Shown here: one piece after another, positions 1-64,000 of the stretch
Position numbering within the stretch: position 1 is the first letter of the stretch
Layout of the letters: each line of letters begins with the position of its first letter
Assembly: GCF_037860835.1 (NCBI RefSeq)
Contig: NZ_JBBEOG010000001.1
Location: 372,001-436,000, forward strand
DNA length: 64,000 nucleotides
From: Aquipuribacter nitratireducens
GTDB taxonomy: Bacteria > Actinomycetota > Actinomycetes > Actinomycetales > JBBAYJ01
Direction of reading: 5' to 3'
Position numbers and translations under genes: made by a program
The notes under the pieces: model-generated
The model's database searches: none
What the model saw: only the letters and a program-made list of their open reading frames with translations
Told to the model about the DNA's origin: nothing

Positions 1-1542
1 CTCCCACTGCTGCACGCCGCGGGGGCCGCGCCGGTGGGCGCACAGCAGCCGGTGGGTGTCGAGCGCACGGAGGGCGCCGACCGCGTCGCCCGCGAGCGCG
101 GAGCGCCGCATCGCCGAGCCCCAGGTGACGACGTCGCGCTCGACGGCCGCGAGCGCCTCCGCCCCGGGCGGGGCGTCGTCGGGGACCTCGACGAGCTCGA
201 CGCCACGCGGTCCGGGTGCGTCGCCGGCGGGACCCGCGTCGCTCTCGTCGCCGGAGCGGAGGAGGTCGACGACCTCGTCGACGCGACCCCTCCGCACGGC
301 CTCGGCGAGGCGTCCGATGGCGCTGGCGGCGTCGAAGCGGTGGTTGACGGTGAGCGCCGCGATGCCGTCCTGCACGTACGCGGCAGGGCGGGCCGGGACG
401 ACGACGGCACCGTGACCGGGGACGACCGCGTCGAGGGCGGCGGCGGTGCGGGCGGTGCGCTGCCGGAGGGCGTCGCGGTCGACGAGGTCGCCGAGCACGG
501 CGCCGGCCTCCACGGAGGCGAGCTGGTCGGGGTCGCCGACGAGCACGAGCCGGGTCCCGTCGCGGAGCGCCTCGAGGAGGCGCGCCATGAGCGTGAGCGG
601 GACCATCGAGGCCTCGTCGACGACGACCACCTCGAACGGCAGCCGGTTCGCGCGGTCGTGCCGGAACCGCGACCGGGATCCCGGCCGCCACCCGAGCAGG
701 CGGTGCACCGTGGTGCCCTCGAGGCGGCCGAGCCGCTCGAGGTCGACCGCCGGGAGCGTCCCGCTCGACGCGGCCACGGCCTCGTCCAGCCGCGCCGCCG
801 CCTTGCCGGTCGGCGCCGCCAGCGCGACCCGCCACGAGGGGTGCTGCTCCTTGAGCAGCGCGAGGACCTTCGACACCGTCGTCGTCTTGCCGGTGCCGGG
901 GCCCCCGGCGAGCACCGAGACCCGCGACAGCGCGCACACCGCAGCGGCGAGGCGCTGGTCGGCGTCGGCGTCGGGGTAGAGCCGGTCGAGCCCCGCTCGC
1001 AGGACGGCGAGGTCGAGGTCGTCCGGGCGGTCGGCGGTGCGCCGGAGGAGCTCGTCGGCGACGAGCTGCTCCTGCGCGTCGTAGCGCGCGAGCCACAGGC
1101 GCGTTCCGCGCAGCCGGAGCGGGGCGTCCTCGCCGACCGTCAGCGGGCTCGCGGCGCACGCCGCCACCCACGCGCCCACCTCCGGCCACGGCAGCGGTCC
1201 GGTGGTCCCGCCGTCCGTGGCGGCCGAGGTGACGGAGGAGATGGCGGAGGAGGTGGCGGACGAGGTGGCGGCGTGGCCGGCGTCGGCGACGTGCTCGTCG
1301 GTGTCCGGGACGGCGGTGGCCGCGACGGTCGACAGGTCGACGACCACGGAGCCCTGCCGCGTCGAGCGCACCGCGAGGGCGGCGGCGAGCAGCACCCGCT
1401 CGTCGCCCTCGCCGACGAGCACGCCGAGCCGGGACGCGACGTGGACGTCGGCGGCGGTGAGGACGCCGGCGTCGTTCATGAGGCGCAGCACGCCCTCGGC
1501 GCGCAGGGCGAGGTCCGCCGACCACGGGGACGCCACGCTCAC
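1..1542 (-). CDS. recD: RecD, exodeoxyribonuclease V alpha subunit (C-terminus cut by window edge)
   Basis: RecD is the fast 5'-3' SF1 helicase motor of the RecBCD nuclease-helicase that processes double-strand DNA ends. The first 514 residues are visible; the rest lies beyond base 1. Seen: Walker A GGPGTGKT at about residues 213-220, followed by the APTGKAAARL motif, a DEAS-type Walker B (VVVDEASM), the LVLVGDPDQLASVEAGAVLGDL motif III region, and near the edge the RLLCAHRRGPRGV stretch typical of RecD. The chosen GTG start at 1542 overlaps the recB stop codon as GTGA, so recD is translationally coupled to recB as the last gene of recC-recB-recD. The 110-residue N-terminal part contains a low-complexity Ala/Thr/Ser segment around residues 90-110. 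Confidence 0.95.
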   Translation of the reverse strand, partial: MSVASPWSADLALRAEGVLRLMNDAGVLTAADVHVASRLGVLVGEGDERVLLAAALAVRSTRQGSVVVDLSTVAATAVPDTDEHVADAGHAATSSATSSAISSVTSAATDGGTTGPLPWPEVGAWVAACAASPLTVGEDAPLRLRGTRLWLARYDAQEQLVADELLRRTADRPDDLDLAVLRAGLDRLYPDADADQRLAAAVCALSRVSVLAGGPGTGKTTTVSKVLALLKEQHPSWRVALAAPTGKAAARLDEAVAASSGTLPAVDLERLGRLEGTTVHRLLGWRPGSRSRFRHDRANRLPFEVVVVDEASMVPLTLMARLLEALRDGTRLVLVGDPDQLASVEAGAVLGDLVDRDALRQRTARTAAALDAVVPGHGAVVVPARPAAYVQDGIAALTVNHRFDAASAIGRLAEAVRRGRVDEVVDLLRSGDESDAGPAGDAPGPRGVELVEVPDDAPPGAEALAAVERDVVTWGSAMRRSALAGDAVGALRALDTHRLLCAHRRGPRGVQQWE

Positions 1543-4500
1543 CCGGCACCTCCCGCCAGCAGGTCCGACAGGCCGACGACGAGGGCGGTGGGTGGTCGCC
1601 ACGCGAGGACCCCGGGCGCCTCGCCGGCGTCGTCGAGCACCCCGGGGCCGCTCATGCCGCGCAGGAACAGGTAGAGGACGCCGCCGAGGTGCTGCTCCGG
1701 GTCGTAGCCCGGGCGGCGCCAGCGCAGGTAGCGGTGGAGCGCCGCGGCGTACAGCAGCGCCTGCAGCGGGTAGTGCGCCTCGACCATCGAGTGCTCGAGC
1801 GCCTCCGAGCGGTAGTGCCAGGCGGTGAGGGCCTCCTCGCGGGGGGCCAGGCGGTTCGTCTTGTGGTCGACGACGAGGTAGCGCTCCGCCCCGGGCGCAC
1901 CCACCCGCACCACGGCGTCGACGGAGCCCGCGAGGTAGCCGCGCAGGGTCGCCTCGCCGCGCGCGACCGGCAGCTGCTCGAGGGCGTCGGCGTACCCGGC
2001 GAGTCGCCCGCTCGGCACGTGCTCCCGCCACAGCGCGACGAGCCCGGCGAGCGTGGCGCCGGCGGCGTGGCGGGGGTCGGGCCGGTCGCCGCCTGCCAGC
2101 GGCAGCTCGAAGTCGAGCTCGGGCAGCCGGTCCGCCACGGGGACCTGCGCCCACGCGAGACCGTCGGCGAGCGGGCCGAGCGGCGTCGCGAGCGCGACGT
2201 CGAGCGCGCGGACGAGAGCGGGGACGTCGGCGCCGCCCTGGGCGAGCCGCCCGACCAGCGCCGCCACGTCCCCGCCGGGCTCGTAGCGCTCGAGCGCGAG
2301 GTGGACGAGGGTGCCGAAGCCCGTGCCGCCCGCGAGGTCGTGCCACAGGGAGGGGACGTCGAGCAGGTGCGCGTCGGCGGTGGCGCCCGCGTCGCCCCGG
2401 CGCGGGACCGGCGCGCCGGTGAGCGTCCCGGGCCCGGCGTCGGGCTCGTCGTCCGTCCGGCCGGTCTCCGGCTCGTCGGCGGGCGCGGGCGTCGGGCCAC
2501 CCGGTCCGGGCCCGAGGCCGTACACCGCCTCGTGGGCGGCGTGCGTGAGCGCGCTGTACGACGTGCGCCGCCACCCCGCGTCCGGCGCCCGGTCGAGCCG
2601 GGCGAGCGCGAGCCGGGGTGTCGGTCGCGGGGGCGGCTGCCACGTCCCGACCGGCGCGGAGCCGGGCGCCGGCACGGGGAGCACGTCGAGCGCGGCGCCG
2701 GTCGTCGCCGCGCGGCTGTGGAAGGCCCGCACCGCCTCGGCGTCGGAGGGCACGGGGACACGGAACGGGGCGACGGTGCCCGGGTCGTCGTGGAGCAGCA
2801 GGCGCTGCAGCGGCGACGAGGGCGTGTTGGTGGTCGGGCACCACCACGTCACGACCTTGCCCTGCGCGCGGGTGAGGGTGACGTAGGCGAGCCGCAGCTC
2901 CTCGGCCGCCTCCTCGTCCTGGTGCAGCCGGACGTGCTCGCCGAAGTCGGGTCCCGTGGGACCGCCGACGTCCCGGGTGCGGACCCCGCGGCGGTCGTGG
3001 AACAGGGGGTGGAGCGGGGGCCGGCCCGTGTAGTGGTTCCACAGCGAGGGCGCGAGGACGACGGCGAACTCCAGTCCCTTGCTCGTGTGGGAGGTGAGGA
3101 CCTGCACGGCGTCGGCGTCGGTCTCCAGCCGCCGGCTGCGCTCCACCGTGGCGTCGGTGCCCTCGCTGCGCCGCCGGCACAGCCACGAGGCGAGCGCGGT
3201 GAGGCCGAGGTCCCCGACCACCGCCTCCTCGTGGAGCACCTCGGCGACGTGGCGGAGGTCGGTGAGGACGCGCTCCCCGTCGGGCTGCGCGAGCAGTCGC
3301 TCCTGCACCCGCAGGTCGGACTGCACGCGCTCGAAGAGGGCCGCCACCCCACGCTCGGCGTGGACGCGGCCCCAGCCGCGGAGGCGCAGGGCGAGGTCGT
3401 CGACGGCGGGGGCGTCGCCGTCGAGGTCGGCCGCGGTGAGCCCGACGAGGCGGCCGACCCCCAGCCGGCGCACCCGGGTGGTGCGGTGCGGCTGCTCCAG
3501 CGCCTCGAGGAGCCGCTGCCACTCCTCCGCGGCCTCGGTGGCGAACACGCTCGTGCGGCCGGACACGACCGCGGGCACCCCGGCCTCGCGCAGGCGGGCC
3601 TGGATCGCGAGCGCCTCGGAGTTGTACCGCACGACGACGGCGACGTCGCCGGGGTGCAGCGGGCGGGCGGTACCGCCCCGGGGGGTGAGGGTGGTGCCGT
3701 CGAGGAGCTCGACGACCCGGCGCGCGCAGTCCTCCTGCACGGCCGCGCGGGCGGCGCGCGCGGTGACGAGTCCCGCGCCCGTGAGGTCGTGCGCCGCCAG
3801 CCCCTCCCGCCGGAGGACCCGCAGCTCGACCGGCGCCCCGACCGCGGGGCCGTCCACCACCTGGCCGTCGTGGGCGGCGGTGACCGGACGCACCCGGATC
3901 CGCTCGTCGCCGAGCGCCGCGCCGCCGAGCAGCCCCGCGAGCCCGCGCACGAGGCCGGGGTCGCTGCGGTGGTTGCGCGGCAGCGTGGCCCGCCCGGTCG
4001 TCGCGGCGCGGGCGTCGAGGTACGCCGCGACGTCGGCGCCGCGGAAGCCGTAGATCGCCTGCTTGGGGTCGCCGACGAGCACGAGGGTCGCGTGGCCGTG
4101 GAAGGCCCGTCGCAGGATGCGCCACTGGACGGGGTCGGTGTCCTGGAACTCGTCGACGAGCACGACGGTGAACCGGGAGCGCATGCGCGCGGCGGCGACG
4201 GCGGCGGTCGCGGGGTCGGTGAGGGCGTCGTCCAGCCGCAGCACCATGTCGTCGTAGGTGAGGAGCCGGCCCGCGCGGGTGCGTCGGGCCACCTCGGCCC
4301 GGACCGCCGCGGCGACGCGGACGCGCAGGCGGGTCGCCTCGTCGGCGGCCTCCGACGGGTCGGGCACGAGCGGGGTCGCGAGGTCGAGGCCGACCTCGCG
4401 CGCGAGCCGGCGGAACGTGTCGACGTCCAGCGCCGGCCGGTCCTCGGCGCCCGGCGCGCCCCACTTGCGGACGTAGAGGTCGTCGGCGACCTCCGCGACG

Positions 4501-4934
4501 AGGTCGGACGGGTCCTCGACGAGGACGGCGTCCCGGTCGTGGTCCGCGGCGGTGCCGAGCTCGCGCAGCATGGCGTGGCAGAACGCGTGGGTGGTCGTGA
4601 CGGTCGCGCCGTCGAAGTCGGCGAGCGCGCGCTCGAGCCGGTCGACGCGGTCGTCGGCCCCGGCTGCTGCGGCGTCCCCCCTGTCCTCGACGAGCCGGCC
4701 GCGCACCCGCTCCCGCAGCTCGCGGGAGGACTCGCGGCTGAACGACACGACGAGGAGCCGGTCGACCGGGACGTCCTGCTCCGCGACGTAGCGCGACACG
4801 AGCCGCGCGATCGTGAAGGTCTTGCCGGTCCCCGCGCTCGCCTCGAGCACCGACGTGCCGACCGGCAGCGGACCCTCGAGGTCGAACGGCTCCGGATCGG
4901 GCTCGAGCAGCCCGCGCAGCGGCGACGCGCTCAC
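1539..4934 (-). CDS. recB: RecB, exodeoxyribonuclease V beta subunit (UvrD-type helicase plus nuclease)
   Basis: RecB is the 3'-5' helicase and nuclease subunit of RecBCD. The 1131-residue product has the full architecture. Walker A ASAGTGKTF has its lysine at residue 38. The UvrD Walker B is LVDEFQDTDPVQW, and later come VGDPKQAIYGFRGADV, LTSHTSKGLEF and the RLAYVTLTRA motif VI. The C-terminal RecB nuclease core has GFGTLVHLALERYE (active-site His) and VVDHKTN, with Asp1023 and Lys1025. The open frame extends upstream to 4973. I chose the GTG at 4934 because it overlaps the recC stop as GTGA and starts just before the conserved N-terminus. Both overlaps indicate one transcript recC-recB-recD with coupled translation. 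All catalytic motifs are intact, so helicase and nuclease are expected to be active. Confidence 0.96.
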   Translation of the reverse strand: MSASPLRGLLEPDPEPFDLEGPLPVGTSVLEASAGTGKTFTIARLVSRYVAEQDVPVDRLLVVSFSRESSRELRERVRGRLVEDRGDAAAAGADDRVDRLERALADFDGATVTTTHAFCHAMLRELGTAADHDRDAVLVEDPSDLVAEVADDLYVRKWGAPGAEDRPALDVDTFRRLAREVGLDLATPLVPDPSEAADEATRLRVRVAAAVRAEVARRTRAGRLLTYDDMVLRLDDALTDPATAAVAAARMRSRFTVVLVDEFQDTDPVQWRILRRAFHGHATLVLVGDPKQAIYGFRGADVAAYLDARAATTGRATLPRNHRSDPGLVRGLAGLLGGAALGDERIRVRPVTAAHDGQVVDGPAVGAPVELRVLRREGLAAHDLTGAGLVTARAARAAVQEDCARRVVELLDGTTLTPRGGTARPLHPGDVAVVVRYNSEALAIQARLREAGVPAVVSGRTSVFATEAAEEWQRLLEALEQPHRTTRVRRLGVGRLVGLTAADLDGDAPAVDDLALRLRGWGRVHAERGVAALFERVQSDLRVQERLLAQPDGERVLTDLRHVAEVLHEEAVVGDLGLTALASWLCRRRSEGTDATVERSRRLETDADAVQVLTSHTSKGLEFAVVLAPSLWNHYTGRPPLHPLFHDRRGVRTRDVGGPTGPDFGEHVRLHQDEEAAEELRLAYVTLTRAQGKVVTWWCPTTNTPSSPLQRLLLHDDPGTVAPFRVPVPSDAEAVRAFHSRAATTGAALDVLPVPAPGSAPVGTWQPPPRPTPRLALARLDRAPDAGWRRTSYSALTHAAHEAVYGLGPGPGGPTPAPADEPETGRTDDEPDAGPGTLTGAPVPRRGDAGATADAHLLDVPSLWHDLAGGTGFGTLVHLALERYEPGGDVAALVGRLAQGGADVPALVRALDVALATPLGPLADGLAWAQVPVADRLPELDFELPLAGGDRPDPRHAAGATLAGLVALWREHVPSGRLAGYADALEQLPVARGEATLRGYLAGSVDAVVRVGAPGAERYLVVDHKTNRLAPREEALTAWHYRSEALEHSMVEAHYPLQALLYAAALHRYLRWRRPGYDPEQHLGGVLYLFLRGMSGPGVLDDAGEAPGVLAWRPPTALVVGLSDLLAGGAG

Positions 4935-7900
4935 AGGACGTCCCTCGTCTCCGCCGCGAGCAGCGGCGACCACAGGCGCCGGGCGAGCACCCCGAACCGG
5001 TCGCCCTCCTCCTCCGCGGCGACGTGCGGGACCACCGAACCGGCGTCGGCGGCCGTCGCCCGGGCGGCGAGGAGCCCGTCGAGTCCGACGACGCCTCCGT
5101 GGACGAGGACGTGCTCGGGTTCGGACTGCTCACCGCCGTAGCCGTTGTCGCTGTCGGCCCACTTCTGCCCGGCGACCGTGCGGGCGATCGTGATCCGGGT
5201 GCCCTCGTGGCGGCGCCCCGCGTACGCACCGGCCGTCGCGCACGGCAGCGGCAGCGGCTCCGCGAGACCGGCGCGGTGGAGGGCGACGAGGTCCCGGAGC
5301 ACCGCGGTCGCGTGGTCGGGGGCGACCGGCCCCAGCAGGCTGCGCGCGCAGCGGGTCCTGTCCCGGCCCGTGCCCCGGCCGAGGGTCACGGCCTGCCAGG
5401 GCCGCTCGGGCCCGCACGCGGCGAGCGCGAGCACGCGCACCCAGGCGGCGAGCCGGTGCTTCGGGGCGAGCGAGGAGAACGCGACCGACACCAGGCAGTC
5501 GCCCCGGACGCCCCCGACCGTGCCGGTGAGCCGCGTGCCGTCCCCCAGGTCGACGGCGACGTCGTAGGACTCCGGCTCGTGGACGTGCCAGGGCTCGGCC
5601 GCCGCGACGAGGGCCTCGACCTGGCCGCCGACCTCCTGCAGCACCCGGGCGCCGAGCGGGCCCGGGGGGAGCACGCCCCGGCCGTGCTCGAGCGAGGCGA
5701 CGGTCGCGATGTCGAGCCCGGCGAGGCGGTCCCGCAGGAGCCGGTCCCCGACTCCCCAGCGCCCGAGGCCGTCGAGCTGCACCGGGAGGGCGTCGTCGGG
5801 GTCGTCGTCGCGCTCGGCCAGCGACAGCTGCAGCCGCTGGCGGAGGTACTGCCGGGCCGGGTGGACGAGGAGGCGGACGAGGTCGTCGAGGGCGACGTCG
5901 GTCGGCGGCGGCGCAGGTAGTGCCCGGCCGAGCAGCGGCGGGGGTGCGGCCCGCTCGCGGGCGGCGGCGACGGCGCCGCGGTGGGCGCGCGGGTCGAAGC
6001 CGAACGGCCGCCCGTCGGGGTCCGTCCCCAGGGCCCCCGGGGTGAAGGCCCGGGGGTCGAACGGCTGCAGCGGGTGGTGGGTCGTGACGGCCTCGCGGCC
6101 GGGGCTGCCGTCCGCGCCGACGACGGTGCGGTCGACGGCGTCGAGGAGCTCACCGACGGGGACCGCGGGCGGCACGGGGGCCCCGGTCCGTTCGTCGTGG
6201 CCGGTGAACGTCACGACGAGGTGTTCGCCGGCGGCGCCGATCGCGTCGAGCAGGAGCTGGCGGTCCTCGCTGCGGGGGTCGCGGTCGCCCACCCAGGGCT
6301 CGCGGGTCAGCAGGTCGTCGCCGTCGCGGACGGTCCGGCGGGGGAAGGCGCCGTCGTCGAGGCCGAGGAGCGCGACGACGCGGTGCGGCACGGACCGCAT
6401 GGGGACGAGCGTGCACACGGTGAGCGCGCCGGTCCGGAACCCCGTGCGGGTCGGACGGCCCGCGAGCGCGTCGCGGAGCACAGGGCGCAGCTCGGCGACG
6501 GTGAGGGACGGACCGGCCCCTGCGCCGGTGGGCGCCGCCCCCGTCCCGGGGTCGGGCGCGCCGGGCATGAGCGCCTCCTCCAGGACCTCCCGCAGCTGGA
6601 TCTCCTGCCACGCCGCGTCCCGCTCGGGCGCGGCCAGGCGCAGGGTGGCGCGTTCGAGCACGTCCGCCCACGACCGGCGGGTGCGGGCCACGGACAGCTC
6701 GGCGCGGGCCGCGTCGAGCCGGTCGAGGAGCTCGACGACGCGGCCGAGGAGGTCGAGGTCGGCGGAGTCGACGTCGTCGAGGGGCACGAGCCCCGCGACC
6801 GGCCCGGCGTCGGTGCCGCGGCCGGGCTCGACCGCCGCGCCCAGCACGAGCCGGTCGAGCCCCCGGCGCCACGTGCCGTCCCCCACGTGCTGGAGGTGCC
6901 ACTCCGCCCGGTGCTCGCGGTGGAGCCCCCACCGGACGCCCGCCTCGCCGACCCAGTCCCGCAACCGCTCGACGGCCTCTTCGTCGAGACCGAGGCGGCG
7001 GGCGACCGCCGGGTGGCCGGCGAGGTCGAGGACCTCGCTCGCGGTGAGGCGGCCGGACGCGAGCTCCAGCAGCCGGTCGAGCACGGCGACGAGCGGGTTC
7101 GACTGGTGCAGCGCGCGGTCGGCGACCCGCACCCGCAGCCGGGACGCCGGGTGCGCGTCCCGGGAGCGGTACCCGTCGTCCCCGCCGTCGTCCCCGCCGT
7201 CGTCCCCGCCGCCGTCCCTGTCGGACGCGAAGGCCGCGGCGAGCAGCGGCGCGAAGGTCTCGACGTCCGGGCACATGACGAGCACGTCCCGGGGCTCGAG
7301 GGTCGGGTCGTCGGCGAGCAGGCCCACGACGACGTCGCGGAGCACCTCCACCTGCCGGGTGCGGCCGTGGCACGCGTGGACCTGGACGCTGCGGTCGCCC
7401 GCGAGGAGCGGGGTGGGCGAGGGCGGGACCCGGTCGGCGACGAGGTCGGCGCGCAGCCGCTCGAGGAGGGTGCTCGGTCGACCCGGCGGGTCCTCGTGCG
7501 GCTCGTGGTGGAGGGTCGTCGCCGCCGGGGCGTGGGCGCGGAGCAGCTGCTGGAGCTCGCGCACGTCCCGGGACAGGCTGCGCAGCAGCGGGTTCCGCAC
7601 CGGCGTGCGGTCGTCGGCCCGCCGCACCACCGCGGGGCGGTCCGCGACCGTCTGCCACAGGGCGGGGGAGGCGTGGTGGAGCCACACGTGCACGTCGCGG
7701 TGCTCCGCGAGGGCGGCGAGCAGGTCGAGGTCCGTGCGCGGCAGGCGGCTCGGCCCGAAGACGCTGAGCCGGTGCGGGGCCGAGACGTCGCCGGGGCGCT
7801 CGCGGACGGCGGCGCAGACCTCGTCCCGCAGCCGCACGGGGTCGGTGCCCCCGACCCGGTCGAGGACGCGCCGCCACAGCAGGGGCTGCCACTGCTCGTG

Positions 7901-8449
7901 CTCCTCGACCGCGGTCCACCCGCCCTGGCACGGGACCACCGCCTCGGCCTCGGCCCAGCGCCTCAGCATCTCCGGCCGGGACCGCGCGTACGTGTCGAAC
8001 AGGCGGGCGAGGTGGGTGGCGAGGCTCAACCGGCGTCCGGTGGGGGTGCCGGCGACGAGGAGGTGGCGGCGCGGCACGCGGCACCACTCCTCGTCGAGGG
8101 ACTCGTCGAGGACCTCGAGGAGCGGCCACGCGAGCCGCTCGGGGTCCCACGCCGCGAGGGCTCCCGCCACCTCGGGTGCGGCGGTCGTGCTCACACCGTC
8201 GAGCATGCGCCGGGGGGAGGGGAAGTCGACGTTGGCGCACACCCCGTCACCCGGCCCGCCGCCCGCCCCGTCGCCCGGTCCCGACGTGCCGAGCCGGTGC
8301 GACAGCCGCTGCGCCAGCCAGCGCTCGACGCCCTTCGCGGGCACGGCGACGACCTCGGCGGCGAACGGGTCGGGGAGCGGGTCGGCGAGGAGGTCGGCGA
8401 GGGCGTCGGCCAGGGCGGTCGCGCGCTCGGCGCGGTGCACGACCAGCAC
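4931..8449 (-). CDS. recC: RecC, exodeoxyribonuclease V gamma subunit
   Basis: RecC is the scaffold and Chi-scanning subunit of RecBCD, built on an inactivated helicase/nuclease fold. The N-terminus VLVVHRAERATALADALADLL and the following VVAVPAKGVERWLAQRLSHRLG are characteristic of RecC. Further on come FGPSRLPRTDLDLLAALAEHRDVHVWL and the C-terminal RecB-like domain. The product is 1172 residues, a normal length. I start at the GTG at 8449, preceded by a G-rich GAGGGGGTGGGGG stretch; the frame is open to 8524 but that extension is Arg/Gly-rich. A TAGGTT box at 8502-8507 (minus strand) is a possible -10. One oddity is an acidic GGDD tandem repeat around residue 420. The 3' end overlaps recB by GTGA. 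Confidence 0.94.
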   Translation of the reverse strand: MLVVHRAERATALADALADLLADPLPDPFAAEVVAVPAKGVERWLAQRLSHRLGTSGPGDGAGGGPGDGVCANVDFPSPRRMLDGVSTTAAPEVAGALAAWDPERLAWPLLEVLDESLDEEWCRVPRRHLLVAGTPTGRRLSLATHLARLFDTYARSRPEMLRRWAEAEAVVPCQGGWTAVEEHEQWQPLLWRRVLDRVGGTDPVRLRDEVCAAVRERPGDVSAPHRLSVFGPSRLPRTDLDLLAALAEHRDVHVWLHHASPALWQTVADRPAVVRRADDRTPVRNPLLRSLSRDVRELQQLLRAHAPAATTLHHEPHEDPPGRPSTLLERLRADLVADRVPPSPTPLLAGDRSVQVHACHGRTRQVEVLRDVVVGLLADDPTLEPRDVLVMCPDVETFAPLLAAAFASDRDGGGDDGGDDGGDDGYRSRDAHPASRLRVRVADRALHQSNPLVAVLDRLLELASGRLTASEVLDLAGHPAVARRLGLDEEAVERLRDWVGEAGVRWGLHREHRAEWHLQHVGDGTWRRGLDRLVLGAAVEPGRGTDAGPVAGLVPLDDVDSADLDLLGRVVELLDRLDAARAELSVARTRRSWADVLERATLRLAAPERDAAWQEIQLREVLEEALMPGAPDPGTGAAPTGAGAGPSLTVAELRPVLRDALAGRPTRTGFRTGALTVCTLVPMRSVPHRVVALLGLDDGAFPRRTVRDGDDLLTREPWVGDRDPRSEDRQLLLDAIGAAGEHLVVTFTGHDERTGAPVPPAVPVGELLDAVDRTVVGADGSPGREAVTTHHPLQPFDPRAFTPGALGTDPDGRPFGFDPRAHRGAVAAARERAAPPPLLGRALPAPPPTDVALDDLVRLLVHPARQYLRQRLQLSLAERDDDPDDALPVQLDGLGRWGVGDRLLRDRLAGLDIATVASLEHGRGVLPPGPLGARVLQEVGGQVEALVAAAEPWHVHEPESYDVAVDLGDGTRLTGTVGGVRGDCLVSVAFSSLAPKHRLAAWVRVLALAACGPERPWQAVTLGRGTGRDRTRCARSLLGPVAPDHATAVLRDLVALHRAGLAEPLPLPCATAGAYAGRRHEGTRITIARTVAGQKWADSDNGYGGEQSEPEHVLVHGGVVGLDGLLAARATAADAGSVVPHVAAEEEGDRFGVLARRLWSPLLAAETRDVL
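7175..7210 (-). repeat. Three tandem 12-bp units inside recC (GGDD repeat)
   Basis: Three identical copies of GTCGTCCCCGCC (plus-strand sense) stand head to tail at 7175-7186, 7187-7198 and 7199-7210. They encode an acidic, glycine-rich GGDD repeat in RecC just after the 'LAAAFASDRD' region. The units are in frame, so copy number can vary without breaking RecC. Probably a flexible surface loop. Confidence 0.75.
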
Positions 8450-8545
8450 GCCCCCACCCCCTCGTCGTCGTCGAGCCCTCGTCCCGTTCCCGGCGGCGCT
8501 CAACCTACCGAGGGGGCCGGACACAGGGTGCCGGTCGGGGTGGCG

Positions 8546-9472
8546 TCAGACGGTGACGACGACCTTTCCCGCGCCGTGGCCGGCCTCGACGTCGCGGTGG
8601 GCCTCGGCCACGCGCTCGAGGGGGTACGTCCCGCGGACGTGCACGCGGAGCGAGCCGTCCTCGACGAGGCGCGCGAGGTGGGCGAGCTGCGCGCTGTCGG
8701 GGCGGACGAAGACGTACCGACCGCCGCCGCCGAGCACCGTCGCGGCGTCGGTGATCGAGACGACGCGGCCCGGGTCGGATGTGACGGCGAAGGAGGCGGG
8801 GAGCGCGTCGCCGCCGACGAGGTCGATGCTCGCGTCGACGGCGGCCCCGCCCAGGACGGTCCGCACGCGCTCCGCGAGCCCGTCGCCGTACGTCACCGGC
8901 TCGGCGCCGAGGTCGCGCAGCGACGCGTGGTTGGCCTCGCTGGCGGTGCCGAGGACGCGGGCGCCCCGCAGCCGCGCGAGCTGCACGGCGAGGTGCCCCA
9001 CACCACCTGCGGCGGCGTGCACGAGGGCGGTCTCGCGGTCCTGCACCCCCGCCGCCTCGACCGCCTGCAGCGCCGTGAGGCCGGCGAGGGGGAGGGCGGC
9101 GGCCTGCTCGAACCCGACGCCGTCGGGCAGGGGCGCGAGGTGGCGCACGGCGGCGCGCACGAGCTCGGCGGTCGTCCCGTGCTGCACGTGGTCCTTGCGG
9201 ACGTACCCCAGGACCCGGTCGCCGACCGCGAACGCGGTGACGGCGGGGCCGACCGCCTCGACCGTGCCGGCGACGTCCCAGCCGGGCACGACGGGGAAGG
9301 CGGAGGGGAACGCGCCGTCGAGGTACCCGGCGCGGATCTTGTGGTCGACGGGGTTGACCCCGGCGGCGCGCACCCGGACGACGACGTCGTCCGGTCCCGG
9401 CCCGGGGTCGGGGAGCTCCCCGACCCGGAGCACGTCGGCGTCGCCGTAGCTGTCGAAGAAGGCTGCTCGCAC
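8546..9472 (-). CDS. Zinc-independent NADPH:quinone reductase-like MDR oxidoreductase
   Basis: A 308-residue medium-chain dehydrogenase/reductase of the quinone oxidoreductase (QOR) branch. The N-terminal GroES-like half contains AAGVNPVDHKIRAG and VPGWDVAGTVEAVG. The Rossmann half has AAAGGVGHLAVQLARLRGARVLGTA, the NADPH-binding AxxGGVG motif, and the product ends with HGAGKVVVTV. The catalytic-zinc ligands of alcohol dehydrogenases are absent (NPVDHK replaces the Cys/His pattern), as expected for QORs, which reduce quinones or enones with NADPH. The frame is open far upstream to 10111 but conserved homology starts at GTG 9472 (VRAAFFDSYGD). It is transcribed alone, between a terminator at 9570-9603 and recC. 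The physiological substrate cannot be told from sequence. Confidence 0.88.
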   Translation of the reverse strand: MRAAFFDSYGDADVLRVGELPDPGPGPDDVVVRVRAAGVNPVDHKIRAGYLDGAFPSAFPVVPGWDVAGTVEAVGPAVTAFAVGDRVLGYVRKDHVQHGTTAELVRAAVRHLAPLPDGVGFEQAAALPLAGLTALQAVEAAGVQDRETALVHAAAGGVGHLAVQLARLRGARVLGTASEANHASLRDLGAEPVTYGDGLAERVRTVLGGAAVDASIDLVGGDALPASFAVTSDPGRVVSITDAATVLGGGGRYVFVRPDSAQLAHLARLVEDGSLRVHVRGTYPLERVAEAHRDVEAGHGAGKVVVTV

Positions 9473-9569
9473 GGAGGGCGCAACGGGTGCATCGCGCGGG
9501 CTGTTCCCGGGTGGCCGACCACCGGAGGCTCGTCCCCGCGGACGGCTGACAGGCGCCGCACCACGCGAC

Positions 9570-9603
9570 GAGGGGGCCTGCACCGTCCGGTGCGGGCCCC
9601 CTC
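9570..9603. terminator. Strong intergenic hairpin terminator
   Basis: The arms GAGGGGGCCTGCACC and GGTGCGGGCCCCCTC pair with a single G-U wobble around a 4-nt loop. It lies 18 bases after the small minus-strand gene that ends at 9622, and upstream of the quinone reductase start. It probably ends the small gene's transcript. A short T-run is missing, as is usual in high-G+C actinobacteria. Confidence 0.75.
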
Positions 9604-9621
9604 GGCCGTGGTCGTGAGCTG

Positions 9622-9792
9622 TCAGCGCTTCTTGTCGGGTCGGACCGTGTCCGCGGCCTTCCGCAGGCCCCGGGCGACCTTCGACTTCGGGCCGCGGCGC
9701 TCCTCGACGGTGTCGGCGACCTTGCGGGCCGCGGCCGCCGCGAGGGGCACGGCGACGGCGACGGCGACCCAGCGCACGAGCTGGCGTCTCAT
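9622..9792 (-). CDS. Small basic protein with one hydrophobic N-terminal segment, unknown function
   Basis: A 56-residue product: MRRQ, then a hydrophobic stretch VRWVAVAVAVPLAAAAA (about residues 6-22), then a strongly basic tail rich in Lys and Arg (KVADTVEERRGPKSKV, ending in DKKR). The start ATG at 9792 is fixed by a good ribosome binding site, AAGGAG eight bases upstream. The tail contains the near-repeat KVADTVEER / KAADTVRPD. It may be a small membrane-anchored or secreted basic peptide, but I do not recognise a family. A strong hairpin follows its stop codon. It is divergent from the topoisomerase IB gene. Confidence 0.7.
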   Translation of the reverse strand: MRRQLVRWVAVAVAVPLAAAAARKVADTVEERRGPKSKVARGLRKAADTVRPDKKR

Positions 9793-9905
9793 GAGGTGTC
9801 TCCTTCGGTGGGGGTCGACCCGGCGGTCGGGTCGTCGGGCTGCCACAGCGGTACCCGCCCGCGCGTCGCGGCATGCCGACCGCGTCCTGCGGGTACTGCA
9901 GCGCC

Positions 9906-11051
9906 GTGCCCCGCCTCCGCCGTGCCACCCCGTCCGAGCCCGGTCTGACCCGTCGTCGCGCCGGCCGGGGCTGGGTGTACCTCGACGCCGACGGGCGGAA
10001 GGTCGACGACCCGGCGGTCGTCGCCCGCTGCCGCGAGCTCGTCATCCCGCCTGCGTGGTCGGACGTGTGGATCTGCCCGTGGCCGAACGGCCACCTGCAG
10101 GCCGTCGGCACCGACGACGCCGGCCGGCGCCAGTACCTCTACCACCCGCAGTGGCGGGCCGCCCGGGACGAGGCGAAGCACCAGCGCGTCCTCGACATCG
10201 CGGCACGGCTGCCCGAGGCCAGGCGCGCGGTCGCGACCCACCTCGCGCGCGGGGACATGTCCCGGGAGCACGTCCTCGCGGCGGCCTTCCGCCTGCTCGA
10301 CCTCGGCCTGTTCCGGGTGGGCGGCGAGAGCTACGCGGCGGACAACGGCTCGTTCGGCCTCGCCACCCTGCGGCGGGACCACGTCCGTGTGTCGGCCGAG
10401 GGGATCGTCTTCGACTACCGCGCCAAGCACGGGCAGCGGCGGCGCCTCGTGCTGCAGGACGAGGCGTGCGCCGAGGTCGTCCGGACGCTGAAGCGGCGCC
10501 GCGACAGCAGCGAGGAGCTGCTCGCGTGGCGGGTGCGTGACGGGGGCCGCACCCGGTGGCGGGACGTGACGAGCGGCGACGTCAACGACTTCGTCCAGGA
10601 GGTCGTCGGGCCCGACACGACGGCGAAGGACTTCCGCACGTGGCACGCGACCGTCCTGGCGGCGCGGTCCCTCGCCGACGCGGGCCCGGCGGAGGAGCTG
10701 TCGAGGACCCGACGCACGAGGACCGTCGCCGGGGTCATGCGGGAGGTCGCCGAGCACCTCGGCAACACCCCGGCGGTCGCCCGCAGCAGCTACGTGGACC
10801 CGCGGGTCGTCGACCTGTGGGAGGACGGGGTGAGCATCGCGCCGGTCGTCGCGGCGCTCGGTGCCGAGGGCAGCGCGGACGTGGCCCCGGGGGAGCGGAC
10901 CCAGGACGCCCAGGACGCGCTCGAGCGGTCGGTGCTCGAGCTGCTCACGCTGCCGCCGCTCAAGGCGCGCGCCACCCTGCGGCGGACGGCGCGCGAGGTG
11001 GCCGAGGGCCCGGTGCACGGGCGGCGTGACCGCTCCCGCGGCGCCGCCTGA
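9906..11051 (+). CDS. Type IB DNA topoisomerase
   Basis: A 381-residue eukaryote/poxvirus-like topoisomerase IB, which relaxes supercoils of either sign through a 3'-phosphotyrosine intermediate without ATP. Recognisable parts are the N-terminal RRRAGRGWVYLDADGRKV and VIPPAWSDVWICPWPNGHLQAVGTDDAGRRQYLYHPQWR. The catalytic domain follows, with LGLFRVGGESYAADNGSFGLATL, the lysine/arginine segment FDYRAKHGQRR, and DFRTWHATVLAA. The nucleophile is Tyr296 in SSYVDPRV. I chose the GTG at 9906, which begins the conserved VPRLRRATPSEPGL. An ATG at 9873 would add eleven residues; neither has a clear ribosome binding site. The last 70 residues are a charged tail. Enzymes of this type are scattered among actinobacteria as accessory topoisomerases. 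Confidence 0.93.
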   Translation: MPRLRRATPSEPGLTRRRAGRGWVYLDADGRKVDDPAVVARCRELVIPPAWSDVWICPWPNGHLQAVGTDDAGRRQYLYHPQWRAARDEAKHQRVLDIAARLPEARRAVATHLARGDMSREHVLAAAFRLLDLGLFRVGGESYAADNGSFGLATLRRDHVRVSAEGIVFDYRAKHGQRRRLVLQDEACAEVVRTLKRRRDSSEELLAWRVRDGGRTRWRDVTSGDVNDFVQEVVGPDTTAKDFRTWHATVLAARSLADAGPAEELSRTRRTRTVAGVMREVAEHLGNTPAVARSSYVDPRVVDLWEDGVSIAPVVAALGAEGSADVAPGERTQDAQDALERSVLELLTLPPLKARATLRRTAREVAEGPVHGRRDRSRGAA

Positions 11052-11533
11052 CCCCGATACGGGGGTGCAACGACTCGCCGCTGCTGCGGCGCCGGCGCGA
11101 GCCCTCGTCGGTCTGACGTGTGGCCGGAGGCCGGCACCCGTGGGCGCGGCGGGAACCGGGACCTTCACAACAACCCCTGCGCTCCTGTGACCCTGACCCG
11201 CGGTTCCCGCCGCGCGACTTCGGGGTACCCGACGTGCGCGGAGGCAAACGCGCCCGGCCGGAGGATCTGGCCCTGCATCCCCGCAGCCCAGGCCGTCACG
11301 TAGGGTGACCAGTGATGCGTCCGGAGTGGCGTTGTCCACGGGTTGGCCGTCGCAGGTCGGGACCGGTCCGCACGCATCGCCCCGGTATGTCCGGTTCCGT
11401 GACACTCGGTCACAGCAGTGTAACGAGGCGGTAACTCATCCCGGTGACTCCTTGACCCCGAGAGTTCCCTGACGGAAGGTCCCGCTGTCCCGCGCCGCAG
11501 CGCAGGTCCCAGCCCATGAGGAGAACTCCCACC
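11052..11533. other. 482-bp intergenic region upstream of the secreted subtilase
   Basis: No convincing gene. It contains a perfect GTGAC-N5-GTCAC inverted repeat at 11399-11413, a possible regulator site. A TAGGGT box at 11301-11306 lies 8 bases before an ATG (11315) that opens a 39-codon frame ending at 11434. That frame has many A/T third positions, unlike real genes here, so it is not called. A TTGACC hexamer at 11452-11457 is a candidate -35 for the protease, without a good -10. The region probably holds the promoter and a long 5' leader of the protease gene. Confidence 0.5.
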
Positions 11534-14500
11534 GTGATCTCTGCCACCCGAAGGGTCCGGTGCGTCGTCGCCGGGCTCGCCGCCACGGCCACCGCCGTCG
11601 GCGGCGTCGCGCTCGCGGGCACCCCCGCGACCGCCGCGCCGCTGCCCTACGACGACGGCAGCTACGTCGTCCTGCTCGACGAGCCCGCCGTCGCCTCCTA
11701 CGACGGCGGCGTCCCCGGCTACGCCGCCACCCGGCCCGCCGAGGGCGAGGCCGTCGACGTCACCGGTCGCGACGTGCGCCGCTACGCCGACCGGCTCGCC
11801 TCCGCGCAGGCGGACCTCCTCGACGAGGTCGACGCCGAGGCGACGTACACCTACCAGGTCGCGCTCAACGGCTTCGCCGCCGAGCTCGACGGGTCCCAGG
11901 CGACGAAGCTCGCCGCCCTCCCGGGCGTCACGGCCGTCGTCCCGAACGAGGTCCGCTCGATCGACACCGTCCAGACCCCCGAGTTCCTCGGCCTCGACGG
12001 AGAGGGCGGCCTGTGGGAGCAGGTCGGCGGTCCGGACGCCGCGGGCGAGGGCGTCGTCGTCGGTGTCCTCGACACCGGCGTGTGGCCCGAGAACCCGTCG
12101 TTCGCGGGTGAGCGCCTGCGCACCGGCAACGGGCTGCGCACCGACGGCAAGGGCCGCGTCGTCGGCCGGAACCCGCTCGTCGGGACGCCGTTCCGCACCG
12201 CCGACGGTGAGGTCTACATGCTGAAGGGCGACCGCACCGTGTTCCGGGGCGAGTGCGAGCTCGGCGAGGGCTGGGAGAGCGCCGACCTCTGCAACGACAA
12301 GCTCGTCACCGCCCGGTACTTCGCCGACTCCTTCGTCGCGAACGTGCCCGAGGCGAACCGCGGTGAGTTCGAGTACCTGTCCGCCCGCGACGGCGACGGG
12401 CACGGCTCCCACACCGCCGGCACCGCGGCGGGCAACGACGGCGTGCCGATGAGCATCGACGGCATCGACCTCGGTGAGGGCTCCGGCATGGCGCCCGGCG
12501 CCAAGCTCGCCGTGTACAAGGTGTGCTGGGAGGACGACGACCCGAACACGGGCGGCTGCTACACCGCCGACTCCCTCCGGGCCATCGAGCAGGCGGTCGT
12601 CGACGGCGTCGACGTCCTCAACTACTCGATCTCCGGCACGACGACCACGGTCGTCGACGCCGTCGAGCTCGCCTTCTACAACGCCGCCAACGCGGGCGTC
12701 TTCGTCGCCGCGTCGGCCGGCAACTCCGGCCCCGGCTCGTCGACGACGGCCCACAACAGCCCGTGGGTCATGACGGTCGGCGCCACCACCTTCAAGCGGG
12801 ACGAGGGCACGGTCGTGCTCGGCAACGGGGAGACGTACCTCGGCGCCAGCGTCATCCAGTCCCCGCTCGCCGCCACCGAGGCGGTCCTGTCGAGCGAGGT
12901 CGCCCTCGCCGGGGCGGACCCGGACGAGGCGACGCTGTGCTACCCCGGCACGCTCGACCCCGCCCTCGTCGACGGCAAGGTCGTGGTCTGCGACCGCGGC
13001 GTCATCGCCCGCGTCGACAAGTCCCTCGCGGTCGCGCAGGCCGGCGGTGTCGGCACGGTGCTCGCCAACGTCGCCCCCAGCAGCCTCGACCCCGACTTCC
13101 ACTCCGTGCCCACGGTCCACGTCGACGAGGTCGCGGGCGCCGAGATCAAGGACTACGTCGGGTCCGTCGCAGGCGCGACGGTCGCCTTCGAGGTCGGCGA
13201 CACCACCGGCGGCGAGCCGACGCCGCTCCCGCAGATCGCCGGGTTCTCCTCCCGGGGCCCGACGCTCGCGGCGGGCAGCGACATCATCAAGCCCGACATC
13301 GCTGCCCCGGGCGTCGCGGTCGTGGCCGCCGTGGCCCCCGGCCCCAACAACGGCAACGACTTCAACGCCATCTCGGGCACGTCGATGTCGAGCCCGCACG
13401 TCGCGGGGCTCGGGGCGCTCGTCCTCGGCGAGAACCCGCTGTGGCACCCCAGCACGGTGAAGTCGGCGATGATGACGACCGCCGACGACATCAAGGACAC
13501 CGACGGCGACGCCGAGACCGACCCCTTCGTCCAGGGCGCCGGGTTCGTCGACCCCGCCCAGATGCTCCGTCCGGGTCTCGTGCTCGAGGCGGGCGAGGAG
13601 GAGTGGGCCCGCTTCTACGCCGGCCAGGGGCTGCAGCTCGGCGAGCCGGGCAGCGAGTACGAGCCCCTCGCGACGACCGACCTCAACTACCCGTCGATCG
13701 CGATCGGGCAGCAGGCCGGCCCGCAGACGGTGACCCGGACGTTCCGCGCCCTCCAGGCCGGCACGTGGGACGTCAGCGTCGACGTGCCCGGCTACGAGGT
13801 GACGACCTCGGTCGACACCGTGCGGGGCGACGCCTCCGGGAAGCGCTCGACCTCGGTCGACCTCACCTTCACCCGCACCGACGCCACGCTCGCCGACTGG
13901 GCGACGGGCTTCGTCACCCTGGAGGGCCCGACGACGGTCCGCATGCCGGTCGCGCTGCGCCCGGTGTCGGTCGCGGCGCCCGCCGAGGTGAGCGGTGCGG
14001 TCGCCGACGGCGCGGTCGACGTCGAGATCACCCCCGGCTTCGAGGGCGAGCTCGCTCTCGAGACCCAGGGCCTGGCGCGTGGGAACACCGTCGCGGCGAC
14101 GTTCGCCCAGGGTCAGCAGGGCGCGGTGCGGACGACGATCCCGGCCGGGACGTCCTTCGCGCGCTTCGACCTCGACGCGGTGAACGACGAGGCCGACCTC
14201 GACCTCACGGTCTACCGGATGAACGCCGCCGGCACCGCGCTGGTCGCCCTCGTCGGGCAGTCGGCGACGGGCGCGGCCGACGAGCGGGTCGACGTCCTCG
14301 CCCCGGTTCCCGGCATCTACTACGCCGTGCTCAGCAACTACGCGAACGCGCCGGGCGAGAGCAGCGCCGCGTTCGAGTACACGACGTACGCCGTCACGCC
14401 GTCGACGACGCTCGGCGGGTTCACCGCCGAGCCGAACCCGCTCGACGTGTCGACGGGGGAGCCGACGTCGTTCCGGGCCACGTGGTCCGGGCTGACCGAG

Positions 14501-14569
14501 GGTGCGAAGTACCTCGGCTGGGTCGGCTACGAGGGCGCCATCGCCCCCACGATCGTGTCGATCGACTGA
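11534..14569 (+). CDS. Large secreted S8 subtilisin-like serine protease with PA domain
   Basis: A 1011-residue secreted peptidase. A signal peptide (basic start, hydrophobic VVAGLAATATAVGGVALAG, cleavage near ATAAP) precedes an inhibitor_I9 propeptide (about residues 45-135). The S8 catalytic domain has Asp180 in VLDTGVWPE, His290 in DGHGSHTAGT and Ser617 in GTSMSSPHVAG. A protease-associated (PA) domain sits between His and Ser (CYPGTLDPALVDGKVVVCDRG). The C-terminus has a fibronectin-III-like domain (DLNYPSIAI onward) as in plant cucumisin-type subtilases, and an extra beta-rich domain. It probably degrades extracellular protein. I prefer the GTG at 11534 because AGGAGA lies 9 bases before it; the upstream ATG at 11516 would add six residues. 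A strong terminator follows. Confidence 0.94.
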   Translation: MISATRRVRCVVAGLAATATAVGGVALAGTPATAAPLPYDDGSYVVLLDEPAVASYDGGVPGYAATRPAEGEAVDVTGRDVRRYADRLASAQADLLDEVDAEATYTYQVALNGFAAELDGSQATKLAALPGVTAVVPNEVRSIDTVQTPEFLGLDGEGGLWEQVGGPDAAGEGVVVGVLDTGVWPENPSFAGERLRTGNGLRTDGKGRVVGRNPLVGTPFRTADGEVYMLKGDRTVFRGECELGEGWESADLCNDKLVTARYFADSFVANVPEANRGEFEYLSARDGDGHGSHTAGTAAGNDGVPMSIDGIDLGEGSGMAPGAKLAVYKVCWEDDDPNTGGCYTADSLRAIEQAVVDGVDVLNYSISGTTTTVVDAVELAFYNAANAGVFVAASAGNSGPGSSTTAHNSPWVMTVGATTFKRDEGTVVLGNGETYLGASVIQSPLAATEAVLSSEVALAGADPDEATLCYPGTLDPALVDGKVVVCDRGVIARVDKSLAVAQAGGVGTVLANVAPSSLDPDFHSVPTVHVDEVAGAEIKDYVGSVAGATVAFEVGDTTGGEPTPLPQIAGFSSRGPTLAAGSDIIKPDIAAPGVAVVAAVAPGPNNGNDFNAISGTSMSSPHVAGLGALVLGENPLWHPSTVKSAMMTTADDIKDTDGDAETDPFVQGAGFVDPAQMLRPGLVLEAGEEEWARFYAGQGLQLGEPGSEYEPLATTDLNYPSIAIGQQAGPQTVTRTFRALQAGTWDVSVDVPGYEVTTSVDTVRGDASGKRSTSVDLTFTRTDATLADWATGFVTLEGPTTVRMPVALRPVSVAAPAEVSGAVADGAVDVEITPGFEGELALETQGLARGNTVAATFAQGQQGAVRTTIPAGTSFARFDLDAVNDEADLDLTVYRMNAAGTALVALVGQSATGAADERVDVLAPVPGIYYAVLSNYANAPGESSAAFEYTTYAVTPSTTLGGFTAEPNPLDVSTGEPTSFRATWSGLTEGAKYLGWVGYEGAIAPTIVSID

Positions 14570-14579
14570 CACCGGCACG

Positions 14580-14625
14580 ACGCGCGTCGGCCCCCCGCCC
14601 TCCCGGGCGGGGGGCCGTCGCGCGT
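14580..14625. terminator. Bidirectional hairpin terminator
   Basis: GGCCCCCCGCCC (14589-14600) pairs perfectly with GGGCGGGGGGCC (14605-14616) around a TCCC loop, with further partial pairing of the flanking ACGCGCG and CGCGCGT. It stands between the converging protease and ABC binding-protein genes and probably stops transcription from both sides. Confidence 0.85.
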
Positions 14626-14642
14626 GAGGCGGGCGGCCGGGG

Positions 14643-15800
14643 TCAGACCCCGCCCTCCTCCAGCTGCACCTCGGTCTTCTCGAAACCCTCACCGGTGACG
14701 TCGAGACCCTCCTCCTCGAGCTCGGCGACGGCCGACTCCGCGAAGGAGGAGTCGTAGGCGGAGTCGTCGACCTCCGCGCCCTCGAGCTCGGGGATCTGGC
14801 TCGTGGCGACCTGGACGGTCTGCTCCCACTGCGACTCGTCCATCACGCCGATCCCGCCGGGGGAGGGCCAGATGAGGGCGTTGACCTCGTTCATCTGCCA
14901 CGTCTGGTGGCTCGTGCCGAGGGTCGGCCCGGCGGCGAGGACGTGCTCGACGCACGCGTCCGGGTTGTCGCGGCAGAAGATCCAGCCGCGGAACGTGCCG
15001 CGGAGGAACGCCTCGATCGTCTCGCCGTTCTCCGCGGCGTAGTCCTCGGTCACCCACAGGGAGTCCTGGAGCATCGCGGTGCCGACGTCGTTGAAGTCGA
15101 TGACGGTGAAGTCCTCCGGCTGGTACAGCTCGCCGGTGTCGGGGTTCACCGCCTCGAGCAGCTGCGCGTACTCGTTGTAGATCATCGCCTCGGCGGCGTC
15201 GAGGTCGCGGCTCAGCAGGCCCTCCATGTCGAAGTTCTGTGCGACGAGCTCGACGTCCTCCACCCCCTCCTGCTCGATGGCGGCGGTGAGCTCGTACTCG
15301 TTGCCGAAGCCCCAGTTGCCGACCGTCTTCCCCGCCCAGTCGGCGGGCTCGGTGATGCCGGAGTCCGCCCACGACACCATGAGCGTCCCCGAGCGCTGGA
15401 ACACCTGGGCGACGTTGACGAGCCCCGCGCCCTCGGTGTTCGACACGAGCGCCTTCGGCACCCACGCGATGCCGAAGTCCGCGCCGCCGGTGGCGACGAC
15501 CTGCTGGGGCACGATGTCGACCGCCCCCTCGAGGATGCTGACGTCGAGACCCTCCTCCTCGTAGAAGCCCTCCTCCAGCGCGGCGTAGTAGCCGGCGAAC
15601 TGCGCCTGGGCGAACCACTGCAGCTGCAGGCTGACGGGGGTCAGCTCGCCGTCGCCGCCGGCTGCGGCGTCGGTGGCTGCGCCGGACGCCGCCTCGTCGG
15701 GGTCGCCCGTGTCGTCGGCGCCGCCGCAGGCGGCGACCCCGAGGGCGGCCGCGGTGAGGAGCGCGACCGCGGGAGCGAGGGAACGGGACCGTGCTGTCAC
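14643..15800 (-). CDS. ABC transporter substrate-binding lipoprotein, NMT1/THI5-like (NitT/TauT type)
   Basis: A 385-residue solute-binding protein. Its lipoprotein signal ends in LGVAAC with the lipidated Cys at residue 25, followed by an acidic Ala/Asp/Gly linker. The NMT1/THI5 domain begins VSLQLQWFAQAQFAGYYAALEEGFYEEEGLDVSI, a signature of binding proteins for pyrimidine precursors, nitrate, taurine and similar solutes. The GTG start at 15800 has an AGGAGGT site 7 bases upstream. It is the last gene of a minus-strand transporter set, separated from the permease by 45 bases. With pyrimidine-degrading genes nearby, a uracil-, hydantoin- or hydroxymethylpyrimidine-like ligand is likely, but this is inference from context. 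Confidence 0.9.
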   Translation of the reverse strand: MTARSRSLAPAVALLTAAALGVAACGGADDTGDPDEAASGAATDAAAGGDGELTPVSLQLQWFAQAQFAGYYAALEEGFYEEEGLDVSILEGAVDIVPQQVVATGGADFGIAWVPKALVSNTEGAGLVNVAQVFQRSGTLMVSWADSGITEPADWAGKTVGNWGFGNEYELTAAIEQEGVEDVELVAQNFDMEGLLSRDLDAAEAMIYNEYAQLLEAVNPDTGELYQPEDFTVIDFNDVGTAMLQDSLWVTEDYAAENGETIEAFLRGTFRGWIFCRDNPDACVEHVLAAGPTLGTSHQTWQMNEVNALIWPSPGGIGVMDESQWEQTVQVATSQIPELEGAEVDDSAYDSSFAESAVAELEEEGLDVTGEGFEKTEVQLEEGGV

Positions 15801-15845
15801 TGGGACCTCCTGGTGACGGTGGGTGGGACGGGCGGGTCGGGCGGG

Positions 15846-16631
15846 TCAGGCGGTGCTCGTCGCGCGGACGGACACGTGCCAGGGCATGAGGCGGCGCTCG
15901 AGGAACGCGACGACGAGGTAGAGGGAGATCCCGAAGACGGACGCGAGGACGATCGCGGCCCACGCCTCCGCGAACTGGAAGAGGGCCGCCTTCGTCGTGA
16001 TGTACTGCCCGAGCCGGTCCTGCGGCCCGCCGAAGTACTCCTTGACGATCGCGCCGATGAGGCTGAGCGGCGCCGCCACCGTGAGCGCGGAGAACAGGAA
16101 CGGCAGCGCGGTCGGCACCTGGAGCCGCTGCAGCGTCGAGCGGCGGTCGCTGGCGTAGGAGGCCATGAGCTCCCGCTGCGCCGGCGTCGTCGACAGCAGG
16201 CCCCGCAGGACGTTGACCATGACGGGGAAGAACACGAGCACACCCACCACGAAGACGGTGCCGAGCGGGCTCAGCAGACCGAACCACGCGTTGGCGACGG
16301 GCGCGAGCACGATGATCGGCATCGAGTTGACGGCGACGGCGAGCGGCAGGGCACCGCGCCGCACAGGCGTCCACCGGGCGCACGCGGCCGCGGCGAGGAC
16401 GGCGAGGGACGCGCCGACGAGCAGACCGCTCACCGCCCCCGCGAGGGTCGCGAGCCCGGCCGACAGCAGGTCCGGCCACTCCGCCACGATCGCCGCCACG
16501 ACCTCCGACGGCGTGGGGAGGATGAACGACTCCGCCCCGCTGATCCGCAGCACGACCTCGAGCGCGACGAGGGTGCCGACGAACAGCGCGACGGCGGGCG
16601 CCGCGCCCGCGACCCGGCCCCGGGCGCTCAC
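15846..16631 (-). CDS. ABC transporter permease (NitT/TauT type)
   Basis: A 261-residue inner-membrane permease with about six hydrophobic segments. The EAA-loop region reads ELMASYASDRRSTLQRLQVPTALPFLFSALTVAAPLSLIGAIVKEYFGG, typical of BPD_transp_1 permeases of the SsuC/TauC class. The GTG start at 16631 overlaps the ATPase gene's stop codon as GTGA, so the two are translationally coupled. It probably forms a heterodimeric channel with the second permease gene at 17419-18390, to which its C-terminal half is related. Confidence 0.92.
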   Translation of the reverse strand: MSARGRVAGAAPAVALFVGTLVALEVVLRISGAESFILPTPSEVVAAIVAEWPDLLSAGLATLAGAVSGLLVGASLAVLAAAACARWTPVRRGALPLAVAVNSMPIIVLAPVANAWFGLLSPLGTVFVVGVLVFFPVMVNVLRGLLSTTPAQRELMASYASDRRSTLQRLQVPTALPFLFSALTVAAPLSLIGAIVKEYFGGPQDRLGQYITTKAALFQFAEAWAAIVLASVFGISLYLVVAFLERRLMPWHVSVRATSTA

Positions 16632-17422
16632 GACCGGGGGCTCCCGGCGTCGGCGTCGACCTTCCGCAGGGCGTCCCGCACCCGCGTGGTGAGCGCGAAG
16701 AAGCGCTGGTCCTCGCGGGTGTCGTCGTCGCGCTCGCGGGGGAGGTCCACCTCGACCACGTCGGCGATGCGCCCCGGGCGCGGGGACATCACGACGACCC
16801 GCGTCGACAGGAACACCGCCTCCGGGATGGAGTGGGTGACGAAGACGACCGTGGTGCCGGTCTCGCCCCAGATCCGCAGCACCTCCGCCTGCATGCGCTC
16901 CCGCGTCATCTCGTCGAGGGCCCCGAACGGCTCGTCCATGAGGAGGACGGCAGGCCGGAACGCGAGGGCGCGGGCGATCGCCACCCGCTGCTGCATGCCA
17001 CCGGACAGCTGCCACGGGTAGGCGTCGGCGAACTCGGCGAGCCCGACGAGGGCGAGCATCTCGGTGGCGCGGGCGCGGCGCTCGGCCCGGGCGACGCCCA
17101 TGATCTCCAGCGGCAGCTCGACGTTGGCCCGCACCCGCCGCCACTCCAGCAGCGTCGCGGCCTGGAACACCATGCCGTAGGTGCGGTCGAGGCGTGCCCG
17201 GTGCGGGTCCGCGCCGTCGACGAGCACGCTGCCGCTCGTGGGCTGCAGCAGGTCGGCGAGCAGGCGCAGGAGGGTCGACTTGCCGCACCCCGACGGGCCG
17301 ATGAGGGAGACGAACTCGCCTGCCTCGACGTCGAGGTCGATGTGCTCGAGGGCGGTGACCGGGCCGCCGGGCGCGGGGAACACCATCCCCACGTCGGCGA
17401 GGTGGAGGGCGGGGGTGCTCAC
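16628..17422 (-). CDS. ABC transporter ATP-binding protein (NitT/TauT type)
   Basis: A 264-residue ATPase subunit. It has Walker A GPSGCGKST, the Q-loop VFQAATLLEW, the signature LSGGMQQR, Walker B AVLLMDEPFGALDE and the H-loop VTHSI. The sequence LADVGMVFPAPGGPVTALEHIDL at the start is typical of SsuB/TauB/NrtD-like proteins. The start is the GTG at 17422, which overlaps the stop codon of the upstream permease as GTGA; the open frame continues upstream but overlaps that gene completely. It energises uptake by the two permeases and the lipoprotein at 14643-15800. Confidence 0.95.
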   Translation of the reverse strand: MSTPALHLADVGMVFPAPGGPVTALEHIDLDVEAGEFVSLIGPSGCGKSTLLRLLADLLQPTSGSVLVDGADPHRARLDRTYGMVFQAATLLEWRRVRANVELPLEIMGVARAERRARATEMLALVGLAEFADAYPWQLSGGMQQRVAIARALAFRPAVLLMDEPFGALDEMTRERMQAEVLRIWGETGTTVVFVTHSIPEAVFLSTRVVVMSPRPGRIADVVEVDLPRERDDDTREDQRFFALTTRVRDALRKVDADAGSPRS

Positions 17423-18390
17423 GTCGTCCCGACCAGCGGTCGGGCGGTGCCGGTGGGGGCGGTGCCGGTGGGAGCGGTGCCGGTCCGCTCCGCCGGGTCG
17501 GTGTGCCGCAGCGGCGCCGGCACGACGAGGCGCTCGACGAGCGCGACGAGCCCGACGAAGAGCACCCCGAGCAGCGCGGAGACGAGCACGGAGGCGAAGA
17601 GCTTCTCCGGCGCGGCGGAGAAGCTCGACGCGAAGGACAGGATCTGCCGTGCGAGCCCGTCGGACTGCCCGGCCGGCAGCTCCCCGACGATCGCACCGAT
17701 CACGGAGGCGGTCGCGGCGATCCGCAGCGCCGGGAAGAGGAACGGCAGCGCCGCCGGCAGCTGCAGGCGCAGCAGCACGGTCCGTGGTGGTGCGGCGTAG
17801 GAGCGGAACAGCTCCGTCGCCGTCGTGGCGGGGGAGCGCAGCCCCCGGACGGCGGCGATGGTCACTGGGTAGAACGCGAGGTAGGCGGACAGGAACGCGA
17901 CCGGCACCCAGATCGGCACCTGCTCGCGGCGGGCGAAGGAGATGAGGAGCGGCGCGATCGCGAGGACCGGGACCGTCTGCGACGCGATGACGTACGGCAT
18001 GAGGCCCCGCATGGCCACGCGGGAGCGGACCAGCAGCACCGCGAGCAGCAGACCGACGACCGAGCCGACGAGGAAGCCGACGACCGCGATCCGCCACGTG
18101 TAGAACGCGGCCCGGGCGAGGATCACGAGGAGGACCTCCTCGCCGCCGCGGCGGGCGGGCTCGAAGAGCGTGGCGACGATCTCCCACGTGTGCGGCATCG
18201 TCCGGTCGTCGGGCCGGACGGGCAGCCGGACGTCCGTCCCGGGCCACGTGCCGCCGAGGGCCGCGCCGAGCCCCTTGTACGCCTCCCACGCGGCGACGAG
18301 CGCGAGCACGATGAGGCCGGCCGACAGCACGGCGCGCGCGGCGCCCGCGCCCGCCCACGAGGCGGCCCGCCCGGCCACGACCTGCTCCAT
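17419..18390 (-). CDS. ABC transporter permease (NitT/TauT type), first gene of importer operon
   Basis: A 323-residue permease. It contains an unusually long periplasmic stretch after the first transmembrane helix (GGTWPGTDVRLPVRPDDRTMPHTWEIVATLF). The EAA-loop region is ELFRSYAAPPRTVLLRLQLPAALPFLFPALRIAATASVIGAIVGELPAG. The C-terminus carries a Thr/Ala/Pro/Gly repeat (GTAPT twice) from a DNA tandem repeat. ATG 18390 has AGGGTGG upstream. It begins the minus-strand operon permease-ATPase-permease-binding protein and is divergent from the PAP2 gene. Confidence 0.92.
   Translation of the reverse strand: MEQVVAGRAASWAGAGAARAVLSAGLIVLALVAAWEAYKGLGAALGGTWPGTDVRLPVRPDDRTMPHTWEIVATLFEPARRGGEEVLLVILARAAFYTWRIAVVGFLVGSVVGLLLAVLLVRSRVAMRGLMPYVIASQTVPVLAIAPLLISFARREQVPIWVPVAFLSAYLAFYPVTIAAVRGLRSPATTATELFRSYAAPPRTVLLRLQLPAALPFLFPALRIAATASVIGAIVGELPAGQSDGLARQILSFASSFSAAPEKLFASVLVSALLGVLFVGLVALVERLVVPAPLRHTDPAERTGTAPTGTAPTGTARPLVGTT
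17444..17484 (-). repeat. 15-bp tandem repeat at the C-terminal end of the permease gene
   Basis: GCGGTGCCGGTGGGG at 17444-17458 is followed by a copy with one change (17459-17473) and an 11-base partial copy. Being a multiple of three, it only lengthens or shortens the permease's cytoplasmic tail (GTAPT repeats). Confidence 0.7.
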
Positions 18391-18505
18391 CGCGCCACCC
18401 TGGCCGGGCGCCGCCCGGCTGACAAGCACCGTCGTGTGACGACTGCGTAACGCGTCCGGGGCACCTCGACGGGCGCTCGTCCCCCGGGAGGTGCACTCTC
18501 CCTCC

Positions 18506-19483
18506 GTGCCGCAGAACATCGAGATGCCGAGCGGGGGGGACACCTCCGCCGACTGGGGCCGCCTGCGCGGGGCCCGCGCCCGGTGGGCGGCGCTCGCCGT
18601 CCTCGCCCTCGTCGTCGCCCCGTGCCTCGCGCTCACCGGCGCGCTCTTCCTGTCGGAGTCCGACAACTCCCTCGACGCGTTCGACGAGCCGGTGCTCGAG
18701 TGGTTCGTCGGTCTGCGCGAGCCGGTCGGCGAGGTCGTCGTGCGCGTCTACAGCGCCCTCGGGAGCCCCGTCTTCGGCATCCTCTTCACGTTCCTCGCCG
18801 TCGTCGGGCTGGGGGTGCTGTGGCGGAGCAGGACGCCCTTCCTCCTCATGCTCGTCGCGGGTGCCGGGTCGCTGGCGATGTCGATGACGACGAAGGCGTA
18901 CGCGGACCGGGAGCGTCCGCCGGACGCGACGGCCGTCGGCGAGCTCGAGCCGTCGTGGTCCTTCCCCAGCGGGCACGCGCTCAACGCCACGATCATCGCC
19001 GGCGTCCTCGCGTACCTCTTCATCATCCGGGCGCGGCCCGGGCGCTCCGGCCGGGTGGCCGTCGTGGCCGTCACGCTCGCCGTGCTCCACGCCGGTCTCA
19101 TGGGGCTGTCCCGGGTCTACCTCGGGCAGCACTGGTTCACCGACGTCGCCGTCGGCTGGGCGATGGGTGTCGCGTGGCTCGCCGTCGTCCTCGGCGCGCA
19201 CCAGCTGTTCCTGCGCAGCAGGGAGGGCCGGGTCGGTGCCGCGGGCGCCCAGTCGGGCGGGCAGGGCTCAGCCGGTCGGACCGCCCGGCAGGGCGGGTCG
19301 CGCGACGTCGACGACACCGCCGGAGAAGTAGGGGTCGGTGATGCGGACGAGGCCGTCGTCGCTGCGCCGGTAGGAGCCGCTCAACCCGAGCCGCCACGGG
19401 CTGCGGCTGTCGAGGGCGGGCTGCAGGCTCGGGGTGGCGAACCGCTCCGGGTCGACGGCGACGAGCAGCTCGGGAGCCGCTGA
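18506..19483 (+). CDS. PAP2-family membrane phosphatase with long C-terminal tail
   Basis: A membrane phosphatidic-acid/undecaprenyl-pyrophosphate-type phosphatase. The three PAP2 motifs are present: KAYADRERPP (KxxxxxxRP-like), PSGHALNAT (PSGH) and SRVYLGQHWFTDV (SRxxxxxHxxxD). Several hydrophobic segments surround them. The core ends near residue 240. A further ~75 residues are low-complexity and overlap the 3' end of the opposite-strand gene at 19268 by 216 bp, so this tail may be a by-product of a lost stop codon. GTG 18506 follows GGGAGGTG by 12 bases; ATG 18524 and GTG 18491 are alternatives. Likely substrate: a lipid phosphate or polyprenyl pyrophosphate. Confidence 0.85.
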   Translation: MPQNIEMPSGGDTSADWGRLRGARARWAALAVLALVVAPCLALTGALFLSESDNSLDAFDEPVLEWFVGLREPVGEVVVRVYSALGSPVFGILFTFLAVVGLGVLWRSRTPFLLMLVAGAGSLAMSMTTKAYADRERPPDATAVGELEPSWSFPSGHALNATIIAGVLAYLFIIRARPGRSGRVAVVAVTLAVLHAGLMGLSRVYLGQHWFTDVAVGWAMGVAWLAVVLGAHQLFLRSREGRVGAAGAQSGGQGSAGRTARQGGSRDVDDTAGEVGVGDADEAVVAAPVGAAQPEPPRAAAVEGGLQARGGEPLRVDGDEQLGSR

Positions 19484-20806
19484 GCCGGCGTCGCCGCGGG
19501 CCTGGACCGTGCGCGCGTACGCGCGCGCGGTCGTCACGAGCACGTGCCCGCTGGCGTCGGGGCTGCCGTGCAGTGCGGTGCTCGTCGTGACGGCGGTGCC
19601 GGGCATCGCGCCGCGCAGCTCCTCGGCCCACACGGCGACGTCCGCGCGGCGGGGCGCGACGACGACGACGGGCCGGCCCGTGCCGCTGACGTGCCGCAGC
19701 ACGGCGAGCCCGAGCGTGAGGCGACGCTGCGGGTCCGGGTCGACGACGACCCCCCGCCCACCGCCGAGCACCCACGCCTGGACGGCGTCGAGACCCTCGG
19801 GCGACAGGCCGACCTCGTCGGCGGCGCGGGCGAACGCGTCGGACGCGGCCACACCCAGGCGCGAGGCGCGGTCGGCGAGCTCGTCGTTGTGCGCCTGGAG
19901 CAGCTCCCGTGCCGACAGGACCCTGGGGTGGACCGGGCGCTGCTGCACCTCCTCGCGCAGCCGCGCGACCTCCTCCCGCAGCAGGGTGGTCTCGCTGCGG
20001 TGCGAGTCGAGGAGCTGCCCGAGGAGCGCGCGCGTCGCGGACAGCTCCGTGACGAGCGCCTCGACCGCGCGCAGCGCGACGTCCTGGTGGCCGGGGGCCG
20101 TGGGGAAGCCCTGGTCGCGGAGCCGGTCCTCGGCGCGTCTCCGGGGCAGCGGCTGCCACACGCCGGTCGCGGTCCCGGGGGCGGCGTCGCTCGCGCTGTC
20201 GGGGGAGACGGGCGCGGTGCGGGTCGTGCGGCGGGCCGACGGCACGGGCTGGGCGCCGACGGGCGGCGCGGACGGTGCGGGACGGGGAACGGGGGCACCG
20301 ACGGGCCGCGCCGTCGACGGGCCCGGCGGGACCACGCCGGTCGACGGCTGCGACGGGCCCGGAAGGGGCTGCGTCGGGAGGACGGGTGGGGCCGGTGGGG
20401 CCGGGGACGTCCCGGCCCGTGGCGCGACGGGCGGTGCCGGGGCAGGCGGCTCCGGCCACTGCACCTCGACGGGTCCGACCCCGGACGCCAGGCGGGCGGG
20501 GGTGCTGCGCGTGAGGGGCAGGGCGTTGAGGCGGCCGCCGGGGCGTCCGCCGGGCTCGCCGGAGCGGGCGGGTGCGCCGCGGGAGAACGAGGTCTGCGGC
20601 GTGCCGGACCCCATGACACCGGACCCGGCCGCGCGACGGTCGTCGGCGCCGGCGAAGCGGGGGGCGGGCGGCGGCACCGGCGGCGCCGGCGCCTTCTCCT
20701 CCCGTCGGGAGAACCACCGCCGCTTCTGTGGCGGTACGGGGTAGGGCACCACCGTCACCGCGGGCTCGCGCGGGGCCGGTGGCTCCACCGGCTCGGCGTC
20801 GCTCAC
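19268..20806 (-). CDS. Proline-rich protein with coiled coil and a decayed SF2 helicase N-lobe
   Basis: A 512-residue product with no clear family name. Residues 1-~220 are Pro/Ala-rich and likely disordered, with a basic KRRWFSRREEK patch near the start. Residues ~235-285 form a charged coiled coil (ETTLLREEVARLREEVQQ). The last 200 residues track the first RecA-like lobe of XPB-type SF2 helicases: a Walker A position reading GGGRGVVVDPDPQRRL (no GKT), VVVVAPRRADVAVWAEEL (motif Ia), HVLVTTARAY, LLVAVDPERF where DEAH should be, and RLGLSGSYRRSDDGLVRITDPYFSGGVV (motif III). The second lobe is absent. It is probably a non-catalytic DNA or nucleoprotein binder. GTG 20806 has GAGG upstream. Confidence 0.75.
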   Translation of the reverse strand: MSDAEPVEPPAPREPAVTVVPYPVPPQKRRWFSRREEKAPAPPVPPPAPRFAGADDRRAAGSGVMGSGTPQTSFSRGAPARSGEPGGRPGGRLNALPLTRSTPARLASGVGPVEVQWPEPPAPAPPVAPRAGTSPAPPAPPVLPTQPLPGPSQPSTGVVPPGPSTARPVGAPVPRPAPSAPPVGAQPVPSARRTTRTAPVSPDSASDAAPGTATGVWQPLPRRRAEDRLRDQGFPTAPGHQDVALRAVEALVTELSATRALLGQLLDSHRSETTLLREEVARLREEVQQRPVHPRVLSARELLQAHNDELADRASRLGVAASDAFARAADEVGLSPEGLDAVQAWVLGGGRGVVVDPDPQRRLTLGLAVLRHVSGTGRPVVVVAPRRADVAVWAEELRGAMPGTAVTTSTALHGSPDASGHVLVTTARAYARTVQARGDAGSAAPELLVAVDPERFATPSLQPALDSRSPWRLGLSGSYRRSDDGLVRITDPYFSGGVVDVARPALPGGPTG

Positions 20807-20887
20807 GTGTGCCTCATCGGCATCTGCGTGACGGTCTTGAGCCGGACGGGTTACGCACCCGCCCCAGCAGCCGCCCCGGCGACGACC

Positions 20888-20951
20888 GTCATGATCCGTG
20901 AGGTCCGTCGCCGCCGGTGCCCGGATCGCACGACAAGGGTCATGATCCGTG
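20888..20951. repeat. Two direct copies of GTCATGATCCGTG between divergent genes
   Basis: The 13-mer GTCATGATCCGTG occurs at 20888-20900 and again at 20939-20951, 51 bases apart (about five helical turns). It lies between the minus-strand helicase-like gene (start 20806) and the VOC gene (21023). Each copy contains the palindrome TCATGA. It is a candidate regulator binding site pair; the regulator is unknown. Confidence 0.55.
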
Positions 20952-21022
20952 CCCGGCCGCACGCGGACACCGCGGAGTCGGGGGACCGGGAACCCGCGAG
21001 GGCCGAGCGGTGTTCGTCGGGT

Positions 21023-21433
21023 GTGCGCCTCACCGGTACCGCCGTGTCGCTCGTCGTCCCCGACCCTGCCGGCTCGGCCGACTGGTTCGTCGACCATCTC
21101 GGCTTCGTCGTCGCCATGCGGGCCGACGGATTCGTGTCCCTGGCTCATCCCGACTCGGGCGCCAACCTCGTGCTCCTCGACCCCGACCTGCCGACCCTCG
21201 CCCCCGCCGAGCTGCGCGGGAGCAGGGTCGCGGGCGTGCTCCTCGCCTTCGTCGTCGAGGACGTCGACGCGGAGCACACCCGCCTCGTCGCCTCGGGCGT
21301 CGACGTCGTCGCGGCGCCCGAGACGGAGCCGTGGGGCGAGCGGTTCAGCCAGTACCGCGACCCCAGCGGTCTCCTCGTCCAGCTCGTGACGTGGGTCGAG
21401 GAGCCTCCGGCCGAGGTCGTCGGGGCCCGCTGA
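21023..21433 (+). CDS. VOC (glyoxalase/bleomycin-resistance) family protein
   Basis: A 136-residue single-module vicinal-oxygen-chelate protein. It has GTAVSLVVPDPAGSADWFVDHLGFVVAMRADGFVSLAHPDSGANLVLL (first beta-alpha-beta-beta-beta unit) and GVLLAFVVEDVDAEHTRLVASGVDVVAAPETEPWGERFSQYRDPSGLLVQLVTW (second unit, with the metal-ligand Glu region). Such proteins include dioxygenases, isomerases and drug-binding proteins; the substrate is unknown. The GTG at 21023 begins at the fold; ATG 20942 is an in-frame alternative adding 27 unconserved residues and would overlap the 13-bp repeat. It converges on the aminotransferase gene with 6 bases between stops. Confidence 0.8.
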   Translation: MRLTGTAVSLVVPDPAGSADWFVDHLGFVVAMRADGFVSLAHPDSGANLVLLDPDLPTLAPAELRGSRVAGVLLAFVVEDVDAEHTRLVASGVDVVAAPETEPWGERFSQYRDPSGLLVQLVTWVEEPPAEVVGAR

Positions 21434-21439
21434 GCGCGC

Positions 21440-22783
21440 TCAGCCGATCGAGCGGATGGCGTCGGCGAGGAGCGCGGCGCCCTCGTCGGCCTCGTCGTCG
21501 GTGAGCGTGAGGGGCGGCGCGACGCGGAGCACGTTGCCGTACAGCCCGCCCTTGCCGATGAGGAGCAGGCGCTCCTTGCAGGCCTCCGTGAGCGCGGCGG
21601 CCCGCGCCGGGTCGGGCTCGACGCCGCCCGGGTGGACGGTCTCGAGGGCGAGCATGAGGCCCTTGCCCCGCAGCTCGGCGATCCACGGCGTCTCGTTCAC
21701 GACCGGCTGGAGCACCGCGCGCAGGCGCTCGCCCTGGCGGCGGGCGTTGCCCTGGAGGTCGTGCTCGACGAGGTAGCGGAGGTTGGCGTTCGCGGCCGCG
21801 GAGACGAGCGGGGACCCGCCGAACGTCGAGATGTGGTTGGCGGCGATGGCGTCGACGACCTCCGCCCGGGCGACCACGCCGCCGAGGGGGACTCCGTTCC
21901 CGACGCCCTTGGCGAAGGTCAGGAGGTCCGGCGTGATGCCGTGCGCCTGGTAGCCCCAGAAGTTCTCGCCCGTACGGCCCCAGCCGGTCTGGACCTCGTC
22001 GGAGACGAAGAGGATGCCGTGCTCGTCGAGGACCTCCTTGATCGCGCCGAAGAAGCCGTCGGGCGGTGTCGCGAACCCGCCGACGCCCTGGACGGGCTCG
22101 GCGATGAGGCACGCGACGTCGCCGGAGGTCGCCATGTCGAGCAGCTGGCGCAGGTCGGCGACGCATGCCGCCGTGTACTCCCCGTCCGGCAGGTCGCGGA
22201 AGGGGGAGCGGAGCCGGTAGCCGCCCTGGACGTACGTCACCTGCAGCCCGGAGAAGCTCGTCGGGCTCCACGAGCGGTGGCTCGTGATGCCGATCGTGGA
22301 GAACGAGCGCCCGTGGTAGCTGTTGCGCATCGCGAGGACCTGGTTGCTGCGCCGGTACGCGGTCGCCATGAGGAGCGCCGCGTCGTTGGCCTCGGTCCCG
22401 GACGGCGTGAGGAACACCTTCGCGTCGGGGATGCCGGACAGCCCGGCGATGCGCTCGGCCAGCTCGATGGTCTGCTCGTTGAGGTAGAGCGTGCTCGAGT
22501 GGAGGATCTTCCCGGCCTGCTCCTGCACCGCCGCGGTGACCTCGGGCAGGGCGTGCGCGGTCATCGTCGTGAGGATGCCGCCGAAGAAGTCGAGGTAGCG
22601 CGTGCCCTCGACGTCCCACACGTGCCGGCCCTCGCCGTGCGACAGGGCGATCGGCTGCTCGTAGTACAGCGCCTGCCAGCGGGGCATGACGGCGCGGTGG
22701 CGGGCGAGCAGGTCCTCGGTGCGGGCGCGGTCGGACGCGGGAGCGGTGCCCGCGTGCCCGACCGCCGGGTCGGTCAGCGTCAT
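21440..22783 (-). CDS. Class III PLP aminotransferase (AGXT2/beta-alanine-type)
   Basis: A 447-residue omega-aminotransferase. Key parts are the YLDFFGGILTTMTAH N-terminus, PSGTEANDAALLMA (cofactor phosphate binding), NSYHGRS, LIAEPVQGVGGF, ILFVSDEVQTGWGRTG (Asp contacts the pyridine ring), and LLTFAKGVGNGVPLGG with the Schiff-base lysine in TFAKG. It is closest in pattern to alanine-glyoxylate transaminase 2 and beta-alanine/beta-aminoisobutyrate:pyruvate aminotransferases. In the reductive pyrimidine pathway this converts beta-alanine to malonate semialdehyde, the substrate of the mmsA product encoded nearby. A TACCGT box (22790-22795, minus) lies 6 bases before ATG 22783, so the transcript is probably leaderless. 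Confidence 0.9.
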   Translation of the reverse strand: MTLTDPAVGHAGTAPASDRARTEDLLARHRAVMPRWQALYYEQPIALSHGEGRHVWDVEGTRYLDFFGGILTTMTAHALPEVTAAVQEQAGKILHSSTLYLNEQTIELAERIAGLSGIPDAKVFLTPSGTEANDAALLMATAYRRSNQVLAMRNSYHGRSFSTIGITSHRSWSPTSFSGLQVTYVQGGYRLRSPFRDLPDGEYTAACVADLRQLLDMATSGDVACLIAEPVQGVGGFATPPDGFFGAIKEVLDEHGILFVSDEVQTGWGRTGENFWGYQAHGITPDLLTFAKGVGNGVPLGGVVARAEVVDAIAANHISTFGGSPLVSAAANANLRYLVEHDLQGNARRQGERLRAVLQPVVNETPWIAELRGKGLMLALETVHPGGVEPDPARAAALTEACKERLLLIGKGGLYGNVLRVAPPLTLTDDEADEGAALLADAIRSIG

Positions 22784-22798
22784 GGCCTGACGGTAGGG

Positions 22799-23053
22799 CT
22801 ACTCGTCGCGCGGGTCGAGGGACTCGGGCTCGCTCTGGAAGTTCACGCCGAGGCCGCTCGCCTGACCGCTGCCGAGCCCGGTGTCGGAGCCGAGCGCGGC
22901 GACGTCGGCGCGGTCGAGCCCGAGGGAGCGGAGCAGCTCGGCGTGCTCCTCGGTGTCGACCCGCTCGGGCAGCTCGGACTCGGCGCGTCGGACCTGCTCG
23001 TCGTCGCCTCGGGTGCGGAGGCTGTCGAGGACCTCGGCCTTGGAGACGTGCAT
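22799..23053 (-). CDS. Small acidic hypothetical protein
   Basis: An 84-residue protein beginning MHVSKAEVLDSLRTRGDDEQVRRAESELPERVDTEEHAELLRSLGLDRADV, predicted as alpha-helical, followed by a Gly/Ser-rich acidic tail. The start ATG at 23053 is fixed by GAGGAGGAGG six bases upstream, a very strong ribosome binding site. There is no signal peptide or membrane segment. The helical part resembles short conserved actinobacterial proteins of unknown role. It lies 15 bases upstream of the aminotransferase start and could be read with it. Confidence 0.75.
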   Translation of the reverse strand: MHVSKAEVLDSLRTRGDDEQVRRAESELPERVDTEEHAELLRSLGLDRADVAALGSDTGLGSGQASGLGVNFQSEPESLDPRDE

Positions 23054-23186
23054 GCTGCTCCTCCTCCTCGTCGTCGGGCGGGGTCGCGGCGGGGCGCGTG
23101 CGACCCGAGGACGAGGTGCCCGGTGCACGGGGGGCGAAACCCCCCTGGACGCGCGGGTCGCCCGGTCGCTGTCTACCGTCCCGTCC

Positions 23187-23924
23187 ATGACCCTCATGCA
23201 GCCCCGGGACCTCACCGGCACCGTCGTCGCCATCACCGGAGCGAGCGCCGGGATCGGTCGCGCGACCGCGGAGGCGTGTGTCGCCGCCGGCGCGAACGTC
23301 GCCGTCGGCGCCCGCCGGCTGGAGCGCCTCGACGCCCTCGCCGACGAGCTCGGCCGGGACCGCGTCGAGTGCGTCGAGATGGACGTCCGTGAGCCTGCGG
23401 GCAACGCGCGCCTCGTGCAGGCGGCGCTCGACCGGTGGGGGCGCCTGGACTCCGTCGTGCCGAACGTCGGGATCGGCTCCTACGGCTCGATCCTCCACAT
23501 GAGCGACGACGAGGTCGCCGACATGGTGGACACGAACGTCACCGGCACCGTCCACACGATCCGCGCGGCCCTGCCGCACCTGCTCGAGCGCGGCGAGGGC
23601 GACGTCGTCATCGTCGCCTCCGTCGCGAGCTTCCGCGGCGGCGCGGACGAGGCCGTGTACGCGGCGACGAAGTTCGCCCAGCAGGGCCTTGCGGGCTCCC
23701 TCGACCGCGAGCTGCGGGAGAAGGGCATCCGGGTGTCGACGGTCAACCCGGCCGGGGTCGAGACTGAGTTCGCCATCGGCCGCGGGCGCACCGAGGGCGA
23801 TCCGGCGCTGGCGGAGTACCTGCGACCGGAGCAGGTCGCCCACGCGATCGTCACCGTGCTCCAGCAGCCGCGGAGCATGCGGACGCAGTCGTGGGCGTTC
23901 TGGCCCATGGGCCAGCAGAGCTGA
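23187..23924 (+). CDS. Classical short-chain dehydrogenase/reductase
   Basis: A 245-residue SDR with the cofactor motif TGASAGIG (residues 17-24), GARRLERLDAL where Arg residues after the second strand favour NADP(H), an N-N-like VPNVGIGSYG replacing NNAG, a conserved Ser in VASVASF, and catalytic Tyr158 and Lys162 (YAATK). It resembles YdfG-type enzymes that reduce hydroxy-acid semialdehydes, including malonate semialdehyde. Here that would give 3-hydroxypropionate from the pathway encoded next door, but specificity is inference. A TACCGT box at 23174-23179 stands 7 bases before ATG 23187, suggesting leaderless mRNA. It converges on the LLM gene with 18 bases between. Confidence 0.86.
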   Translation: MTLMQPRDLTGTVVAITGASAGIGRATAEACVAAGANVAVGARRLERLDALADELGRDRVECVEMDVREPAGNARLVQAALDRWGRLDSVVPNVGIGSYGSILHMSDDEVADMVDTNVTGTVHTIRAALPHLLERGEGDVVIVASVASFRGGADEAVYAATKFAQQGLAGSLDRELREKGIRVSTVNPAGVETEFAIGRGRTEGDPALAEYLRPEQVAHAIVTVLQQPRSMRTQSWAFWPMGQQS

Positions 23925-23942
23925 CCGGTCCGACGGGCCCGG

Positions 23943-24956
23943 TCAGGTCCCCCGACGCAGGACGGGCGCGACCCGCTCGCCGTAGGCGGTGAGGGTCGCC
24001 TCCGGCTCGTCGTGCATGAGGTAGACGGCGAACTGGTCGACGCCGAGGTCACGCAGCTCCGCGAGCCGCTCGAGGTGGCGCTCGACCGGCCCGAGCAGGC
24101 AGAAGCGGTCGATGACCTCGTCCGGCACGAAGTCGGTGTGCGTGTTGCCCGCCCGGCCGTGCTCGGCGTAGTCGTAGCCCTGCCGGCCCCGGATGTAGTC
24201 GGTGAGGGCGGTCGGCACGGCCGCCCCGGCGTCGCCGTAGCGCCCGACGAGGTCGGCGACGTGGTTGCCGACCATGCCACCGAACCAGCGGACCTGGTCG
24301 CGCATGTGCGGCAGGCGCTCCTCGGGCCCGACGTACGCGGGCGCGGCCACGATCACGTAGAGGGAGTCCGGGTCCCGCCCGGCCGCGGCCGCGGCCTCGC
24401 GGACGGCGCCGATCGTCCACTCGACGATCGAGGGGTCCGCCAGCTGGAGGATGAAGCCGTCGGCGTGCTCGCCGCACGTCTGCAGCGCCTTGGGCCCGTA
24501 CCCGGCCATGTAGACGGGCAGGGACCCGCCGGCGCGCCACGGGAAGGCGATCTCCCGCTCGTTGTATGTGACGGTGCGTCCCTCGGCGAGGGCCTTGACC
24601 GTGTGCATGGCGTCGCGCACCTCCCCGAGCGTGCACGGGCTGCGGCCGATGTAGCGCATCGCGGAGTCGCCGCGACCGAAGGCGCACACCGTCCGCTCGC
24701 CGTACATGTCGTGCAGCGTGGCGTGGAGGCTCGCGATCACCGTCCAGTCGCGGGTGCCCGGGTTCGTCACCATCGGGCCGACGACCATCCGGTGGGTGGC
24801 GGCGAGGACCTGGCTGTAGACGACGTACGGCTCCTGCCACAACACGTGGGAGTCGAACGTCCAGCCGTGGCTGAAGCCGAGGGTCTCCGCGCGGCGGAGC
24901 AGGTCGACGACCCGCCACGCCGGCGGGTCGTTCTGCAGCACGAGCCCGAGGTCCAT
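23943..24956 (-). CDS. LLM-family (luciferase-like) F420/flavin-dependent oxidoreductase linked to pyrimidine catabolism
   Basis: A 337-residue luciferase-like TIM-barrel oxidoreductase. Seen: MDLGLVLQNDPPAWRVVDLLRRAETLGFSHGWTFDSHVLWQEPY at the start, VVGPMVTNPGTRDW, CAFGRGDSAMRYIG, GSLPVYMAGYGPKALQTCGEHADGFILQLADP, and LLGPVERHLERLAELRDLGVDQFAVYLMHD near the end. It resembles the F420-dependent subgroup that occurs beside dihydropyrimidinase genes (TIGR03842-like, from memory). It is the third gene of a tight operon hydA-mmsA-LLM: 10 bases separate it from mmsA. The reaction is unknown. It may supply the uracil-reduction step, because no dihydropyrimidine dehydrogenase is nearby. RutA, a uracil-ring-opening monooxygenase, is a distant relative. 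Confidence 0.85.
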   Translation of the reverse strand: MDLGLVLQNDPPAWRVVDLLRRAETLGFSHGWTFDSHVLWQEPYVVYSQVLAATHRMVVGPMVTNPGTRDWTVIASLHATLHDMYGERTVCAFGRGDSAMRYIGRSPCTLGEVRDAMHTVKALAEGRTVTYNEREIAFPWRAGGSLPVYMAGYGPKALQTCGEHADGFILQLADPSIVEWTIGAVREAAAAAGRDPDSLYVIVAAPAYVGPEERLPHMRDQVRWFGGMVGNHVADLVGRYGDAGAAVPTALTDYIRGRQGYDYAEHGRAGNTHTDFVPDEVIDRFCLLGPVERHLERLAELRDLGVDQFAVYLMHDEPEATLTAYGERVAPVLRRGT

Positions 24957-24966
24957 GCGCGCGCCC

Positions 24967-26454
24967 TCAGTGGTTCCGCGGGAAGCCGAGGTCGACGCTC
25001 GACGTCGCCGGGTCCGGCCAGCGGCTCGTCACGACCTTGCCGCGCGTCCAGAAGTGGATGCCCTCCGGGCCGTACATGTGGGTGTCACCGAAGAGGGAGT
25101 CCTTCCAGCCACCGAAGGAGTAGTAGCCGACCGGGACGGGGATCGGGACGTTGACCCCGACCATCCCGGCGCTCACCTCGTGCTGGAAGCGCCGGGCCGC
25201 GCCGCCGTCGCGGGTGAAGATCGCCGCCCCGTTGCCCCAGGGGTTCGCCTCGACGAGTCCGACGGCCTCCGCGTACGTCTCCGCGCGCACGACGCACAGC
25301 ACCGGCCCGAAGATCTCGTCGGTGTAGACGCTCATGTCCGCGGTCACGTGGTCGAGCAGCGTGACCCCGAGGAAGAAGCCGTCGCCGTCGAACCGCTTCT
25401 GCCGCCCGTCGACGACGACGCGGGCGCCGGCCTGCTCGCCGGCGTCGACGTAGCCGGCGACCCGGTCGCGGTGCTCGCGGGTGATGAGCGGTCCCATCTG
25501 GGAGTCCGGGTCGGAGCCGGGCCCGATGACGAGCTTGTCGACGCGGGCGGCGACGGCGTCGACCAGCGCGTCGCCGACGTCCCCGACGGCGACGACGACG
25601 CTGACGGCCATGCACCGCTCGCCCGCCGAGCCGTACGCGGCGCCGACCGCCGCGTCGGCGGCGAGGTCGACGTCGGCGTCGGGCAGCACGACCATGTGGT
25701 TCTTCGCCCCGCCGAGGGCCTGGACGCGCTTCCCGGCCGCCGTGCCCGTCGTGTAGACGTGCCGCGCGATCGGCGTCGACCCCACGAAGCTGACCGCCGC
25801 GATCCCCGGGTGCGTGAGCAGGTGGTTCACGGCCTCCGCGTCGCCGTTGACGACGTTGAGGACACCGGGCGGGAACCCGGCCTCGGCGAAGAGCTCGGCG
25901 ACGAACATCGGCGCCGAGGGGTCCTTCTCGCTCGGCTTGAGGACGAACGTGTTCCCGCACGCCACGGCGTTCGGGATCATCCACAGCGGGACCATCGCCG
26001 GGAAGTTGAAGGGCGTGATGCCGGCGACGACCCCGAGCGGCTGCCGCAGGGAGTAGACGTCGACGCCGCCGGAGGCCTGCTCGCTGTAGCCGCCCTTGAG
26101 GAGCTCCGCGAGCCCGCACGCGTACTCGATGTTCTCCAGGGCCCGCGCGACCTCGCCGCCGGCGTCGGACAGGACCTTCCCGTGCTCGGCGGACAGCCGC
26201 CGGGCGAGCTCGTCCCGGTTCGCCTCGACGAGCTCGCGGAAGCGGAACAGCAGCCGGGTGCGGGCGGCGATCGAGGTCTCCCGCCACTCGGTCGCCGCCT
26301 CGGCGGCGGAGGACACCGCGGCGTCGACCTCGGCGGTGCTCGCGAGGTCGACGTGGGCGCTGACCTCGCCGGTGGCGGGGTCGTGGACGGGGGCGCTGCG
26401 GCCGGAGACGCCCGGGCGGACGCCGTTGTCGACCCAGTGGGAGATGCGGTTCAC
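24967..26454 (-). CDS. mmsA: CoA-acylating (methyl)malonate-semialdehyde dehydrogenase
   Basis: A 495-residue aldehyde dehydrogenase of the MmsA/IolA branch. It converts malonate semialdehyde or methylmalonate semialdehyde, NAD+ and CoA to acetyl-CoA or propionyl-CoA plus CO2. Diagnostic features are GVVAGITPFNFPAMVPLWMIPNAVACGNTFVLKPSEKDPS, SFVGSTPIARHVYTTG, GGAKNHMVVLPDAD, the catalytic Cys281 in GSAGERCMAVS, and the C-terminal VPIPVPVGYYSFGGWKDSLFGDTHMYGPEGIHFWTRGK. In the pyrimidine pathway it removes the product of the aminotransferase. It lies 38 bases downstream of hydA and 10 bases before the LLM gene, in one operon. Confidence 0.94.
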   Translation of the reverse strand: MNRISHWVDNGVRPGVSGRSAPVHDPATGEVSAHVDLASTAEVDAAVSSAAEAATEWRETSIAARTRLLFRFRELVEANRDELARRLSAEHGKVLSDAGGEVARALENIEYACGLAELLKGGYSEQASGGVDVYSLRQPLGVVAGITPFNFPAMVPLWMIPNAVACGNTFVLKPSEKDPSAPMFVAELFAEAGFPPGVLNVVNGDAEAVNHLLTHPGIAAVSFVGSTPIARHVYTTGTAAGKRVQALGGAKNHMVVLPDADVDLAADAAVGAAYGSAGERCMAVSVVVAVGDVGDALVDAVAARVDKLVIGPGSDPDSQMGPLITREHRDRVAGYVDAGEQAGARVVVDGRQKRFDGDGFFLGVTLLDHVTADMSVYTDEIFGPVLCVVRAETYAEAVGLVEANPWGNGAAIFTRDGGAARRFQHEVSAGMVGVNVPIPVPVGYYSFGGWKDSLFGDTHMYGPEGIHFWTRGKVVTSRWPDPATSSVDLGFPRNH

Positions 26455-26474
26455 GGACGGATCCTCTCAGCGCG

Positions 26475-26500
26475 GGTGCTCAGCGGAGGTGCTCAGCGGA
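26475..26500 (-). repeat. 13-bp tandem duplication across the hydA stop codon
   Basis: GGTGCTCAGCGGA is repeated head to tail at 26475-26487 and 26488-26500 (plus sense). The hydA stop codon lies in the second copy, and the duplicate supplies a second in-frame-looking TGA region after it. It looks like a recent small duplication with no effect on the protein. Confidence 0.7.
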
Positions 26501-27902
26501 GGTACGACGACAGCCCGCGCGGCACGAACCGGCCGTGGCCCTTCGTCCCGAGGTACTGCCCGCGGTCGACGACGACGGTGCCGCGGGACATGACGGTCCG
26601 GACCCCGCCGGCGATCTCGAACCCCTCGTAGGCGGAGTAGTCCATCGCCATGTGGTGCGTGGCGGCGCTGATCGTCGTCCGGGCCTGCGGGTCGTACAGG
26701 ACGATGTCGGCGTCCGACCCGGGGGCGATGACGCCCTTCTTCGGGTACATGCCGAACATCCGCGCCGGTGTCGTGGCGCACGTCTCGACCCACCGGGCGA
26801 GACTGAGCTCACCGGTCACGACGCCCTGGTAGACGAGGTCCATCCGGTGCTCGACCCCGCCGATGCCGTTGGGGATGAGGCGGAAGTCGTCGCGGCCCAG
26901 CTCCTTCTGGTCCTTGAAGCAGAACGGGCAGTGGTCGGTCGCGACGATGGCGAGGTCGTTCGTGCGCAGCCCCCGCCACAGGTCGCGGTGGTGGTGCTCG
27001 TGCTTGCTCCGCAGCGGGGAGGAGCACACGTACTTCGCCCCCTCGAACCCGTCCTCGCCGGGGGCGCCGAGGTGGTCCTCGAGCGTGAGGTAGAGGTACT
27101 GGGGGCACGTCTCGGCGAAGACGTTGTGGCCCTCGGCGCGTGCGCGGACGACCTCCGCCAGCGCCTCGCTGCTCGACAGGTGGACGAAGTAGACCGGTGC
27201 CCCGGCGACGAGGGCGAGCTGGATGGCCCGGTGCGTGGCCTCGCCCTCCAGTCGCGCGGGTCGGGTGATGCCGTGGTGGATGGGCGCGGTCTCGCCGCGG
27301 GCGGCGGCCTGCTCGGCGAGCACGTCGATCGCGATGCCGTTCTCGGCGTGCATGGAGATGAGCGCCCCGAGCTCGGCGGCGCGCTGCATCGCGCGCAGGA
27401 TCTGCCCGTCGTCGGAGTAGAAGACGCCCGGGTACGCCATGAAGAGCTTGAAGCTCGTGATGCCCTCGGCGACGAGGTCGCCCATGAGCTTGAGGCTCGC
27501 GTCGTCGACCCCGCCGATGATCATGTGGAACGCGTAGTCGACGGCGCACTCCCCCTCGGCCTTGCCGTACCACGTGTCGAGGCTCTCTCGGACGTCGTTG
27601 CCGGCCGTCTGCACGGCGAAGTCGATGATCGTCGTCGTGCCGCCGTACGCCGCGGCACGCGTGCCCGTCTCGAACGTGTCGGAGGAGAACGTCCCGCCGA
27701 ACGGGAGCTCCATGTGGGTGTGGGCGTCGATGCCGCCCGGCACCACGTACGTGCCCGTCGCGTCGACCGTGGTGTCCGCCGTGATGCCCTGCGTGCCGGG
27801 GGCCAGGAGGGCGACGACCTTCTCGTCCTCGACCAGCACGTCGTGGGCGATGGCGCCCGTGGCGCTGACGACCGTGCCGTTGGTGATGAGGGTCCGGGTC
27901 AT
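26493..27902 (-). CDS. hydA: Dihydropyrimidinase (D-hydantoinase)
   Basis: A 469-residue cyclic amidohydrolase that opens dihydrouracil or dihydrothymine to N-carbamoyl-beta-alanine or its methyl analogue. The binuclear zinc site is complete: His61 and His63 (DAHTHMELPFGG), the lysine to be carboxylated, Lys152 (SFKLFMAYPG), His185 (SMHAENG), a His in YFVHLSS, and the Asp in VATDHCPF. The substrate-binding Tyr is present in the MAYPGVFYSDD loop. ATG 27902 follows GAGGAG. Upstream is a promoter, TTTACC-17-TAGCGT, shared with the nitrilase gene. First gene of the hydA-mmsA-LLM operon. Because hydantoinases overlap this family, hydantoin hydrolysis is also possible, but the neighbours favour pyrimidines. 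Confidence 0.94.
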   Translation of the reverse strand: MTRTLITNGTVVSATGAIAHDVLVEDEKVVALLAPGTQGITADTTVDATGTYVVPGGIDAHTHMELPFGGTFSSDTFETGTRAAAYGGTTTIIDFAVQTAGNDVRESLDTWYGKAEGECAVDYAFHMIIGGVDDASLKLMGDLVAEGITSFKLFMAYPGVFYSDDGQILRAMQRAAELGALISMHAENGIAIDVLAEQAAARGETAPIHHGITRPARLEGEATHRAIQLALVAGAPVYFVHLSSSEALAEVVRARAEGHNVFAETCPQYLYLTLEDHLGAPGEDGFEGAKYVCSSPLRSKHEHHHRDLWRGLRTNDLAIVATDHCPFCFKDQKELGRDDFRLIPNGIGGVEHRMDLVYQGVVTGELSLARWVETCATTPARMFGMYPKKGVIAPGSDADIVLYDPQARTTISAATHHMAMDYSAYEGFEIAGGVRTVMSRGTVVVDRGQYLGTKGHGRFVPRGLSSYLR

Positions 27903-27930
27903 GCTGCGCTCCTCGCGTCCGGGGCTCTCG

Positions 27931-27959
27931 ACGCTAGACCGGGGTCCGGCGCGGGTAAA
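27931..27959 (-). promoter_or_regulatory. hydA operon promoter
   Basis: On the minus strand TTTACC (27959-27954) is separated by exactly 17 bases from TAGCGT (27936-27931), 28 bases before the hydA ATG. The same hexamers and spacing precede the nitrilase gene (30931-30903), with the flanking CCTTTACC and TAGCGTCG also shared. Direct observation; joint control is inferred. Confidence 0.7.
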
Positions 27960-27965
27960 GGACCC

Positions 27966-28406
27966 TCATGCGGCTGCGGGGTCGTGGACCGAGCCGTCCG
28001 CGCGGGGGAGGGCCACGTATGGGGCGCCCGCCACGCGGAGCGTGTCGAGCATGTCGGGGTCGGACGTGGCGACGGGGGCTCCGGAGCGCACACCCTCAGC
28101 GAGGACGAGGCAGTCGGCGAGGCTGAGCGGCGCGCGGGTGCGGTGGTAGGCGTGCGCCCGCAGCACTCCCGCCCGGACGGCGAGGTCCGCGTCGACGCCG
28201 GTCACCGACAGCGGCAGCTGCCGGAGGCTCAGCGCGACGTCGCTCGCCGGCCGGCCGCTGAGGCGGCCGACACGGTCGACGACCTCGGTGAGGGTGGTGG
28301 CGAGGGTCCGGGTGCCCACGTCCGGGTCCAGCAGCAGGCCACGGACGACGGGTGCCGCCGGTTCCCCGCGCAGCGCGGCCACGAGCGCGCAGGCGTCGAG
28401 GATCAC
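27966..28406 (-). CDS. PIN-domain ribonuclease, VapC-like toxin
   Basis: A 146-residue PIN-domain protein. The acidic Mg2+ site is present: Asp4 (MILDAC), Glu41 (TTLTEVV), Asp98 (LADCLVLA) and an Asp in ATSDPDML. VapC toxins cleave tRNA or rRNA when free of antitoxin. The GTG start at 28406 overlaps the stop of the antitoxin gene as GTGA, the usual toxin-antitoxin arrangement. It stops 6 bases before the hydA promoter region, so the pair interrupts the pyrimidine genes. The RNA target cannot be told. Confidence 0.88.
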   Translation of the reverse strand: MILDACALVAALRGEPAAPVVRGLLLDPDVGTRTLATTLTEVVDRVGRLSGRPASDVALSLRQLPLSVTGVDADLAVRAGVLRAHAYHRTRAPLSLADCLVLAEGVRSGAPVATSDPDMLDTLRVAGAPYVALPRADGSVHDPAAA

Positions 28407-28645
28407 GGCGGTTCCTTGCGCGTCTCGATCCGGGCCTCCTCCTCCCGGGACAGCGCCTGCAGCTCGTCGGAGGTGACGGGGGTCCGGTAGCGCCCGATGA
28501 CCGCGTCGACGTCCTCGACCGGGTCACCGGTCACGGGGCGCATCACGAGGGTGTCCCCGAGATCGAGGACGAGCACGTGGGAGGTGGCCCAGCGGCGACG
28601 TACGTCGGCCGGCAGGGAGACCTGACCGTTCCGGGACACCTTCAT
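28403..28645 (-). CDS. AbrB/MazE-like swapped-hairpin antitoxin of the PIN toxin
   Basis: An 80-residue protein. Its N-terminal half reads MKVSRNGQVSLPADVRRRW, the SpoVT-AbrB DNA-binding fold of many VapB antitoxins. The C-terminal half, with an acidic PVEDVDAVIGRYR segment and a charged tail (SREEEARIETRKEPP), would wrap the toxin. I start at ATG 28645, where the fold starts; an upstream GTG at 28675 and ATG 28696 are in frame. It is expected to neutralise the PIN protein and repress its own promoter. The upstream 60 bases are unusually A/T-rich for this genome. Confidence 0.84.
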   Translation of the reverse strand: MKVSRNGQVSLPADVRRRWATSHVLVLDLGDTLVMRPVTGDPVEDVDAVIGRYRTPVTSDELQALSREEEARIETRKEPP

Positions 28646-28654
28646 GAGGGCTGC

Positions 28655-28702
28655 TGTAGACGACACAGTTCTCACTGCATGAAAACCACCGTGCATTGTA
28701 GA
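28655..28702 (-). promoter_or_regulatory. A/T-rich promoter/operator region of the toxin-antitoxin pair
   Basis: TGTAGA occurs at 28655-28660 and 28697-28702 (plus sense), 42 bases apart, four helical turns. TGCAT occurs at 28676-28680 and 28692-28696. On the minus strand TACAAT (28701-28696) is a good -10 sequence. The patch is A/T-rich relative to its surroundings. These repeats are candidate sites for autorepression by the antitoxin. Confidence 0.5.
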
Positions 28703-28717
28703 AAGCGACCAGTCGGC

Positions 28718-29905
28718 TCACCGACGCGCGGGCGAGCCGCGCAGTATCGCAGGGCCGGGCTCCTCGGCGGGGGCCCGCCGGGAAGCCGCTCCCTCCGGGT
28801 CGTCCGGCCCGCCCCGCTCGTCGTCGGTGTCGTCCGGGGCGTGGTCCCGCCCCGCGAGGTAGCTGACGAGGCGGTAGCCGACGGCGACGACCGGGACGGC
28901 GAGGACCGCGCCGGCGATCCCGAGCAGGAGGGTGCCGACGGTGACGGCGGACACCGTGACGAGCGGGTGCAGCTTGACGACGCCGCTCATGACGAGCGGC
29001 TGGAGGAGGTTGCCCTCGAGCTGCTGGACGAGGAGCACGAGACCGAGGACGAGCAGGGCGTCGGTCGCCCCGTTCGTCACGAGGGTGACGAGGACGGCGG
29101 CCGCGCCGGCGATCGTCGCCCCGACGATCGGGACGAACGCGCTCACGAAGGTGAGGAGGGCGAGGGACAGCCACAGCGGCACCCCGAGGACGAGCAGGCC
29201 CAGCCCGATGCCGACGGCGTCGCCGAGGGCGACGAGGACGGTCCCGCGGACGTAGGCGGTGACGGTGGACCACGCGAGGCGGCCCCCACCGTCGACGCGG
29301 GCGCGCCGCTCCTCCGGCACCCACGACAGGAACCACCGCCACATCGCGTCGCCGTCCTTGGCGAGGAAGAACACGGCGAAGACGACGAGGAGGAGGCCGG
29401 TGAGCACGTGCAGGGCGGTGGTCGTCCCGGCGACGGGGCTCGGGAGCGCGGCGCGGGCGGCGTCGAAGGCGGACGTCCGCAGCTCGTCGATCCGCGCCGG
29501 GTCGACCCCGAGCGGACCGGTCACGAGCCACTCGCGGATCCGGTCGAGACCCGCCGTGACGGCGGGCCCGACGGCCTCGAGCTGGACCATGACCCGGCTG
29601 TAGAGGAGCCAGCCGATGCCGACCGGGACACCGAGGAGCAGGAGCAGGGCGGCGAGCGCCGCGACGGCCCGGGGCAGCCCGAGGCGCCGCAGACCCGTGG
29701 CGACCGGGGCGAGCAGCGCCGTGAGTAGCAGCGCGGCGAGCAGCGCGAACGCGACGACCCCGACCCGCAGCAGGGCGACGGTGACCACGGCCACGACGGC
29801 GGCCGCGACGAGCGCCGCGATCCCGTAGGCGACGGTCCGGCGCAGCCAGCGGGGCAGCGGGGCCAGGACGCCGTCGGCGACGGGGCGTGACGGGGACTCG
29901 GGCAC
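28718..29905 (-). CDS. AI-2E family (YdiK/PerM-like) membrane transporter
   Basis: A 395-residue polytopic protein with about seven to eight hydrophobic segments. The family hallmarks are visible: a pair of helices near the N-terminus, a long periplasmic helix-rich loop (MVQLEAVGPAVTAGLDRIREWL), LLVVFAVFFLAKDGDAMWRWFL, and the C-terminal GDAVGIGLGLLVLGVPLWLSLALLTFVSAFVPIVGATIAGAAAVLV and VQQLEGNLLQPLVMSGVVKLHP. Members export small molecules or act as Na+/H+ antiporters; the name does not prove autoinducer-2 transport. The C-terminal 45 residues are acidic and disordered. GTG 29905 follows AGGAGA by 5 bases. It lies between the toxin-antitoxin pair and the nitrilase gene. Confidence 0.9.
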   Translation of the reverse strand: MPESPSRPVADGVLAPLPRWLRRTVAYGIAALVAAAVVAVVTVALLRVGVVAFALLAALLLTALLAPVATGLRRLGLPRAVAALAALLLLLGVPVGIGWLLYSRVMVQLEAVGPAVTAGLDRIREWLVTGPLGVDPARIDELRTSAFDAARAALPSPVAGTTTALHVLTGLLLVVFAVFFLAKDGDAMWRWFLSWVPEERRARVDGGGRLAWSTVTAYVRGTVLVALGDAVGIGLGLLVLGVPLWLSLALLTFVSAFVPIVGATIAGAAAVLVTLVTNGATDALLVLGLVLLVQQLEGNLLQPLVMSGVVKLHPLVTVSAVTVGTLLLGIAGAVLAVPVVAVGYRLVSYLAGRDHAPDDTDDERGGPDDPEGAASRRAPAEEPGPAILRGSPARR

Positions 29906-29996
29906 GGGGGTCTCCTCGCGGGTGAGGGCTCGACCGGTCGTCCCGGTCCCTACCCACCGCTCGGCGCCCCACCCCTCCCGCGGGTCGGCTCCCCGC

Positions 29997-30839
29997 TCAG
30001 GCGTCGGTCAGCGAGCCGTACGCGTCCGGGCGGCGGTCCCGGTAGAAGGCCCACTGGTTGCGGACCTCCTCGATGAGGGAGAGGTCGAGGTCGCGCACGA
30101 CGAGCTCCTCCTCGTGCCCGCTCGCGGTCTCCCCGACGAACTGGCCCCGCGGGTCGACGAAGTAGCTCGTGCCGTAGAAGTCGTCGTCGCCGAGCGGCTC
30201 GACGCCCACCCGGTTGATGGCGCCGACGAAGTACATGTTGGCGACCGCGCTCGCCGGCTGCTCGAGCTTCCACAGGTAGCTCGACAGGCCGCGGGAGGTG
30301 GCCGACGGGTTGAAGACGATCTCCGCGCCCGCGAGGCCGAGGGCCCGCCAGCCCTCCGGGAAGTGCCGGTCGTAGCAGATGTAGACGCCGACCTTGCCGA
30401 CCGCGGTCTCGAAGACGGGCCAGCCGAGGTTGCCGGGACGGAAGTAGAACTTCTCCCAGAAGCCCTTCACCTGCGGGATGTGGTGCTTGCGGTACTTGCC
30501 GAGGTACGTGCCGTCGGCGTCGACCACCGCGGCGGTGTTGTAGAGCAGGCCCGCCTGCTCCTGCTCGTACACGGGCAGCACGAGCACCATGCCGAGCTCC
30601 TTGGCGAGCGCGGAGAACCTATGGACGGTCGGGCCGTCGGGGACCGCCTCGGCGTAGGCGTAGTACTCGGCGTCCTGCACCTGGCAGAAGTACGGGCCGT
30701 AGAACAGCTCCTGGAAGCACATGACCTGCGCGCCCTGCGCCGCGGCGTCGCGCGCGTGCTTCTCGTGGAGGTCGAGCATCGAGTCCTTGTCGCCGGTCCA
30801 GGCGGTCTGGACGATCGCGGAGCGCACGACGCGGGACAT
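29997..30839 (-). CDS. Beta-ureidopropionase-type carbon-nitrogen hydrolase
   Basis: A 280-residue nitrilase-superfamily enzyme with the catalytic triad Glu44 (CFQELFYGPYF), Lys118 (KYRKHHIP) and Cys155 (YICYDRHFPEGWR). The QVKGFWEKFYFRPGNLGWPVF segment and NPSATSRGLSSYLWKLEQPASAVANMYFVGAINRVG match the beta-ureidopropionase/N-carbamoyl-beta-alanine amidohydrolase branch. It would convert the hydA product to beta-alanine, CO2 and NH3. ATG 30839 follows GGAAGAGG. The promoter TTTACC-17-TAGCGT is identical to that of hydA, 2 kb away, tying the two together in spite of three intervening genes. Confidence 0.92.
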   Translation of the reverse strand: MSRVVRSAIVQTAWTGDKDSMLDLHEKHARDAAAQGAQVMCFQELFYGPYFCQVQDAEYYAYAEAVPDGPTVHRFSALAKELGMVLVLPVYEQEQAGLLYNTAAVVDADGTYLGKYRKHHIPQVKGFWEKFYFRPGNLGWPVFETAVGKVGVYICYDRHFPEGWRALGLAGAEIVFNPSATSRGLSSYLWKLEQPASAVANMYFVGAINRVGVEPLGDDDFYGTSYFVDPRGQFVGETASGHEEELVVRDLDLSLIEEVRNQWAFYRDRRPDAYGSLTDA

Positions 30840-30902
30840 GGCGTCACCTCTTCCGGTCCCCGGGGCGCGTGCCCCGGCCCGGGTCCGGCGCCCGGGAGCC
30901 CG

Positions 30903-30931
30903 ACGCTAGGCGAGGCCGGGACGGCGGTAAA
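30903..30931 (-). promoter_or_regulatory. Nitrilase-gene promoter, same hexamers as the hydA promoter
   Basis: Minus-strand TTTACC (30931-30926), 17-base spacer, TAGCGT (30908-30903). The -35 lies inside the 3' end of the pabBC gene. The flanks CCTTTACC and TAGCGTCG are the same as at 27931-27959. Confidence 0.7.
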
Positions 30932-33155
30932 GGCCCGCGGGTGCCCCCGTCGTCGTGAGCCGCCGCCTCGTCCTCAGCATCTCGGCGAGGGCCACGACCC
31001 CGTCGCCCGGCGCCGCCCAGCTCCGCGCCGTCGCCCTGGTGCCTCCGTCGGCCGCGCCCCGGACCTCGCGGACCCACCGGACGCCGCGCAGCGCGTTGCA
31101 CGCGAGCAGCCCGTCGGCCGACTCGAGCGTGGGCGCGTCGAGCGGGCCGAGCCGGACGGCCCAGCCGGCTTCCGCCGCGAGGTCGAGGAGCACGCGGCGG
31201 GTGACCCCGGGCAGGACGCGGCCGTCCTCCGGCGGTGTCACGAGGCCGCGCCGGCCGTCGGGCCCCGGCGCCACGGTGGCGACGAGGCAGTCGCGCGTCG
31301 TCTCCAGCAGCGCACCCGAGGGCTCGACGAGGACGGCGTCGTCGGCGTGCGCGGCCACCGCGGCCCCGTGCACCTCGTCGAGCCGGCGCCTGTCGGCCCA
31401 CTTGTGCCGCTCGAGCCCGTGCTCGGGCGCCGGGACGGCGAGGAGCACGAGACCCGTCTGCTCGACGACGAGCGGGGTGGGGGCGAGAGGCTCGTGCTCG
31501 ACGAGGACGGGGGCGCTCCCGGTCGGGGTCGTGGCGCAGCGGACGCGGACGCGGTGCGTCCCGGGACCGGCGGCCTCTGCGGCGGCGGCCAGCGCAGCGG
31601 CGAGGTCCGGCGCGTCGGTGTCGAGGGAGCGTCCCGTCACCTCCCAGTAGGAGCGGCGGAGGCGTGCCACGTGGTCGGCGGCCTCGTGGAGGTGGCCGTC
31701 GGTCGCGAGCAGCGTCTCGAGCAGGCCGCCGGCGGGGTCGGCGAGGCCCTTCCGGCTCGCGGTGTCGGGATCCGGTCGCGGCGGCTCCGCCCCCAGGGCG
31801 CGCACGAGGGGCGCCGCCTTCGTCAGGACCTCGTGCCACTCCTCGGCGGGGGTGGAGTCCGCGACGACCCCGCCCCCGACCCCGAGGGCCGCGGTGCCGT
31901 CCGCGGCGACCTCGAGCGAGCGGATGGTGACGGCGAGCCGGGCGAGGCGAGGACCGACGAAGCCGACGGCTCCGGTGTGGGCGCCCCGTGCGGCCGCCTC
32001 CACGGCGTCCGTCACCTCCGAGGCCCGCTGCTTCGGCGTCCCGGTCACCGAGCCGGGCGGGAACGTCGCCGCGACGACCGCTCCCGTGCCGGTCCGGGGT
32101 CGCAGCGTCCCGGAGACCCGGGAGACGAGGTGCTCGACGCCGGCGTGCCGTCCGACGCTCAGCAGGTCCTCCACCCGCACCGTCCCCGGCTCGCAGACCC
32201 TCGCGAGGTCGTTGCGGACGAGGTCGACGATCATGACGTTCTCGCTCGAGTCCTTCGCGGACGCGACCAGCTCCGCCGACTGACCCGCCGGGCGCGTCCC
32301 CTTGATCGGCGCCGACGTCACCCGGTCGCCGTCCCGGTCGAGATAGGTCTCGGGCGACGCGCCGACGAGGGCGCCCCACGGGCCGGTGACGAGCGCGGCG
32401 CGCGCGGGCCGCAGCGCCGCCACGAGCGCGAGCCACGCCCCGACCGCGGCGGCCCCGCCGTCGCGCAGCCGCAGGGAGAAGCGGGAGCAGACGTTCGCCT
32501 GGGCGATGTCCCCGGCCCGCACGGCGTGGACGACCCGCTCGACCGCGAGCATGTGCGCCGTACCGTCCGGGGCGACGACGTCGGCGACGAGGGACGCCCC
32601 GTCGGGCGCGCCGTCCGTCGTCCCGTCACCCGGCGGCGCGGCGGCGAGCCCCCGCACGGCCTCGTCCGCCAGGCGGCGGGCCGCGTCGACGGCCGAGCCG
32701 TCGCCCGGGTCGAGGGCCTCCGCCCACCACCCCGCCCCGTCGTGGCGCAGGACGTGGTCGGTGCGGGCGAGCGACACGGTCGGCAGCGCCGGCCCGACCA
32801 GCGGCGGCAGGGGACCCCGGACCCGGCCGGTCCGGCGACCGAGAGCGTGGCCCAGGAGGCACACCCAGCCCCCGCCGACGGCCCCGGGCGGGGCCCGCAG
32901 GTCCCGGGCGAGCGGCACCGGCTCGTCGAGGAGGGCGAACGGGTCGACGGGTGCCGAGCCGGGCAGCTCCTCGTGCACCTCGACGGGGTCCGCGCTCAGC
33001 AGCAGCGGCGCCGTCGCGGCCCACCCGCCGGACAGCACGGCGAGCCGCCGGGCGCCGGCCAGGCCGGACAGGGCACGGACGACGTCGACGGCGGGCACGC
33101 CGTCGAGGGCCGGGACGGCCTCGCCGACGAGCCGACGGACGCGCGGCGCGGGCAC
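30906..33155 (-). CDS. Fused aminodeoxychorismate synthase component I and lyase (PabB-PabC)
   Basis: A 749-residue bifunctional folate-pathway enzyme. The N-terminal ~470 residues are PabB, with GDIAQANVCSRFSLRL, the PIKGTRP motif, ENVMIVDLVRNDLARVCEPGTVRV and the VAATFPPGSVTGTPKQRA segment. They add ammonia to chorismate to make 4-amino-4-deoxychorismate. After a linker the C-terminal ~270 residues are a class IV aminotransferase-fold lyase (PabC). Its PLP lysine lies in ERHKWADRR, followed by DDAVLVEPSGALLETTRDCLVA and the LPGVTRRVLLDLAAEAG motif. No glutaminase subunit (PabA) is seen nearby. A TAGCCT box (33162-33167) lies 6 bases upstream of GTG 33155, suggesting leaderless mRNA. Confidence 0.92.
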   Translation of the reverse strand: MPAPRVRRLVGEAVPALDGVPAVDVVRALSGLAGARRLAVLSGGWAATAPLLLSADPVEVHEELPGSAPVDPFALLDEPVPLARDLRAPPGAVGGGWVCLLGHALGRRTGRVRGPLPPLVGPALPTVSLARTDHVLRHDGAGWWAEALDPGDGSAVDAARRLADEAVRGLAAAPPGDGTTDGAPDGASLVADVVAPDGTAHMLAVERVVHAVRAGDIAQANVCSRFSLRLRDGGAAAVGAWLALVAALRPARAALVTGPWGALVGASPETYLDRDGDRVTSAPIKGTRPAGQSAELVASAKDSSENVMIVDLVRNDLARVCEPGTVRVEDLLSVGRHAGVEHLVSRVSGTLRPRTGTGAVVAATFPPGSVTGTPKQRASEVTDAVEAAARGAHTGAVGFVGPRLARLAVTIRSLEVAADGTAALGVGGGVVADSTPAEEWHEVLTKAAPLVRALGAEPPRPDPDTASRKGLADPAGGLLETLLATDGHLHEAADHVARLRRSYWEVTGRSLDTDAPDLAAALAAAAEAAGPGTHRVRVRCATTPTGSAPVLVEHEPLAPTPLVVEQTGLVLLAVPAPEHGLERHKWADRRRLDEVHGAAVAAHADDAVLVEPSGALLETTRDCLVATVAPGPDGRRGLVTPPEDGRVLPGVTRRVLLDLAAEAGWAVRLGPLDAPTLESADGLLACNALRGVRWVREVRGAADGGTRATARSWAAPGDGVVALAEMLRTRRRLTTTGAPAGLYRRPGLA

Positions 33156-33237
33156 GCCCGGAGGCTAGCGTCGGTGCGTCCCGCGGCCACGTGGGGTTGG
33201 GTGGTGGCGCAGGACCACGGCGAGGGGACGGGTGTCG

Positions 33238-35892
33238 ATGACGGTGCGGTACGGGGCGGCGGCCATGACGACCCTCGCCCGGTTGCTCGGCACGACGACC
33301 CCGCACGTCGACGACCTGCTCGCCGACCTCCCGGACGGCGTCGCCGTCGTGCCGCCCGCACCCGGGGGCGATCCCGACCGCTGGCTGTGGGCGGACAGCC
33401 CGGGCGTGCTCGGCGGGTGGGCCCGGCCGGACTCCTACGACCTCGTCGCGGACCCCGTCCTGCGGGACCGGCTCCTGCGGACTCCGCCCGCGCGCCTCAC
33501 GGGGCTCGCCCCGGCGGAGCAGCAGCAGTACGTCCGGCACAGCGTCGACCTCGCGATGCGCGGTGGCGCCACGTCCGGGGTCGTGTACCCGCTGGCCGTC
33601 TGCGAGATCGCCCGCGGTCACCGCGTCCGCAACGTCGGCGGCTCCAGCGCGGGGGCGATCGCGGCGGCGGCGACCGCGGCGGCGGAGCTCGGGCGCAGCT
33701 CGGGCCGGGAGGGCGCGGGTGAGGCGGGCGCCGGCCGGTGGCGCGCCGGCTTCACCGGTCTCGCGGACCTCCTCGCGTGGCTCGTGCAGCTCGACGACCC
33801 CGGCGCCGGTGCCCCGGGCGAGGACGGCGCGCGGGAGGAGTACCGCCTCGCGCAGCTGTTCCGCCCGCTGCGCCGGCAGCGGGCGGTCTTCGCCCTCGCG
33901 GTCGCCGTCCTGCGGCGCCGGTACTGGGCCGTGCCCGTGGCCGCCGTCGCGGCGACCGGACCGGTGGGCGGGGCGGTGCTCGCCGGGGTCGCCGTGGCCG
34001 CGGTCGCCGCGCTGTCGGCCGTGGCCGGCACGACGTGGTCCCTCGCGCTGCTCCTCCTCGCCGCGGCCGCCCTCGTGGTCACGGGGCTCGTCGGCGGTGG
34101 CCTCCTGCTGCTCGCCCGGGGACGCCTCGCCGGGGCGGGGGAGCCGTGGCAGCCGACGCCGTTGCTGCGACGGCTCGCCGGACGCGCCGGGAGCGGACCG
34201 GAACCCGCCCGCGCCCGCACCGCCGCGGTCGTGGCCGCGGTCGCGCTCGTCGCTGCCGTCGCGCTCGCCGGGGTGGGCGTCGCCGTCCTGGACGGCGACA
34301 CGTTCCTCGCGACGGTCGTCGTGACGCTGTCCGCCGCGCTCCTCACCGCCGTCGTGCTCGCGTGGGCCGCCGTCCGGTGGGTGCTCGGCGGACGCGGTCG
34401 GGGCTGGGGTGTCGTCGCCGGCGCGACGCCGCCCGACCGTCCCGGTCCCGTCCAGCGGCTCGTGTCGTGGCTCGTGGGTGCGCCCCGCGCGACGGTCGAG
34501 CGGTCCCTCGTGACGTGGCTGTCGGAGTCCCTGGCGGACCTCGCGGGCGCACCCGGGACGGTGCTGTGCTTCGGCCACCTGTGGGCCGGACCCGGGTTCG
34601 TGCCCGTCCCGGAGAGCGGGGACGGCGCCCCGACGCCCGCCGAGACGCCCCTGCGGGAGCTGGCGGACCGGCCCGCGCTCCGTCTGGTCAACCTCGAGGT
34701 CATGACGACGGACCTCACCCGCGGTCGCCCGGTCCGCTTCCCACGACCGGTGGCCGATCCACCGACGGCGCCGCCCGCTGGGCGGCCGGAGGCGCTGCAC
34801 CACCTCGAGGGGCGCGGTGACCGTGGCGTCGAGCAGCTGTGGTTCGACGCCGCCGAGCTCGTGGCCTCGCAGGTGCTGCCGGCGGACGTCGTCGACGCCA
34901 TGACGGCGGTCGTCCCCTCCCGGACCGTGCCGCGCGCGCACGGGACGGGCGAGGTGACGCTGCACCGGCTGCCGCACCCGTGGAACCTGCCCGTCGTCGT
35001 CGCCGTCCGGCTGAGCCTCGCGCTGCCCGTCCTGCTCTCCGCCGTGCGGCTGTACCGGCTCCTGCCCGTCACGACGTCGCGGGACGACCTCGGGCGGGAG
35101 CTCGCGACGCGCGAGGACGGCGGGCTCGTGCCGGTGCCGACCCAGGCCCACCCGTGGGTGGCCGAACCGCTGTGGGTGTCCGACGGCGGCATCACGAGCA
35201 ACTTCCCAGTCCACCTCTTCGACACCTACCTGCCGCGCTGGCCGAGCTTCGGTCTCGACCTCGGGGCCCACCCGCCCGGGCAGCCCCTGCAGGACGTCGC
35301 GCTGCCGCAGGACTGGCAGGTGCTGCCGGTGCCCGGTGGGCGGCTGGGGGAGGGCGTCGTGAGCCTCCTGTCGTCCGCCGTGGCGGCGGCGCGGGACTGG
35401 CGGGACGGCCTCCAGGCGGACCTGCCCGGCTTCCGCAGCCGCATCGCGGCGGTGCGGCAGCACCCCGGCGAGGGGGGTGTCAGCCTCTTCATGCCCCGCA
35501 CGACCGTCGCGGCCCTCGCGCTGCGGGGCGCCGTGGCGGGCGCCCGACTGCGGGAGCGCTTCCGCGACGAGGACCAGTGGGACCGCCACCGCTGGCTCCG
35601 GCTCCGGGTGACGGCCGGGTCGCTGGAGCGCCTGCGGGCGAGCATCACGCGGGCGGACCCGCTGTACGACGACCTGCTGGAGGCCGGCGACGCCGGTCTC
35701 GCGGCGCTCGCCGACCGGCTCCCGGGCGACCCGACCCTGCCGCCGCCGTGGGCCTGGTACGACCCGGTGGCCGGGTTCTGGGCCCACGAGGACGCCGTCG
35801 TCGACGCCCTCGGCGTGCCCCCGCCCGACCTCGACGTCGTCGCGGGCGGCCCCCGCCCGGAGCCGACGTTCCTCCAGGTGCCGCCGGTCTGA
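33238..35892 (+). CDS. Large patatin-like phospholipase with membrane-spanning insertion
   Basis: An 884-residue patatin. The oxyanion-hole loop (RGGATSGVVYPLAV, about residue 107), the nucleophile elbow GGSSAG with Ser137, and the Asp649 partner in SDGGITSNFP form the Ser-Asp dyad. Between nucleophile and Asp are inserted about 400 residues with two hydrophobic blocks (about 217-295 and 326-382), each enough for two or three helices, plus a short one near 590. Active-site parts therefore lie on both sides of a membrane domain. The role is unknown; it may be a lipid hydrolase acting at the membrane. ATG 33238 is preceded by GAGGGG at 10 bases; GTG 33232 and ATG 33265 are alternatives. It is followed by the RecQ-like gene on the same strand, 73 bases away. 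Confidence 0.85.
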   Translation: MTVRYGAAAMTTLARLLGTTTPHVDDLLADLPDGVAVVPPAPGGDPDRWLWADSPGVLGGWARPDSYDLVADPVLRDRLLRTPPARLTGLAPAEQQQYVRHSVDLAMRGGATSGVVYPLAVCEIARGHRVRNVGGSSAGAIAAAATAAAELGRSSGREGAGEAGAGRWRAGFTGLADLLAWLVQLDDPGAGAPGEDGAREEYRLAQLFRPLRRQRAVFALAVAVLRRRYWAVPVAAVAATGPVGGAVLAGVAVAAVAALSAVAGTTWSLALLLLAAAALVVTGLVGGGLLLLARGRLAGAGEPWQPTPLLRRLAGRAGSGPEPARARTAAVVAAVALVAAVALAGVGVAVLDGDTFLATVVVTLSAALLTAVVLAWAAVRWVLGGRGRGWGVVAGATPPDRPGPVQRLVSWLVGAPRATVERSLVTWLSESLADLAGAPGTVLCFGHLWAGPGFVPVPESGDGAPTPAETPLRELADRPALRLVNLEVMTTDLTRGRPVRFPRPVADPPTAPPAGRPEALHHLEGRGDRGVEQLWFDAAELVASQVLPADVVDAMTAVVPSRTVPRAHGTGEVTLHRLPHPWNLPVVVAVRLSLALPVLLSAVRLYRLLPVTTSRDDLGRELATREDGGLVPVPTQAHPWVAEPLWVSDGGITSNFPVHLFDTYLPRWPSFGLDLGAHPPGQPLQDVALPQDWQVLPVPGGRLGEGVVSLLSSAVAAARDWRDGLQADLPGFRSRIAAVRQHPGEGGVSLFMPRTTVAALALRGAVAGARLRERFRDEDQWDRHRWLRLRVTAGSLERLRASITRADPLYDDLLEAGDAGLAALADRLPGDPTLPPPWAWYDPVAGFWAHEDAVVDALGVPPPDLDVVAGGPRPEPTFLQVPPV

Positions 35893-35965
35893 CGAGCGCC
35901 CCGTCGTCCACAGGCGGGGTGCGCGGCGGCCCGTGGTGTCCGGGGCTCGTCGTAGCGTCGTCACC

Positions 35966-38152
35966 GTGAGCACCGCGACCCCCACCAGCGCCGTGGACCT
36001 CGGGCCCCTCGTCGACCCCGACTCGCTGGCCGACGAGGCCCGCGAGGTGCTGCGGCGGCTCACGGCGCGGGAGGACGCCGCCTTCCGTCCCGACCAGCTC
36101 GAGGCGGTCCGGGCGCTGCTCGTCGAACGGGCCAGGGTCCTCGTGGTCCAGCGCACCGGCTGGGGCAAGTCGGCGGTGTACTTCGTCGCCACGGCCCTGC
36201 TGCGGGCCGTCGGCATGGGGCCCACCGTCATCGTCAGCCCGCTGCTGTCGCTCATGCGCAACCAGGTGGAGGCGGCGGCGCGGGCGGGCGTGCGGGCCCA
36301 CACCGTCAACAGCGGCAACGTGACGGAGTGGCAGCAGGTCCGTGAGCGCCTCGCGGCCGGCGAGGTCGACGTGCTCCTCGTGAGCCCCGAGCGGCTCAAC
36401 AACCCCGAGTTCCGCGAGTCGTGGCTGCCGGAGCTCACGCGCGACGTCGGTCTCCTCGTCGTCGACGAGGCGCACTGCGTCTCCGACTGGGGCCACGACT
36501 TCCGGCCCGACTACCGCCGGATCCGCGACCTGCTCGCCGGCCTGCCGGTCGGCACCCCGGTGCTCGCGACGACCGCGACGGCCAACGCCCGCGTCGTCAC
36601 CGACGTCACCGAGCAGCTCGCGGCCGGGGCATCCGGTGCCACCCACGAGGTCGTGACCCTGCGCGGCCCGCTCGGGCGGGACTCGCTCCGCCTCGGGGTG
36701 CTGCGCCTGCGGGGCGACGACCGGCTGCCGTGGCTGGCCGAGCACCTGTCGGACCTGCCCGGCTCCGGCATCGTCTACACCCTCACGGTCGCGCAGGCGA
36801 CGGACGTCGCCGAGGCCCTCCGCGCGGCCGGCCACGAGGTCCGCGCGTACTCGGGGCGGACCGACCCGGAGGAGCGGGTGGCGCTCGAGCGGGCGCTCCT
36901 CGACAACCGGGTCAAGGCGCTCGTCGCGACGTCTGCGCTCGGCATGGGGTTCGACAAGCCCGACCTCGGCTTCGTCGTCCACCTCGGCGCCCCCGACTCG
37001 CCCATCGCGTACTACCAGCAGGTCGGGCGGGCGGGGCGCGCCGTGGCGTCGGCCGACGTCCTGCTGCTGCCGGGCCCGGAGGACGAGTCGATCTGGGCGT
37101 GGTTCGCGTCGATGTCCTTCCCCGGGCCCCACAGCGTCCACCGGGTCCTCGACGTCCTCGGGCGGGCCGACCGGCCGCTGTCGACCGCCGCCCTCGAGCC
37201 GCGGGTCGAGCTCAAGCGCGGCAAGCTCGAGCTGCTCCTCAAGGTGCTCGACGTCGACGGAGCCGTCAGCCGGGTCCGCGGCGGCTGGGTCGCCACGGGC
37301 CAGGAGTGGCACCACGAGTCGGCCCGCTACGCCCGGGTCGAGGCGGCGCGCGCCGCGGAGCAGCAGGCGATGCGCGACTACGTCCGCGACGACACCGGCG
37401 TGTGCCGGATGCGCTTCCTGCGTGAGCGGCTCGACGACCCGCACGCCGGCGACTGCGGGCGCTGCGACGTGTGCCTCGGACCGTGGTACCCGACGAGCCT
37501 GTCGGGTCAGGGCCGCGACGTCCTCGACGAGGTCCTGCGGCGGCCCGGGGTCGTCGTCGAGGCGCGCACGGCGTGGCCGACCGGGATGGACGCCGTCGGG
37601 GTCCCCGTCAAGGGGCGCATCCCCGACAGCGAGCGGGCGGCGGACGGCCGCGCCGTCGCGCGGCTCACCGACCTCGGGTGGGGCGCGGCGCTGCGGCAGG
37701 CGCTGCGGACGGACGAGGACGGCCACGCCGTCGACGCACCCGTGCCGGACGACCTCTTCACCGCCGCCGTGCGGGTGCTGCGCGAGTGGGACTGGGCGGA
37801 GCGACCCGTCGCCGTCGTCCAGGTCCCGTCGCGGTCGAGGCCGCAGCTCGTCGCCTCGTTCCGGTCCCGGCTCGCCGAGGTGGGCCGGCTCGCGGACCTC
37901 GGCGAGCTCGCCCTCGTCCACGGCGGCCCGAGCGGCGGGGCCGGCGGCAACAGCGCCGTGCGGCTCGCCGGGGTGTGGGAGCGGCTCGCGGTGCCGCCGG
38001 AGCTCACCGAGCGCCTCGCCGGCCTGCGGGGGCCGGTGCTGCTCGTCGACGACCTCGTCGACTCCCGGTGGACCCTGACGGTCGCGGCGCGGGAGCTCCG
38101 GCGGGCCGGCGCGGACGCCGTGCTGCCGCTGACCCTCGGCATCGCCGGCTGA
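35966..38152 (+). CDS. RecQ-family DNA helicase with C-terminal phosphoribosyltransferase-like domain
   Basis: A 728-residue protein. The RecQ core is complete: AFRPDQLEAVRALL (motif 0), QRTGWGKSAVYF (Walker A), PLLSLMRNQVEAA, VVDEAHCVSDWGHDFRPDYRRI (DEAH box and aromatic loop), VLATTATAN, ATSALGMGFDKPDLGFVVHLGAP and YYQQVGRAGR. A zinc-binding Cys cluster (VCRMRFLRERLDD, then CGRCDVC) follows. The last ~130 residues are not HRDC: they carry VAVVQVPSRSRPQLVASF and GPVLLVDDLVDSRWTLTVAARELRRAGADAVLPL, the phosphoribosyltransferase (PRTase, ComF-like) signature. The frame opens at 35933, but GTG 35966 has a TAGCGT box 7 bases upstream and probably starts a leaderless message. It may link helicase activity to nucleotide-state sensing, which is speculative. 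Confidence 0.9.
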   Translation: MSTATPTSAVDLGPLVDPDSLADEAREVLRRLTAREDAAFRPDQLEAVRALLVERARVLVVQRTGWGKSAVYFVATALLRAVGMGPTVIVSPLLSLMRNQVEAAARAGVRAHTVNSGNVTEWQQVRERLAAGEVDVLLVSPERLNNPEFRESWLPELTRDVGLLVVDEAHCVSDWGHDFRPDYRRIRDLLAGLPVGTPVLATTATANARVVTDVTEQLAAGASGATHEVVTLRGPLGRDSLRLGVLRLRGDDRLPWLAEHLSDLPGSGIVYTLTVAQATDVAEALRAAGHEVRAYSGRTDPEERVALERALLDNRVKALVATSALGMGFDKPDLGFVVHLGAPDSPIAYYQQVGRAGRAVASADVLLLPGPEDESIWAWFASMSFPGPHSVHRVLDVLGRADRPLSTAALEPRVELKRGKLELLLKVLDVDGAVSRVRGGWVATGQEWHHESARYARVEAARAAEQQAMRDYVRDDTGVCRMRFLRERLDDPHAGDCGRCDVCLGPWYPTSLSGQGRDVLDEVLRRPGVVVEARTAWPTGMDAVGVPVKGRIPDSERAADGRAVARLTDLGWGAALRQALRTDEDGHAVDAPVPDDLFTAAVRVLREWDWAERPVAVVQVPSRSRPQLVASFRSRLAEVGRLADLGELALVHGGPSGGAGGNSAVRLAGVWERLAVPPELTERLAGLRGPVLLVDDLVDSRWTLTVAARELRRAGADAVLPLTLGIAG

Positions 38153-38201
38153 TGGGGCCGAGGCGGTCCGCCGCCGTGGCGTCAGCGCCCGACGGGGCGG
38201 G

Positions 38202-38885
38202 CTACTGCCGGTTCGGCAGCTGCGCGGCCAGCCAGCCGACGAGCTCGGTGGGGTTGCGCGACTGCGTCCAGACCGTGCCGGGGCCCTGGAAGTCGAAGAC
38301 CCAGCCCTCGCCCGACTTCATCGACTGCAGGACACCGCGGCTCACCTTCCGCATGCGCGGCTGGACCCGGTCCTCGTACGCGACGACGTGACCGGTGTCG
38401 ACGGTGAAGCCGCCGCCTTCGGGCAGGTCGTGCCGGTCGAGGGCGCCGTAGCAGGCGCCGACGACCGTCCCGCGGCCGGTGGCGTGCACGACGAAGCCGC
38501 CCTCACCGCCGAACAACGAGCTGGCGCCGCCCCACCGGGTGTCGAGCTCGACCCCGGCGTCCGAGGCGAGCCACGACCCGCGCGTGAGGACGAGCCCGCT
38601 CGAGGGCTCGACGTCGAGCACGAGCGCGTCACCGGGGAGGCGGGCGGCGAGGTCGACCCAGCCCGGGTGCTCCGGGTGCGCCGTGAAGGTCGTGACGTAG
38701 AGGGACTCCCCGCCGAGCACGCTGCGCGACAGCGAGCGCATGAGCCCGCCCTGCATCTGCGCCTGCACCTCCACGCCCCACGAGTGGGCCGCCATCGACC
38801 CGGACTCGCCGCGGACCTGCTCGCCGGGGGCGAGCTCGACGCGGACGACGGCGAACGACGGCTGGTGGCGTACCGACACCCTCAC
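38202..38885 (-). CDS. AIM24 family protein
   Basis: A 227-residue AIM24/DUF124-type beta-rich protein, a family of unknown biochemical function conserved in bacteria and mitochondria. Its typical features are the VELAPGEQVRGESGSMAAHSWGVEVQAQMQGGLMRSLSRSVLGGESLYVTTFTA start, the glycine-rich core RWGGASSLFGGEGGFVVHATGRGTVVGACYGALDR, and VDTGHVVAYEDRVQPRMRKVSRG with an EGWVFDFQGPGTVWTQSR end. The GTG at 38885 follows GAAGGAG by 7 bases. It ends 49 bases from the RecQ stop and is convergent with it. No partners are evident. Confidence 0.88.
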   Translation of the reverse strand: MRVSVRHQPSFAVVRVELAPGEQVRGESGSMAAHSWGVEVQAQMQGGLMRSLSRSVLGGESLYVTTFTAHPEHPGWVDLAARLPGDALVLDVEPSSGLVLTRGSWLASDAGVELDTRWGGASSLFGGEGGFVVHATGRGTVVGACYGALDRHDLPEGGGFTVDTGHVVAYEDRVQPRMRKVSRGVLQSMKSGEGWVFDFQGPGTVWTQSRNPTELVGWLAAQLPNRQ

Positions 38886-38941
38886 GGCGTGCTCCTTCGT
38901 GGCCGGTGCCGGGCGCCCTTCGCCGCGGCCCGCGCGTCACG

Positions 38942-39565
38942 CTAGTCCTCGGGCGCCGCCTCGGGCACGAGCGCGAGCGTCACGGCGACGGTCCGGGTCC
39001 CCGGCTCCCGGCGCTCGTGGCGGGCGGCGTAGCGCTCGACGACGGCGGCGAGCTCCCGGGACAGCTCGGCCGTCTCGGCCGCGCTGAGGTGGAGCGTGGT
39101 CGGGAACAGGCCGCCGACGCGCCACTCGGGGTCCTCCCGGTGGGCGCGCGCCGACAGGGCCGCCAGGGACGCGGCGAGCCGCTCGAGCATCGCGCCGAGG
39201 AGCAGGTCGGTGGCGGCCCGGTTCGCGGTCTGCTCGCCCGCACCCGACCCGCCGCTGCGGACGACGACCTGCTCGCCGGCCGCGCGCCAGGGTCGCTGCC
39301 GCTCGTCGCCCGTGGCCTCCGCGCGGACGACGAGCCCGTGCCGCTCGAGCGCCCGCAGGTGGTAGCTCATGGCGCTGGGGGTGAGCCCTGCCTCGGCGGC
39401 GAGCTCCGTCGCGGTGAGCGCGACGCCCCTACGGGCGAACAGCAGCTCCGTCGCGAGGAGGCGGGCGGGGTGGGCGAGCGCGCGGATGGCCGCGGCGTCC
39501 TCGAGGACGACGTCGCCCGGTCCGGGCTGCCAGCCTCTCTCGCCGGGCTGTCCCTGCTCGCTCAC
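38942..39565 (-). CDS. ArsR/winged-helix transcriptional regulator, divergent from MFS exporter
   Basis: A 207-residue regulator. It has a winged helix (residues ~20-95) with DAAAIRALAHPARLLATELLFARRGVALTATELAAEAGLTPSAMSYHLRALERHGLV, the ArsR/HTH_20 pattern, and a longer C-terminal half that might bind a ligand. No Cys metal-site motif is visible. I prefer the GTG at 39565: a TACGGT box (39572-39577, minus) is 6 bases upstream, as in other leaderless genes here. ATG 39583 is an alternative. It is divergent from an MFS transporter, and CTTCAC/GTGAAG inverted repeats fill the gap, so it probably represses both genes. Confidence 0.86.
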   Translation of the reverse strand: MSEQGQPGERGWQPGPGDVVLEDAAAIRALAHPARLLATELLFARRGVALTATELAAEAGLTPSAMSYHLRALERHGLVVRAEATGDERQRPWRAAGEQVVVRSGGSGAGEQTANRAATDLLLGAMLERLAASLAALSARAHREDPEWRVGGLFPTTLHLSAAETAELSRELAAVVERYAARHERREPGTRTVAVTLALVPEAAPED

Positions 39566-39597
39566 GGAGCCACCGTACGACATGTCTGAAGCAGGCC

Positions 39598-39652
39598 CTT
39601 CACAAATGAGTCGTGAAGCACTACCTTCACATCCATGAAGCGACTCCTTCAC
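39598..39652. promoter_or_regulatory. Operator cluster of the ArsR regulator
   Basis: CTTCAC-N9-GTGAAG (39598-39618) is a perfect inverted repeat with six-base arms. Two more CTTCAC half-sites follow at 39625-39630 and 39647-39652, the former facing ATGAAG at 39635-39640. The first repeat overlaps the MFS -35 and sits in the region of the divergent regulator promoter. The second overlaps the MFS -10 and start codon. Confidence 0.72.
39599..39627 (+). promoter_or_regulatory. Promoter of the MFS transporter gene
   Basis: TTCACA (39599-39604, close to TTGACA) and TACCTT (39622-39627) are separated by exactly 17 bases. The ATG starts 7 bases later (39635), so the transcript is probably leaderless. 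Both hexamers overlap CTTCAC operator half-sites. Confidence 0.7.
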
Positions 39653-40900
39653 GACTCACCGTGGGCGATCCGGGACGTACGGCTCGCCGGCTCCGCGCAG
39701 GCCGTCACCTTCCTCGCCGGCGAGGTCGTCGTCGTCGCTCTCCTCCTCCACGCCTACGCGGCGGGCTGGGGGAGCCGGGGCACCGCCCTCCTCCTCGTGA
39801 CCGCGGCGCTCCCGGTCGCCGTCGGCTCCGTGCTCGCGGGCCCGCTCGTCGACCGGTTCTCGTCGCGGCTGCTCGCGACCGGTGCCGCGGCGTGGCAGGC
39901 GCTGGTGTGCGCAGCCGCGGCGGCCGCCGCCGCGTCCGGCGCCCCGGGCTGGCTCCTCGTCGCCGCCCTCCTGCTCGTGCAGGTGGGTCAGGCGGTGGCG
40001 GGGCCGACGTGGGCGGCCCTCCTGCCGGAGCTCGTCGCCCGCGAGCAGCTCGCGCGTACGGTCGGGGCCGTCCACTCCCTCGTCATGCTGCTCGGCATGG
40101 CGGGACCGCTGGCCGCGGGGGGCGCCGTCGCCGTCGGGGGCGTCCCGGCGGCGCTCGGTGCCGCGGCCGTCGGCTACTCCGCCGTCGCGGTGTTCGCAGC
40201 GCTCACGCGGGCGACCCGCGGGGGAGCGGGTGCCCCGGCCGAGCCGGTGCACGTGCTCGACGGTCTCCGCTTCGTCCGCGGCGAGCCCGTCGTGCGGACC
40301 TTCGTCGTCGGCTTCGTCGCGTTCGTGCTCGCCGTCGAGGTCGTCGGGGTGGTCCTCGTGCTGCTCGTGCGCGGCGAGCTGGGCGGCAGCGAGCTCGACT
40401 ACGGGGTCGTGGGGTCCGTCATGGCGGTCGGCCTCGTCGTCGGCACGCTCCTGGCGGGCGGGCTCGGCGCGGGCCGGCGGCTGGTGCGGGCGGCCGTCGT
40501 CGGTGCGCTCGGGATGTCGCTCGCGCTCGTCGCCGGCGGTCTGGCCCCGACCGTGCTGCTGCTCGGAGCCGCCATGCTGCTGCTCGGGGTGGCGAACGGC
40601 CTCGTCAACGTGTCGGCGCAGACGACCATGGCGCTGCGGGTGCCGGCCGAGCGACGCGGTCGTGTGCTCGGCTCGGTGTCCGGGGCGTTGCGCACGGCGT
40701 CGGTCCTCGGGCTCGTCGCCGGTGGCGCACTGGGGACGGTGCTCGGACCCCGGGAGCTCGTCGTGGGTGCAGGCGTCGGTGGCCTCCTCGTCACCGCGTG
40801 GCTGTGGCGGGCGCTGTGGTGGCGCTCGGACCTCGAGCCGACGGCACCGACGGGACCGGCGACGCGCCCCGCCGGCGCGGAGGCCGAGCTCGCCGCCTGA
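39635..40900 (+). CDS. MFS transporter (probable exporter)
   Basis: A 421-residue major-facilitator protein with about ten to twelve hydrophobic segments. The first-half loop AGPLVDRFSSRLL corresponds to the MFS motif A region, and the VQVGQAVAGPTWAALLPELVAREQLARTVGAVHSLVMLLGMAGPL segment is typical of the enterobactin-exporter-like/MFS_3 group. A central cytoplasmic loop (RATRGGAGAPAEPVHVLDGLRFVRGEPVVR) joins the halves. The substrate is unknown; regulation by an adjacent ArsR-like repressor with operator over the promoter suggests inducible drug or metabolite export. The coding region ends with a short Pro/Thr/Ala tail. Confidence 0.9.
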   Translation: MKRLLHDSPWAIRDVRLAGSAQAVTFLAGEVVVVALLLHAYAAGWGSRGTALLLVTAALPVAVGSVLAGPLVDRFSSRLLATGAAAWQALVCAAAAAAAASGAPGWLLVAALLLVQVGQAVAGPTWAALLPELVAREQLARTVGAVHSLVMLLGMAGPLAAGGAVAVGGVPAALGAAAVGYSAVAVFAALTRATRGGAGAPAEPVHVLDGLRFVRGEPVVRTFVVGFVAFVLAVEVVGVVLVLLVRGELGGSELDYGVVGSVMAVGLVVGTLLAGGLGAGRRLVRAAVVGALGMSLALVAGGLAPTVLLLGAAMLLLGVANGLVNVSAQTTMALRVPAERRGRVLGSVSGALRTASVLGLVAGGALGTVLGPRELVVGAGVGGLLVTAWLWRALWWRSDLEPTAPTGPATRPAGAEAELAA

Positions 40901-40927
40901 GGCCGCCGCGCGGGCAGGGGCCGCGGC

Positions 40928-41425
40928 TCAGCGGGCGCGGGATCGCTCGTACACCGCGACGAAGTCCTCGACGGGGAGCGAGCCGACGACCTCGGCCACG
41001 AGGTCGAGGTCGAGGTCGTCGGCGGAGCGGAATCGCAGGCACGAGCGGCCCATGTCGAGCCGGCGGCCCGTCGCGGTCCAGCGTCGACGGAAGTCCGCCT
41101 CGCGCTCGGCGTCGCCGTACAGCCCCATGAGGTACAGGGACCCGTGGCGCTTCTGCGCCGCCAGTGCCGCGTAGCCGAGCGGGCGGCCGTTGTACGTGTC
41201 GGGGTACACGTCGAGCGGCACGACCCAGCTCACCATGCCGAAGGCCGTCGTCTCCTCGTAGCCCTCCGGCAGCGCCCCGCGGACCGTGGTGAGCACGCGC
41301 TCGAGGTCCTCGGCCCGCTCGCGAGGCAGGGCGGCGACGTACCCGTCCGCGCTGGTCGCCGACCGGGCGGCCGCGAGCCCGTCGTCGCTCGCCCCGCCCT
41401 TCGCCGTCCGGGTCCCGCGCGCCAC
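40928..41425 (-). CDS. DUF1801/YdhG-like protein
   Basis: A 165-residue protein of the DUF1801 (YdhG, Fra/YdhG-type iron-chaperone-like) fold. Typical segments are YVAALPRERAEDLERVLTTVRGALPEGYEETTAFGMVSWVVPLDVYP and LGYAALAAQKRHGSLYLMGLYGDAEREADFRRRW, then MGRSCLRFRSADDLDLDLVAEVVGSLPVEDFVAVYE. Some relatives bind iron; many have no known role. The frame is open to 41461, but the GTG at 41425 has a TACGGT box 6 bases upstream on the minus strand, indicating a leaderless start. It is convergent with the MFS gene and divergent from the giant oxidase. Confidence 0.86.
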   Translation of the reverse strand: MARGTRTAKGGASDDGLAAARSATSADGYVAALPRERAEDLERVLTTVRGALPEGYEETTAFGMVSWVVPLDVYPDTYNGRPLGYAALAAQKRHGSLYLMGLYGDAEREADFRRRWTATGRRLDMGRSCLRFRSADDLDLDLVAEVVGSLPVEDFVAVYERSRAR

Positions 41426-41542
41426 GGGGGAACCGTAGCCCGGTGGTCCCACTGCGGGCACGGGCGCCGCCGGTCCGCCCGGTACGCCCCGGTACGACCG
41501 CTGCGGGTGTCGTCGCCGGCGGCCGTTTCACGCGCAGATCAC

Positions 41543-41600
41543 GGCACGGGCGCAGCGTGCCCGCTGAGGACCCGCGCCCACCGTCGGGGGGCGCGGGTCC
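41543..41600 (+). promoter_or_regulatory. Two tandem leader hairpins upstream of the multicopper oxidase
   Basis: GGCACG (41543-41548) pairs with CGTGCC (41556-41561). Then GGACCCGCGCCC (41568-41579) pairs perfectly with GGGCGCGGGTCC (41589-41600) around a 9-base loop. The second hairpin ends 33 bases before the ATG and leaves the ribosome binding site (AGGAG) free. There is no following T-run. It may be a regulatory or stabilising 5' leader, or a terminator for the upstream direction. Confidence 0.5.
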
Positions 41601-41633
41601 GCACGGACGACCGCCACCTGCCAGGAGCCCGCC

Positions 41634-44600
41634 ATGGCCGCAGCCCCGCACGCCGCCCCCGCACCGCGACGCGACACGGCCCCCGTCGCGGCCGCCGTCG
41701 TCCTGCTCGCAGCGGCAGGGGCCGCCCTGTCGCTGCTCGTCGGGACCGCGCTCCCGCCGGTGGCCGCGCTGCTCGTGGCCACGGCTGCCGCGCTGGGAGC
41801 GGTGGCGGCGGCACGGACGGCGAGCGGGCGCGTGCCGGGCGCCACGGGGTCGTGGGTGGCGGGACTCGCCGGTGCGATCGGCGCAGGGGCCGCCGGTGCC
41901 TGGGCGGCCGTGAGCGCCGCCTGGAGCACGGGCGTCCCGGTCACGGCCGCGGTCCTCGTCGTCCCCGTGCACGCCGCGCTCGCGCTGCTCGTCCTCGCCT
42001 GGGTGGTCGGACGGGGCTGGCGCGTGCCGCTCGACCCGGCCGCCGCCGGGCGCGCCGTCGTGGCGGCCAGGCGGCCGCTCGTCGCCGGGGTGACGTCGCT
42101 CCCGCTCGTCCTCACCCTGCTCGCAGGTCCCGCCGTCGCGCCGGCGACCGCCGCAGCGGTCGAGGACCCGGCGGTGGCGCCGTGCGTCGCGGGGGAGCAG
42201 GTCCGCAACTACGCCGTCTCGGCGATCACCGTCGACGTGCCGTTCAACCGCTGGGGGAAGACGCTGCGGAGCGCCCGCATCTTCGCGATGGACCAGGACC
42301 TCGCGGCGGTCCGAAACTGGCACCGGCCCCTGGCCGCGAGCGCCGCGGACGACCCCGCGGCGAACCGGCGGCTGCGCCCGCGTCCGCTCGTCCTCCGCGC
42401 CAACGAGGGCGAGTGCATCCGCGTCACCCTCACCAACCGGCTGTCGTCGGAGGCCGCGCACGGGCTGCCCGGGGACCCCCGGGTCGGCATCCAGGCCGCC
42501 GGCGTCGTGATGAACGTCCGCCGCTCCGGCGGCGCCCGCGTCGGCTACAACGCCGACCCGACCGTCGGCATCGGCGAGTCGATCTCGTACTTCTGGCGGG
42601 TGCCCGACCAGGAGGGCCTCTACATGTTCGAGGACCTCGCGACGCCGGCGGGTGGCGAGCACGACGCGGGCTCCCGCGGCGTCGGTCTCTACGGCGGCCT
42701 CGCGGTGCAGCCGGCGGGGTCCACGTGGACCGACCCGCGCAGCGGCAAGGTGCTGTCCGGCACGCCCGGGGCCCTCAACAGCACGTACGCGGCCGTCCGG
42801 AACCAGTCGGGCGAGCTCTACATCGAGGCCGACATCCACCCGCCGGGCGGCGACTCCTTCCGCGAGAGCATCCAGCTCGCCCAGGACGAGATCCCCGACA
42901 TCGGGATGGGGTTCAACTACGGCTCGGAGCCCCTGGAGGACCGCGAGACCGCACTCTGCCCCGACTGCGTGGGGGAGGAGACGTGGCTGTCGTCGTGGCC
43001 GTACGGGGACCCCGCGCTCGTCAAGCTCGCGAGCGGCAGGGGACCGTGGCTGCCGAACGGCGAGGGCGACCGGAAGGACAAGGAGGACTGCGGCCTGCCC
43101 GAGTCGTGCTACGTCTCCAACGTCTTCCACACGTACACCGGTGACGCGACGAAGATCCGCTTCGGTCTGGCAGGGGTGAAGGAGACCCACGTCTTCCACC
43201 TGCACGCCCACCAGTGGCTCGCCGACGCACGCGAGGACGTCGCGCAGGGCGACGGCCCGGGATACAAGCCCGGCTCGTCGACGATCGACTCGCAGAGCTA
43301 CGGGCCGGGCGAGGCGTACTCCGCCGAGCTCCTCTACGGCGCCGGCTCCCAGAACGGCACCTTCGGCGACTCGATCTTCCACTGCCACCTGTACCCGCAC
43401 TTCGCCGAGGGCTTCTGGGCGATCATGCGCGTCCACGACGTCCGCCTCGACGGCCGTTCCGCCACCCCGGACGGGGTCAACGTGCGCCCGCTCCAGCCGC
43501 TGCCCGACGCCCCGGCGCCGCCGCAGCCCACCGCCGACAACCCCGGCTTCCCCGGCATGATCCCCGGGACCTACGGCTACCGGGCGCCCCAGCCGCCGGG
43601 CAGCGTCACCGTCGGCGGCGTCGACGGCACCCCCGAGCGGCCTGCGCCGCGCGTGGTCGGCGGCCGTCCCATCGCCGAGGGCAAGCTCGCGCTCGAGGAG
43701 GGCGTCGTCGCGCGGCACAACCCCGGCGGCGAGGCCCCGCGCGGTGCCCCGTTCGCCGACCCCTGCCCGAGCGGGTCCCGCGAGGTCGACTACGCCGTCA
43801 CGGTGCTCCAGCGCGACCTCGTGTACAACACCGCGGGGCACCACGACCCGCAGGCCCGCGTCATGGTGCTGACGAAGGACGTCGAGGCCGTGCTCGCCGG
43901 CACGAAGAAGGTCGAGCCGCTCTTCATCCGCGCGAACGCCGGCGACTGCATCAACTTCTCCCTCACGAACATGACGCACAACTGGGCCGGCAACGACGTG
44001 TTCCAGAAGCTCGTCCAGACCAACATGGCAGGCGGGCACGTCCACCTCACGAAGTTCGACGTCACCGCCTCCGACGGCGGCTCCAACGGGTGGAACTACC
44101 AGCAGGCCGCCTTCACGAAGGAGCAGGCCGACTTCGTCGAGAAGCAGGCCGCAGGCGAGGTCCGGTGCACCCCGAGCGACACGTTCTACGGCGGTGAGAG
44201 CACCGGCTGCCGCATCCCCTACGACTGGTCGTGGCAGCCCCCGGCGGACTCCTCCGGGCTGTGGGGCCAGACGATCCACGAGCGCTGGTACGCCGACTAC
44301 GAGCTGCGGACCGCGTTCACCCACGACCACCACTTCCCGGCGGTCACGCAGAACCACGGCCACTACGGCGCCCTCGTCGTCGAGCCTGCCGGTTTCGACG
44401 TCCGCGACCCCGAGACCGGGGAGTTCCGCCAGCCGGTCAACGACCCCGCCCACGGCACCGTCTGCGGCGCCCGCTGCGACGGCGACGCCGACGGCGAGGC
44501 CGCCGACCTCGTCGGCCCCGGAGCCAACGACGACTACCGCGAGTTCGGGCTCGCCGTCGCCGACTTCGTGTCGCTGGTGAAGAAGGGCGGGAACCCCCGC

Positions 44601-47600
44601 AACCCCGACGACGCGATCAACCCGCCGGGCGCCCCCGAGTCCTTCCCCAGCAACGACCCCGGCACCTTCAGCGTCAACTACCGCAACGAGCCGCTCCACG
44701 AGCGCCGCACCCGCAACGGCCAGCCCGTCGACCCCGCTCACCGGTTCTCCTCGTGGGTGTTCGGCGACCCCTACACGCCGCTGCTGCAGGCCTACTCGCG
44801 CGACAACGTGAAGTTCCGTCTCATCCAGGGCTCGCACGAGGAGCAGCACATGTTCCAGGTGCACCGCCTGCGCTGGCTCGAGGAGCCCGACGACCCTGAC
44901 TCCCCGCTCGTCAACGCCCAGACCATCGGCATCTCCGAGGCGTTCAACGTCGAGATGCCGGGCTACGACTGCCGCGCCACGGACACCCCGTGCCGCGGGG
45001 ACCACCTCTACGGCGCCACGACCCCCGAGGGGCTGTGGAACGGCATGTGGGGCGTCCTCCGCGTCCACGGCCAGAGGACCGCCGGCCTGCTCCCGCTGCC
45101 GGACAACACCCCCCGCGAGGCGACCGTGCCCGAACCCGTCCCCGCCTCGCGGCAGGCGCCGCCGCCGGCGCAGCAGACCGGGACGAGCTGCCCCGACGGT
45201 GCCCCCGTGAAGCGCTACGACGTCGTCGCCATGGCGAACGACCTCGTCTACAACGAGCACGGCGACCACGACCCCAAGGGCGCGCTCTTCGTCCTCGCCG
45301 AGGACGAGGCCGCCGTGCGGGCCGGGACGAAGGCGCCCGAGCCGCTCGTCCTGCGCGCCAACGAGGGCGACTGCGTCCGCGTGACCCTCCACAACGCCCT
45401 GCCCGCGAACTACGGGGACCTCGTCAACGGCACCGACGGCGACATCCGGTACACGCTCGAGCCGCCGACCGGCACGCGCATGGGTACCCGGGTCTCGCTG
45501 CACCCGCAGATGCTGCGGCACGACGTGCGCCTGTCCGACGGCTCGGCCGTCGGGTTCAACCCCGACTCGACGGTCGGCATCAACGGCACGATCTCGTACG
45601 AGTGGTACGCCGACCGCGAGGTCGGCGCCACCAACCTCGTCGACTACGGCGACGTCCGGGGGCACCGCCACCACGGCCTGTTCGCGGGTCTCGTGGTCGA
45701 GCCGCGGAACGCCACGTACCACGACCCCGTGACGGGCGCCGAGGTCCGCAGCGGCGTGAGCGCGGACGTCCGCGTCCCCGGCCTCCGCGACTTCCGCGAG
45801 AACGTCCTCTTCTACGAGGACGGGCTCGACCTGCGCGACGCCACGGGCGCCGCGGTCGTCGACACCGTCCACCCGGGCGCGGCCGACGAGGTGCCGACCG
45901 GGCGGGAGGACCACGGCGATAAGGGCGTGAACTACACCAACGCCCCGCTGCACCGCCGTCTCGGCGCCCCCGCCGGCGCGCAGGCGGACGTCACGAGCGC
46001 CGCGTGGTCGACCGTGTTCAGCTCGGCCGTCCACGGCGACCCCCGGACCCCCGTGCTGCGCGCGTACGCCGGCGACGACCAGCGGGTCCGCCTGCTCAAC
46101 GGCTCCGCCAAGGCGCCGCCCGCGTACTTCGGCAGCTTCCAGCTCGACGGCGCCTCCTGGCGGGCCGAGCCGTACGACCCGCAGAGCGAGCGCGTCGGCC
46201 TCTACGGCAACCTCGGCTCCGGCGGGGCGAAGAACGTCCACGTCGGGCTCGCGACGCCGGGTGACCACCTGTGGGCGAGCAAGACGTCGCTGCAGCTGCC
46301 GAGCGGCGTCTGGGGCATGGCCCGGGTCTACCCGCAGCCGACCGCGGGCGCGGGCTTCACCCCCACCCCGCTGCGGCGCGTCGACAACCCCTACGGGCTC
46401 GACAACGTCCCCATCCTGCCGCTGGAGCGGGCCTCCGTGACCGTCGCGGTGTTCGACGACGCGGACGCCGACGGCGCCCGCGACGAGGGTGAGGCGGTGC
46501 GCGTCGGTGTCCCCGTCGAGCTGCGCGCCACCGACGGCACGGTCGTCTCGACCGTCCCCACGACCGCCGCGGGGACCGCGACGTTCTCCCCGACGCCCGG
46601 CGTCTACGACGTCGCGGTGAGCGCCCCGCAGGGGACCAGCGTCGTCGGGGCCCCGACGCGTCGCGTGGACGTGCGCGGGGACGTGGCACCCGCACGCCTC
46701 GCCGTGGGGGTCACCTCGCGCGTCGTCCTCACCGCCCGCGTCTTCGACGACCGCGACGGCGACGGCGTGCGCGACGAGGGCGAGCCCGGTCTCGCCGGGC
46801 GGACCGTCCAGCTCGACGGCCCGGTCCCGGTGGCCGACGGCACGACCGGCGCGGACGGCACCGCCACGGCCGCCGTCGTCGCCGGCACGTGGAAGGCGTA
46901 CATCGCCCCCCGCACGGGATGGACCGCGACGACGCCGCTGCCCGCCGTCGTCACGGTCTCGGGGACGGCGCCGGTGTCGGTCGACCTCGGTGTCCGGCGC
47001 GACCCGGGCGTCGTCGTCCGCGTCGTCGACGACGTCGACGGCAGCGGGACCGCCGGCCCGGCGGAGGCCGGCGTGCCCGGTGTCCTCGTCGACGCCACGC
47101 TCGCCGACGGCAGCGCGCTGTCCCGGCGCACGGGGGTCGACGGCGCGGTCGTCGACACCCGCGCCCAGGCCGCCACGCTGCGGGTCCTCGGGCCCGACAT
47201 GCGGACGTGGCCGTGCGTGAGCGCGGTGGTCACGCTCGTCGAGGGCTCGACCACCGTCGTCACGTGCGACGCGGCCGGAGCGTTCGCCGTCCCGGCCGAC
47301 GCCGTCGAGGTCTCCGTGCTCGGCGCCTTCGACGACGGCGTCGTGTCGGTCCAGCTCTTCCAGGACGCCGACTCCGACGGTCGCCGCGGTCCCACCGAAC
47401 CCGCGCTCGCGGACTGGCCCGTGGTCCTGCAGGACCCGGTCACCCACACGGAGGTCGCGCGTGGCACCACGGGCGCCGACGGCCTCACGGGCTTCCTCGT
47501 GCCTCCGGGCGACTACGAGGTGGTCCCGCTGCCACCCGTCTCCGACGTCGCGTGGACCAACACCGTCGGCGACTACGCGATCACCGTGGAGCGCGCGCAG

Positions 47601-48665
47601 CGGGCCCAGGCCAGCGGCGGGTGGGTGCAGCGGGCGTCGGTGTCCGCGTCGGTCTTCCACGACCTCGACGGCAACGGCCGGCGCGACGACTACGACCCGC
47701 CGCTCGCCGAGCGCACCGTCCGGCTCCTCGACTCCGCCGGCCGGCTGCGGTCGACCGCGGTCACCGACAGCACCGGCAGCGCGGTCTTCCCCGTCACCGC
47801 GGGCGCCTCGTACTCGGTGGAGACGACGGTGCCGAGCGGGTGGCGCGCCACCGGGCCGCTGAGCGGCACGACGGTGCAGTCCCGCGTGCCGTTGACCGCC
47901 CCGGCGGACGGCTCGCAGGCGGTGGTGGCGTTCGGGCAGTACAACACCGTCGACCGGACGCCGCCGGCGCGCCCGGTCCTCACCCCGGCGGGCGGGGTCC
48001 TCGACCGCCCGACCCTCGTCGGCTTCTCCGCCGAGACCGGGGCGACGATCCGGTACACGCTCGACGGTTCGACGCCGACCGCGACCCGCGGCATGGTCGT
48101 GAGCGGCGACGTCCGCATCGCCACCGACCGGGTGGTCCAGGCCGTCGCGGTCGACGCCGCGGGCAACGTGTCGGCCGTGGCATCGGCGACGTTCGACCTG
48201 CCGTGGACCGGTGCCGTGACCAGGGTGGGCGCCGGGGCGTGGCAGGCGACGACGGGCACGGTGCGCGGGACCGTCGCCGACGCCGCGGTCGACGACAACC
48301 GGTACCTGTCGGTGTCCGCCGGCCTCGTCGCGTCGCGGCGAACCGCCGACGTGACCGCTCGCGTCGTGCTGCCGGAGGCGGCCCGCACCCCTGCGGCCCT
48401 CGACGTGTCGATGTCGGCGCGGACGACCCTGCGCAACGTGCGGGTGCGGCTGCAGTACTGGGACAACGAGGGCGGCCTGTGGCGGAACCTGCTGACGCCC
48501 TACACCTCGGGACTCGACGAGCAGCGTGTCGACCTCGACCTGCCCGGCGCGGGTCGCGCGGTCGCCGCCGACGGCACGGTCCTCGTCCGCGTCGTCGCCG
48601 ACACCGCGCAGCCGTTCGACCTGCAGGTCGACCAGCTGACCGTCACCGCGGTGAACCGGCGGTGA
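41634..48665 (+). CDS. Giant membrane-anchored multicopper oxidase (six cupredoxin domains, SdrD-B-like repeats, chitobiase-C-like domain)
   Basis: A 2343-residue protein. Residues 14-175 hold four or five hydrophobic segments, so the rest is probably extracytoplasmic. Three related units follow (about 185-650, 700-1180, 1185-1590), each opening with a repeated strand pair (VLRANEGECIRVTLTN, FIRANAGDCINFSLTN, VLRANEGDCVRVTLHN), giving six cupredoxin-like domains. Copper motifs: HVFHLHAHQW (His519, 522, 524, 526) and HCHLYPHFAEGF (His583, Cys584, His585, His589; Phe at the axial position). Further His sites are FTHDHHFP (897, 899, 900), NHGHYG (908, 910), HMFQVH (1072, 1077) and HRHHG (1344-1347). 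From ~1600 come five SdrD-B/Cna-B-like domains (FDDADADGARDEGE type), a CHB_HEX_C domain (~2110-2180) and a final beta domain. AGGAG precedes the ATG. MnxG/MopA-like manganese oxidation is a hypothesis; other oxidations are possible. Confidence 0.88.
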   Translation: MAAAPHAAPAPRRDTAPVAAAVVLLAAAGAALSLLVGTALPPVAALLVATAAALGAVAAARTASGRVPGATGSWVAGLAGAIGAGAAGAWAAVSAAWSTGVPVTAAVLVVPVHAALALLVLAWVVGRGWRVPLDPAAAGRAVVAARRPLVAGVTSLPLVLTLLAGPAVAPATAAAVEDPAVAPCVAGEQVRNYAVSAITVDVPFNRWGKTLRSARIFAMDQDLAAVRNWHRPLAASAADDPAANRRLRPRPLVLRANEGECIRVTLTNRLSSEAAHGLPGDPRVGIQAAGVVMNVRRSGGARVGYNADPTVGIGESISYFWRVPDQEGLYMFEDLATPAGGEHDAGSRGVGLYGGLAVQPAGSTWTDPRSGKVLSGTPGALNSTYAAVRNQSGELYIEADIHPPGGDSFRESIQLAQDEIPDIGMGFNYGSEPLEDRETALCPDCVGEETWLSSWPYGDPALVKLASGRGPWLPNGEGDRKDKEDCGLPESCYVSNVFHTYTGDATKIRFGLAGVKETHVFHLHAHQWLADAREDVAQGDGPGYKPGSSTIDSQSYGPGEAYSAELLYGAGSQNGTFGDSIFHCHLYPHFAEGFWAIMRVHDVRLDGRSATPDGVNVRPLQPLPDAPAPPQPTADNPGFPGMIPGTYGYRAPQPPGSVTVGGVDGTPERPAPRVVGGRPIAEGKLALEEGVVARHNPGGEAPRGAPFADPCPSGSREVDYAVTVLQRDLVYNTAGHHDPQARVMVLTKDVEAVLAGTKKVEPLFIRANAGDCINFSLTNMTHNWAGNDVFQKLVQTNMAGGHVHLTKFDVTASDGGSNGWNYQQAAFTKEQADFVEKQAAGEVRCTPSDTFYGGESTGCRIPYDWSWQPPADSSGLWGQTIHERWYADYELRTAFTHDHHFPAVTQNHGHYGALVVEPAGFDVRDPETGEFRQPVNDPAHGTVCGARCDGDADGEAADLVGPGANDDYREFGLAVADFVSLVKKGGNPRNPDDAINPPGAPESFPSNDPGTFSVNYRNEPLHERRTRNGQPVDPAHRFSSWVFGDPYTPLLQAYSRDNVKFRLIQGSHEEQHMFQVHRLRWLEEPDDPDSPLVNAQTIGISEAFNVEMPGYDCRATDTPCRGDHLYGATTPEGLWNGMWGVLRVHGQRTAGLLPLPDNTPREATVPEPVPASRQAPPPAQQTGTSCPDGAPVKRYDVVAMANDLVYNEHGDHDPKGALFVLAEDEAAVRAGTKAPEPLVLRANEGDCVRVTLHNALPANYGDLVNGTDGDIRYTLEPPTGTRMGTRVSLHPQMLRHDVRLSDGSAVGFNPDSTVGINGTISYEWYADREVGATNLVDYGDVRGHRHHGLFAGLVVEPRNATYHDPVTGAEVRSGVSADVRVPGLRDFRENVLFYEDGLDLRDATGAAVVDTVHPGAADEVPTGREDHGDKGVNYTNAPLHRRLGAPAGAQADVTSAAWSTVFSSAVHGDPRTPVLRAYAGDDQRVRLLNGSAKAPPAYFGSFQLDGASWRAEPYDPQSERVGLYGNLGSGGAKNVHVGLATPGDHLWASKTSLQLPSGVWGMARVYPQPTAGAGFTPTPLRRVDNPYGLDNVPILPLERASVTVAVFDDADADGARDEGEAVRVGVPVELRATDGTVVSTVPTTAAGTATFSPTPGVYDVAVSAPQGTSVVGAPTRRVDVRGDVAPARLAVGVTSRVVLTARVFDDRDGDGVRDEGEPGLAGRTVQLDGPVPVADGTTGADGTATAAVVAGTWKAYIAPRTGWTATTPLPAVVTVSGTAPVSVDLGVRRDPGVVVRVVDDVDGSGTAGPAEAGVPGVLVDATLADGSALSRRTGVDGAVVDTRAQAATLRVLGPDMRTWPCVSAVVTLVEGSTTVVTCDAAGAFAVPADAVEVSVLGAFDDGVVSVQLFQDADSDGRRGPTEPALADWPVVLQDPVTHTEVARGTTGADGLTGFLVPPGDYEVVPLPPVSDVAWTNTVGDYAITVERAQRAQASGGWVQRASVSASVFHDLDGNGRRDDYDPPLAERTVRLLDSAGRLRSTAVTDSTGSAVFPVTAGASYSVETTVPSGWRATGPLSGTTVQSRVPLTAPADGSQAVVAFGQYNTVDRTPPARPVLTPAGGVLDRPTLVGFSAETGATIRYTLDGSTPTATRGMVVSGDVRIATDRVVQAVAVDAAGNVSAVASATFDLPWTGAVTRVGAGAWQATTGTVRGTVADAAVDDNRYLSVSAGLVASRRTADVTARVVLPEAARTPAALDVSMSARTTLRNVRVRLQYWDNEGGLWRNLLTPYTSGLDEQRVDLDLPGAGRAVAADGTVLVRVVADTAQPFDLQVDQLTVTAVNRR

Positions 48666-49246
48666 GCCGGGCCCCCAGCGGGCCCGCGGGTCCGCCGTGG
48701 CGCCGGGTCGGGCTCGTCCTGGTCGTCGCCGCTGCGGTCCTCGTCGTCGTCGGCGGGGCGGTGTGGAGCCTCGCCCGCACGGCGGCCACGGTTCCCGTCG
48801 GGGCGGACGAGCTCGCCGTTCCCGGGGGGCTCGTCCGCGTCGACCGGGTCCTCACCGCCGAGCAGGCGATGGCCGGCATGGCGATGCCGGGCATGGGCAC
48901 GGACGCCGACCCGGTTCCCGAGGGCGAGAAGCGGGTGTCGGTCGACGTCACCGTCCTCGGTGCCCGTGGCGACGGGGTGGCGGTCGACCCGGACGCCTTC
49001 ACGCTCGAGGCGCCGGGCGCGGGCGCCCGTCCGCCGCACCGCTCGGTGCTGCCCACCACGACCGTGCCGGCGGGGAGCAGGCTGTCGGGGACCCTCGTGT
49101 TCGACGTGCCCGCGGACGCCACGACCGGCGTGCTCGGCGTGGCGGGGGGCGGCGCGCTCGACGTGCCCCTCCCGGCGGAGGACGCGCACGACCCCTCGCA
49201 CGACCCGTCGCACGGACCGTCGCACGCGCCGGCGCCCTCGCCGTGA
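48662..49246 (+). CDS. Met- and His-rich membrane-anchored protein, putative copper-binding partner of the oxidase
   Basis: A 194-residue protein with one N-terminal transmembrane helix (VGLVLVVAAAVLVVVGGAVW). Just after it is the Met cluster MAGMAMPGMGTD (about residues 75-86), a Cu(I)-binding type of motif. A beta-rich DUF4352-like domain follows (KRVSVDVTVLG ... VDPDAFTLEAPG ... LSGTLVFDVP). The end is a His repeat, HDPSHDPSHGPSHAP, from 12-base tandem units. The GTG start overlaps the oxidase stop codon as GTGA, so the two are translated together. It probably supplies or stores copper for the oxidase at the outer membrane face. It has the role expected of small companions such as MnxE/MnxF, without obvious sequence identity that I can test. 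Confidence 0.8.
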   Translation: MSRAPSGPAGPPWRRVGLVLVVAAAVLVVVGGAVWSLARTAATVPVGADELAVPGGLVRVDRVLTAEQAMAGMAMPGMGTDADPVPEGEKRVSVDVTVLGARGDGVAVDPDAFTLEAPGAGARPPHRSVLPTTTVPAGSRLSGTLVFDVPADATTGVLGVAGGGALDVPLPAEDAHDPSHDPSHGPSHAPAPSP

Positions 49247-49261
49247 CGGGCGGCCGGTGCC

Positions 49262-49822
49262 TCAGCGAGCCTCCTCGCCCGCGACGGCGTCGGCCGCCCG
49301 CTCGACGTCCTCGGTGCGGCGCCGCTCGTCGGGGTAGACCTGCGAGCGCCGCAGGAGGAGCACGGCCAGCGCGAGCAGGAAGGTCACACCGCCGAGCACG
49401 GCGATGAGCGCGAGCCGGTCGTCGAACAGCGACAGGTCGCCGACCGCGCCGGCCGCCTCGACCGACAGCACGACGATCTCCTTGATCGAGGCGATGATCC
49501 CGATGAGGAGGAACGGCTCCGCGGCGATCTCGTGGCGGGTGATCGTCACGCGCACCGCGTACAGCAGCTCGACGAAGATGAACACGAGCAGGAGCGCGTC
49601 GAGGACCTCGAGCATCGCGGTCTCGGTCTCGTCGGCGACGCGGACGAAGCTCTCGAGCGCGAAGAACAGGACGACGGCCGAGGCGGCGAGCAGGACGAGC
49701 GCCATCGCGTAGTAGACGCCGTCCTCCGCCCACCGCAGCGCGCGCATCGCCCGGCCCGCGCCGGGCTCGGGGGGAGCGGTGCCTTCCGCGACCGGCGTCC
49801 GGTCGGCCTCCCGTCGGCTCAT
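49262..49822 (-). CDS. PsiE-family (phosphate-starvation-inducible-like) membrane protein
   Basis: A 186-residue protein with four hydrophobic helices: VYYAMALVLLAASAVVLFFAL, MLEVLDALLLVFIFVELLYAV, PFLLIGIIASIKEIVVLSVE and LALIAVLGGVTFLLALAVLLL. The LLLVFIFVELLYAVRVTITRHEIAAEPFLLIGIIASIKEIVVL block is the hallmark of the PsiE family, whose function is unknown. The C-terminus is charged. ATG 49822 begins the coding region. It lies 47 bases from the LigA-like gene on the same strand and converges on the copper-protein gene; whether it belongs to the aromatic cluster is unclear. Confidence 0.85.
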   Translation of the reverse strand: MSRREADRTPVAEGTAPPEPGAGRAMRALRWAEDGVYYAMALVLLAASAVVLFFALESFVRVADETETAMLEVLDALLLVFIFVELLYAVRVTITRHEIAAEPFLLIGIIASIKEIVVLSVEAAGAVGDLSLFDDRLALIAVLGGVTFLLALAVLLLRRSQVYPDERRRTEDVERAADAVAGEEAR

Positions 49823-49869
49823 GGCGGGATCATGGGGCCGTGCCCGGCGCCGCGCGAGCCGGCCGGGCC

Positions 49870-50232
49870 CTACGTCGCGATGTCGGGGTACGGCATCGAG
49901 TAGTGCGCGAGCCGTCGCGCGTACTCCAGCTGGAACCCGAGCGGCTCGGCGTGGTCCCGCTCGAACATCGCGATGAAGAGCGTGAGCGTGAGGAACGGGT
50001 GCGCGCCCAGGCCGAAGAGGGCGGGGTAGTCGTGCGTGCGCAGCGCCTCCCGCTCGGCGTCGGTGAACGCGAGCCACGTCGACCGCTCGTCGCCGTGGCA
50101 GGCGAGGATGCGGTTGGCCTCCTCCTGCTCCCACCACCCGACGGTCCCGACCGGGTCCTCGCGGTACCGCTCGACGAGCTCCGGGTCCCGGTCGACGCAG
50201 AACAGGAACTTGTTCACCAGGTACTTGCTCAC
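49870..50232 (-). CDS. LigA-like alpha subunit of an extradiol dioxygenase
   Basis: A 120-residue protein with the LigA fold: VSKYLVNKFLFCVDRDPELVERYREDP, then EEANRILACHGDERSTWLAFTDAEREALRTHDYPALFGLGAHPFLTLTLFIAMF. In protocatechuate 4,5-dioxygenase the alpha subunit covers the active site of the iron-bearing beta subunit. The GTG start at 50232 overlaps the LigB-like gene's stop as GTGA, so the subunits are coupled and probably form a heterodimer. It carries no metal ligands itself. Confidence 0.9.
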   Translation of the reverse strand: MSKYLVNKFLFCVDRDPELVERYREDPVGTVGWWEQEEANRILACHGDERSTWLAFTDAEREALRTHDYPALFGLGAHPFLTLTLFIAMFERDHAEPLGFQLEYARRLAHYSMPYPDIAT

Positions 50233-51110
50233 GCCGCACCTCCGGCCGGCTGCGGGACCCCGTTCGGGTACCACGTGAAGTACGCCTCCATCGTGTGGAA
50301 GAGGTCGAGGGAGTCGACGTGGTCGGCCTTCTGCCCCTCTCCCGCCACGCCCATCATGAGCATGAAGTCCATGAACCCGTGGGTGGCGTTGCCCGGGGCG
50401 TGGAGGGACTCCAGCGTCACCTCGGCGAGCGTCTTCTCGATGTCGCCGGTGGCGATCCACTCGACCGCCTTCCGGTCGAACTCCGGGTCCGGGCCGTGGG
50501 GGCCGAACTGGCGCGGACCGCCGAGCTCGAGGCTGAGGTGGCCGGTACCGATGATCGCGACGCGCTTGTCGCTCGGCCACGACTCGACCATCTCCCGGAT
50601 GGCCTGCCCGAGCTGGACGAACCGCTTCGGCTGCGGCAGAGGAGGGGCGAAGATGTTCGTGTACACCGGCACGATCGGCAGGTCGTTCTGCGGGCGCAGC
50701 GTGATGATCGGGCACGTCACCGAGTGGTCGATGCGCAGCTCGTTGCTGAACGCGAGGTCGAAGCCCATGTCGAGGCCGTTGCGCAGCAGGTGCCCGGACA
50801 GGTCCCGGTCCCCGAGCATGTGCATCCGCGGCAGGCCGAACTCCCGCTCCTCGTTGTACCAGTTGGCGTCGTACTGCTCCGCGTGGCCGACGAGGAACTG
50901 CGGCATGTTGTCGAGCCACAGCTGGTGGAAGTGGTCGCTGCCGACCATGAGGAGCACGTCGGGGCGCGCGGCGGTGAGGGTGGCGCGGAACGCCTCGATC
51001 TTGCGGACCCACTCGTCGGCGAACGGCGGGCGGTCCTCACCGGTCGCGGTGCTCGCGCGGTAGTAGAACGGGTGGTGGGTCGAGGCGACGACGGCGACGA
51101 TCTCTGCCAA
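50229..51110 (-). CDS. LigB-like catalytic subunit of a class III extradiol ring-cleavage dioxygenase
   Basis: A 293-residue protocatechuate-4,5-dioxygenase-like iron enzyme. Its ligand region begins VVASTHHPF (His12, His13) and continues with VLLMVGSDHFHQLW (His60). A further conserved HLSLELGG and an E-rich C-terminal segment (EVTLESLHAPGNATHGFMDF) complete the expected active-site set. Relatives cleave protocatechuate, gallate, 3-O-methylgallate or 2,3-dihydroxyphenylpropionate beside their hydroxyls. The start is a TTG at 51110, unusual here but fixed by AAGGAG 8 bases upstream and the conserved N-terminus. It lies 33 bases downstream of the citryl-CoA-lyase-like gene. The substrate is not known. 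Confidence 0.9.
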   Translation of the reverse strand: MAEIVAVVASTHHPFYYRASTATGEDRPPFADEWVRKIEAFRATLTAARPDVLLMVGSDHFHQLWLDNMPQFLVGHAEQYDANWYNEEREFGLPRMHMLGDRDLSGHLLRNGLDMGFDLAFSNELRIDHSVTCPIITLRPQNDLPIVPVYTNIFAPPLPQPKRFVQLGQAIREMVESWPSDKRVAIIGTGHLSLELGGPRQFGPHGPDPEFDRKAVEWIATGDIEKTLAEVTLESLHAPGNATHGFMDFMLMMGVAGEGQKADHVDSLDLFHTMEAYFTWYPNGVPQPAGGAA

Positions 51111-51143
51111 CTCGGGACTCCTTCGTCCGGTCCGGTGGGGCGG

Positions 51144-51956
51144 TCAGGCCCGGGGGTCGTTGTCGGACTCGTGGGGGACGTACGTGGCGTTGCGGTCGAC
51201 CGTGAGGTAGACGTCCATGCCGAGCGGGCGCCGGCGCTCCTCGGCCAGGTGCCCGAGCAGGCCCGCGGTGCGGGCGAGGAGGGCGACGCCGCGGAGCAGC
51301 TCGACGGGCAGGTCGAGGTCCGCCAGCGCCGCCCCGCAGACGCCCGCGCCGTTGAGGGGCAGCGTGCGGCCGAGGACCTGCGGGTGGACGCGACCGACGG
51401 CCTCGAACAGCCGCAGGTGCGGCCCGCGAAGCCCCTCCTCCTCGGCGACGGCGAGGATCCGGGGCGTGCGCGGGTCGCGCTCCTTGTGGACGGGGTGACC
51501 GAGCCCGGGCACGAACCGCTTCTGCGACCGGGCCTCCTGCACCGCGGCGAGGGCGAGGGCGTCCCAGCCGGCGTCGTCGGTGGGGAGGGCACCGTCGACC
51601 CCGGCCAGGACGCCGGCGAGGAAGCGGCCGGAGTCCTCGGTCACCCCGAGGAACCGCGAGCCGCCCCCGAGCAGCCCCGCCGCGAGCGCACCCTGGAGGG
51701 AGTCCGGCGCGCTGAGGTACGTGAGACGCGACGCGATGGCCGTCGGGGTGAAGCCGTGGTCGGCGAGGGCGACGAGGACGGTCTCGAACACCCGGACGTG
51801 GCCGGGCTCCGGTCGCCGCTGCGTCATGAGCCACAGGGCGAGCTCGCCGAAGCCCACCCGGCCCATGAGGTCCTCGGCGAGGTCGTGGCCCATGAGCCGG
51901 ATCTGCTCGGCGTCTGAGGTGCCGAGGCCCGTGGGGAACTCGGGGACCCCGCTCAC
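51144..51956 (-). CDS. Citrate-synthase-fold protein, citryl-CoA-lyase-like
   Basis: A 270-residue citrate-synthase-fold enzyme, much shorter than a normal citrate synthase. Conserved parts include RPEPGHVRVFETVLVALADHGFTPTAIASRLTYLSAPDSLQGALAAGLLGGGSRFLGVTEDSGRF, KRFVPGLGHPVHKERDPR (the GHP-H-K segment with the active-site His) and LPLNGAGVCGAALADLDLP. It probably cleaves or forms a CoA-thioester aldol product. The GTG start at 51956 overlaps the CoA-transferase stop codon. Together they suggest that a ring-cleavage acid is activated to a CoA ester and then split, in place of the usual free-acid aldolase. This is inference. Confidence 0.8.
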   Translation of the reverse strand: MSGVPEFPTGLGTSDAEQIRLMGHDLAEDLMGRVGFGELALWLMTQRRPEPGHVRVFETVLVALADHGFTPTAIASRLTYLSAPDSLQGALAAGLLGGGSRFLGVTEDSGRFLAGVLAGVDGALPTDDAGWDALALAAVQEARSQKRFVPGLGHPVHKERDPRTPRILAVAEEEGLRGPHLRLFEAVGRVHPQVLGRTLPLNGAGVCGAALADLDLPVELLRGVALLARTAGLLGHLAEERRRPLGMDVYLTVDRNATYVPHESDNDPRA

Positions 51957-53212
51957 CGGTGGGCCTCCGCCCGCTCCGCCGTCGCCGTCGCTGTCGCCGT
52001 CCGGACGCTGCCGGGTCGGGGCCCGTCCTCCAGCAGCCAGCGGCGGACCTCGTCACCGTGCTCGTCGAGCGCCGGTGGCGGCAGGCGGTACGACGCCGGG
52101 GTCGCGGAGAAGCGGACGGGGTTGCGCACGACCGGGACGGCCGCCGCCCCCTCGCCGACCTCGACGACCGGCTCGAGGCCGAGCTCGGTGGCGAAGGCGA
52201 CACCCTCGTCGACGGTGTTGATGGGAGCGCACGGGACCCCGGCGTCGAGGAGGTCGCGGAACCACTCGTCGCGGGTGCGGGTCCGCAGCCGCTCGACGAG
52301 CAGCGGGTAGAGCTCCTCGCGGTTGGCCGTGCGGTCCTGGTTGTGCGCGAAGCGGGGGTCGTCGACGAGCCCCGGCACGCCGAGGACGTCGCAGAGGCGG
52401 GCGAACTGCCCGTCGTTGCCCGCGATGACGATGAGCTCGCCGTCGGCGACGGGCAGCGGCTCGTAGGGGAACAGGGACGGGTGGGCGTTGCCCATCCGGA
52501 ACGGCACGGTGCCGCCGGCGACCCACGCGCTCGTGTGGTTGACGAGCCCGGACAGGGCGGTCGACATGAGGTTGACCTCGACGTGCTGGCCGCGGCCGGC
52601 GCCCGCGCCGGCGCGGTGGGTGAGGGCGGCGAGGATCCCGATGGTCGCCTGCATGCCGGACATGACGTCGAAGACGCTGATGCCGGCCCGGTACGGCGAG
52701 CCGTCGGGGTCGCCCGTGAGGCTCATGAGCCCGGACATCGCCTGGACCATGAGGTCGTAGCCGGGCAGCGACGCCCCCGCCCCCGGCCCGAAGCCCGTGA
52801 TGGAGGCGTACACGACGCCGGGGTTCGCGTCGCTCACGCTCGCGTAGTCGAGGCCGTACTTCGACAGGCCCCCGGGCTTGAAGTTCTCGATGACGACGTC
52901 GGCCCGCCGGGCCAGCTCCTGGGCGGCCCGCAGGTCCGTGGCGTCGCGCAGGTCGAGCGCGACGGAGCGCTTGCCGCGGTTGACGCCGAGGTAGTAGGTC
53001 GACACGTCCTCGCGGACGGGGGGCATCCACGTGCGGGTGTCGTCGCCGGTGCCGGGGCTCTCGACCTTGACGACCTCGGCGCCCATGTCGGAGAGCAGCA
53101 TCGTCGCGTACGGCCCCGCGAGGATGCGGGAGAAGTCCGCCACCAGGAGACCGGCGAGCGGTCCCGTCGGCGTGCCGGGTGCGGGGGTGGCACCGTCCCG
53201 CTGCGTCGTCAT
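51953..53212 (-). CDS. CaiB/BaiF family III CoA-transferase
   Basis: A 419-residue family III CoA-transferase, which moves CoA between carboxylic acids through an aspartyl-CoA anhydride. Seen: VADFSRILAGPYATMLLSDMGAEVVKVESPGTGDDTR, YYLGVNRGKRSVALDL, ADVVIENFKPGGLSKYGL, the catalytic Asp153 in GYDLMVQAMSG, and FDVMSGMQATIGILAAL. A disordered Thr/Ala tail ends the product. ATG 53212 begins the coding sequence. An inverted repeat, a probable IclR site, lies 21 bases upstream. First gene of the operon CoA-transferase, lyase-like, LigB, LigA. Confidence 0.92.
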   Translation of the reverse strand: MTTQRDGATPAPGTPTGPLAGLLVADFSRILAGPYATMLLSDMGAEVVKVESPGTGDDTRTWMPPVREDVSTYYLGVNRGKRSVALDLRDATDLRAAQELARRADVVIENFKPGGLSKYGLDYASVSDANPGVVYASITGFGPGAGASLPGYDLMVQAMSGLMSLTGDPDGSPYRAGISVFDVMSGMQATIGILAALTHRAGAGAGRGQHVEVNLMSTALSGLVNHTSAWVAGGTVPFRMGNAHPSLFPYEPLPVADGELIVIAGNDGQFARLCDVLGVPGLVDDPRFAHNQDRTANREELYPLLVERLRTRTRDEWFRDLLDAGVPCAPINTVDEGVAFATELGLEPVVEVGEGAAAVPVVRNPVRFSATPASYRLPPPALDEHGDEVRRWLLEDGPRPGSVRTATATATAERAEAHR

Positions 53213-53232
53213 CGACCCTCCCGTGTCCGGTG

Positions 53233-53250
53233 AGCGGACAGTCGTCCGCT
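53233..53250. promoter_or_regulatory. Probable IclR operator upstream of the CoA-transferase operon
   Basis: AGCGGAC (53233-53239) and GTCCGCT (53244-53250) form a perfect inverted repeat with a 4-base spacer, AGTC. The same CGGAC-N4-GTCCGCT core occurs at 54215-54230 before the FAD monooxygenase gene on the other side of the IclR gene. Confidence 0.75.
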
Positions 53251-53281
53251 GATGAGAGTCTGCGGAGCCCGGCGGGGGGTG

Positions 53282-54091
53282 TCAAGCCGACGGCGCGACG
53301 ACCTCGACGGGGAGGCGGCCGATGAGCGCGTAGTCGGCGCTGACGGCCTCGGCGGTGGCGAGCAGGAGCGGGAGGTGCTCGCCGAGCAGCGTGTCGACGC
53401 TCGTCTCCGCGGCGTGCACGGTGACGTTGACAGCGGCGAAGACACGTCCGTCGGGGCCGCGCAGCGGCGCGGCGACCGAGCGGACCCCGGGGGCGAGCCG
53501 CTCGTCCGCCAGGGCCCAGCCGTTGTCGCGTGCCTCCTCGAGCGCGGCGTCGAGCTCGGCGCGGGTCGGCTGCCAGCGGGCGGTGACGCCGGCGCGGCTC
53601 GGCTCCTCCAGGACGGCGTCGAGCTCCGCGGTCGGCAGGTCGGCGAGCAGGACCGTCCCCATCGACGTGGCGGGGGCGGGGAAGCGCGTGCCGATCTGCA
53701 CGGCGAGGGCGATGAGCTTCGGCACCGCGACGCGGGCGACGTAGACGATGTCGCTGCCGTCGAGCTGCGCGATCGACGTCGACTCGTGCGTGCGCTCGAC
53801 GAGGCGCTCCATGTGCGGCCGGGCGACGTCCCACAGCCCCATCGACTGCACGTACGTCACCCCGAGCTCGAGCACGCGGGGAGTGAGCACGAACCCTGCC
53901 TCGCCGGAGCGGACGTACCCCAGCGACTCCAGCGTGAGCAGGATGCGACGGGCGGTCGGCCGGGCGAGGTTGGCCGCCGCGGCCACCTCGCTCAGCGACA
54001 TCGCGGGCCGGCGGGGCTCGAAGGCCCGGAGCACGTCGAGGCCCCGGGCGACGGCCTCCACGAAGTCGGGGTCGTCGTCGCGTCGGGGCAC
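53282..54091 (-). CDS. IclR-family transcriptional regulator of the aromatic cluster
   Basis: A 269-residue IclR/PcaR-type regulator. The N-terminal winged helix (residues ~10-75) contains DFVEAVARGLDVLRAFEPRRPAMSLSEVAAAANLARPTARRILLTLESLGYV, and the C-terminal effector domain has TSIAQLDGSDIVYVARVAVPKLIALAVQIGTRFPAPATSMGTVLLADLP. The GTG at 54091 is preceded by GGAGGTG. It lies between the CoA-transferase and the monooxygenase and would control both through the shared inverted repeats. IclR proteins of this type usually sense aromatic acids and can activate or repress. Confidence 0.92.
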   Translation of the reverse strand: MPRRDDDPDFVEAVARGLDVLRAFEPRRPAMSLSEVAAAANLARPTARRILLTLESLGYVRSGEAGFVLTPRVLELGVTYVQSMGLWDVARPHMERLVERTHESTSIAQLDGSDIVYVARVAVPKLIALAVQIGTRFPAPATSMGTVLLADLPTAELDAVLEEPSRAGVTARWQPTRAELDAALEEARDNGWALADERLAPGVRSVAAPLRGPDGRVFAAVNVTVHAAETSVDTLLGEHLPLLLATAEAVSADYALIGRLPVEVVAPSA

Positions 54092-54211
54092 GGGCCACCT
54101 CCGGGCGGGTCGTGGGGCCGGCGTGCGGCCGGACCTGCGGAGCGTAGCGCCGTCCGGGTTGACAGCCCTCCGGTCAGAGGTGACAGTTCAGGCGTCAACC
54201 AGGTGTACGCC

Positions 54212-54230
54212 AGTCGGACGGCCGTCCGCT
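54212..54230. promoter_or_regulatory. Probable IclR operator upstream of the FAD monooxygenase
   Basis: AGTCGGACGGCCGTCCGCT contains the palindrome CGGAC-GGCC-GTCCG and ends in the same GTCCGCT as the site at 53233-53250. It lies 27 bases before the ATG at 54258 and 48 bases after a TTGACA hexamer (54159-54164), consistent with a regulator over or just downstream of the promoter. Confidence 0.72.
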
Positions 54231-54257
54231 GGCGCAGGTCGGCGACGGAGGCGACCC

Positions 54258-56093
54258 ATGAACGAGACCAGTGACGGTACGGCCTCGGCGCGCACGGACG
54301 TGCTCGTCGTCGGCTCGGGCCCGGCGGGCGCGTCGGCCGCCCTGTTCCTCGCGACGTACGGCGTCGACGTCACCGTCGTCACGAAGTACGGCCGCCTGTC
54401 CGACACCCCGCGGGCGCACATCACGAACCAGCGCACGATGGAGACGATGCGCGACGTGGGGCTCGAGCAGACCCTCATGGACCTCGCGACGCCGTGGGAG
54501 CTGATGTCGAACACGACGTTCTGCACGAGCCTGGCCGGGGAGGAGCTCGGGCGGGTGGAGTCGTGGGGGACCTCCCTCGCCCGCAAGGGCGACTACGAGG
54601 CGCAGAGCCCGTGCCACATGCTCGACGCCCCCCAGACCATCACCGAGCCCGTGCTCATGAAGGCCGCGCAGGAGCGTGGCGCGAAGGTGCGCTTCGACAC
54701 CGAGTACCTCTCCCACAGCCAGGACGACGAGGGCGTGACGACGCGCCTGCGCGACCGGCTCACCGGCGCGGAGTACAGCGTCCGCTCGCGCTACCTGGTC
54801 GGCGCCGACGGTGCCCGTTCGAGGGTCGCCGCCGATCTCGACCTGCCGTTCGAGGGCCCCGGCGCCGTCGGCGGTGCGCTCGGCATCATCTTCGAGGCCG
54901 ACCTGTCGCGCTTCGTCGCCCACCGGCCCTCGGTCCTGTACTGGATGCTGCAGCCGGGCGCGGAGAAGGAGGGCGTCGGCCTCGGCGTCCTGCGGATGAT
55001 CAAGCCGTGGCACGAGTGGATGCTCATGTGGGGCTACGCCGTGGCCGACGGCCCGCCGGACCTCACCGACGAGTACATCCGCGAGCTCGCCGTGATGCTC
55101 GTCGGCACCGACGACTTCGAGATGCGCGTGACGGCCCGCTCGCCGTGGACGGTCAACCACCACTACGCGACGTCGCTCGCCAGTGGCCGCGTCTTCTGCG
55201 TCGGTGACGCCGTCCACCGGCACCCGCCGACGAACGGGCTCGGGTCGAACACGTCCGTGCAGGACTCCTACAACCTCGCGTGGAAGCTCGCGCACGTCCT
55301 GCGCGGCACCGCCTCCCCGTCGCTGCTGGAGTCCTACGACGCCGAGCGCGCACCGATCGCCCGGCAGATCGTCGAGCGGGCGAACCAGTCGATCGCCGAC
55401 ACCGGCCGGATCATGCAGGCGCTCGGGCTCGACGACACCTCCGACCCCGCACGGCTGGAGGAGGCGCTCGCGGCGCGGAAGGCGCCCGGTCCCGAGGGCG
55501 ACGCGGTGCGTGCGGCGCTGCGCGACGCCATCGCGTACAAGTCGTACGAGTTCAACGCCCACGGTGTCGAGCACAACCAGCGCTACGTCTCGACGGCGGT
55601 CGTCCCCGACGGCACCCCGATGCCGGAGTTCCGCCGCGACGAGCAGCTGTACGCGCAGCCGACGACGTGGCCCGGCGCCAAGCTGCCCCACACGTGGGTG
55701 ACCCGGGACGGGCACCGCGTCAGCACGCTCGACCTCGTCGGACGCGGCGAGTGGAGCGTCGTCACGGGGATCGGCGGGGCGTCGTGGCTCGCGGCCGCCG
55801 CAGCGCTCGGCGCCGCCCGCGGGCTCCAGCTGCGGCCCGTGTCGATCGGGCCGGGGGAGGCGGTCGAGGACCCGTACGGGACCTGGGCGCAGCTGCGGGA
55901 GACCGACGACGGCGGCGTCCTGCTGGTCCGCCCCGACGGCTACGTCGCGGCCCGGTCGATCGCGGCGCCCGACTCGCCCGAGGAGGCGCACGCGTGGCTC
56001 GCAGGAGTGCTGGACGCCGTCCTCGGTCCCGTGCCGGGGGCGCCGGGCGACGTCGTCGACGCCCGTGCCGAGGCGGTACCCGCGCCGGCCTGA
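54258..56093 (+). CDS. FAD-dependent aromatic hydroxylase (TfdB/MhpA-like)
   Basis: A 611-residue class A flavoprotein monooxygenase. The FAD fingerprints are VLVVGSGPAGASAALFLATYGVDVTVV near the start and GRVFCVGDAVHRHPPTNGLGSNTSVQDSYNLAWKLAHVL in the middle. The intermediate YLVGADGARSRVAADL matches the DG motif that binds FAD and NAD(P)H. The C-terminal ~150 residues are the thioredoxin-like domain of the phenol-hydroxylase/TfdB type. It would add a hydroxyl to a phenolic ring to make the diol for the LigAB dioxygenase. ATG 54258 follows ACGGAGG by 8 bases. It is divergent from the IclR gene and carries a putative IclR site upstream. Confidence 0.9.
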   Translation: MNETSDGTASARTDVLVVGSGPAGASAALFLATYGVDVTVVTKYGRLSDTPRAHITNQRTMETMRDVGLEQTLMDLATPWELMSNTTFCTSLAGEELGRVESWGTSLARKGDYEAQSPCHMLDAPQTITEPVLMKAAQERGAKVRFDTEYLSHSQDDEGVTTRLRDRLTGAEYSVRSRYLVGADGARSRVAADLDLPFEGPGAVGGALGIIFEADLSRFVAHRPSVLYWMLQPGAEKEGVGLGVLRMIKPWHEWMLMWGYAVADGPPDLTDEYIRELAVMLVGTDDFEMRVTARSPWTVNHHYATSLASGRVFCVGDAVHRHPPTNGLGSNTSVQDSYNLAWKLAHVLRGTASPSLLESYDAERAPIARQIVERANQSIADTGRIMQALGLDDTSDPARLEEALAARKAPGPEGDAVRAALRDAIAYKSYEFNAHGVEHNQRYVSTAVVPDGTPMPEFRRDEQLYAQPTTWPGAKLPHTWVTRDGHRVSTLDLVGRGEWSVVTGIGGASWLAAAAALGAARGLQLRPVSIGPGEAVEDPYGTWAQLRETDDGGVLLVRPDGYVAARSIAAPDSPEEAHAWLAGVLDAVLGPVPGAPGDVVDARAEAVPAPA

Positions 56094-56150
56094 CCGTGGG
56101 GGCGCCGGGTCCGGACCCACCCCGCCTTCGCCGACCGTAGGCTGGGCCGG

Positions 56151-56378
56151 GTGGGTCCTGACACGTCCGGCCGCGAGTACTTCTGGCTCGCGCCGCTCGG
56201 CCTCGTCCTCGTCGGCGCGGGGGTGAGCGTCGCGGTCGACGCGGCGGCGCGGCGCGCGGCGGGTGCGGCGACCCGACGGTGGGTGGGCCAGGGAACGGCC
56301 GGGCTCGTGCTGCTCAACAGCGGCCTGTCGGTGTTCGGCGACGCCGTCCGGCGGCGGGCGGTCGCACTCGCCCGCTGA
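56151..56378 (+). CDS. Small two-helix membrane protein
   Basis: A 75-residue protein with hydrophobic helices at about residues 12-30 (FWLAPLGLVLVGAGVSVAVDAAA) and 48-60 (GTAGLVLLNSGLSVFGDAV) and basic ends. No family is recognised. The GTG at 56151 has TAGGCT 7 bases upstream (56138-56143), so it may be leaderless. It stands alone between the monooxygenase gene and a flavoprotein gene. Such small proteins are common in actinobacterial genomes and their function is unknown. Confidence 0.6.
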   Translation: MGPDTSGREYFWLAPLGLVLVGAGVSVAVDAAARRAAGAATRRWVGQGTAGLVLLNSGLSVFGDAVRRRAVALAR

Positions 56379-56429
56379 CCCTCCGGGCCGTGCGCGTGGG
56401 CGCGTGCGCGTCCGGGGTAGCACACCTGC

Positions 56430-57377
56430 ATGACAGCGGAGCCGGAGCACGTGGACGTCGTCGTCGTCGGCGGTGGGGCCGCCGGGCTCAGCGCCGCGCT
56501 GGTCCTCTCCCGCGCCCGGCGGGACGTCGTCGTCGTCGACGCCGGCAGCCCCCGCAACGCCCCGGCCGCGCACGCCCACGGCTACCTCGGGCGGGAGGGC
56601 GTCGAGCCGCTCGAGCTGCTGCGGCTCGGGCGCGAGGAGGTCCGCGCCTACGGCGGACGCGTCGAGACCGGCGTCGTCGACGCCGTCGTCCACGGCCCCG
56701 GCGGCGCGTCGTGGCGCTACGAGGTGCGCTGCGTCGACGGCCGGTCGTGGCGCTGCCGGGCCCTCCTCGTGTGCACGGGGCTGTCCGACGAGCTGCCCGG
56801 TGTGCCGGGGCTGCGGCAGCGCTGGGGCCGCGACGTCCTCCACTGCCCGTACTGCCACGGCCGTGAGGTCGCCGACCGGCGTGTCGGGGTGCTCGCGACG
56901 AGCCCGGGCTCCTTCCACCAGGCGGAGCTGGTGCGGCAGTGGTGCGCCGACGTCGTCCTCCTCGCGCACGGGCTCGCCGTCGGCGAGGAGCAGCGCCGGC
57001 GCCTCGACGTGCTCGGCGTCGACGTCGTCGAGCAGCCGGTCGACCGCCTCCTCGTCACCGACGACGCGCTGCGTGGGGTGCGCCTGTCCGACGGGTCCGA
57101 CGTCGGCGTCGAGGCGCTCTTCGTCGGACCGGTCTTCCGCGGCACGGACACCTTCCTGCTGGGGCTCGGCGCCTCGACGCAGCGGCGTTCGGAGGGCTCG
57201 TGGGTCGTCGTCGACGACCGCGGCCGGACGAGCGTGCCGTGGCTGTACGCGGCCGGGAACGTCGTCGACCCCGCCGCGCAGGTCGTCGACGCGGCGTCCG
57301 CCGGTTCCCGCGCGGCCGTCACGGTGAACGGCGACCTCGTCGACGCCGACGTCGAGGCGGCGCTCGCGCGGCGCTGA
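56430..57377 (+). CDS. Thioredoxin-reductase-like NAD(P)/FAD oxidoreductase
   Basis: A 315-residue two-dinucleotide-domain flavoprotein. The FAD motif VDVVVVGGGAAGLSAALVLSRARRDVVVVDAG opens the sequence, and a redox pair Cys139-Pro-Tyr-Cys142 (LHCPYCHG) lies in the NAD(P)H domain, as in thioredoxin reductases. The C-terminal FAD-binding YAAGNVVDPAAQVVDAASAGSRAAVTVN replaces the usual GD-Q/A motif. It could be a thioredoxin reductase-like disulfide oxidoreductase of the actinobacterial HupE/alpha-like group or a dithiol oxidase of the kind found in natural-product clusters. No thioredoxin gene is nearby. ATG 56430 begins the conserved fold. Confidence 0.88.
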   Translation: MTAEPEHVDVVVVGGGAAGLSAALVLSRARRDVVVVDAGSPRNAPAAHAHGYLGREGVEPLELLRLGREEVRAYGGRVETGVVDAVVHGPGGASWRYEVRCVDGRSWRCRALLVCTGLSDELPGVPGLRQRWGRDVLHCPYCHGREVADRRVGVLATSPGSFHQAELVRQWCADVVLLAHGLAVGEEQRRRLDVLGVDVVEQPVDRLLVTDDALRGVRLSDGSDVGVEALFVGPVFRGTDTFLLGLGASTQRRSEGSWVVVDDRGRTSVPWLYAAGNVVDPAAQVVDAASAGSRAAVTVNGDLVDADVEAALARR

Positions 57378-57416
57378 CGTCTGGCCCGACGGCGAGGGCT
57401 CTGTCAGGGTCGGGGG

Positions 57417-59144
57417 ATGACCGCCCCGTGGTGGACCCGCAGCGTCGTGTACCAGGTCTACCCGCGCTCCTTCGCGGACTCCGACGGCGACGGGATGGGC
57501 GACCTCGGTGGCGTGCTCGAGCGGGTCGACCACTTCGTCGACCTCGGTGTCGACGTCGTGTGGCTCTCCCCGGTCTACCCCTCGCCGCAGGACGACAACG
57601 GATACGACATCAGCGACTACCGCGACGTCGACCCGGTGTTCGGCTCGCTCGCCCTCCTCGACGATCTCACCGACGCCCTCCACGACCGCGGCATCCGCCT
57701 CGTCATGGACCTCGTCGTCAACCACACCTCCGACGAGCACCCGTGGTTCGTCGCCTCACGGTCGTCGACGACGAGCCCGACGCGGGACTGGTACTGGTGG
57801 CGACCGCCACGCGATGGCGCGGCGCCCGGCGCACCCGGCGCCGAGCCGACGAACTGGCGCAGCGCCTTCGGCGGCTCCGCCTGGCAGCTCGACGAGGCGA
57901 CGGGGGAGTACTACCTCCACCTCTTCAGCCGCAAGCAGCCCGATCTCAACTGGGAGAACCCCGAGGTCCGCCGGGCCGTCCACGACATGATGCGGTGGTG
58001 GCTCGACCGGGGCGTCGACGGCTTCCGGATGGACGTCATCAACTTCGTCTCCAAGCACGTCGAGCCCGACGGCACGCTGCACGACGGGCCGCCCATGCCG
58101 GGCTCGCCCTGGGGTGACGGGTCCGCCCAGTTCATGTCCGGGCCACGCATCCACGAGTTCCTCGGGGAGATGCACCGGGAGGTGTTCGAGGGCCGCACCG
58201 CCTTCGACGGCGGGCCGCTCCTCGTCGTGGGGGAGATGCCGGGCGTCACGGTCGAGGACGCCAGGCTCTTCACCGACCCCGCCCGGCGCGAGGTCGACAT
58301 GGTGTTCCAGTTCGAGCACGTCGACCTCGACCACGGTCCCCACGGCAGGTACGACCCCCAGCCGCTGCGGCTCGTCGACCTCAAGACGTCGTTCGGACGG
58401 TGGCAGGCGGGCCTGGCGGAGGCGGGCTGGAACAGCCTCTACTGGGACAAGCACGACCAGCCGCGCATCGTGTCCCGCCTGGGCGACGACTCCCCGGCGC
58501 ACCGGCGGGACTCCGCGACGTGCCTCGCGACCCTGCTCCACCTCCACCGCGGGACGCCGTACCTGTACCAGGGGCAGGAGATCGCGATGGCGAACTTCCC
58601 CTTCGAGCGGCTGCTCGACTTCCGCGACATCGAGTCCCTCGGCTGGGCGCACGAGCAGCAGGCCCTCGGGCGCGACGTCGCCGAGCTGCTGCCCGGCCTG
58701 CGGGCGCAGAGCCGGGACAACGCGCGCACGCCGGTGCAGTGGGACGACACCCGGAACGCCGGCTTCACGACCGGCGAGCCGTGGATCGCCGTCAACCCCG
58801 ACCACACGACGTGGAACGTCGCCGCCCAGCGGGACGACCCGCGGTCCGTCCTCGCCCACTACCGACGGCTCATCGCGCTCCGCAAGGAGCTCGACGTCGT
58901 CGCGACCGGTGACTTCGCGATGCTCCTGCCGGAGCACGAGCAGGTGTACGCATTCCGCCGGCGGCTGCCCGGGGCGGACCCGGCCGAGCTGCTCGTCGTG
59001 TGCAACGTCGGCGGCGAGCCGGTCGACCTCGACGTGCTGCTGCCCGAGGCGGTGGGCCGGGAGCTGGTGCTCGGGAACCTCCCGGCGCCCGACGACGACG
59101 CCGTGCTGCGCGGCTGGGAGGCGCGGGTCCTCAGCGGTAGTTGA
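57417..59144 (+). CDS. GH13 alpha-glucosidase/oligo-1,6-glucosidase
   Basis: A 575-residue glycoside hydrolase 13 enzyme of the oligo-1,6-glucosidase, isomaltase or alpha-glucosidase subfamily. Catalytic residues are Asp206 (DGFRMDVIN), Glu273 (VVGEMPGV) and Asp347 (KHDQPR). The [15 protein letters not shown] segment and [41 protein letters not shown] are diagnostic, as is [25 protein letters not shown]. There is no signal peptide, so it is cytosolic and probably hydrolyses imported alpha-glucosides such as maltose, isomaltose or trehalose. It overlaps the yajQ 3' end by 14 bases, converging. ATG 57417 follows an AGGG-rich stretch. Confidence 0.94.
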
Positions 59145-59625
59145 CGAACTGGAGGGCGACGTCGAGGTCGGCGCCCTTGAGCAGCTGGATGACGGACTGG
59201 AGGTCGTCGCGGCTCTTGCCGGACACCCGCAGCTCGTCGCCCGTGATCTGCGTCTTGACGCCCTTGGGGCCCTCGTCGCGGATCAGCTTGCCGATCTTCT
59301 TCGCGTCCTCCTGGCTGATGCCCTCCTTGAGGGCGGAGTCGAGGACGTAGAGCTTGCCCGACGCCTTCGGCTCGCCCGAGTCGAGGGCCTTGAGGGAGAC
59401 GCCGCGCTTCACGAGCTTCGACTGGAGGACGTCGAGGACGGCCTGCGCCCGCTCCTCGCTGTTGGCCTCGATGCGGATGGCGTCGTCACCGCGCCACGCG
59501 ATCGAGGCGTCCGTGCCCTTGAAGTCGTACCGCTGCGCCACCTCCTTCGCGGCCTGGTTGAGCGCGTTGTCGACCTCCTGGCGGTCGAGCTTGCTGACGA
59601 CGTCGAAGGAGGACTCGGAGGCCAC
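59131..59625 (-). CDS. YajQ-family nucleotide-binding protein
   Basis: A 164-residue YajQ/DUF520 protein, cytoplasmic, with two RNP-like domains. The sequence [43 protein letters not shown] and [33 protein letters not shown] are nearly invariant in the family. Some members bind cyclic di-GMP and affect virulence or phage-related transcription; the role in actinobacteria is not established. GTG 59625 was chosen with AGGAAAGG 11 bases upstream; GTG 59637 would add 4 residues. It converges on the glucosidase gene. Confidence 0.93.
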
Positions 59626-59761
59626 GGCGGTGGGCACCTTTCCTGGGCTGGGTGTGCGGTCGGGCTCGTCCCGCGGGGCGCGCGGCGGTGCCGGGAGGCC
59701 CCGTGGGCTTGCTATCCTCGCACCGCTGCCGAGGCGTCCGCGCCCCGGCGAGCACCTACCC

Positions 59762-59843
59762 GGCAGGTTGCCCGAGCGGCCAAAGGGAGCTGACTGTAAA
59801 TCAGCCGGCACAGCCTTCGCAGGTTCGAATCCTGCACCTGCCA
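59762..59843 (+). tRNA. tRNA-Tyr (anticodon GTA)
   Basis: An 82-base class II tRNA. GGCAGGT (acceptor 5') pairs with ACCTGCC. The anticodon arm is CTGACTGTAAATCAG with GTA in the loop, there is an extra arm of tyrosine type (CCGGCACAGCCTTCGC), and the T arm is GGTTCGAATCC. The 3' CCA is not encoded. TATCCT at 59713-59718 is a likely -10, and a strong hairpin follows. Confidence 0.93.
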
Positions 59844-59855
59844 CGTGACGACGAC

Positions 59856-59881
59856 GGCCCCGCAGCGCGCGCTGCGGGGCC
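59856..59881. terminator. Perfect palindromic hairpin after tRNA-Tyr
   Basis: GGCCCCGCAGCGC (59856-59868) is directly followed by its reverse complement GCGCTGCGGGGCC (59869-59881), then GACGTGTCTCTC. It would fold to a long stem and probably ends the tRNA transcript. Confidence 0.8.
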
Positions 59882-59937
59882 GACGTGTCTCTCGGCGCGA
59901 CCCGTGTGCGACCGCGCGCAGCGGGCACCGATGACGC

Positions 59938-60505
59938 ATGATCGCTCTCCCCCTCCCGCTCCAGCAGGGCCTGACGATCGACTGGACCGACGTCCCGGTC
60001 TACAACACGGTGATGTCCGTCGCGGCCGGTGTGCCGGGCTGCTCCTGCTGGTCGACCTCGCCCGACGTCTGAGGCGCGGGGACGTCGTACGCCTCGAGGG
60101 CTGGGCGCTGGCGTTCACGGCCAACGGGGCGCTGCTGACGGCGACCGGCCTCCACATGACGCTGACGTGGCCGCTCGCGCCGGGTGGGTTCCCTACGACA
60201 ACATCATCTTCGGTGAGCCCGCGCTGGTGCTCGGGGTCGTCCTGCTGGTCGTGTCGTTCGGGCTGTGGAGGCGCGGGGACCTGATAGCCGCCCCCGGCCC
60301 TGGGCGCGACGAGGCCCTCGGGGCGCTCGGGCTCCCGATGTCCGTGCTCGCAGTCGGTATCGGGCTCGGCTGCTTCGCCATCGCCGCCGCGACCGTCGGA
60401 GGGGTGGCGTGGACCCTGGCCGGCCTCGCGTTCCTCCTCTTCGGTGCGCTCAACTGCTACACGCACATCGAGCTGATCCTCGCGACGCAGCCCTCCGCCG
60501 GCTGA
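59938..60505 (+). pseudogene. DUF981-like membrane protein gene, broken by two frameshifts
   Basis: Three frames carry successive pieces of one membrane protein. Frame 1 (from ATG 59938) gives [20 protein letters not shown] and [12 protein letters not shown] shift near 60033 then gives [20 protein letters not shown] and [31 protein letters not shown] second shift near 60190 gives VPYDNIIFGEPALVLGVVLLVVSFGLWRRG through YTHIELILATQPSAG. Each change moves the frame by -1, as one missing base would, in G-rich runs. The pieces join to a DUF981-like protein with four or more helices. It may be a recent pseudogene or a sequence error in G runs. The family's function is unknown. Confidence 0.78.
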
Positions 60506-60641
60506 GCCCGACAGCAGGGGTGCGTCGCGGGGATCTCCCGCGCAAGCCGGCCACAGCGCAGGAACCTGGCGTCGCACCTGCAGGCCGGCGACGAGACGGA
60601 CGCGCCCGTCCTGCGGTGTGGCCGCGCCGCGGCCCGACGCC

Positions 60642-62513
60642 TCAGCGGTCCGTCGCGGGGATCTCGGACCCGGTGGGGGCGTACCAGACGCCGTAGCGGA
60701 GCGTGGGGTCGATCTCGACGAGGCGGTGCGGCGCACCGATGATGAGCGGCCGCGGCACGAGGGCTCCGATGAGCAGCTCTCCGGGCTCTGCCCGGATCGC
60801 CTCCTGCGCAGGGTCGACGAGGCGGTAGTCGCGGTCGCCGAGCCAGTACTGGAAGGCCGTCCCGGTGAGCAGGAGCGGACGGTCGACGATGAGGGCGATG
60901 TCGGCGTCCGGGTACTCCTCGACGGTGTCGCGGAGGGTGAACAGCTGTCGGAGGCCGTCGTCGCGGGCGTCGATCGTGCGGTGCTCGGCGACGAAGGAGC
61001 CCGTGACGGCGGCGGCCCCGAGCGCGACGAGGACGACCCCGGCGAGCGTCGCCGGCGGCACGGCCCGCGCCTGCAGCCAGCGGATGGCGACGAGCACGAC
61101 GAGCGCGGCGAGGGTCGCCTGGACCCACGGCACCCGGAGCTCGCCGTCCGGTACCCAGTCCCACATCTCGATGCCGGGCGGGTTGAGCTGCACGAGCCCG
61201 CCGACGATGCCGCCGACCGCGAACAGGACCACCGCGACGCCGAGACCGAGCAGCCCCACCGCCCACACGGCACGGCGCCACATGAGCCGGTCGAGCCGGC
61301 CCGTGACGACGACCGTGAGGCCGACCACGGCGAGCAGGGACCACACGGGGTCCATGTAGCGGCCGTACACGACCTGGTCGAGGCGACCGGCGCCGACGGT
61401 GAGCCGGGTCGAGAGGTAGAACGCGCCGACCAGCAGCTGCCCCAGGCCGATCGCGAGGAGAACGCCGTAGGGGCCGGGGGAGCGCTGCTCCCACTCGCGA
61501 CGGGCGAGGCGGAGCAGCCACAGGACCGCGACGACGGTCATGCCGCCCCACGCGACCGCCCCGTACCAGGCGTGCCCCACGGTCAGCGACGTCATGAAGC
61601 CGATGTGGAGCTGGCCGATCTGGTCCCCGGCGGCCGAGAACCGGTCGACCTCGCCGTAGAGCCGCGCCTCGACGAGGCGGTTCGCGACGACGGACCCGGC
61701 GACGCCGGCCGCGCCGAGCGCGACGACCACCCAGCCGCCCCGCGGGCGGGTGCGCCACGCCCACCACGCGACGACGACGACGAGCAGTGCCGCGGTCGGT
61801 ACGAACCGGGAGTGGACGAGGCCGAGGTAGCCGGCGGTGAGCGCGAGTGCCGCCGCGGTGCCGGTGCGGGAGGCGACGGGCAGGCCCACGCGGCGGACCA
61901 GCCCGACGGGGCCCTGCGGACGCGTCGCGGTCGTCCCGTCGTCCCACAGCCGGAGCACGAGGAGGAAGGACAGGGCGACGAGGAGACCGATGAGGGCCTC
62001 CGGCAGGGCGTAGCCGGTGTACAGCGCCCGACCCGGCGCGACCGCGACGACCCCGCCCACGAGGAGGGCGGCGCGGGGACCGGCGCCGAGCCGACGCGAC
62101 ACCGCCGCCCACACGACGACCGCGACCGTCGCGAGCACGACGTTGACGGCGACCGAGAGGTGCAGGAACGTCACCGGGCTGTCCGCCACCGACCACAGCG
62201 GCGACACGAGCAGCCCCCAGCCCGCGGAGTACCCGCCGGCGTGCGGCGGCATGATGAGGTCGGCGCCGCCGCCCCCGCCGAGCAGGCGCGCGGCCATGAG
62301 GTAGCCGATCTCGTCCTTCGTCTGGACCGGTGCCGTGGCGTCGAGGCTCAGCGCCGTCTGCACCGCCGCCACGGCCGCGAGCACGAGCACCCACTGCCAC
62401 GGGCGGGCGCCGGGCCGGGTGGTGCGCGGGGCCCGCGCGGGCGCGGTCGCACGGACCGGCGTCGCCGCGGTCGTGACCGGGGTCGGCCCGGCGGCGTCGA
62501 TCGAGGTGTCCAT
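60642..62513 (-). CDS. Large membrane protein of GT-C/mannosyltransferase type
   Basis: A 623-residue polytopic membrane protein with about eleven hydrophobic segments. A DE pair (PVQTKDEIGYLMAARLL) sits in the first outer loop, as in GT-C-type lipid-linked sugar transferases, followed by PHAGGYSAGWGLLVSPLWSV and LVHSRFVPTAALLVVV. The C-terminal ~100 residues form a soluble domain that includes EEYPDADIALIVDRPLLLTG and YWLGDRDYRLVDP. The family is not certain; it may glycosylate cell-wall polymers or proteins. ATG 62513 was chosen over upstream codons because it begins a low-complexity but continuous N-terminus. Transcribed alone, divergent from the tRNA pair. Confidence 0.75.
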   Translation of the reverse strand: MDTSIDAAGPTPVTTAATPVRATAPARAPRTTRPGARPWQWVLVLAAVAAVQTALSLDATAPVQTKDEIGYLMAARLLGGGGGADLIMPPHAGGYSAGWGLLVSPLWSVADSPVTFLHLSVAVNVVLATVAVVVWAAVSRRLGAGPRAALLVGGVVAVAPGRALYTGYALPEALIGLLVALSFLLVLRLWDDGTTATRPQGPVGLVRRVGLPVASRTGTAAALALTAGYLGLVHSRFVPTAALLVVVVAWWAWRTRPRGGWVVVALGAAGVAGSVVANRLVEARLYGEVDRFSAAGDQIGQLHIGFMTSLTVGHAWYGAVAWGGMTVVAVLWLLRLARREWEQRSPGPYGVLLAIGLGQLLVGAFYLSTRLTVGAGRLDQVVYGRYMDPVWSLLAVVGLTVVVTGRLDRLMWRRAVWAVGLLGLGVAVVLFAVGGIVGGLVQLNPPGIEMWDWVPDGELRVPWVQATLAALVVLVAIRWLQARAVPPATLAGVVLVALGAAAVTGSFVAEHRTIDARDDGLRQLFTLRDTVEEYPDADIALIVDRPLLLTGTAFQYWLGDRDYRLVDPAQEAIRAEPGELLIGALVPRPLIIGAPHRLVEIDPTLRYGVWYAPTGSEIPATDR

Positions 62514-62637
62514 CGTCTCCGAGTGTCGCGTACGGGGACGGGTGCCGCGTGACGGCGGCGTTGCAGCGCGGTCACGGATCGGGCACGATCCGGCGGGCGC
62601 GAGCACGGTCCGGGGTCCTGTACCCTCGTTCCTCGTC

Positions 62638-62710
62638 GCCCCGATAGCTCAGTCGGCAGAGCGTCTCCATGGTAAGGAGAAGGTCTAGGGTTCGATTCCC
62701 TATCGGGGCT
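62638..62710 (+). tRNA. tRNA-Thr (anticodon GGT)
   Basis: A 73-base tRNA. Acceptor GCCCCGA pairs with TCGGGGC. D arm GCTCAGTCGGCAGAGC; anticodon arm TCTCCATGGTAAGGAGA with GGT in the loop; T arm AGGGTTCGATTCCCT; discriminator T. TACCCT at 62620-62625 is a plausible -10. No CCA is encoded. Confidence 0.95.
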
Positions 62711-62715
62711 CTGAC

Positions 62716-62737
62716 GGGTGCCTGGCGACAGGCACCC
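62716..62737 (+). terminator. GNRA-loop hairpin between two tRNA genes
   Basis: GGGTGCCTG (62716-62724) pairs perfectly with CAGGCACCC (62729-62737) closing a GCGA tetraloop. It lies between tRNA-Thr and tRNA-Met. It may be a terminator or a processing/stability element of a joint transcript. Confidence 0.65.
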
Positions 62738-62741
62738 ACCA

Positions 62742-62814
62742 GGCGGTGTAGCTCAGCTGGTAGAGCAAGCGGCTCATAATCGCTGTGTCGTCGGTTCGAG
62801 TCCGGCCACCGCTA
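62742..62814 (+). tRNA. tRNA-Met (anticodon CAT, elongator)
   Basis: A 73-base tRNA. Acceptor GGCGGTG pairs with CACCGCT (first pair G-U). D arm GCTCAGCTGGTAGAGC; anticodon arm GCGGCTCATAATCGC with CAT; T arm CGGTTCGAGTCCG; discriminator A. The paired first base and sequence favour elongator Met rather than initiator. It is followed 39 bases later by rpmG. Confidence 0.9.
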
Positions 62815-62853
62815 CCGATCCTCCTCGACACCTGCAACGGAAGGTCTGGTCCC

Positions 62854-63024
62854 ATGGCCGCCAAGAGCGCTGACGTCCGCCCCAAGATCACCATGGCGTG
62901 CACCGAGTGCAAGGAGCGGAACTACATCACGAAGAAGAACCGGCGGAACGACCCCGACCGGCTCGACCTCGCGAAGTTCTGCCCGCGCTGCGGCAAGCAC
63001 ACCACGCACCGCGAGACCCGCTGA
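62854..63024 (+). CDS. rpmG: 50S ribosomal protein L33
   Basis: A 56-residue ribosomal protein L33 of the zinc-ribbon (C+) form: Cys16-x2-Cys19 and Cys43-x2-Cys46 (CTEC, CPRC). The [36 protein letters not shown] pattern is characteristic. It is part of the large ribosomal subunit and contacts the E-site tRNA region. ATG 62854 follows GGAAGG by 7 bases. Two dehydratase genes follow within 8 and -4 bases, the rpmG-hadA-hadB order known in mycobacteria. Confidence 0.97.
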
Positions 63025-63031
63025 CGCGGGC

Positions 63032-63481
63032 GTGAGCCTCGACCCAGGGCTCGTCGGCCGGGAGTACCGGTCCGACGAGCCCTTCGTCGTCGGGCGCGAG
63101 GCCGTCCGCGAGTTCGCGCGTGCCGTCCGGGCGGTGCACCCGTGGCACCACGACACCGCTGCCGCCCGGGACGCCGGCCACCCCGACGTCGTCGCGCCGC
63201 CGACCTTCGCGGTCGTCGTCGCGCAGGGCGCGACGCAGCGCCTCGTCGACGACCCCGAGGTCGGGATCGAGTACTCCCGGGTCGTCCACGGCGAGCAGGG
63301 CTTCGTCGCGCACTCGCCGATCGTCGCGGGCGACGAGCTCGTCACGACGACGACCCTCGCCGGCCTGCGCCAGGCGGCGGGCGTCGACATGCTGACGCTG
63401 CGCACCGAGGTCACGACGAGCGCAGGCGAGCCCCGCAGCACCGTCACCGCGATGCTCGTGCACCGGGGCGCCGACTCGTGA
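63032..63481 (+). CDS. HadA-like FAS1/MaoC-type HotDog dehydratase subunit
   Basis: A 149-residue HotDog-fold protein with FAS1-like dehydratase N-domain features (VGREYRSDEPFVVGREAVREFARAVRAVHPWHHDTAAARDAGHPDVVAPPTFAVVVAQ). HadA-type subunits lack the catalytic Asp/His and form the scaffold half of a heterodimeric (3R)-hydroxyacyl-ACP dehydratase. The GTG at 63032 is 8 bases after the rpmG stop. It overlaps the next gene as GTGA, making an obligate pair likely. In mycobacteria HadAB acts in mycolate elongation; in actinobacteria without mycolates the role is uncertain. Confidence 0.88.
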   Translation: MSLDPGLVGREYRSDEPFVVGREAVREFARAVRAVHPWHHDTAAARDAGHPDVVAPPTFAVVVAQGATQRLVDDPEVGIEYSRVVHGEQGFVAHSPIVAGDELVTTTTLAGLRQAAGVDMLTLRTEVTTSAGEPRSTVTAMLVHRGADS

Positions 63482-63903
63482 GCCTGCGAGGGTTCGACAC
63501 GGTCGCGGTCGGAGACACGCTGCCCGTGCTCACCGTGGAGCTCGACCGGGCCGCGCTCGTCGCGTACGCCGCCGCCTCCGGCGACCACAACGCGATCCAC
63601 TGGAGCGACCGTGTCGCCCAGGAGGTCGGCCTGCCCGGCGTCATCGCCCACGGCATGCTGACGATGGGCGTGGCGTCCCGGACGCTCACCGAGTGGGCGG
63701 GGGAGCCGACCGCGGTCGTCGCGTACTCCACGCGCTTCACCCGCCCCGTCGTGGTCCCGGACCCGGGTGTGGTGGTCCTCGAGGTCTCCGGGTCCGTCCG
63801 GAGCACCGACGCCGACGCGCGCGAGGTCGTCGTCGACCTGACGGTGGGCGTCGGCGGCGAGACCGTCCTCACGAAGACGCGGGCGACGCTCCGCCTCGCC
63901 TGA
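63478..63903 (+). CDS. HadB-like MaoC HotDog dehydratase, catalytic subunit
   Basis: A 141-residue MaoC-like HotDog protein. The hydratase motif AASGDHNAIHWSDRVAQEVGLPGVIAHGMLTMG carries the catalytic Asp36 and His41. It would dehydrate 3-hydroxyacyl thioesters together with HadA. The GTG at 63478 overlaps the HadA-like gene's stop codon as GTGA. The product ends with VLTKTRATLRLA, typical of this family. Confidence 0.9.
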   Translation: MSLRGFDTVAVGDTLPVLTVELDRAALVAYAAASGDHNAIHWSDRVAQEVGLPGVIAHGMLTMGVASRTLTEWAGEPTAVVAYSTRFTRPVVVPDPGVVVLEVSGSVRSTDADAREVVVDLTVGVGGETVLTKTRATLRLA

Positions 63904-63929
63904 GCGCGTGCACGAGGTCCGGGCGCCGT

Positions 63930-64000
63930 TCAGCCCGGCGGCGGCCCGGTCGTCGCACCGACCCGCAGCCGCACCGGCAGGGTGACGTCGCTCGCCGGGC
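63930..64000 (-). CDS. C-terminal tip of a probable LacI-family regulator (cut by window edge)
   Basis: Only about 23 residues are visible, from the right edge to the stop at 63930. They read ASDVTLPVRLRVGATTGPPPG, which fits the C-terminal 'lpt.LvvRgSt' tail of LacI/GalR regulators. This is weak evidence by itself; reading beyond 64000 would settle it. It converges on the HadB-like gene with 26 bases between. Confidence 0.5.
   Translation of the reverse strand, partial: PASDVTLPVRLRVGATTGPPPG

Follow-up and report, generated by a model that had tools for sequence, protein, structure and literature searches.

Coordinates and orthologues of the gene

The window, by which we mean the whole stretch of 64,000 nucleotides analysed here (G000:C1:372001-436000), lies in a 3.8-Mb genome (G000), with a GC content of 75%. 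The gene under study occupies positions 19268..20806 on the minus strand and encodes a protein of 512 amino acids; its start codon is a GTG at 20806, and a GAGG is present at 20812-20815, 5 nt upstream of this start codon. Given the high GC content and the long open frames on both strands, an open reading frame alone is no proof of a gene. The preliminary description of this DNA had suggested looking for conserved co-occurrence in related genomes. Orthologues were found in both other sampled genomes of the family (G001 and G002), so that all three sampled genomes of the genus carry the gene. Over the full length, the window protein is 64% identical to the G001 orthologue (L010) and 48% to that of G002 (L011), the 5' end of which is lost at a contig end; over the coil and lobe described below, the identities are 84% and 61%, respectively. 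For all three species pairs, the annotated frame of the coil and lobe is free of stops, has the highest identity among the six frames, and has changed mostly at codon position 3. The three proteins also end at nearly the same point of the alignment, 1-11 residues past a GGVVxV block.

The protein consists of an N-terminal arm, two long helices, and a C-terminal lobe, all encoded on the minus strand. Residues 1-238 (20093..20806) are rich in proline and alanine and, judging from the alignment and dN/dS, probably disordered. Residues 240-289 (19940..20089) form a long helix in both AlphaFold2 (AF2) models; it is likely a coiled coil, and its 3.5-residue hydrophobic moment is significant in two of the three orthologues (p = 0.037, 0.041, and 0.158). 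A second long helix, residues 294-332 (19811..19927), is predicted by the 38-sequence AF2 model to link the coil to the lobe. The remainder, residues 334-503 (19298..19807), is assigned by profile, alignment, AF2, and structure matches to a RecA-like SF2 lobe 1 that lacks the ATP-site motifs. The C-terminal helicase lobe proposed earlier is thus present, spanning about 170 rather than 200 residues, and the Pro-rich region and long helix placed in front of it are borne out by the alignment and AF2.

Evidence for a helicase lobe

General family searches gave little. A Pfam search of the window protein at E values up to 10 returned nothing usable (one chance-level HTH match); the helicase families PF04851, PF00270, and PF00271 turned up neither there nor, with E values up to 0.1, in L010 and L011. 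The window protein matched no NCBIfam family at the curated cut-off, and phmmer against PDB sequences yielded nothing usable for it. Because usable Pfam matches are absent, the helicase likeness is visible only by family-specific profiles or by structure.

When the full protein was used as a query beyond the genus, matches were obtained in 3 of 36 other genomes (E 1e-8 to 5e-7), all of them to SF2 helicases with GKT and DExH. As a stronger test in the reverse direction, we used a profile (A4) built from three intact helicases only in six-frame whole-genome searches. It detected the window ORF with an E value of 4.0e-11 and the orthologues with 2.7e-13 and 5.8e-23; within G000, the window gene scored 42 bits, under another helicase of the same genome (56.5 bits). 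The alignment with intact relatives keeps a single register through the lobe, including the Walker A and DExH positions.

Predicted structures point the same way. An AF2 model made from the three pseudo-members alone was poor, with a pLDDT of 53 and a pTM of 0.45, and its Foldseek list consisted mostly of SF2 helicases and remodellers, none of which reached an E value of 0.001. A model made from 38 aligned lobes had a pLDDT of 86 and a pTM of 0.70, helped by the helicases in its alignment, of which the three-member model had none. Its best Foldseek match was XPB (E 1.8e-7), and superposition on XPB 2fwr with VIA-align 2 gave a Z score of 19.5 and an rmsd of 2.9 over 164 residues (model 92-270 against 2fwr chain 90-257). 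The profile search and structure prediction called for in the preliminary description thus led to lobe 1 of the SF2/XPB type, and the conserved SF2 homology it had recognised holds. Taken together, these results show from sequence and modelling that the C-terminal part of the window protein is homologous to SF2 lobe 1 (ResIII/XPB-like), with a predicted helicase fold.

Motifs lost and kept

As a reference, we took the 48 alignment columns that are at least 85% conserved across 31 intact relatives. At nineteen of these columns, the three genus proteins all keep the residue (L334, A341, W345, G352, V382, P385, W393, L447, A450, R455, L465, R472, L473, L475, R481, D483, P492, Y493, and F494), none of them belonging to motif I, to motif III, or to the D, E, and H of motif II. 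In all three proteins, other residues stand where the Q-motif has its W-Q (W337 and Q338 positions). At the position of motif I, or Walker A (residues 355-363; 19718..19744), EAVTGxGKT has become VDPDPQRRL, and none of its eight conserved columns is kept throughout the genus; in place of GKT, the absence of which had been noticed earlier, stands RRL or QRL in each of the three (K to R, T to L). At motif II (residues 451-455; 19442..19456), DExHR has become VDPER in the window protein. The alignment confirms this reading of VDPE, which varies only to VDAE within the genus: D, E, and H are replaced in all three proteins, and R is kept. Motif III (residues 476-478; 19373..19381) had been described as part of a stretch following the XPB-like lobe segment by segment; the register is kept there, but the motif itself has changed from TAT to SGS in the window protein, and to SGS, SGG, or SAG across the genus.

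Three further positions, which we take to be in the region of motifs Ia/Ic, are replaced in all three proteins (in the window protein, L389D, Q392V, and S429A relative to the helicase consensus). Where motifs are lost, some of the replacing residues agree among the three proteins, namely D358, R362, L363, D452, and E454. As for lobe 2 (motifs IV-VI), the A4 helicase profile found no match at the three loci at an E value of 0.001 and the proteins stop after the GGVVxV block, in agreement with the earlier statement that the second lobe is missing. An intact GKT, which the preliminary description had regarded as evidence against its reading, occurs in distant relatives and in neither orthologue; restricted to distant relatives, it speaks of ancestry and is not a refutation. 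On this sequence evidence, the ATP-site motifs are lost throughout the orthologous group in all three genomes of the genus, with descent from a helicase. The term pseudo-helicase is supported by the profile, the alignment, the predicted structure, and a loss kept across the genus.

Selection on the gene

Constraint differs along the protein. The dN/dS ratio is 0.45-0.64 for residues 1-30 and 0.69-1.12 for the Pro-rich linker (residues 31-238), which is close to free evolution. For the coil plus lobe, the ratio is 0.26 against G001 (0.36 for the lobe alone), compared with 0.07-0.42 for 11 nearby genes, and 0.64 against G002, compared with 0.25-0.46 for four nearby genes; a fifth G002 row (permease1), read out of frame, is left out. 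Because the value against G002 exceeds those of the nearby genes, the constraint is weaker than usual. The window protein is retained, less strictly than most adjoining genes.

Relatives and their apparent stages of loss

A search of the order with the A3 profile gave matches in 12 of 297 genomes, namely the three of the genus and nine others; eight of the latter carry intact genes (GK[TS] and DExH), and one (G059) has GRV with DEVH. The corresponding search of the class matched 8 of 394 genomes: the window genome, five with intact genes, G399, and G409. At most eight candidates per genome were scored in the order and six in the class (6-10 over all searches), and the genus sample comprises three genomes, so absences elsewhere are not firm. 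A wider profile (A7) found more relatives, chiefly outside the class, and all 31 loci examined have GK[TS] and DExH; five of them (L088-L092) had already appeared in the order and class searches, six (L093-L096, L135, and L136) stay below 80 bits and could belong to different SF2 helicases, and this motif count leaves out loci L097-L114 and L137-L141, low-scoring matches not being taken as relatives. No close relative outside the genus was found in the order, class, and contig searches. In tblastn searches, plasmids and phages gave no match at 1e-5. At an E value of 1, three weak plasmid matches were seen, one to a DEAD/DEAH helicase and two to genes labelled sigma-70 factors. The A3 profile found no confirmed viral contig and no match among genome contigs, and a further profile (A5) matched a single genome contig, JAICMG010000107.1 ('Frankiaceae bacterium isolate LS_ISSM_2_bin.122'), which belongs to G409.

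G399 and G409 are labelled as one genus and family (Frankiaceae-type). Their proteins are Pro-rich, contain a long coiled coil, and retain both helicase lobes, and their motifs are altered to different degrees: the G409 protein has SGAGKT with DQVH, the first copy in G399 has GTDKT with DQVH, and the adjoining second copy has GVDRQ with DDLH. Pfam scores drop along this series toward the genus proteins. ResIII is recognised at 44 and 47 bits in the G409 protein and the first G399 copy, with Helicase_C absent or under its cut-off, and no Pfam helicase family is recognised in the second G399 copy, L010, L011, or the window protein. Such degenerate coiled-coil genes occur in 2 of the 12 genomes of the Frankiaceae-type family, G399 and G409. 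By their sequences, these proteins look like earlier stages of loss than the window family.

A tree of 38 lobes places the three Frankiaceae-type proteins together with those of the genus on one side of a branch with support of 95/82. The same grouping was recovered when 25 catalytic columns were masked (97/89) and under a simpler model (90.8/96). Four alternative placements all survived the AU test (p 0.24-0.41), a long branch (2.3-2.75) leads to the window family, and an initial tree of 21 lobes left the grouping of the window family with the Frankiaceae-type genes unresolved; for these reasons, we treat a single lineage, and hence a single origin of the two sets of genes, as a lead. In the 38-lobe tree, the three Frankiaceae-type sequences hold together weakly (52/19). 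The G059 gene (L074/L025), which retains DEVH and has GRV at Walker A, appears to represent an independent loss, since it is placed elsewhere in both the unmasked and the masked 38-lobe trees.

Ancestry, genomic context, and search for a partner

The intact relatives L012, L013, and L014 are of the ResIII type by Pfam. With PADLOC, PbeA, in its helicase part, was the best profile for five intact relatives (L013, L014, L075, L076, and L078) and for two degenerate Frankiaceae-type ones (L070 and L071); L115, entered with wrong coordinates, is left out of this count. The window protein matched no PADLOC family at an E value of 0.01. A search of the window protein for an HKD (PLD) nuclease gave no Pfam PLD match at E up to 10.

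Ten neighbouring ORFs were scanned with NCBIfam. Among the metabolic genes scoring above the cut-offs are those for methylmalonate-semialdehyde dehydrogenase (MMSDH; TIGR01722), an LLM oxidoreductase (TIGR03842), and a dihydropyrimidinase (TIGR02033), and an aminotransferase and ABC transporter genes are also present; no CxC ABC-ATPase or DndE was found among the ten by this NCBIfam scan. G001 has these neighbours close by too, the LLM gene immediately preceding the orthologue, and in G002, ABC genes follow directly after it; with these matching neighbours, the gene place is partly shared across the genus. In the window as in G399 and G409, an MMSDH-like gene lies at a distance of about 4-5 kb; it was considered as a sign of common descent and is weak as such. 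In G399, the closer MMSDH homologue (67%) is on a different contig, as is the gene in G002; on account of these placements, and of the many neighbour pairs compared, this neighbour was set aside.

The preliminary description had also imagined the protein as a partner of a real helicase, which the genome does not bear out. No intact helicase of the same family was found in G000 (no match at E 1e-30), the best other G000 match to the helicase profile, at 56.5 bits, takes the position of a distant outgroup in the 21-lobe tree, and the scan of ten neighbouring ORFs brought up no helicase.

Interpretation and alternative explanations

We consider the gene product to be probably a retained, non-catalytic pseudo-helicase that serves as a passive oligomeric binding module. 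Its ancestor would have been an actinobacterial SF2 helicase (ResIII/XPB-like, with relatives nearest to the PbeA helicase part in PADLOC), from which lobe 2 in its entirety and four motifs (Q, I, II, and III) would have been lost, and the lobe-1 fold kept behind the coil and the Pro-rich arm. SF2 helicases need the Q-motif, motifs I-III, and lobe 2 for motor action and ATP binding. With these missing, a motor is not expected, nor is helicase-type ATP binding or hydrolysis. The long helix makes self-association likely, and the coil would most likely form a dimer or higher oligomer that displays several RecA-like lobes, each offering a passive binding surface, with the Pro-rich arm acting as a spacer or tether. 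The binding role, the oligomerisation, and the absence of ATP binding can reasonably be inferred. As to the ligand, we lean, as a guess, toward protein rather than DNA, since the Ia/Ic positions 389, 392, and 429, which we take to face the nucleic acid, have changed, and since a C-terminal set (R472, L473, L475, R481, D483, and P492-Y493-F494) is kept. Against the reading as a whole count the high dN/dS relative to G002, the 42-bit score of the window gene, lower than that of another G000 helicase, a coil periodicity significant in two of three orthologues, and the genus sample of three genomes.

A slowly decaying relic, that is, a dead helicase gene that has shed lobe 2 and awaits removal without a function, would also explain why the ATP site and the second lobe are gone, why dN/dS reaches 0.64 against G002 and 0.69-1.12 in the linker, and why no close relative was found outside the genus. 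We regard it as unlikely, because the frame is open in all three species, coil plus lobe being 84% and 61% identical, changes are in excess at codon position 3, dN/dS against G001 (0.26) is inside the range of nearby genes, and the three proteins agree in part on what replaces the lost motifs. The likely coiled coil would equally suit a regulatory or structural subunit that joins an active helicase or nucleic-acid complex as a hetero-oligomer through its helicase-like surfaces. The unequal degenerate coiled-coil helicases lying side by side in G399 may mean hetero-oligomers, and a precedent exists in Deinococcus radiodurans PriA, which is reported to lack ATPase activity, to bind DNA, and to interact with its replicative helicase (PMC4504706). 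The lack of a same-family intact helicase in the genome, and of any helicase in the ten ORFs scanned, makes us doubt such a subunit somewhat more strongly.

The former P-loop is rewritten, each of the three species carrying R362-L363 and D358 there, and this could instead mark a neofunctionalised alpha/beta domain with a new ligand site or activity at the old ATP site; yet no other enzyme family appeared in Pfam or NCBIfam at the curated cut-off and no further conserved constellation was noticed, and we think this improbable. Chance likeness in a high-GC frame, with no helicase lobe at all, might be entertained for a protein from 75% GC DNA with long open frames on both strands and nothing usable in Pfam, but it is very hard to reconcile with profile E values down to 5.8e-23, a single register through the lobe, and a Z score of 19.5 to XPB, and we give it almost no credence.

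The most telling feature of this pseudo-helicase is the way in which the loss is graded from one relative to the next. A wider scenario can be offered tentatively, and it may well not hold: an Actinomycetes lineage of coiled-coil pseudo-helicases could have arisen from a PbeA-like, defence-type helicase, passing from an ATP-locked state (GKT with DQVH) to loss of ATP binding and then of lobe 2, and ending as oligomeric scaffolds that need no ATP and are retained in the chromosome. In that scenario, reduction would have gone furthest in the window gene, and the tandem genes of the Frankiaceae type would stand earlier.

Relation to known systems and significance

The closest structural likeness is to lobe 1 of XPB (PDB 2fwr, 6p66, and 5tnu), with the Z score of 19.5 over 164 residues given above. 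XPB itself has two lobes and works as an active DNA helicase. The aligned lobes are 21% identical, and the ATP-site motifs of XPB are all missing in the window protein.

Among inactive helicases, PriA of D. radiodurans keeps the general PriA build. It offers a bacterial precedent known as a pseudohelicase; it has poor Walker A and B boxes, was shown to lack ATPase and unwinding activity, binds DNA, and was shown to interact with its own replicative helicase (PMC4504706). Like the window protein, it is a retained descendant of a bacterial helicase with K changed to R in GKT. It is an orthologue of active PriA, whereas no active orthologue of the window protein was found. Unlike PriA, the window protein has one lobe only, has lost the Q-motif and motif III as well, and carries a coiled coil and a Pro-rich arm. 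Utp25/Def resembles it in keeping a helicase fold although the DEAD-box motifs of Utp25 are dispensable, and in having an N-terminal accessory region; it differs in that it retains the two helicase domains, is of the DEAD-box rather than the XPB-like type, and acts in ribosome assembly in eukaryotes (PMC9539457).

Two defence systems are also relevant. PbeA of PbeABCD (CxC-DndE defence) is described as a fusion of an HKD nuclease with an SF2 helicase (PMC6459918, PMC10853773). The likeness is to its helicase part, the best PADLOC profile for five intact and two Frankiaceae-type relatives; the window protein differs in having no PADLOC match at an E value of 0.01 and no nuclease domain. The inactive SWI2/SNF2 domain of DndH is likewise a prokaryotic helicase-derived P-loop domain that its authors call inactive and suppose to bind instead of working; it is of another type and sits within a defence protein with other domains (PMC10853773).

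Pseudo-helicases are thus already known, and what is new here is the one-lobed coiled-coil form, which a limited literature search did not turn up. Pfam-level annotation can wholly overlook proteins of this sort. Because relatives stand at apparently successive stages, the order of steps (loss of hydrolysis, then of ATP binding, then of lobe 2) is open to biochemical testing, and pseudo-enzymes such as these reveal what a motor fold does without its engine.

Genomic surroundings of the pseudo-helicase gene

The pseudo-helicase gene lies in a gene cluster (14643–30839) whose members include a dihydropyrimidinase, an MMSDH, an aminotransferase, a nitrilase-type amidase, an LLM oxidoreductase, and an ABC transporter; this cluster looks like one for pyrimidine/beta-alanine catabolism. 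On the plus strand, an orf at 18506–19483, named PAP2-like phosphatase by eye, continues past the end of the pseudo-helicase gene, overlapping it in antisense orientation over 216 nt. A search of this orf against NCBIfam returned only a weak match to undecaprenyl-diphosphatase, and its homologue in G001, a genome of the same genus, is shorter and stops short of the pseudo-helicase gene.

Intact and degenerate relatives

Among the intact SF2 relatives, two helicases (L012, 1219–3483; L013, 1–2100) carry sigma-70 regions 1.2 and 2 at their C-terminal side, as detected by Pfam above cut-off; the loci L019 and L021 represent the same genes. A like helicase–sigma-70 fusion was recognised by eye at L018 and L020. 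The pseudo-lobe itself is matched weakly by two plasmid genes labelled as sigma-70 factors. Judged by eye, some intact relatives (L069, L067, L075, and L078) adjoin restriction- or defence-like orfs, with C5-methyltransferase-like, NERD-like, and UvrD-like types recognised there in the same way.

Tandem coiled-coil degenerate helicases were found in two Frankiaceae-type genomes (L070, 141–5999; L071, 1133–3586 and 2–892). One genome, G399, contains two degenerate copies in tandem, and the other, G409, contains one helicase copy and, close to the contig end, a neighbour that matches the coiled-coil part of that helicase. A further relative, in G059 (L074, 5092–6807), has GRV at the Walker A position and retains DEVH. 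Its lobe-2 motifs also appear altered by eye. In trees, L074 is placed elsewhere, so that its loss was probably a separate event.

Follow-up and report, generated by a model that had tools for sequence, protein, structure and literature searches.

A predicted six-domain multicopper oxidase and its DUF4352-like membrane partner, a candidate extracytoplasmic metal oxidation system in Aquipuribacter nitratireducens and other Actinomycetota

The closest characterised enzyme to the oxidase described here is MnxG, the Mn(II) oxidase of Bacillus sp., which forms part of the Mnx complex (MnxG-E3F3; PDB 9bxa). MnxG requires MnxE and MnxF for activity, both of these partners themselves bind copper, and MnxG has been described as the sole characterised multicopper oxidase requiring accessory proteins (PMC5622069). 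Every bacterial six-domain oxidase examined has its mononuclear copper site in domain 2 and its trinuclear site at the junction of domains 2 and 3 (PMC3600357). Our literature search found no genetic basis for manganese oxidation in Actinomycetota, including Rubrobacter, no paper linking DUF4352 to an oxidase and no experiment on any member of the oxidase clade described below. MopA, which a first-pass annotation of this DNA had suggested for comparison, is a heme peroxidase (PMC6247904) and was set aside as not a relevant relative.

The window analysed here is a stretch of 64,000 nucleotides from A. nitratireducens (GCF_037860835.1; contig NZ_JBBEOG010000001.1, positions 372,001 to 436,000), and all features of the gene pair lie on its forward strand. 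The oxidase open reading frame, P0001 (41634-48665), encodes 2343 amino acids from an ATG start with AGGAG, a plausible ribosome-binding site, about 10 nt upstream. Its TGA stop overlaps, as GTGA, the GTG start (48662) of P0002 (48662..49246), which encodes a 194-residue, DUF4352-like, putatively membrane-anchored beta-sandwich protein that we propose as a copper-binding partner. These calls agree with the first-pass annotation, which had described a 2343-residue reading frame overlapping by GTGA with a membrane protein gene, and both genes are considered real because homologues of each are found elsewhere. The flanking genes are encoded on the opposite strand, no other gene runs with the pair, and no CopC or CopD gene lies beside it in the window.

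The first-pass annotation had proposed a search against MnxG, and MnxG proved to be by far the best PDB match of P0001 in phmmer searches (9bxa, E 1e-203), colinear over all three units of the core. The protein opens with a membrane segment (residues 1-183; 41634..42182) that shows 3-5 hydrophobic stretches, with hydropathy peaks at residues 18-36, 107-125 and 158-176. Three two-domain cupredoxin units follow: unit 1 (D1 and D2, residues 184-640; 42183..43553), whose D2 carries the type-1 copper (T1) site together with one half of the trinuclear ligand set; unit 2 (D3 and D4, residues 711-1165; 43764..45128), whose D3 carries the other half and whose D4 retains only H1072 of a T1 site; and unit 3 (D5 and D6, residues 1186-1577; 45189..46364), which has incomplete ligand sets only and includes RGHRHHG at residues 1342-1348. 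Downstream lie five SdrD_B-like repeats (46365..47948; Pfam PF17210, 2.9e-31, with three stretches passing individually), which also match SdrD in the PDB and each of which has an acidic SdrD-type Ca-loop-like motif (residues 1607, 1704, 1798, 1909 and 2008). These are followed by a chitobiase/beta-hexosaminidase C-terminal-like domain (residues 2118-2187; 47985..48194; CHB_HEX_C_1 PF13290, 2.3e-11, and PF13287, 2.4e-8) and, at the C terminus, a domain without family assignment (residues 2188-2343; 48195..48662). Hydropathy, colinearity with 9bxa, the Pfam scores and the five Ca-loop-like motifs thereby uphold the anatomy read in the first pass, namely N-terminal hydrophobic segments, three two-domain cupredoxin units, five SdrD-B-like domains and a chitobiase-C-like domain. 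The MnxG chain, of 1227 residues, shares with P0001 the order of its six cupredoxin domains, the D2/D3 ligands and the T1 His-Cys ligands in D2, but has neither the N-terminal membrane segment nor the long stalk. From the N-terminal membrane segment we infer that P0001 is exported. A sorting signal (LPXTG) and a terminal membrane helix were looked for at the C terminus and neither was seen, so display on the cell would hinge on the N-terminal segment, which might be cleaved off, staying uncleaved.

Copper ligands were compared in an alignment of 13 sequences (the window core, 11 relatives and residues 3-802 of 9bxa), each His being assigned to T1, T2 or T3 from the laccase motif pattern and not from a structure of P0001. 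The HVFHLH motif of D2 (43188..43205), comprising H519 (T1) with H522 and H524 (T2/T3), is invariant in 13/13. In the HCHLYPH motif (43380..43400), which would provide H583 and H585 to T3 and C584 and H589 to T1, the first three ligands are likewise kept in every sequence, and H589 is kept in 12/13. The exception is the 9bxa MnxG chain, which has Ala at this position, where the second T1 His is present in the other aligned relatives and in a Priestia MnxG homologue. Domain 3 holds two further motifs assigned to the trinuclear site, HVH (44037..44045; H802 and H804) and HDH (44322..44330; H897 and H899), both invariant in 13/13. The trinuclear set of P0001 is complete, with all eight His (H522, H524, H583 and H585 from D2; H802, H804, H897 and H899 from D3) unchanged across the 13 sequences, and the D2/D3 trinuclear site and the D2 T1 site, with its His-Cys ligands, are placed as stated for six-domain oxidases (PMC3600357).

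The HxxHxH and HCHxxxH motifs occur once each in P0001 (H519-H524 and H583-H589), further HxH motifs lie at residues 802, 897, 908 and 1344, and the remaining domain interfaces are without a complete ligand set in the 13-sequence alignment, which is also the case in other bacterial six-domain oxidases. The first-pass annotation had placed a complete site in unit 1 and scattered His clusters in units 2 and 3. Both motifs are indeed present in unit 1, but they supply only one half of the active site, and D3 of unit 2 contributes the remaining four trinuclear His; the clusters of unit 3 are incomplete. P0001 is thus a predicted oxidase with one T1 site and one complete trinuclear site split between D2 and D3, and it is very probably active in this form. 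An AlphaFold2 model of D1-D4 (998 residues), built from an alignment of 3 rows with the Rubrobacter rows left out, had a mean pLDDT of 28.6 and was discarded, so that assembly of the site in the folded protein is predicted from homology. We regard it as highly improbable that P0001 serves chiefly as an adhesin or wall protein with relic oxidase sites: the SdrD-like repeats and chitobiase-C-like domain would suit such a protein, as would the degeneration of two of the three possible copper interfaces, but every ligand of the complete site is kept in distant relatives, and it is the stalk that varies.

The axial T1 position is Phe594 in P0001, and it is also Phe in L001 (a locus of an uncultured Cellulomonas), in Rubrobacter and in L046, versus Met in the other aligned sequences, Bacillus MnxG among them. 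An axial Phe is typical of high-potential T1 sites in laccases. Acidic residues flank the T1 ligands at E517 (Glu in 10 and acidic in 11 of the 13 sequences) and D579 (13/13).

In NCBIfam, too, MnxG is the best match: its model NF041487 (1894 positions), which we take to represent Pseudomonas-type MnxG, matches P0001 in six stretches over much of its length (2.9e-115). The score of 385.9 bits falls far short of the 3100 bits set as the equivalog cut-off; Pfam oxidase models scarcely detect the protein (0.23). In a tree of 18 oxidase cores, P0001 falls with the L001 oxidase, to which it is 72% identical, beside those of Rubrobacteraceae (support 100/100), and MnxG groups apart from this clade with homologues from Priestia plasmids (support 100/99). 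Judged by these comparisons, P0001 is not an MnxG equivalog but a predicted bacterial six-domain multicopper oxidase that is MnxG-like in a broad sense.

The relatives of P0001 differ mainly outside the core. The Rubrobacteraceae oxidases (L039-L045 and the Rubrobacter marinus plasmid NZ_CP045122.1), approximately 50-56% identical to P0001 over the core, resemble it in having the DUF4352 partner, a membrane domain at the N terminus and an Ig-type tail at the C terminus, but have 7-8 hydrophobic segments against 3-5 in the window and Big_3_5/Ig tails in place of SdrD_B. The L001 oxidase has the same SdrD_B and chitobiase-C tail as P0001, yet homology between the two begins in tblastn only at the oxidase core, and their N-terminal segments cannot be aligned, though L001 has one; the L002 oxidase has a short N-terminal hydrophobic region and lacks the tail. 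Across relatives the core stays constant, with a variable anchor and stalk. The N-terminal anchor and adhesin-like tail, which had seemed unusual for this class in the first pass, are both real, but both vary among relatives, and Rubrobacter, too, has an N-terminal membrane domain and a tail. The multi-TM N-terminal domain of the Rubrobacter oxidases (about 300 residues) has recurring HLW..EH and WWGYG motifs and no Pfam match, and it also occurs as a separate small gene beside them (L040 6192-6578).

Among 396 genomes sampled across the phylum, close oxidase homologues occur in 7 (approximately 54-56% identity, or the window itself) and weaker ones in 4. Within the genus of A. nitratireducens, the oxidase is present in one of three genomes, that of the window only. 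Its occurrence is patchy, and the gene may have been transferred horizontally.

The model of P0002 (mean pLDDT 76) consists of a transmembrane helix at residues 13-41 and a beta-sandwich whose nearest fold is Bacillus subtilis YcdA (Foldseek E 7e-5); YjhA also matches. DUF4352 (Pfam PF11611) was matched by 7/7 members of the P0002 family, with a best value of 1.3e-6 and an E of 0.045, below gathering, for P0002 alone, and the R. marinus homologue is annotated as DUF4352. YcdA and YjhA are DUF4352 lipoproteins with a beta-sandwich fold like that of P0002, which differs from them in its transmembrane helix in place of a lipid anchor, in its Met-rich loop and in its association with an oxidase.

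The Met-rich loop MAGMAMPGM (M70, M73, M75 and M78; 48869..48895) is modelled with low confidence (residues 74-80) and is presumably flexible. A density of four Met in nine residues was reached in 6/20,000 shuffles, and that of the His-rich tail HDPSHDPSHGPSH (49187..49225), likewise of low model confidence, in 132/20,000. The tail is not conserved in L001, and the loop, which is Met-rich in relatives too, is more widely shared, including by the Rubrobacter members. Of the MAGMAMPGMG and HDPSH repeats singled out in the first pass, then, the former lies in a loop whose Met content exceeds chance and is kept in relatives, but the His-repeat tail is not conserved in L001.

Homologues of P0002 were found in L001 and in five aligned Rubrobacter loci. 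A profile search of the 396 genomes yielded eight strong matches, which are all seven genomes with a close oxidase homologue and one more Rubrobacteraceae genome, a count of co-occurrence that is inflated by kinship within Rubrobacteraceae. The window and L001, which belong to a class other than that of Rubrobacteraceae, keep the oxidase and P0002 genes adjacent, as does the R. marinus plasmid. P0002 is therefore a conserved partner of the oxidase across Actinomycetota, and the small Met-rich membrane partner first read at this locus holds up, being co-conserved with the oxidase and lying amid CopC/CopD genes in Rubrobacter. Searches of the P0002 family profile against PDB sequences gave chance-level matches only, with no link to MnxE or MnxF, and tblastn with the two small Priestia genes upstream of an MnxG homologue, both short and divergent queries, gave no match in the window or in the relatives' loci.

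Copper supply by P0002 is plausible, and the protein probably works in copper loading or assembly. With a somewhat smaller chance it may instead be a structural subunit or assembly factor (with a role, though not a sequence, like that of MnxE/MnxF) or a membrane tether, and this alternative concerns P0002 only and is compatible with either view of the oxidase. The need of MnxG for MnxE and MnxF (PMC5622069), the modelled transmembrane helix and Ig-like DUF4352 fold, and the lack of conservation of the His tail in L001 would all accord with a subunit; the retention of the Met-rich loop in relatives and the position of the gene amid copper genes in R. marinus speak for copper handling instead. 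The two roles may also coincide, since MnxE and MnxF bind copper themselves (PMC5622069).

The gene neighbourhoods of relatives bear on the substrate. On the R. marinus plasmid NZ_CP045122.1, ZIP and CDF transporter genes lie upstream of the oxidase and DUF4352 genes, and after these come a two-component pair, DUF1775, CopC and CopD. The neighbours in other Rubrobacter loci and L001 include signal peptidase I, CopD and three-domain CotA-like oxidases, and CopC and DUF1775 are also among the genes near the oxidase in the Rubrobacter islands and L001. On Priestia plasmids, the homologues of MnxG have a CopC/CopD gene and two short genes nearby. The genome of the window does encode CopD proteins and a CotA-like oxidase, at sites away from the pair. 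This three-domain CotA-like gene (G000:C1:204846-206471; L086, L093) is 55% identical to the one near the L001 oxidase and lies about 208 kb from the oxidase locus; copper genes were not recognised beside it, and the L001 neighbour genes, sought near the window and near this CotA homologue, were not clustered.

Mn(II) is the best single guess at a substrate because the nearest characterised enzyme oxidises Mn(II), and by this analogy the chance that it is the main substrate falls just short of even. It is quite possible that an oxidase of the same build acts on Cu(I) or Fe(II) in metal detoxification, or on phenolic or other organic compounds in the manner of a laccase, in which case the CopC, CopD, DUF1775 and CotA-like neighbours in Rubrobacter islands and L001 would be the sign of a copper-resistance or laccase island. 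Such substrates would accord with the separation of the clade from MnxG, and a high T1 potential is not selective for Mn(II). Against this reading stands the Mn(II) activity of the nearest characterised relative, and CopC/CopD fit copper supply equally, since they also accompany the Priestia MnxG homologue. Nor is the CotA-like neighbour decisive, given that Mn oxidase activity is reported for CotA itself (PMC3618234).

In a model with Mn(II) as substrate, P0001 would be exported through its N-terminal membrane segment and fold into six cupredoxin domains. Type-1 copper in domain 2 would accept single electrons from an outside substrate and pass them to the trinuclear centre between domains 2 and 3, where O2 would be reduced to water. 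The stalk of Ca-loop repeats, together with the terminal domains, may keep the catalytic part off the membrane or in the cell wall, P0002 would bind copper by its Met-rich loop (here also by its His tail) to load or assemble the oxidase, and Mn(II) would be oxidised to Mn(III/IV) as by MnxG. Taken as a whole, Mn(II) included, this extracytoplasmic multicopper-oxidase system of P0001 and P0002 is a proposal that we consider evenly balanced. More tentatively, Actinomycetota may own an undescribed, MnxE/MnxF-independent Mn(II)-oxidising system, made up of a membrane-anchored, stalked six-domain oxidase and a dedicated DUF4352 copper loader and served in Rubrobacter by CopC/CopD, signal peptidase and a dedicated regulon.

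Should the substrate prove to be Mn(II), manganese oxidation in Actinomycetota, Rubrobacter among them, could be assigned to a concrete pair of genes, and R. marinus is a cultured carrier of the pair. With P0002, large oxidases would also gain a new copper-loading partner; as a second solution unrelated to that of MnxG, it would help to tell copper supply apart from catalysis. Rubrobacter is reportedly mentioned in one study of rock varnish, and an Mn(II)-oxidising system of this kind, if true, could contribute to such Mn oxide coatings.

A conserved element of approximately 30 bp, roughly TAGCCCANNTGGGCTAGGCAAAGATCGCCCA, precedes both the oxidase gene (L039 8977, -; L040 7239, +; L045 13704, -) and the P0002 homologue (L042 19063, +; L044 4226, -; L045 7439, -) in Rubrobacter. 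It is built of a palindrome, TAGCCCANNTGGGCTA, followed by GGCAAAGATCGCC, and is a candidate operator or RNA element. With two mismatches allowed, it was found in six of the seven Rubrobacteraceae genomes searched, mostly clustered in the copper/oxidase islands, and was absent from the window's genome; an Rfam search of the Rubrobacter islands gave no match for it.

Two copies of the oxidase locus are present in R. marinus, one on the plasmid NZ_CP045122.1 (L080 8011-14079) and one on the chromosome (L044 9836-15756). The plasmid copy of the oxidase may be a duplicate in decay, being annotated as two separate genes and having a stop codon within its six-frame match. In the window itself, a run of minus-strand genes at 49870-53212 resembles by eye an aromatic-compound pathway, with apparent LigB-type dioxygenase subunits, a citrate-synthase/lyase-like protein and a CaiB-type CoA transferase.
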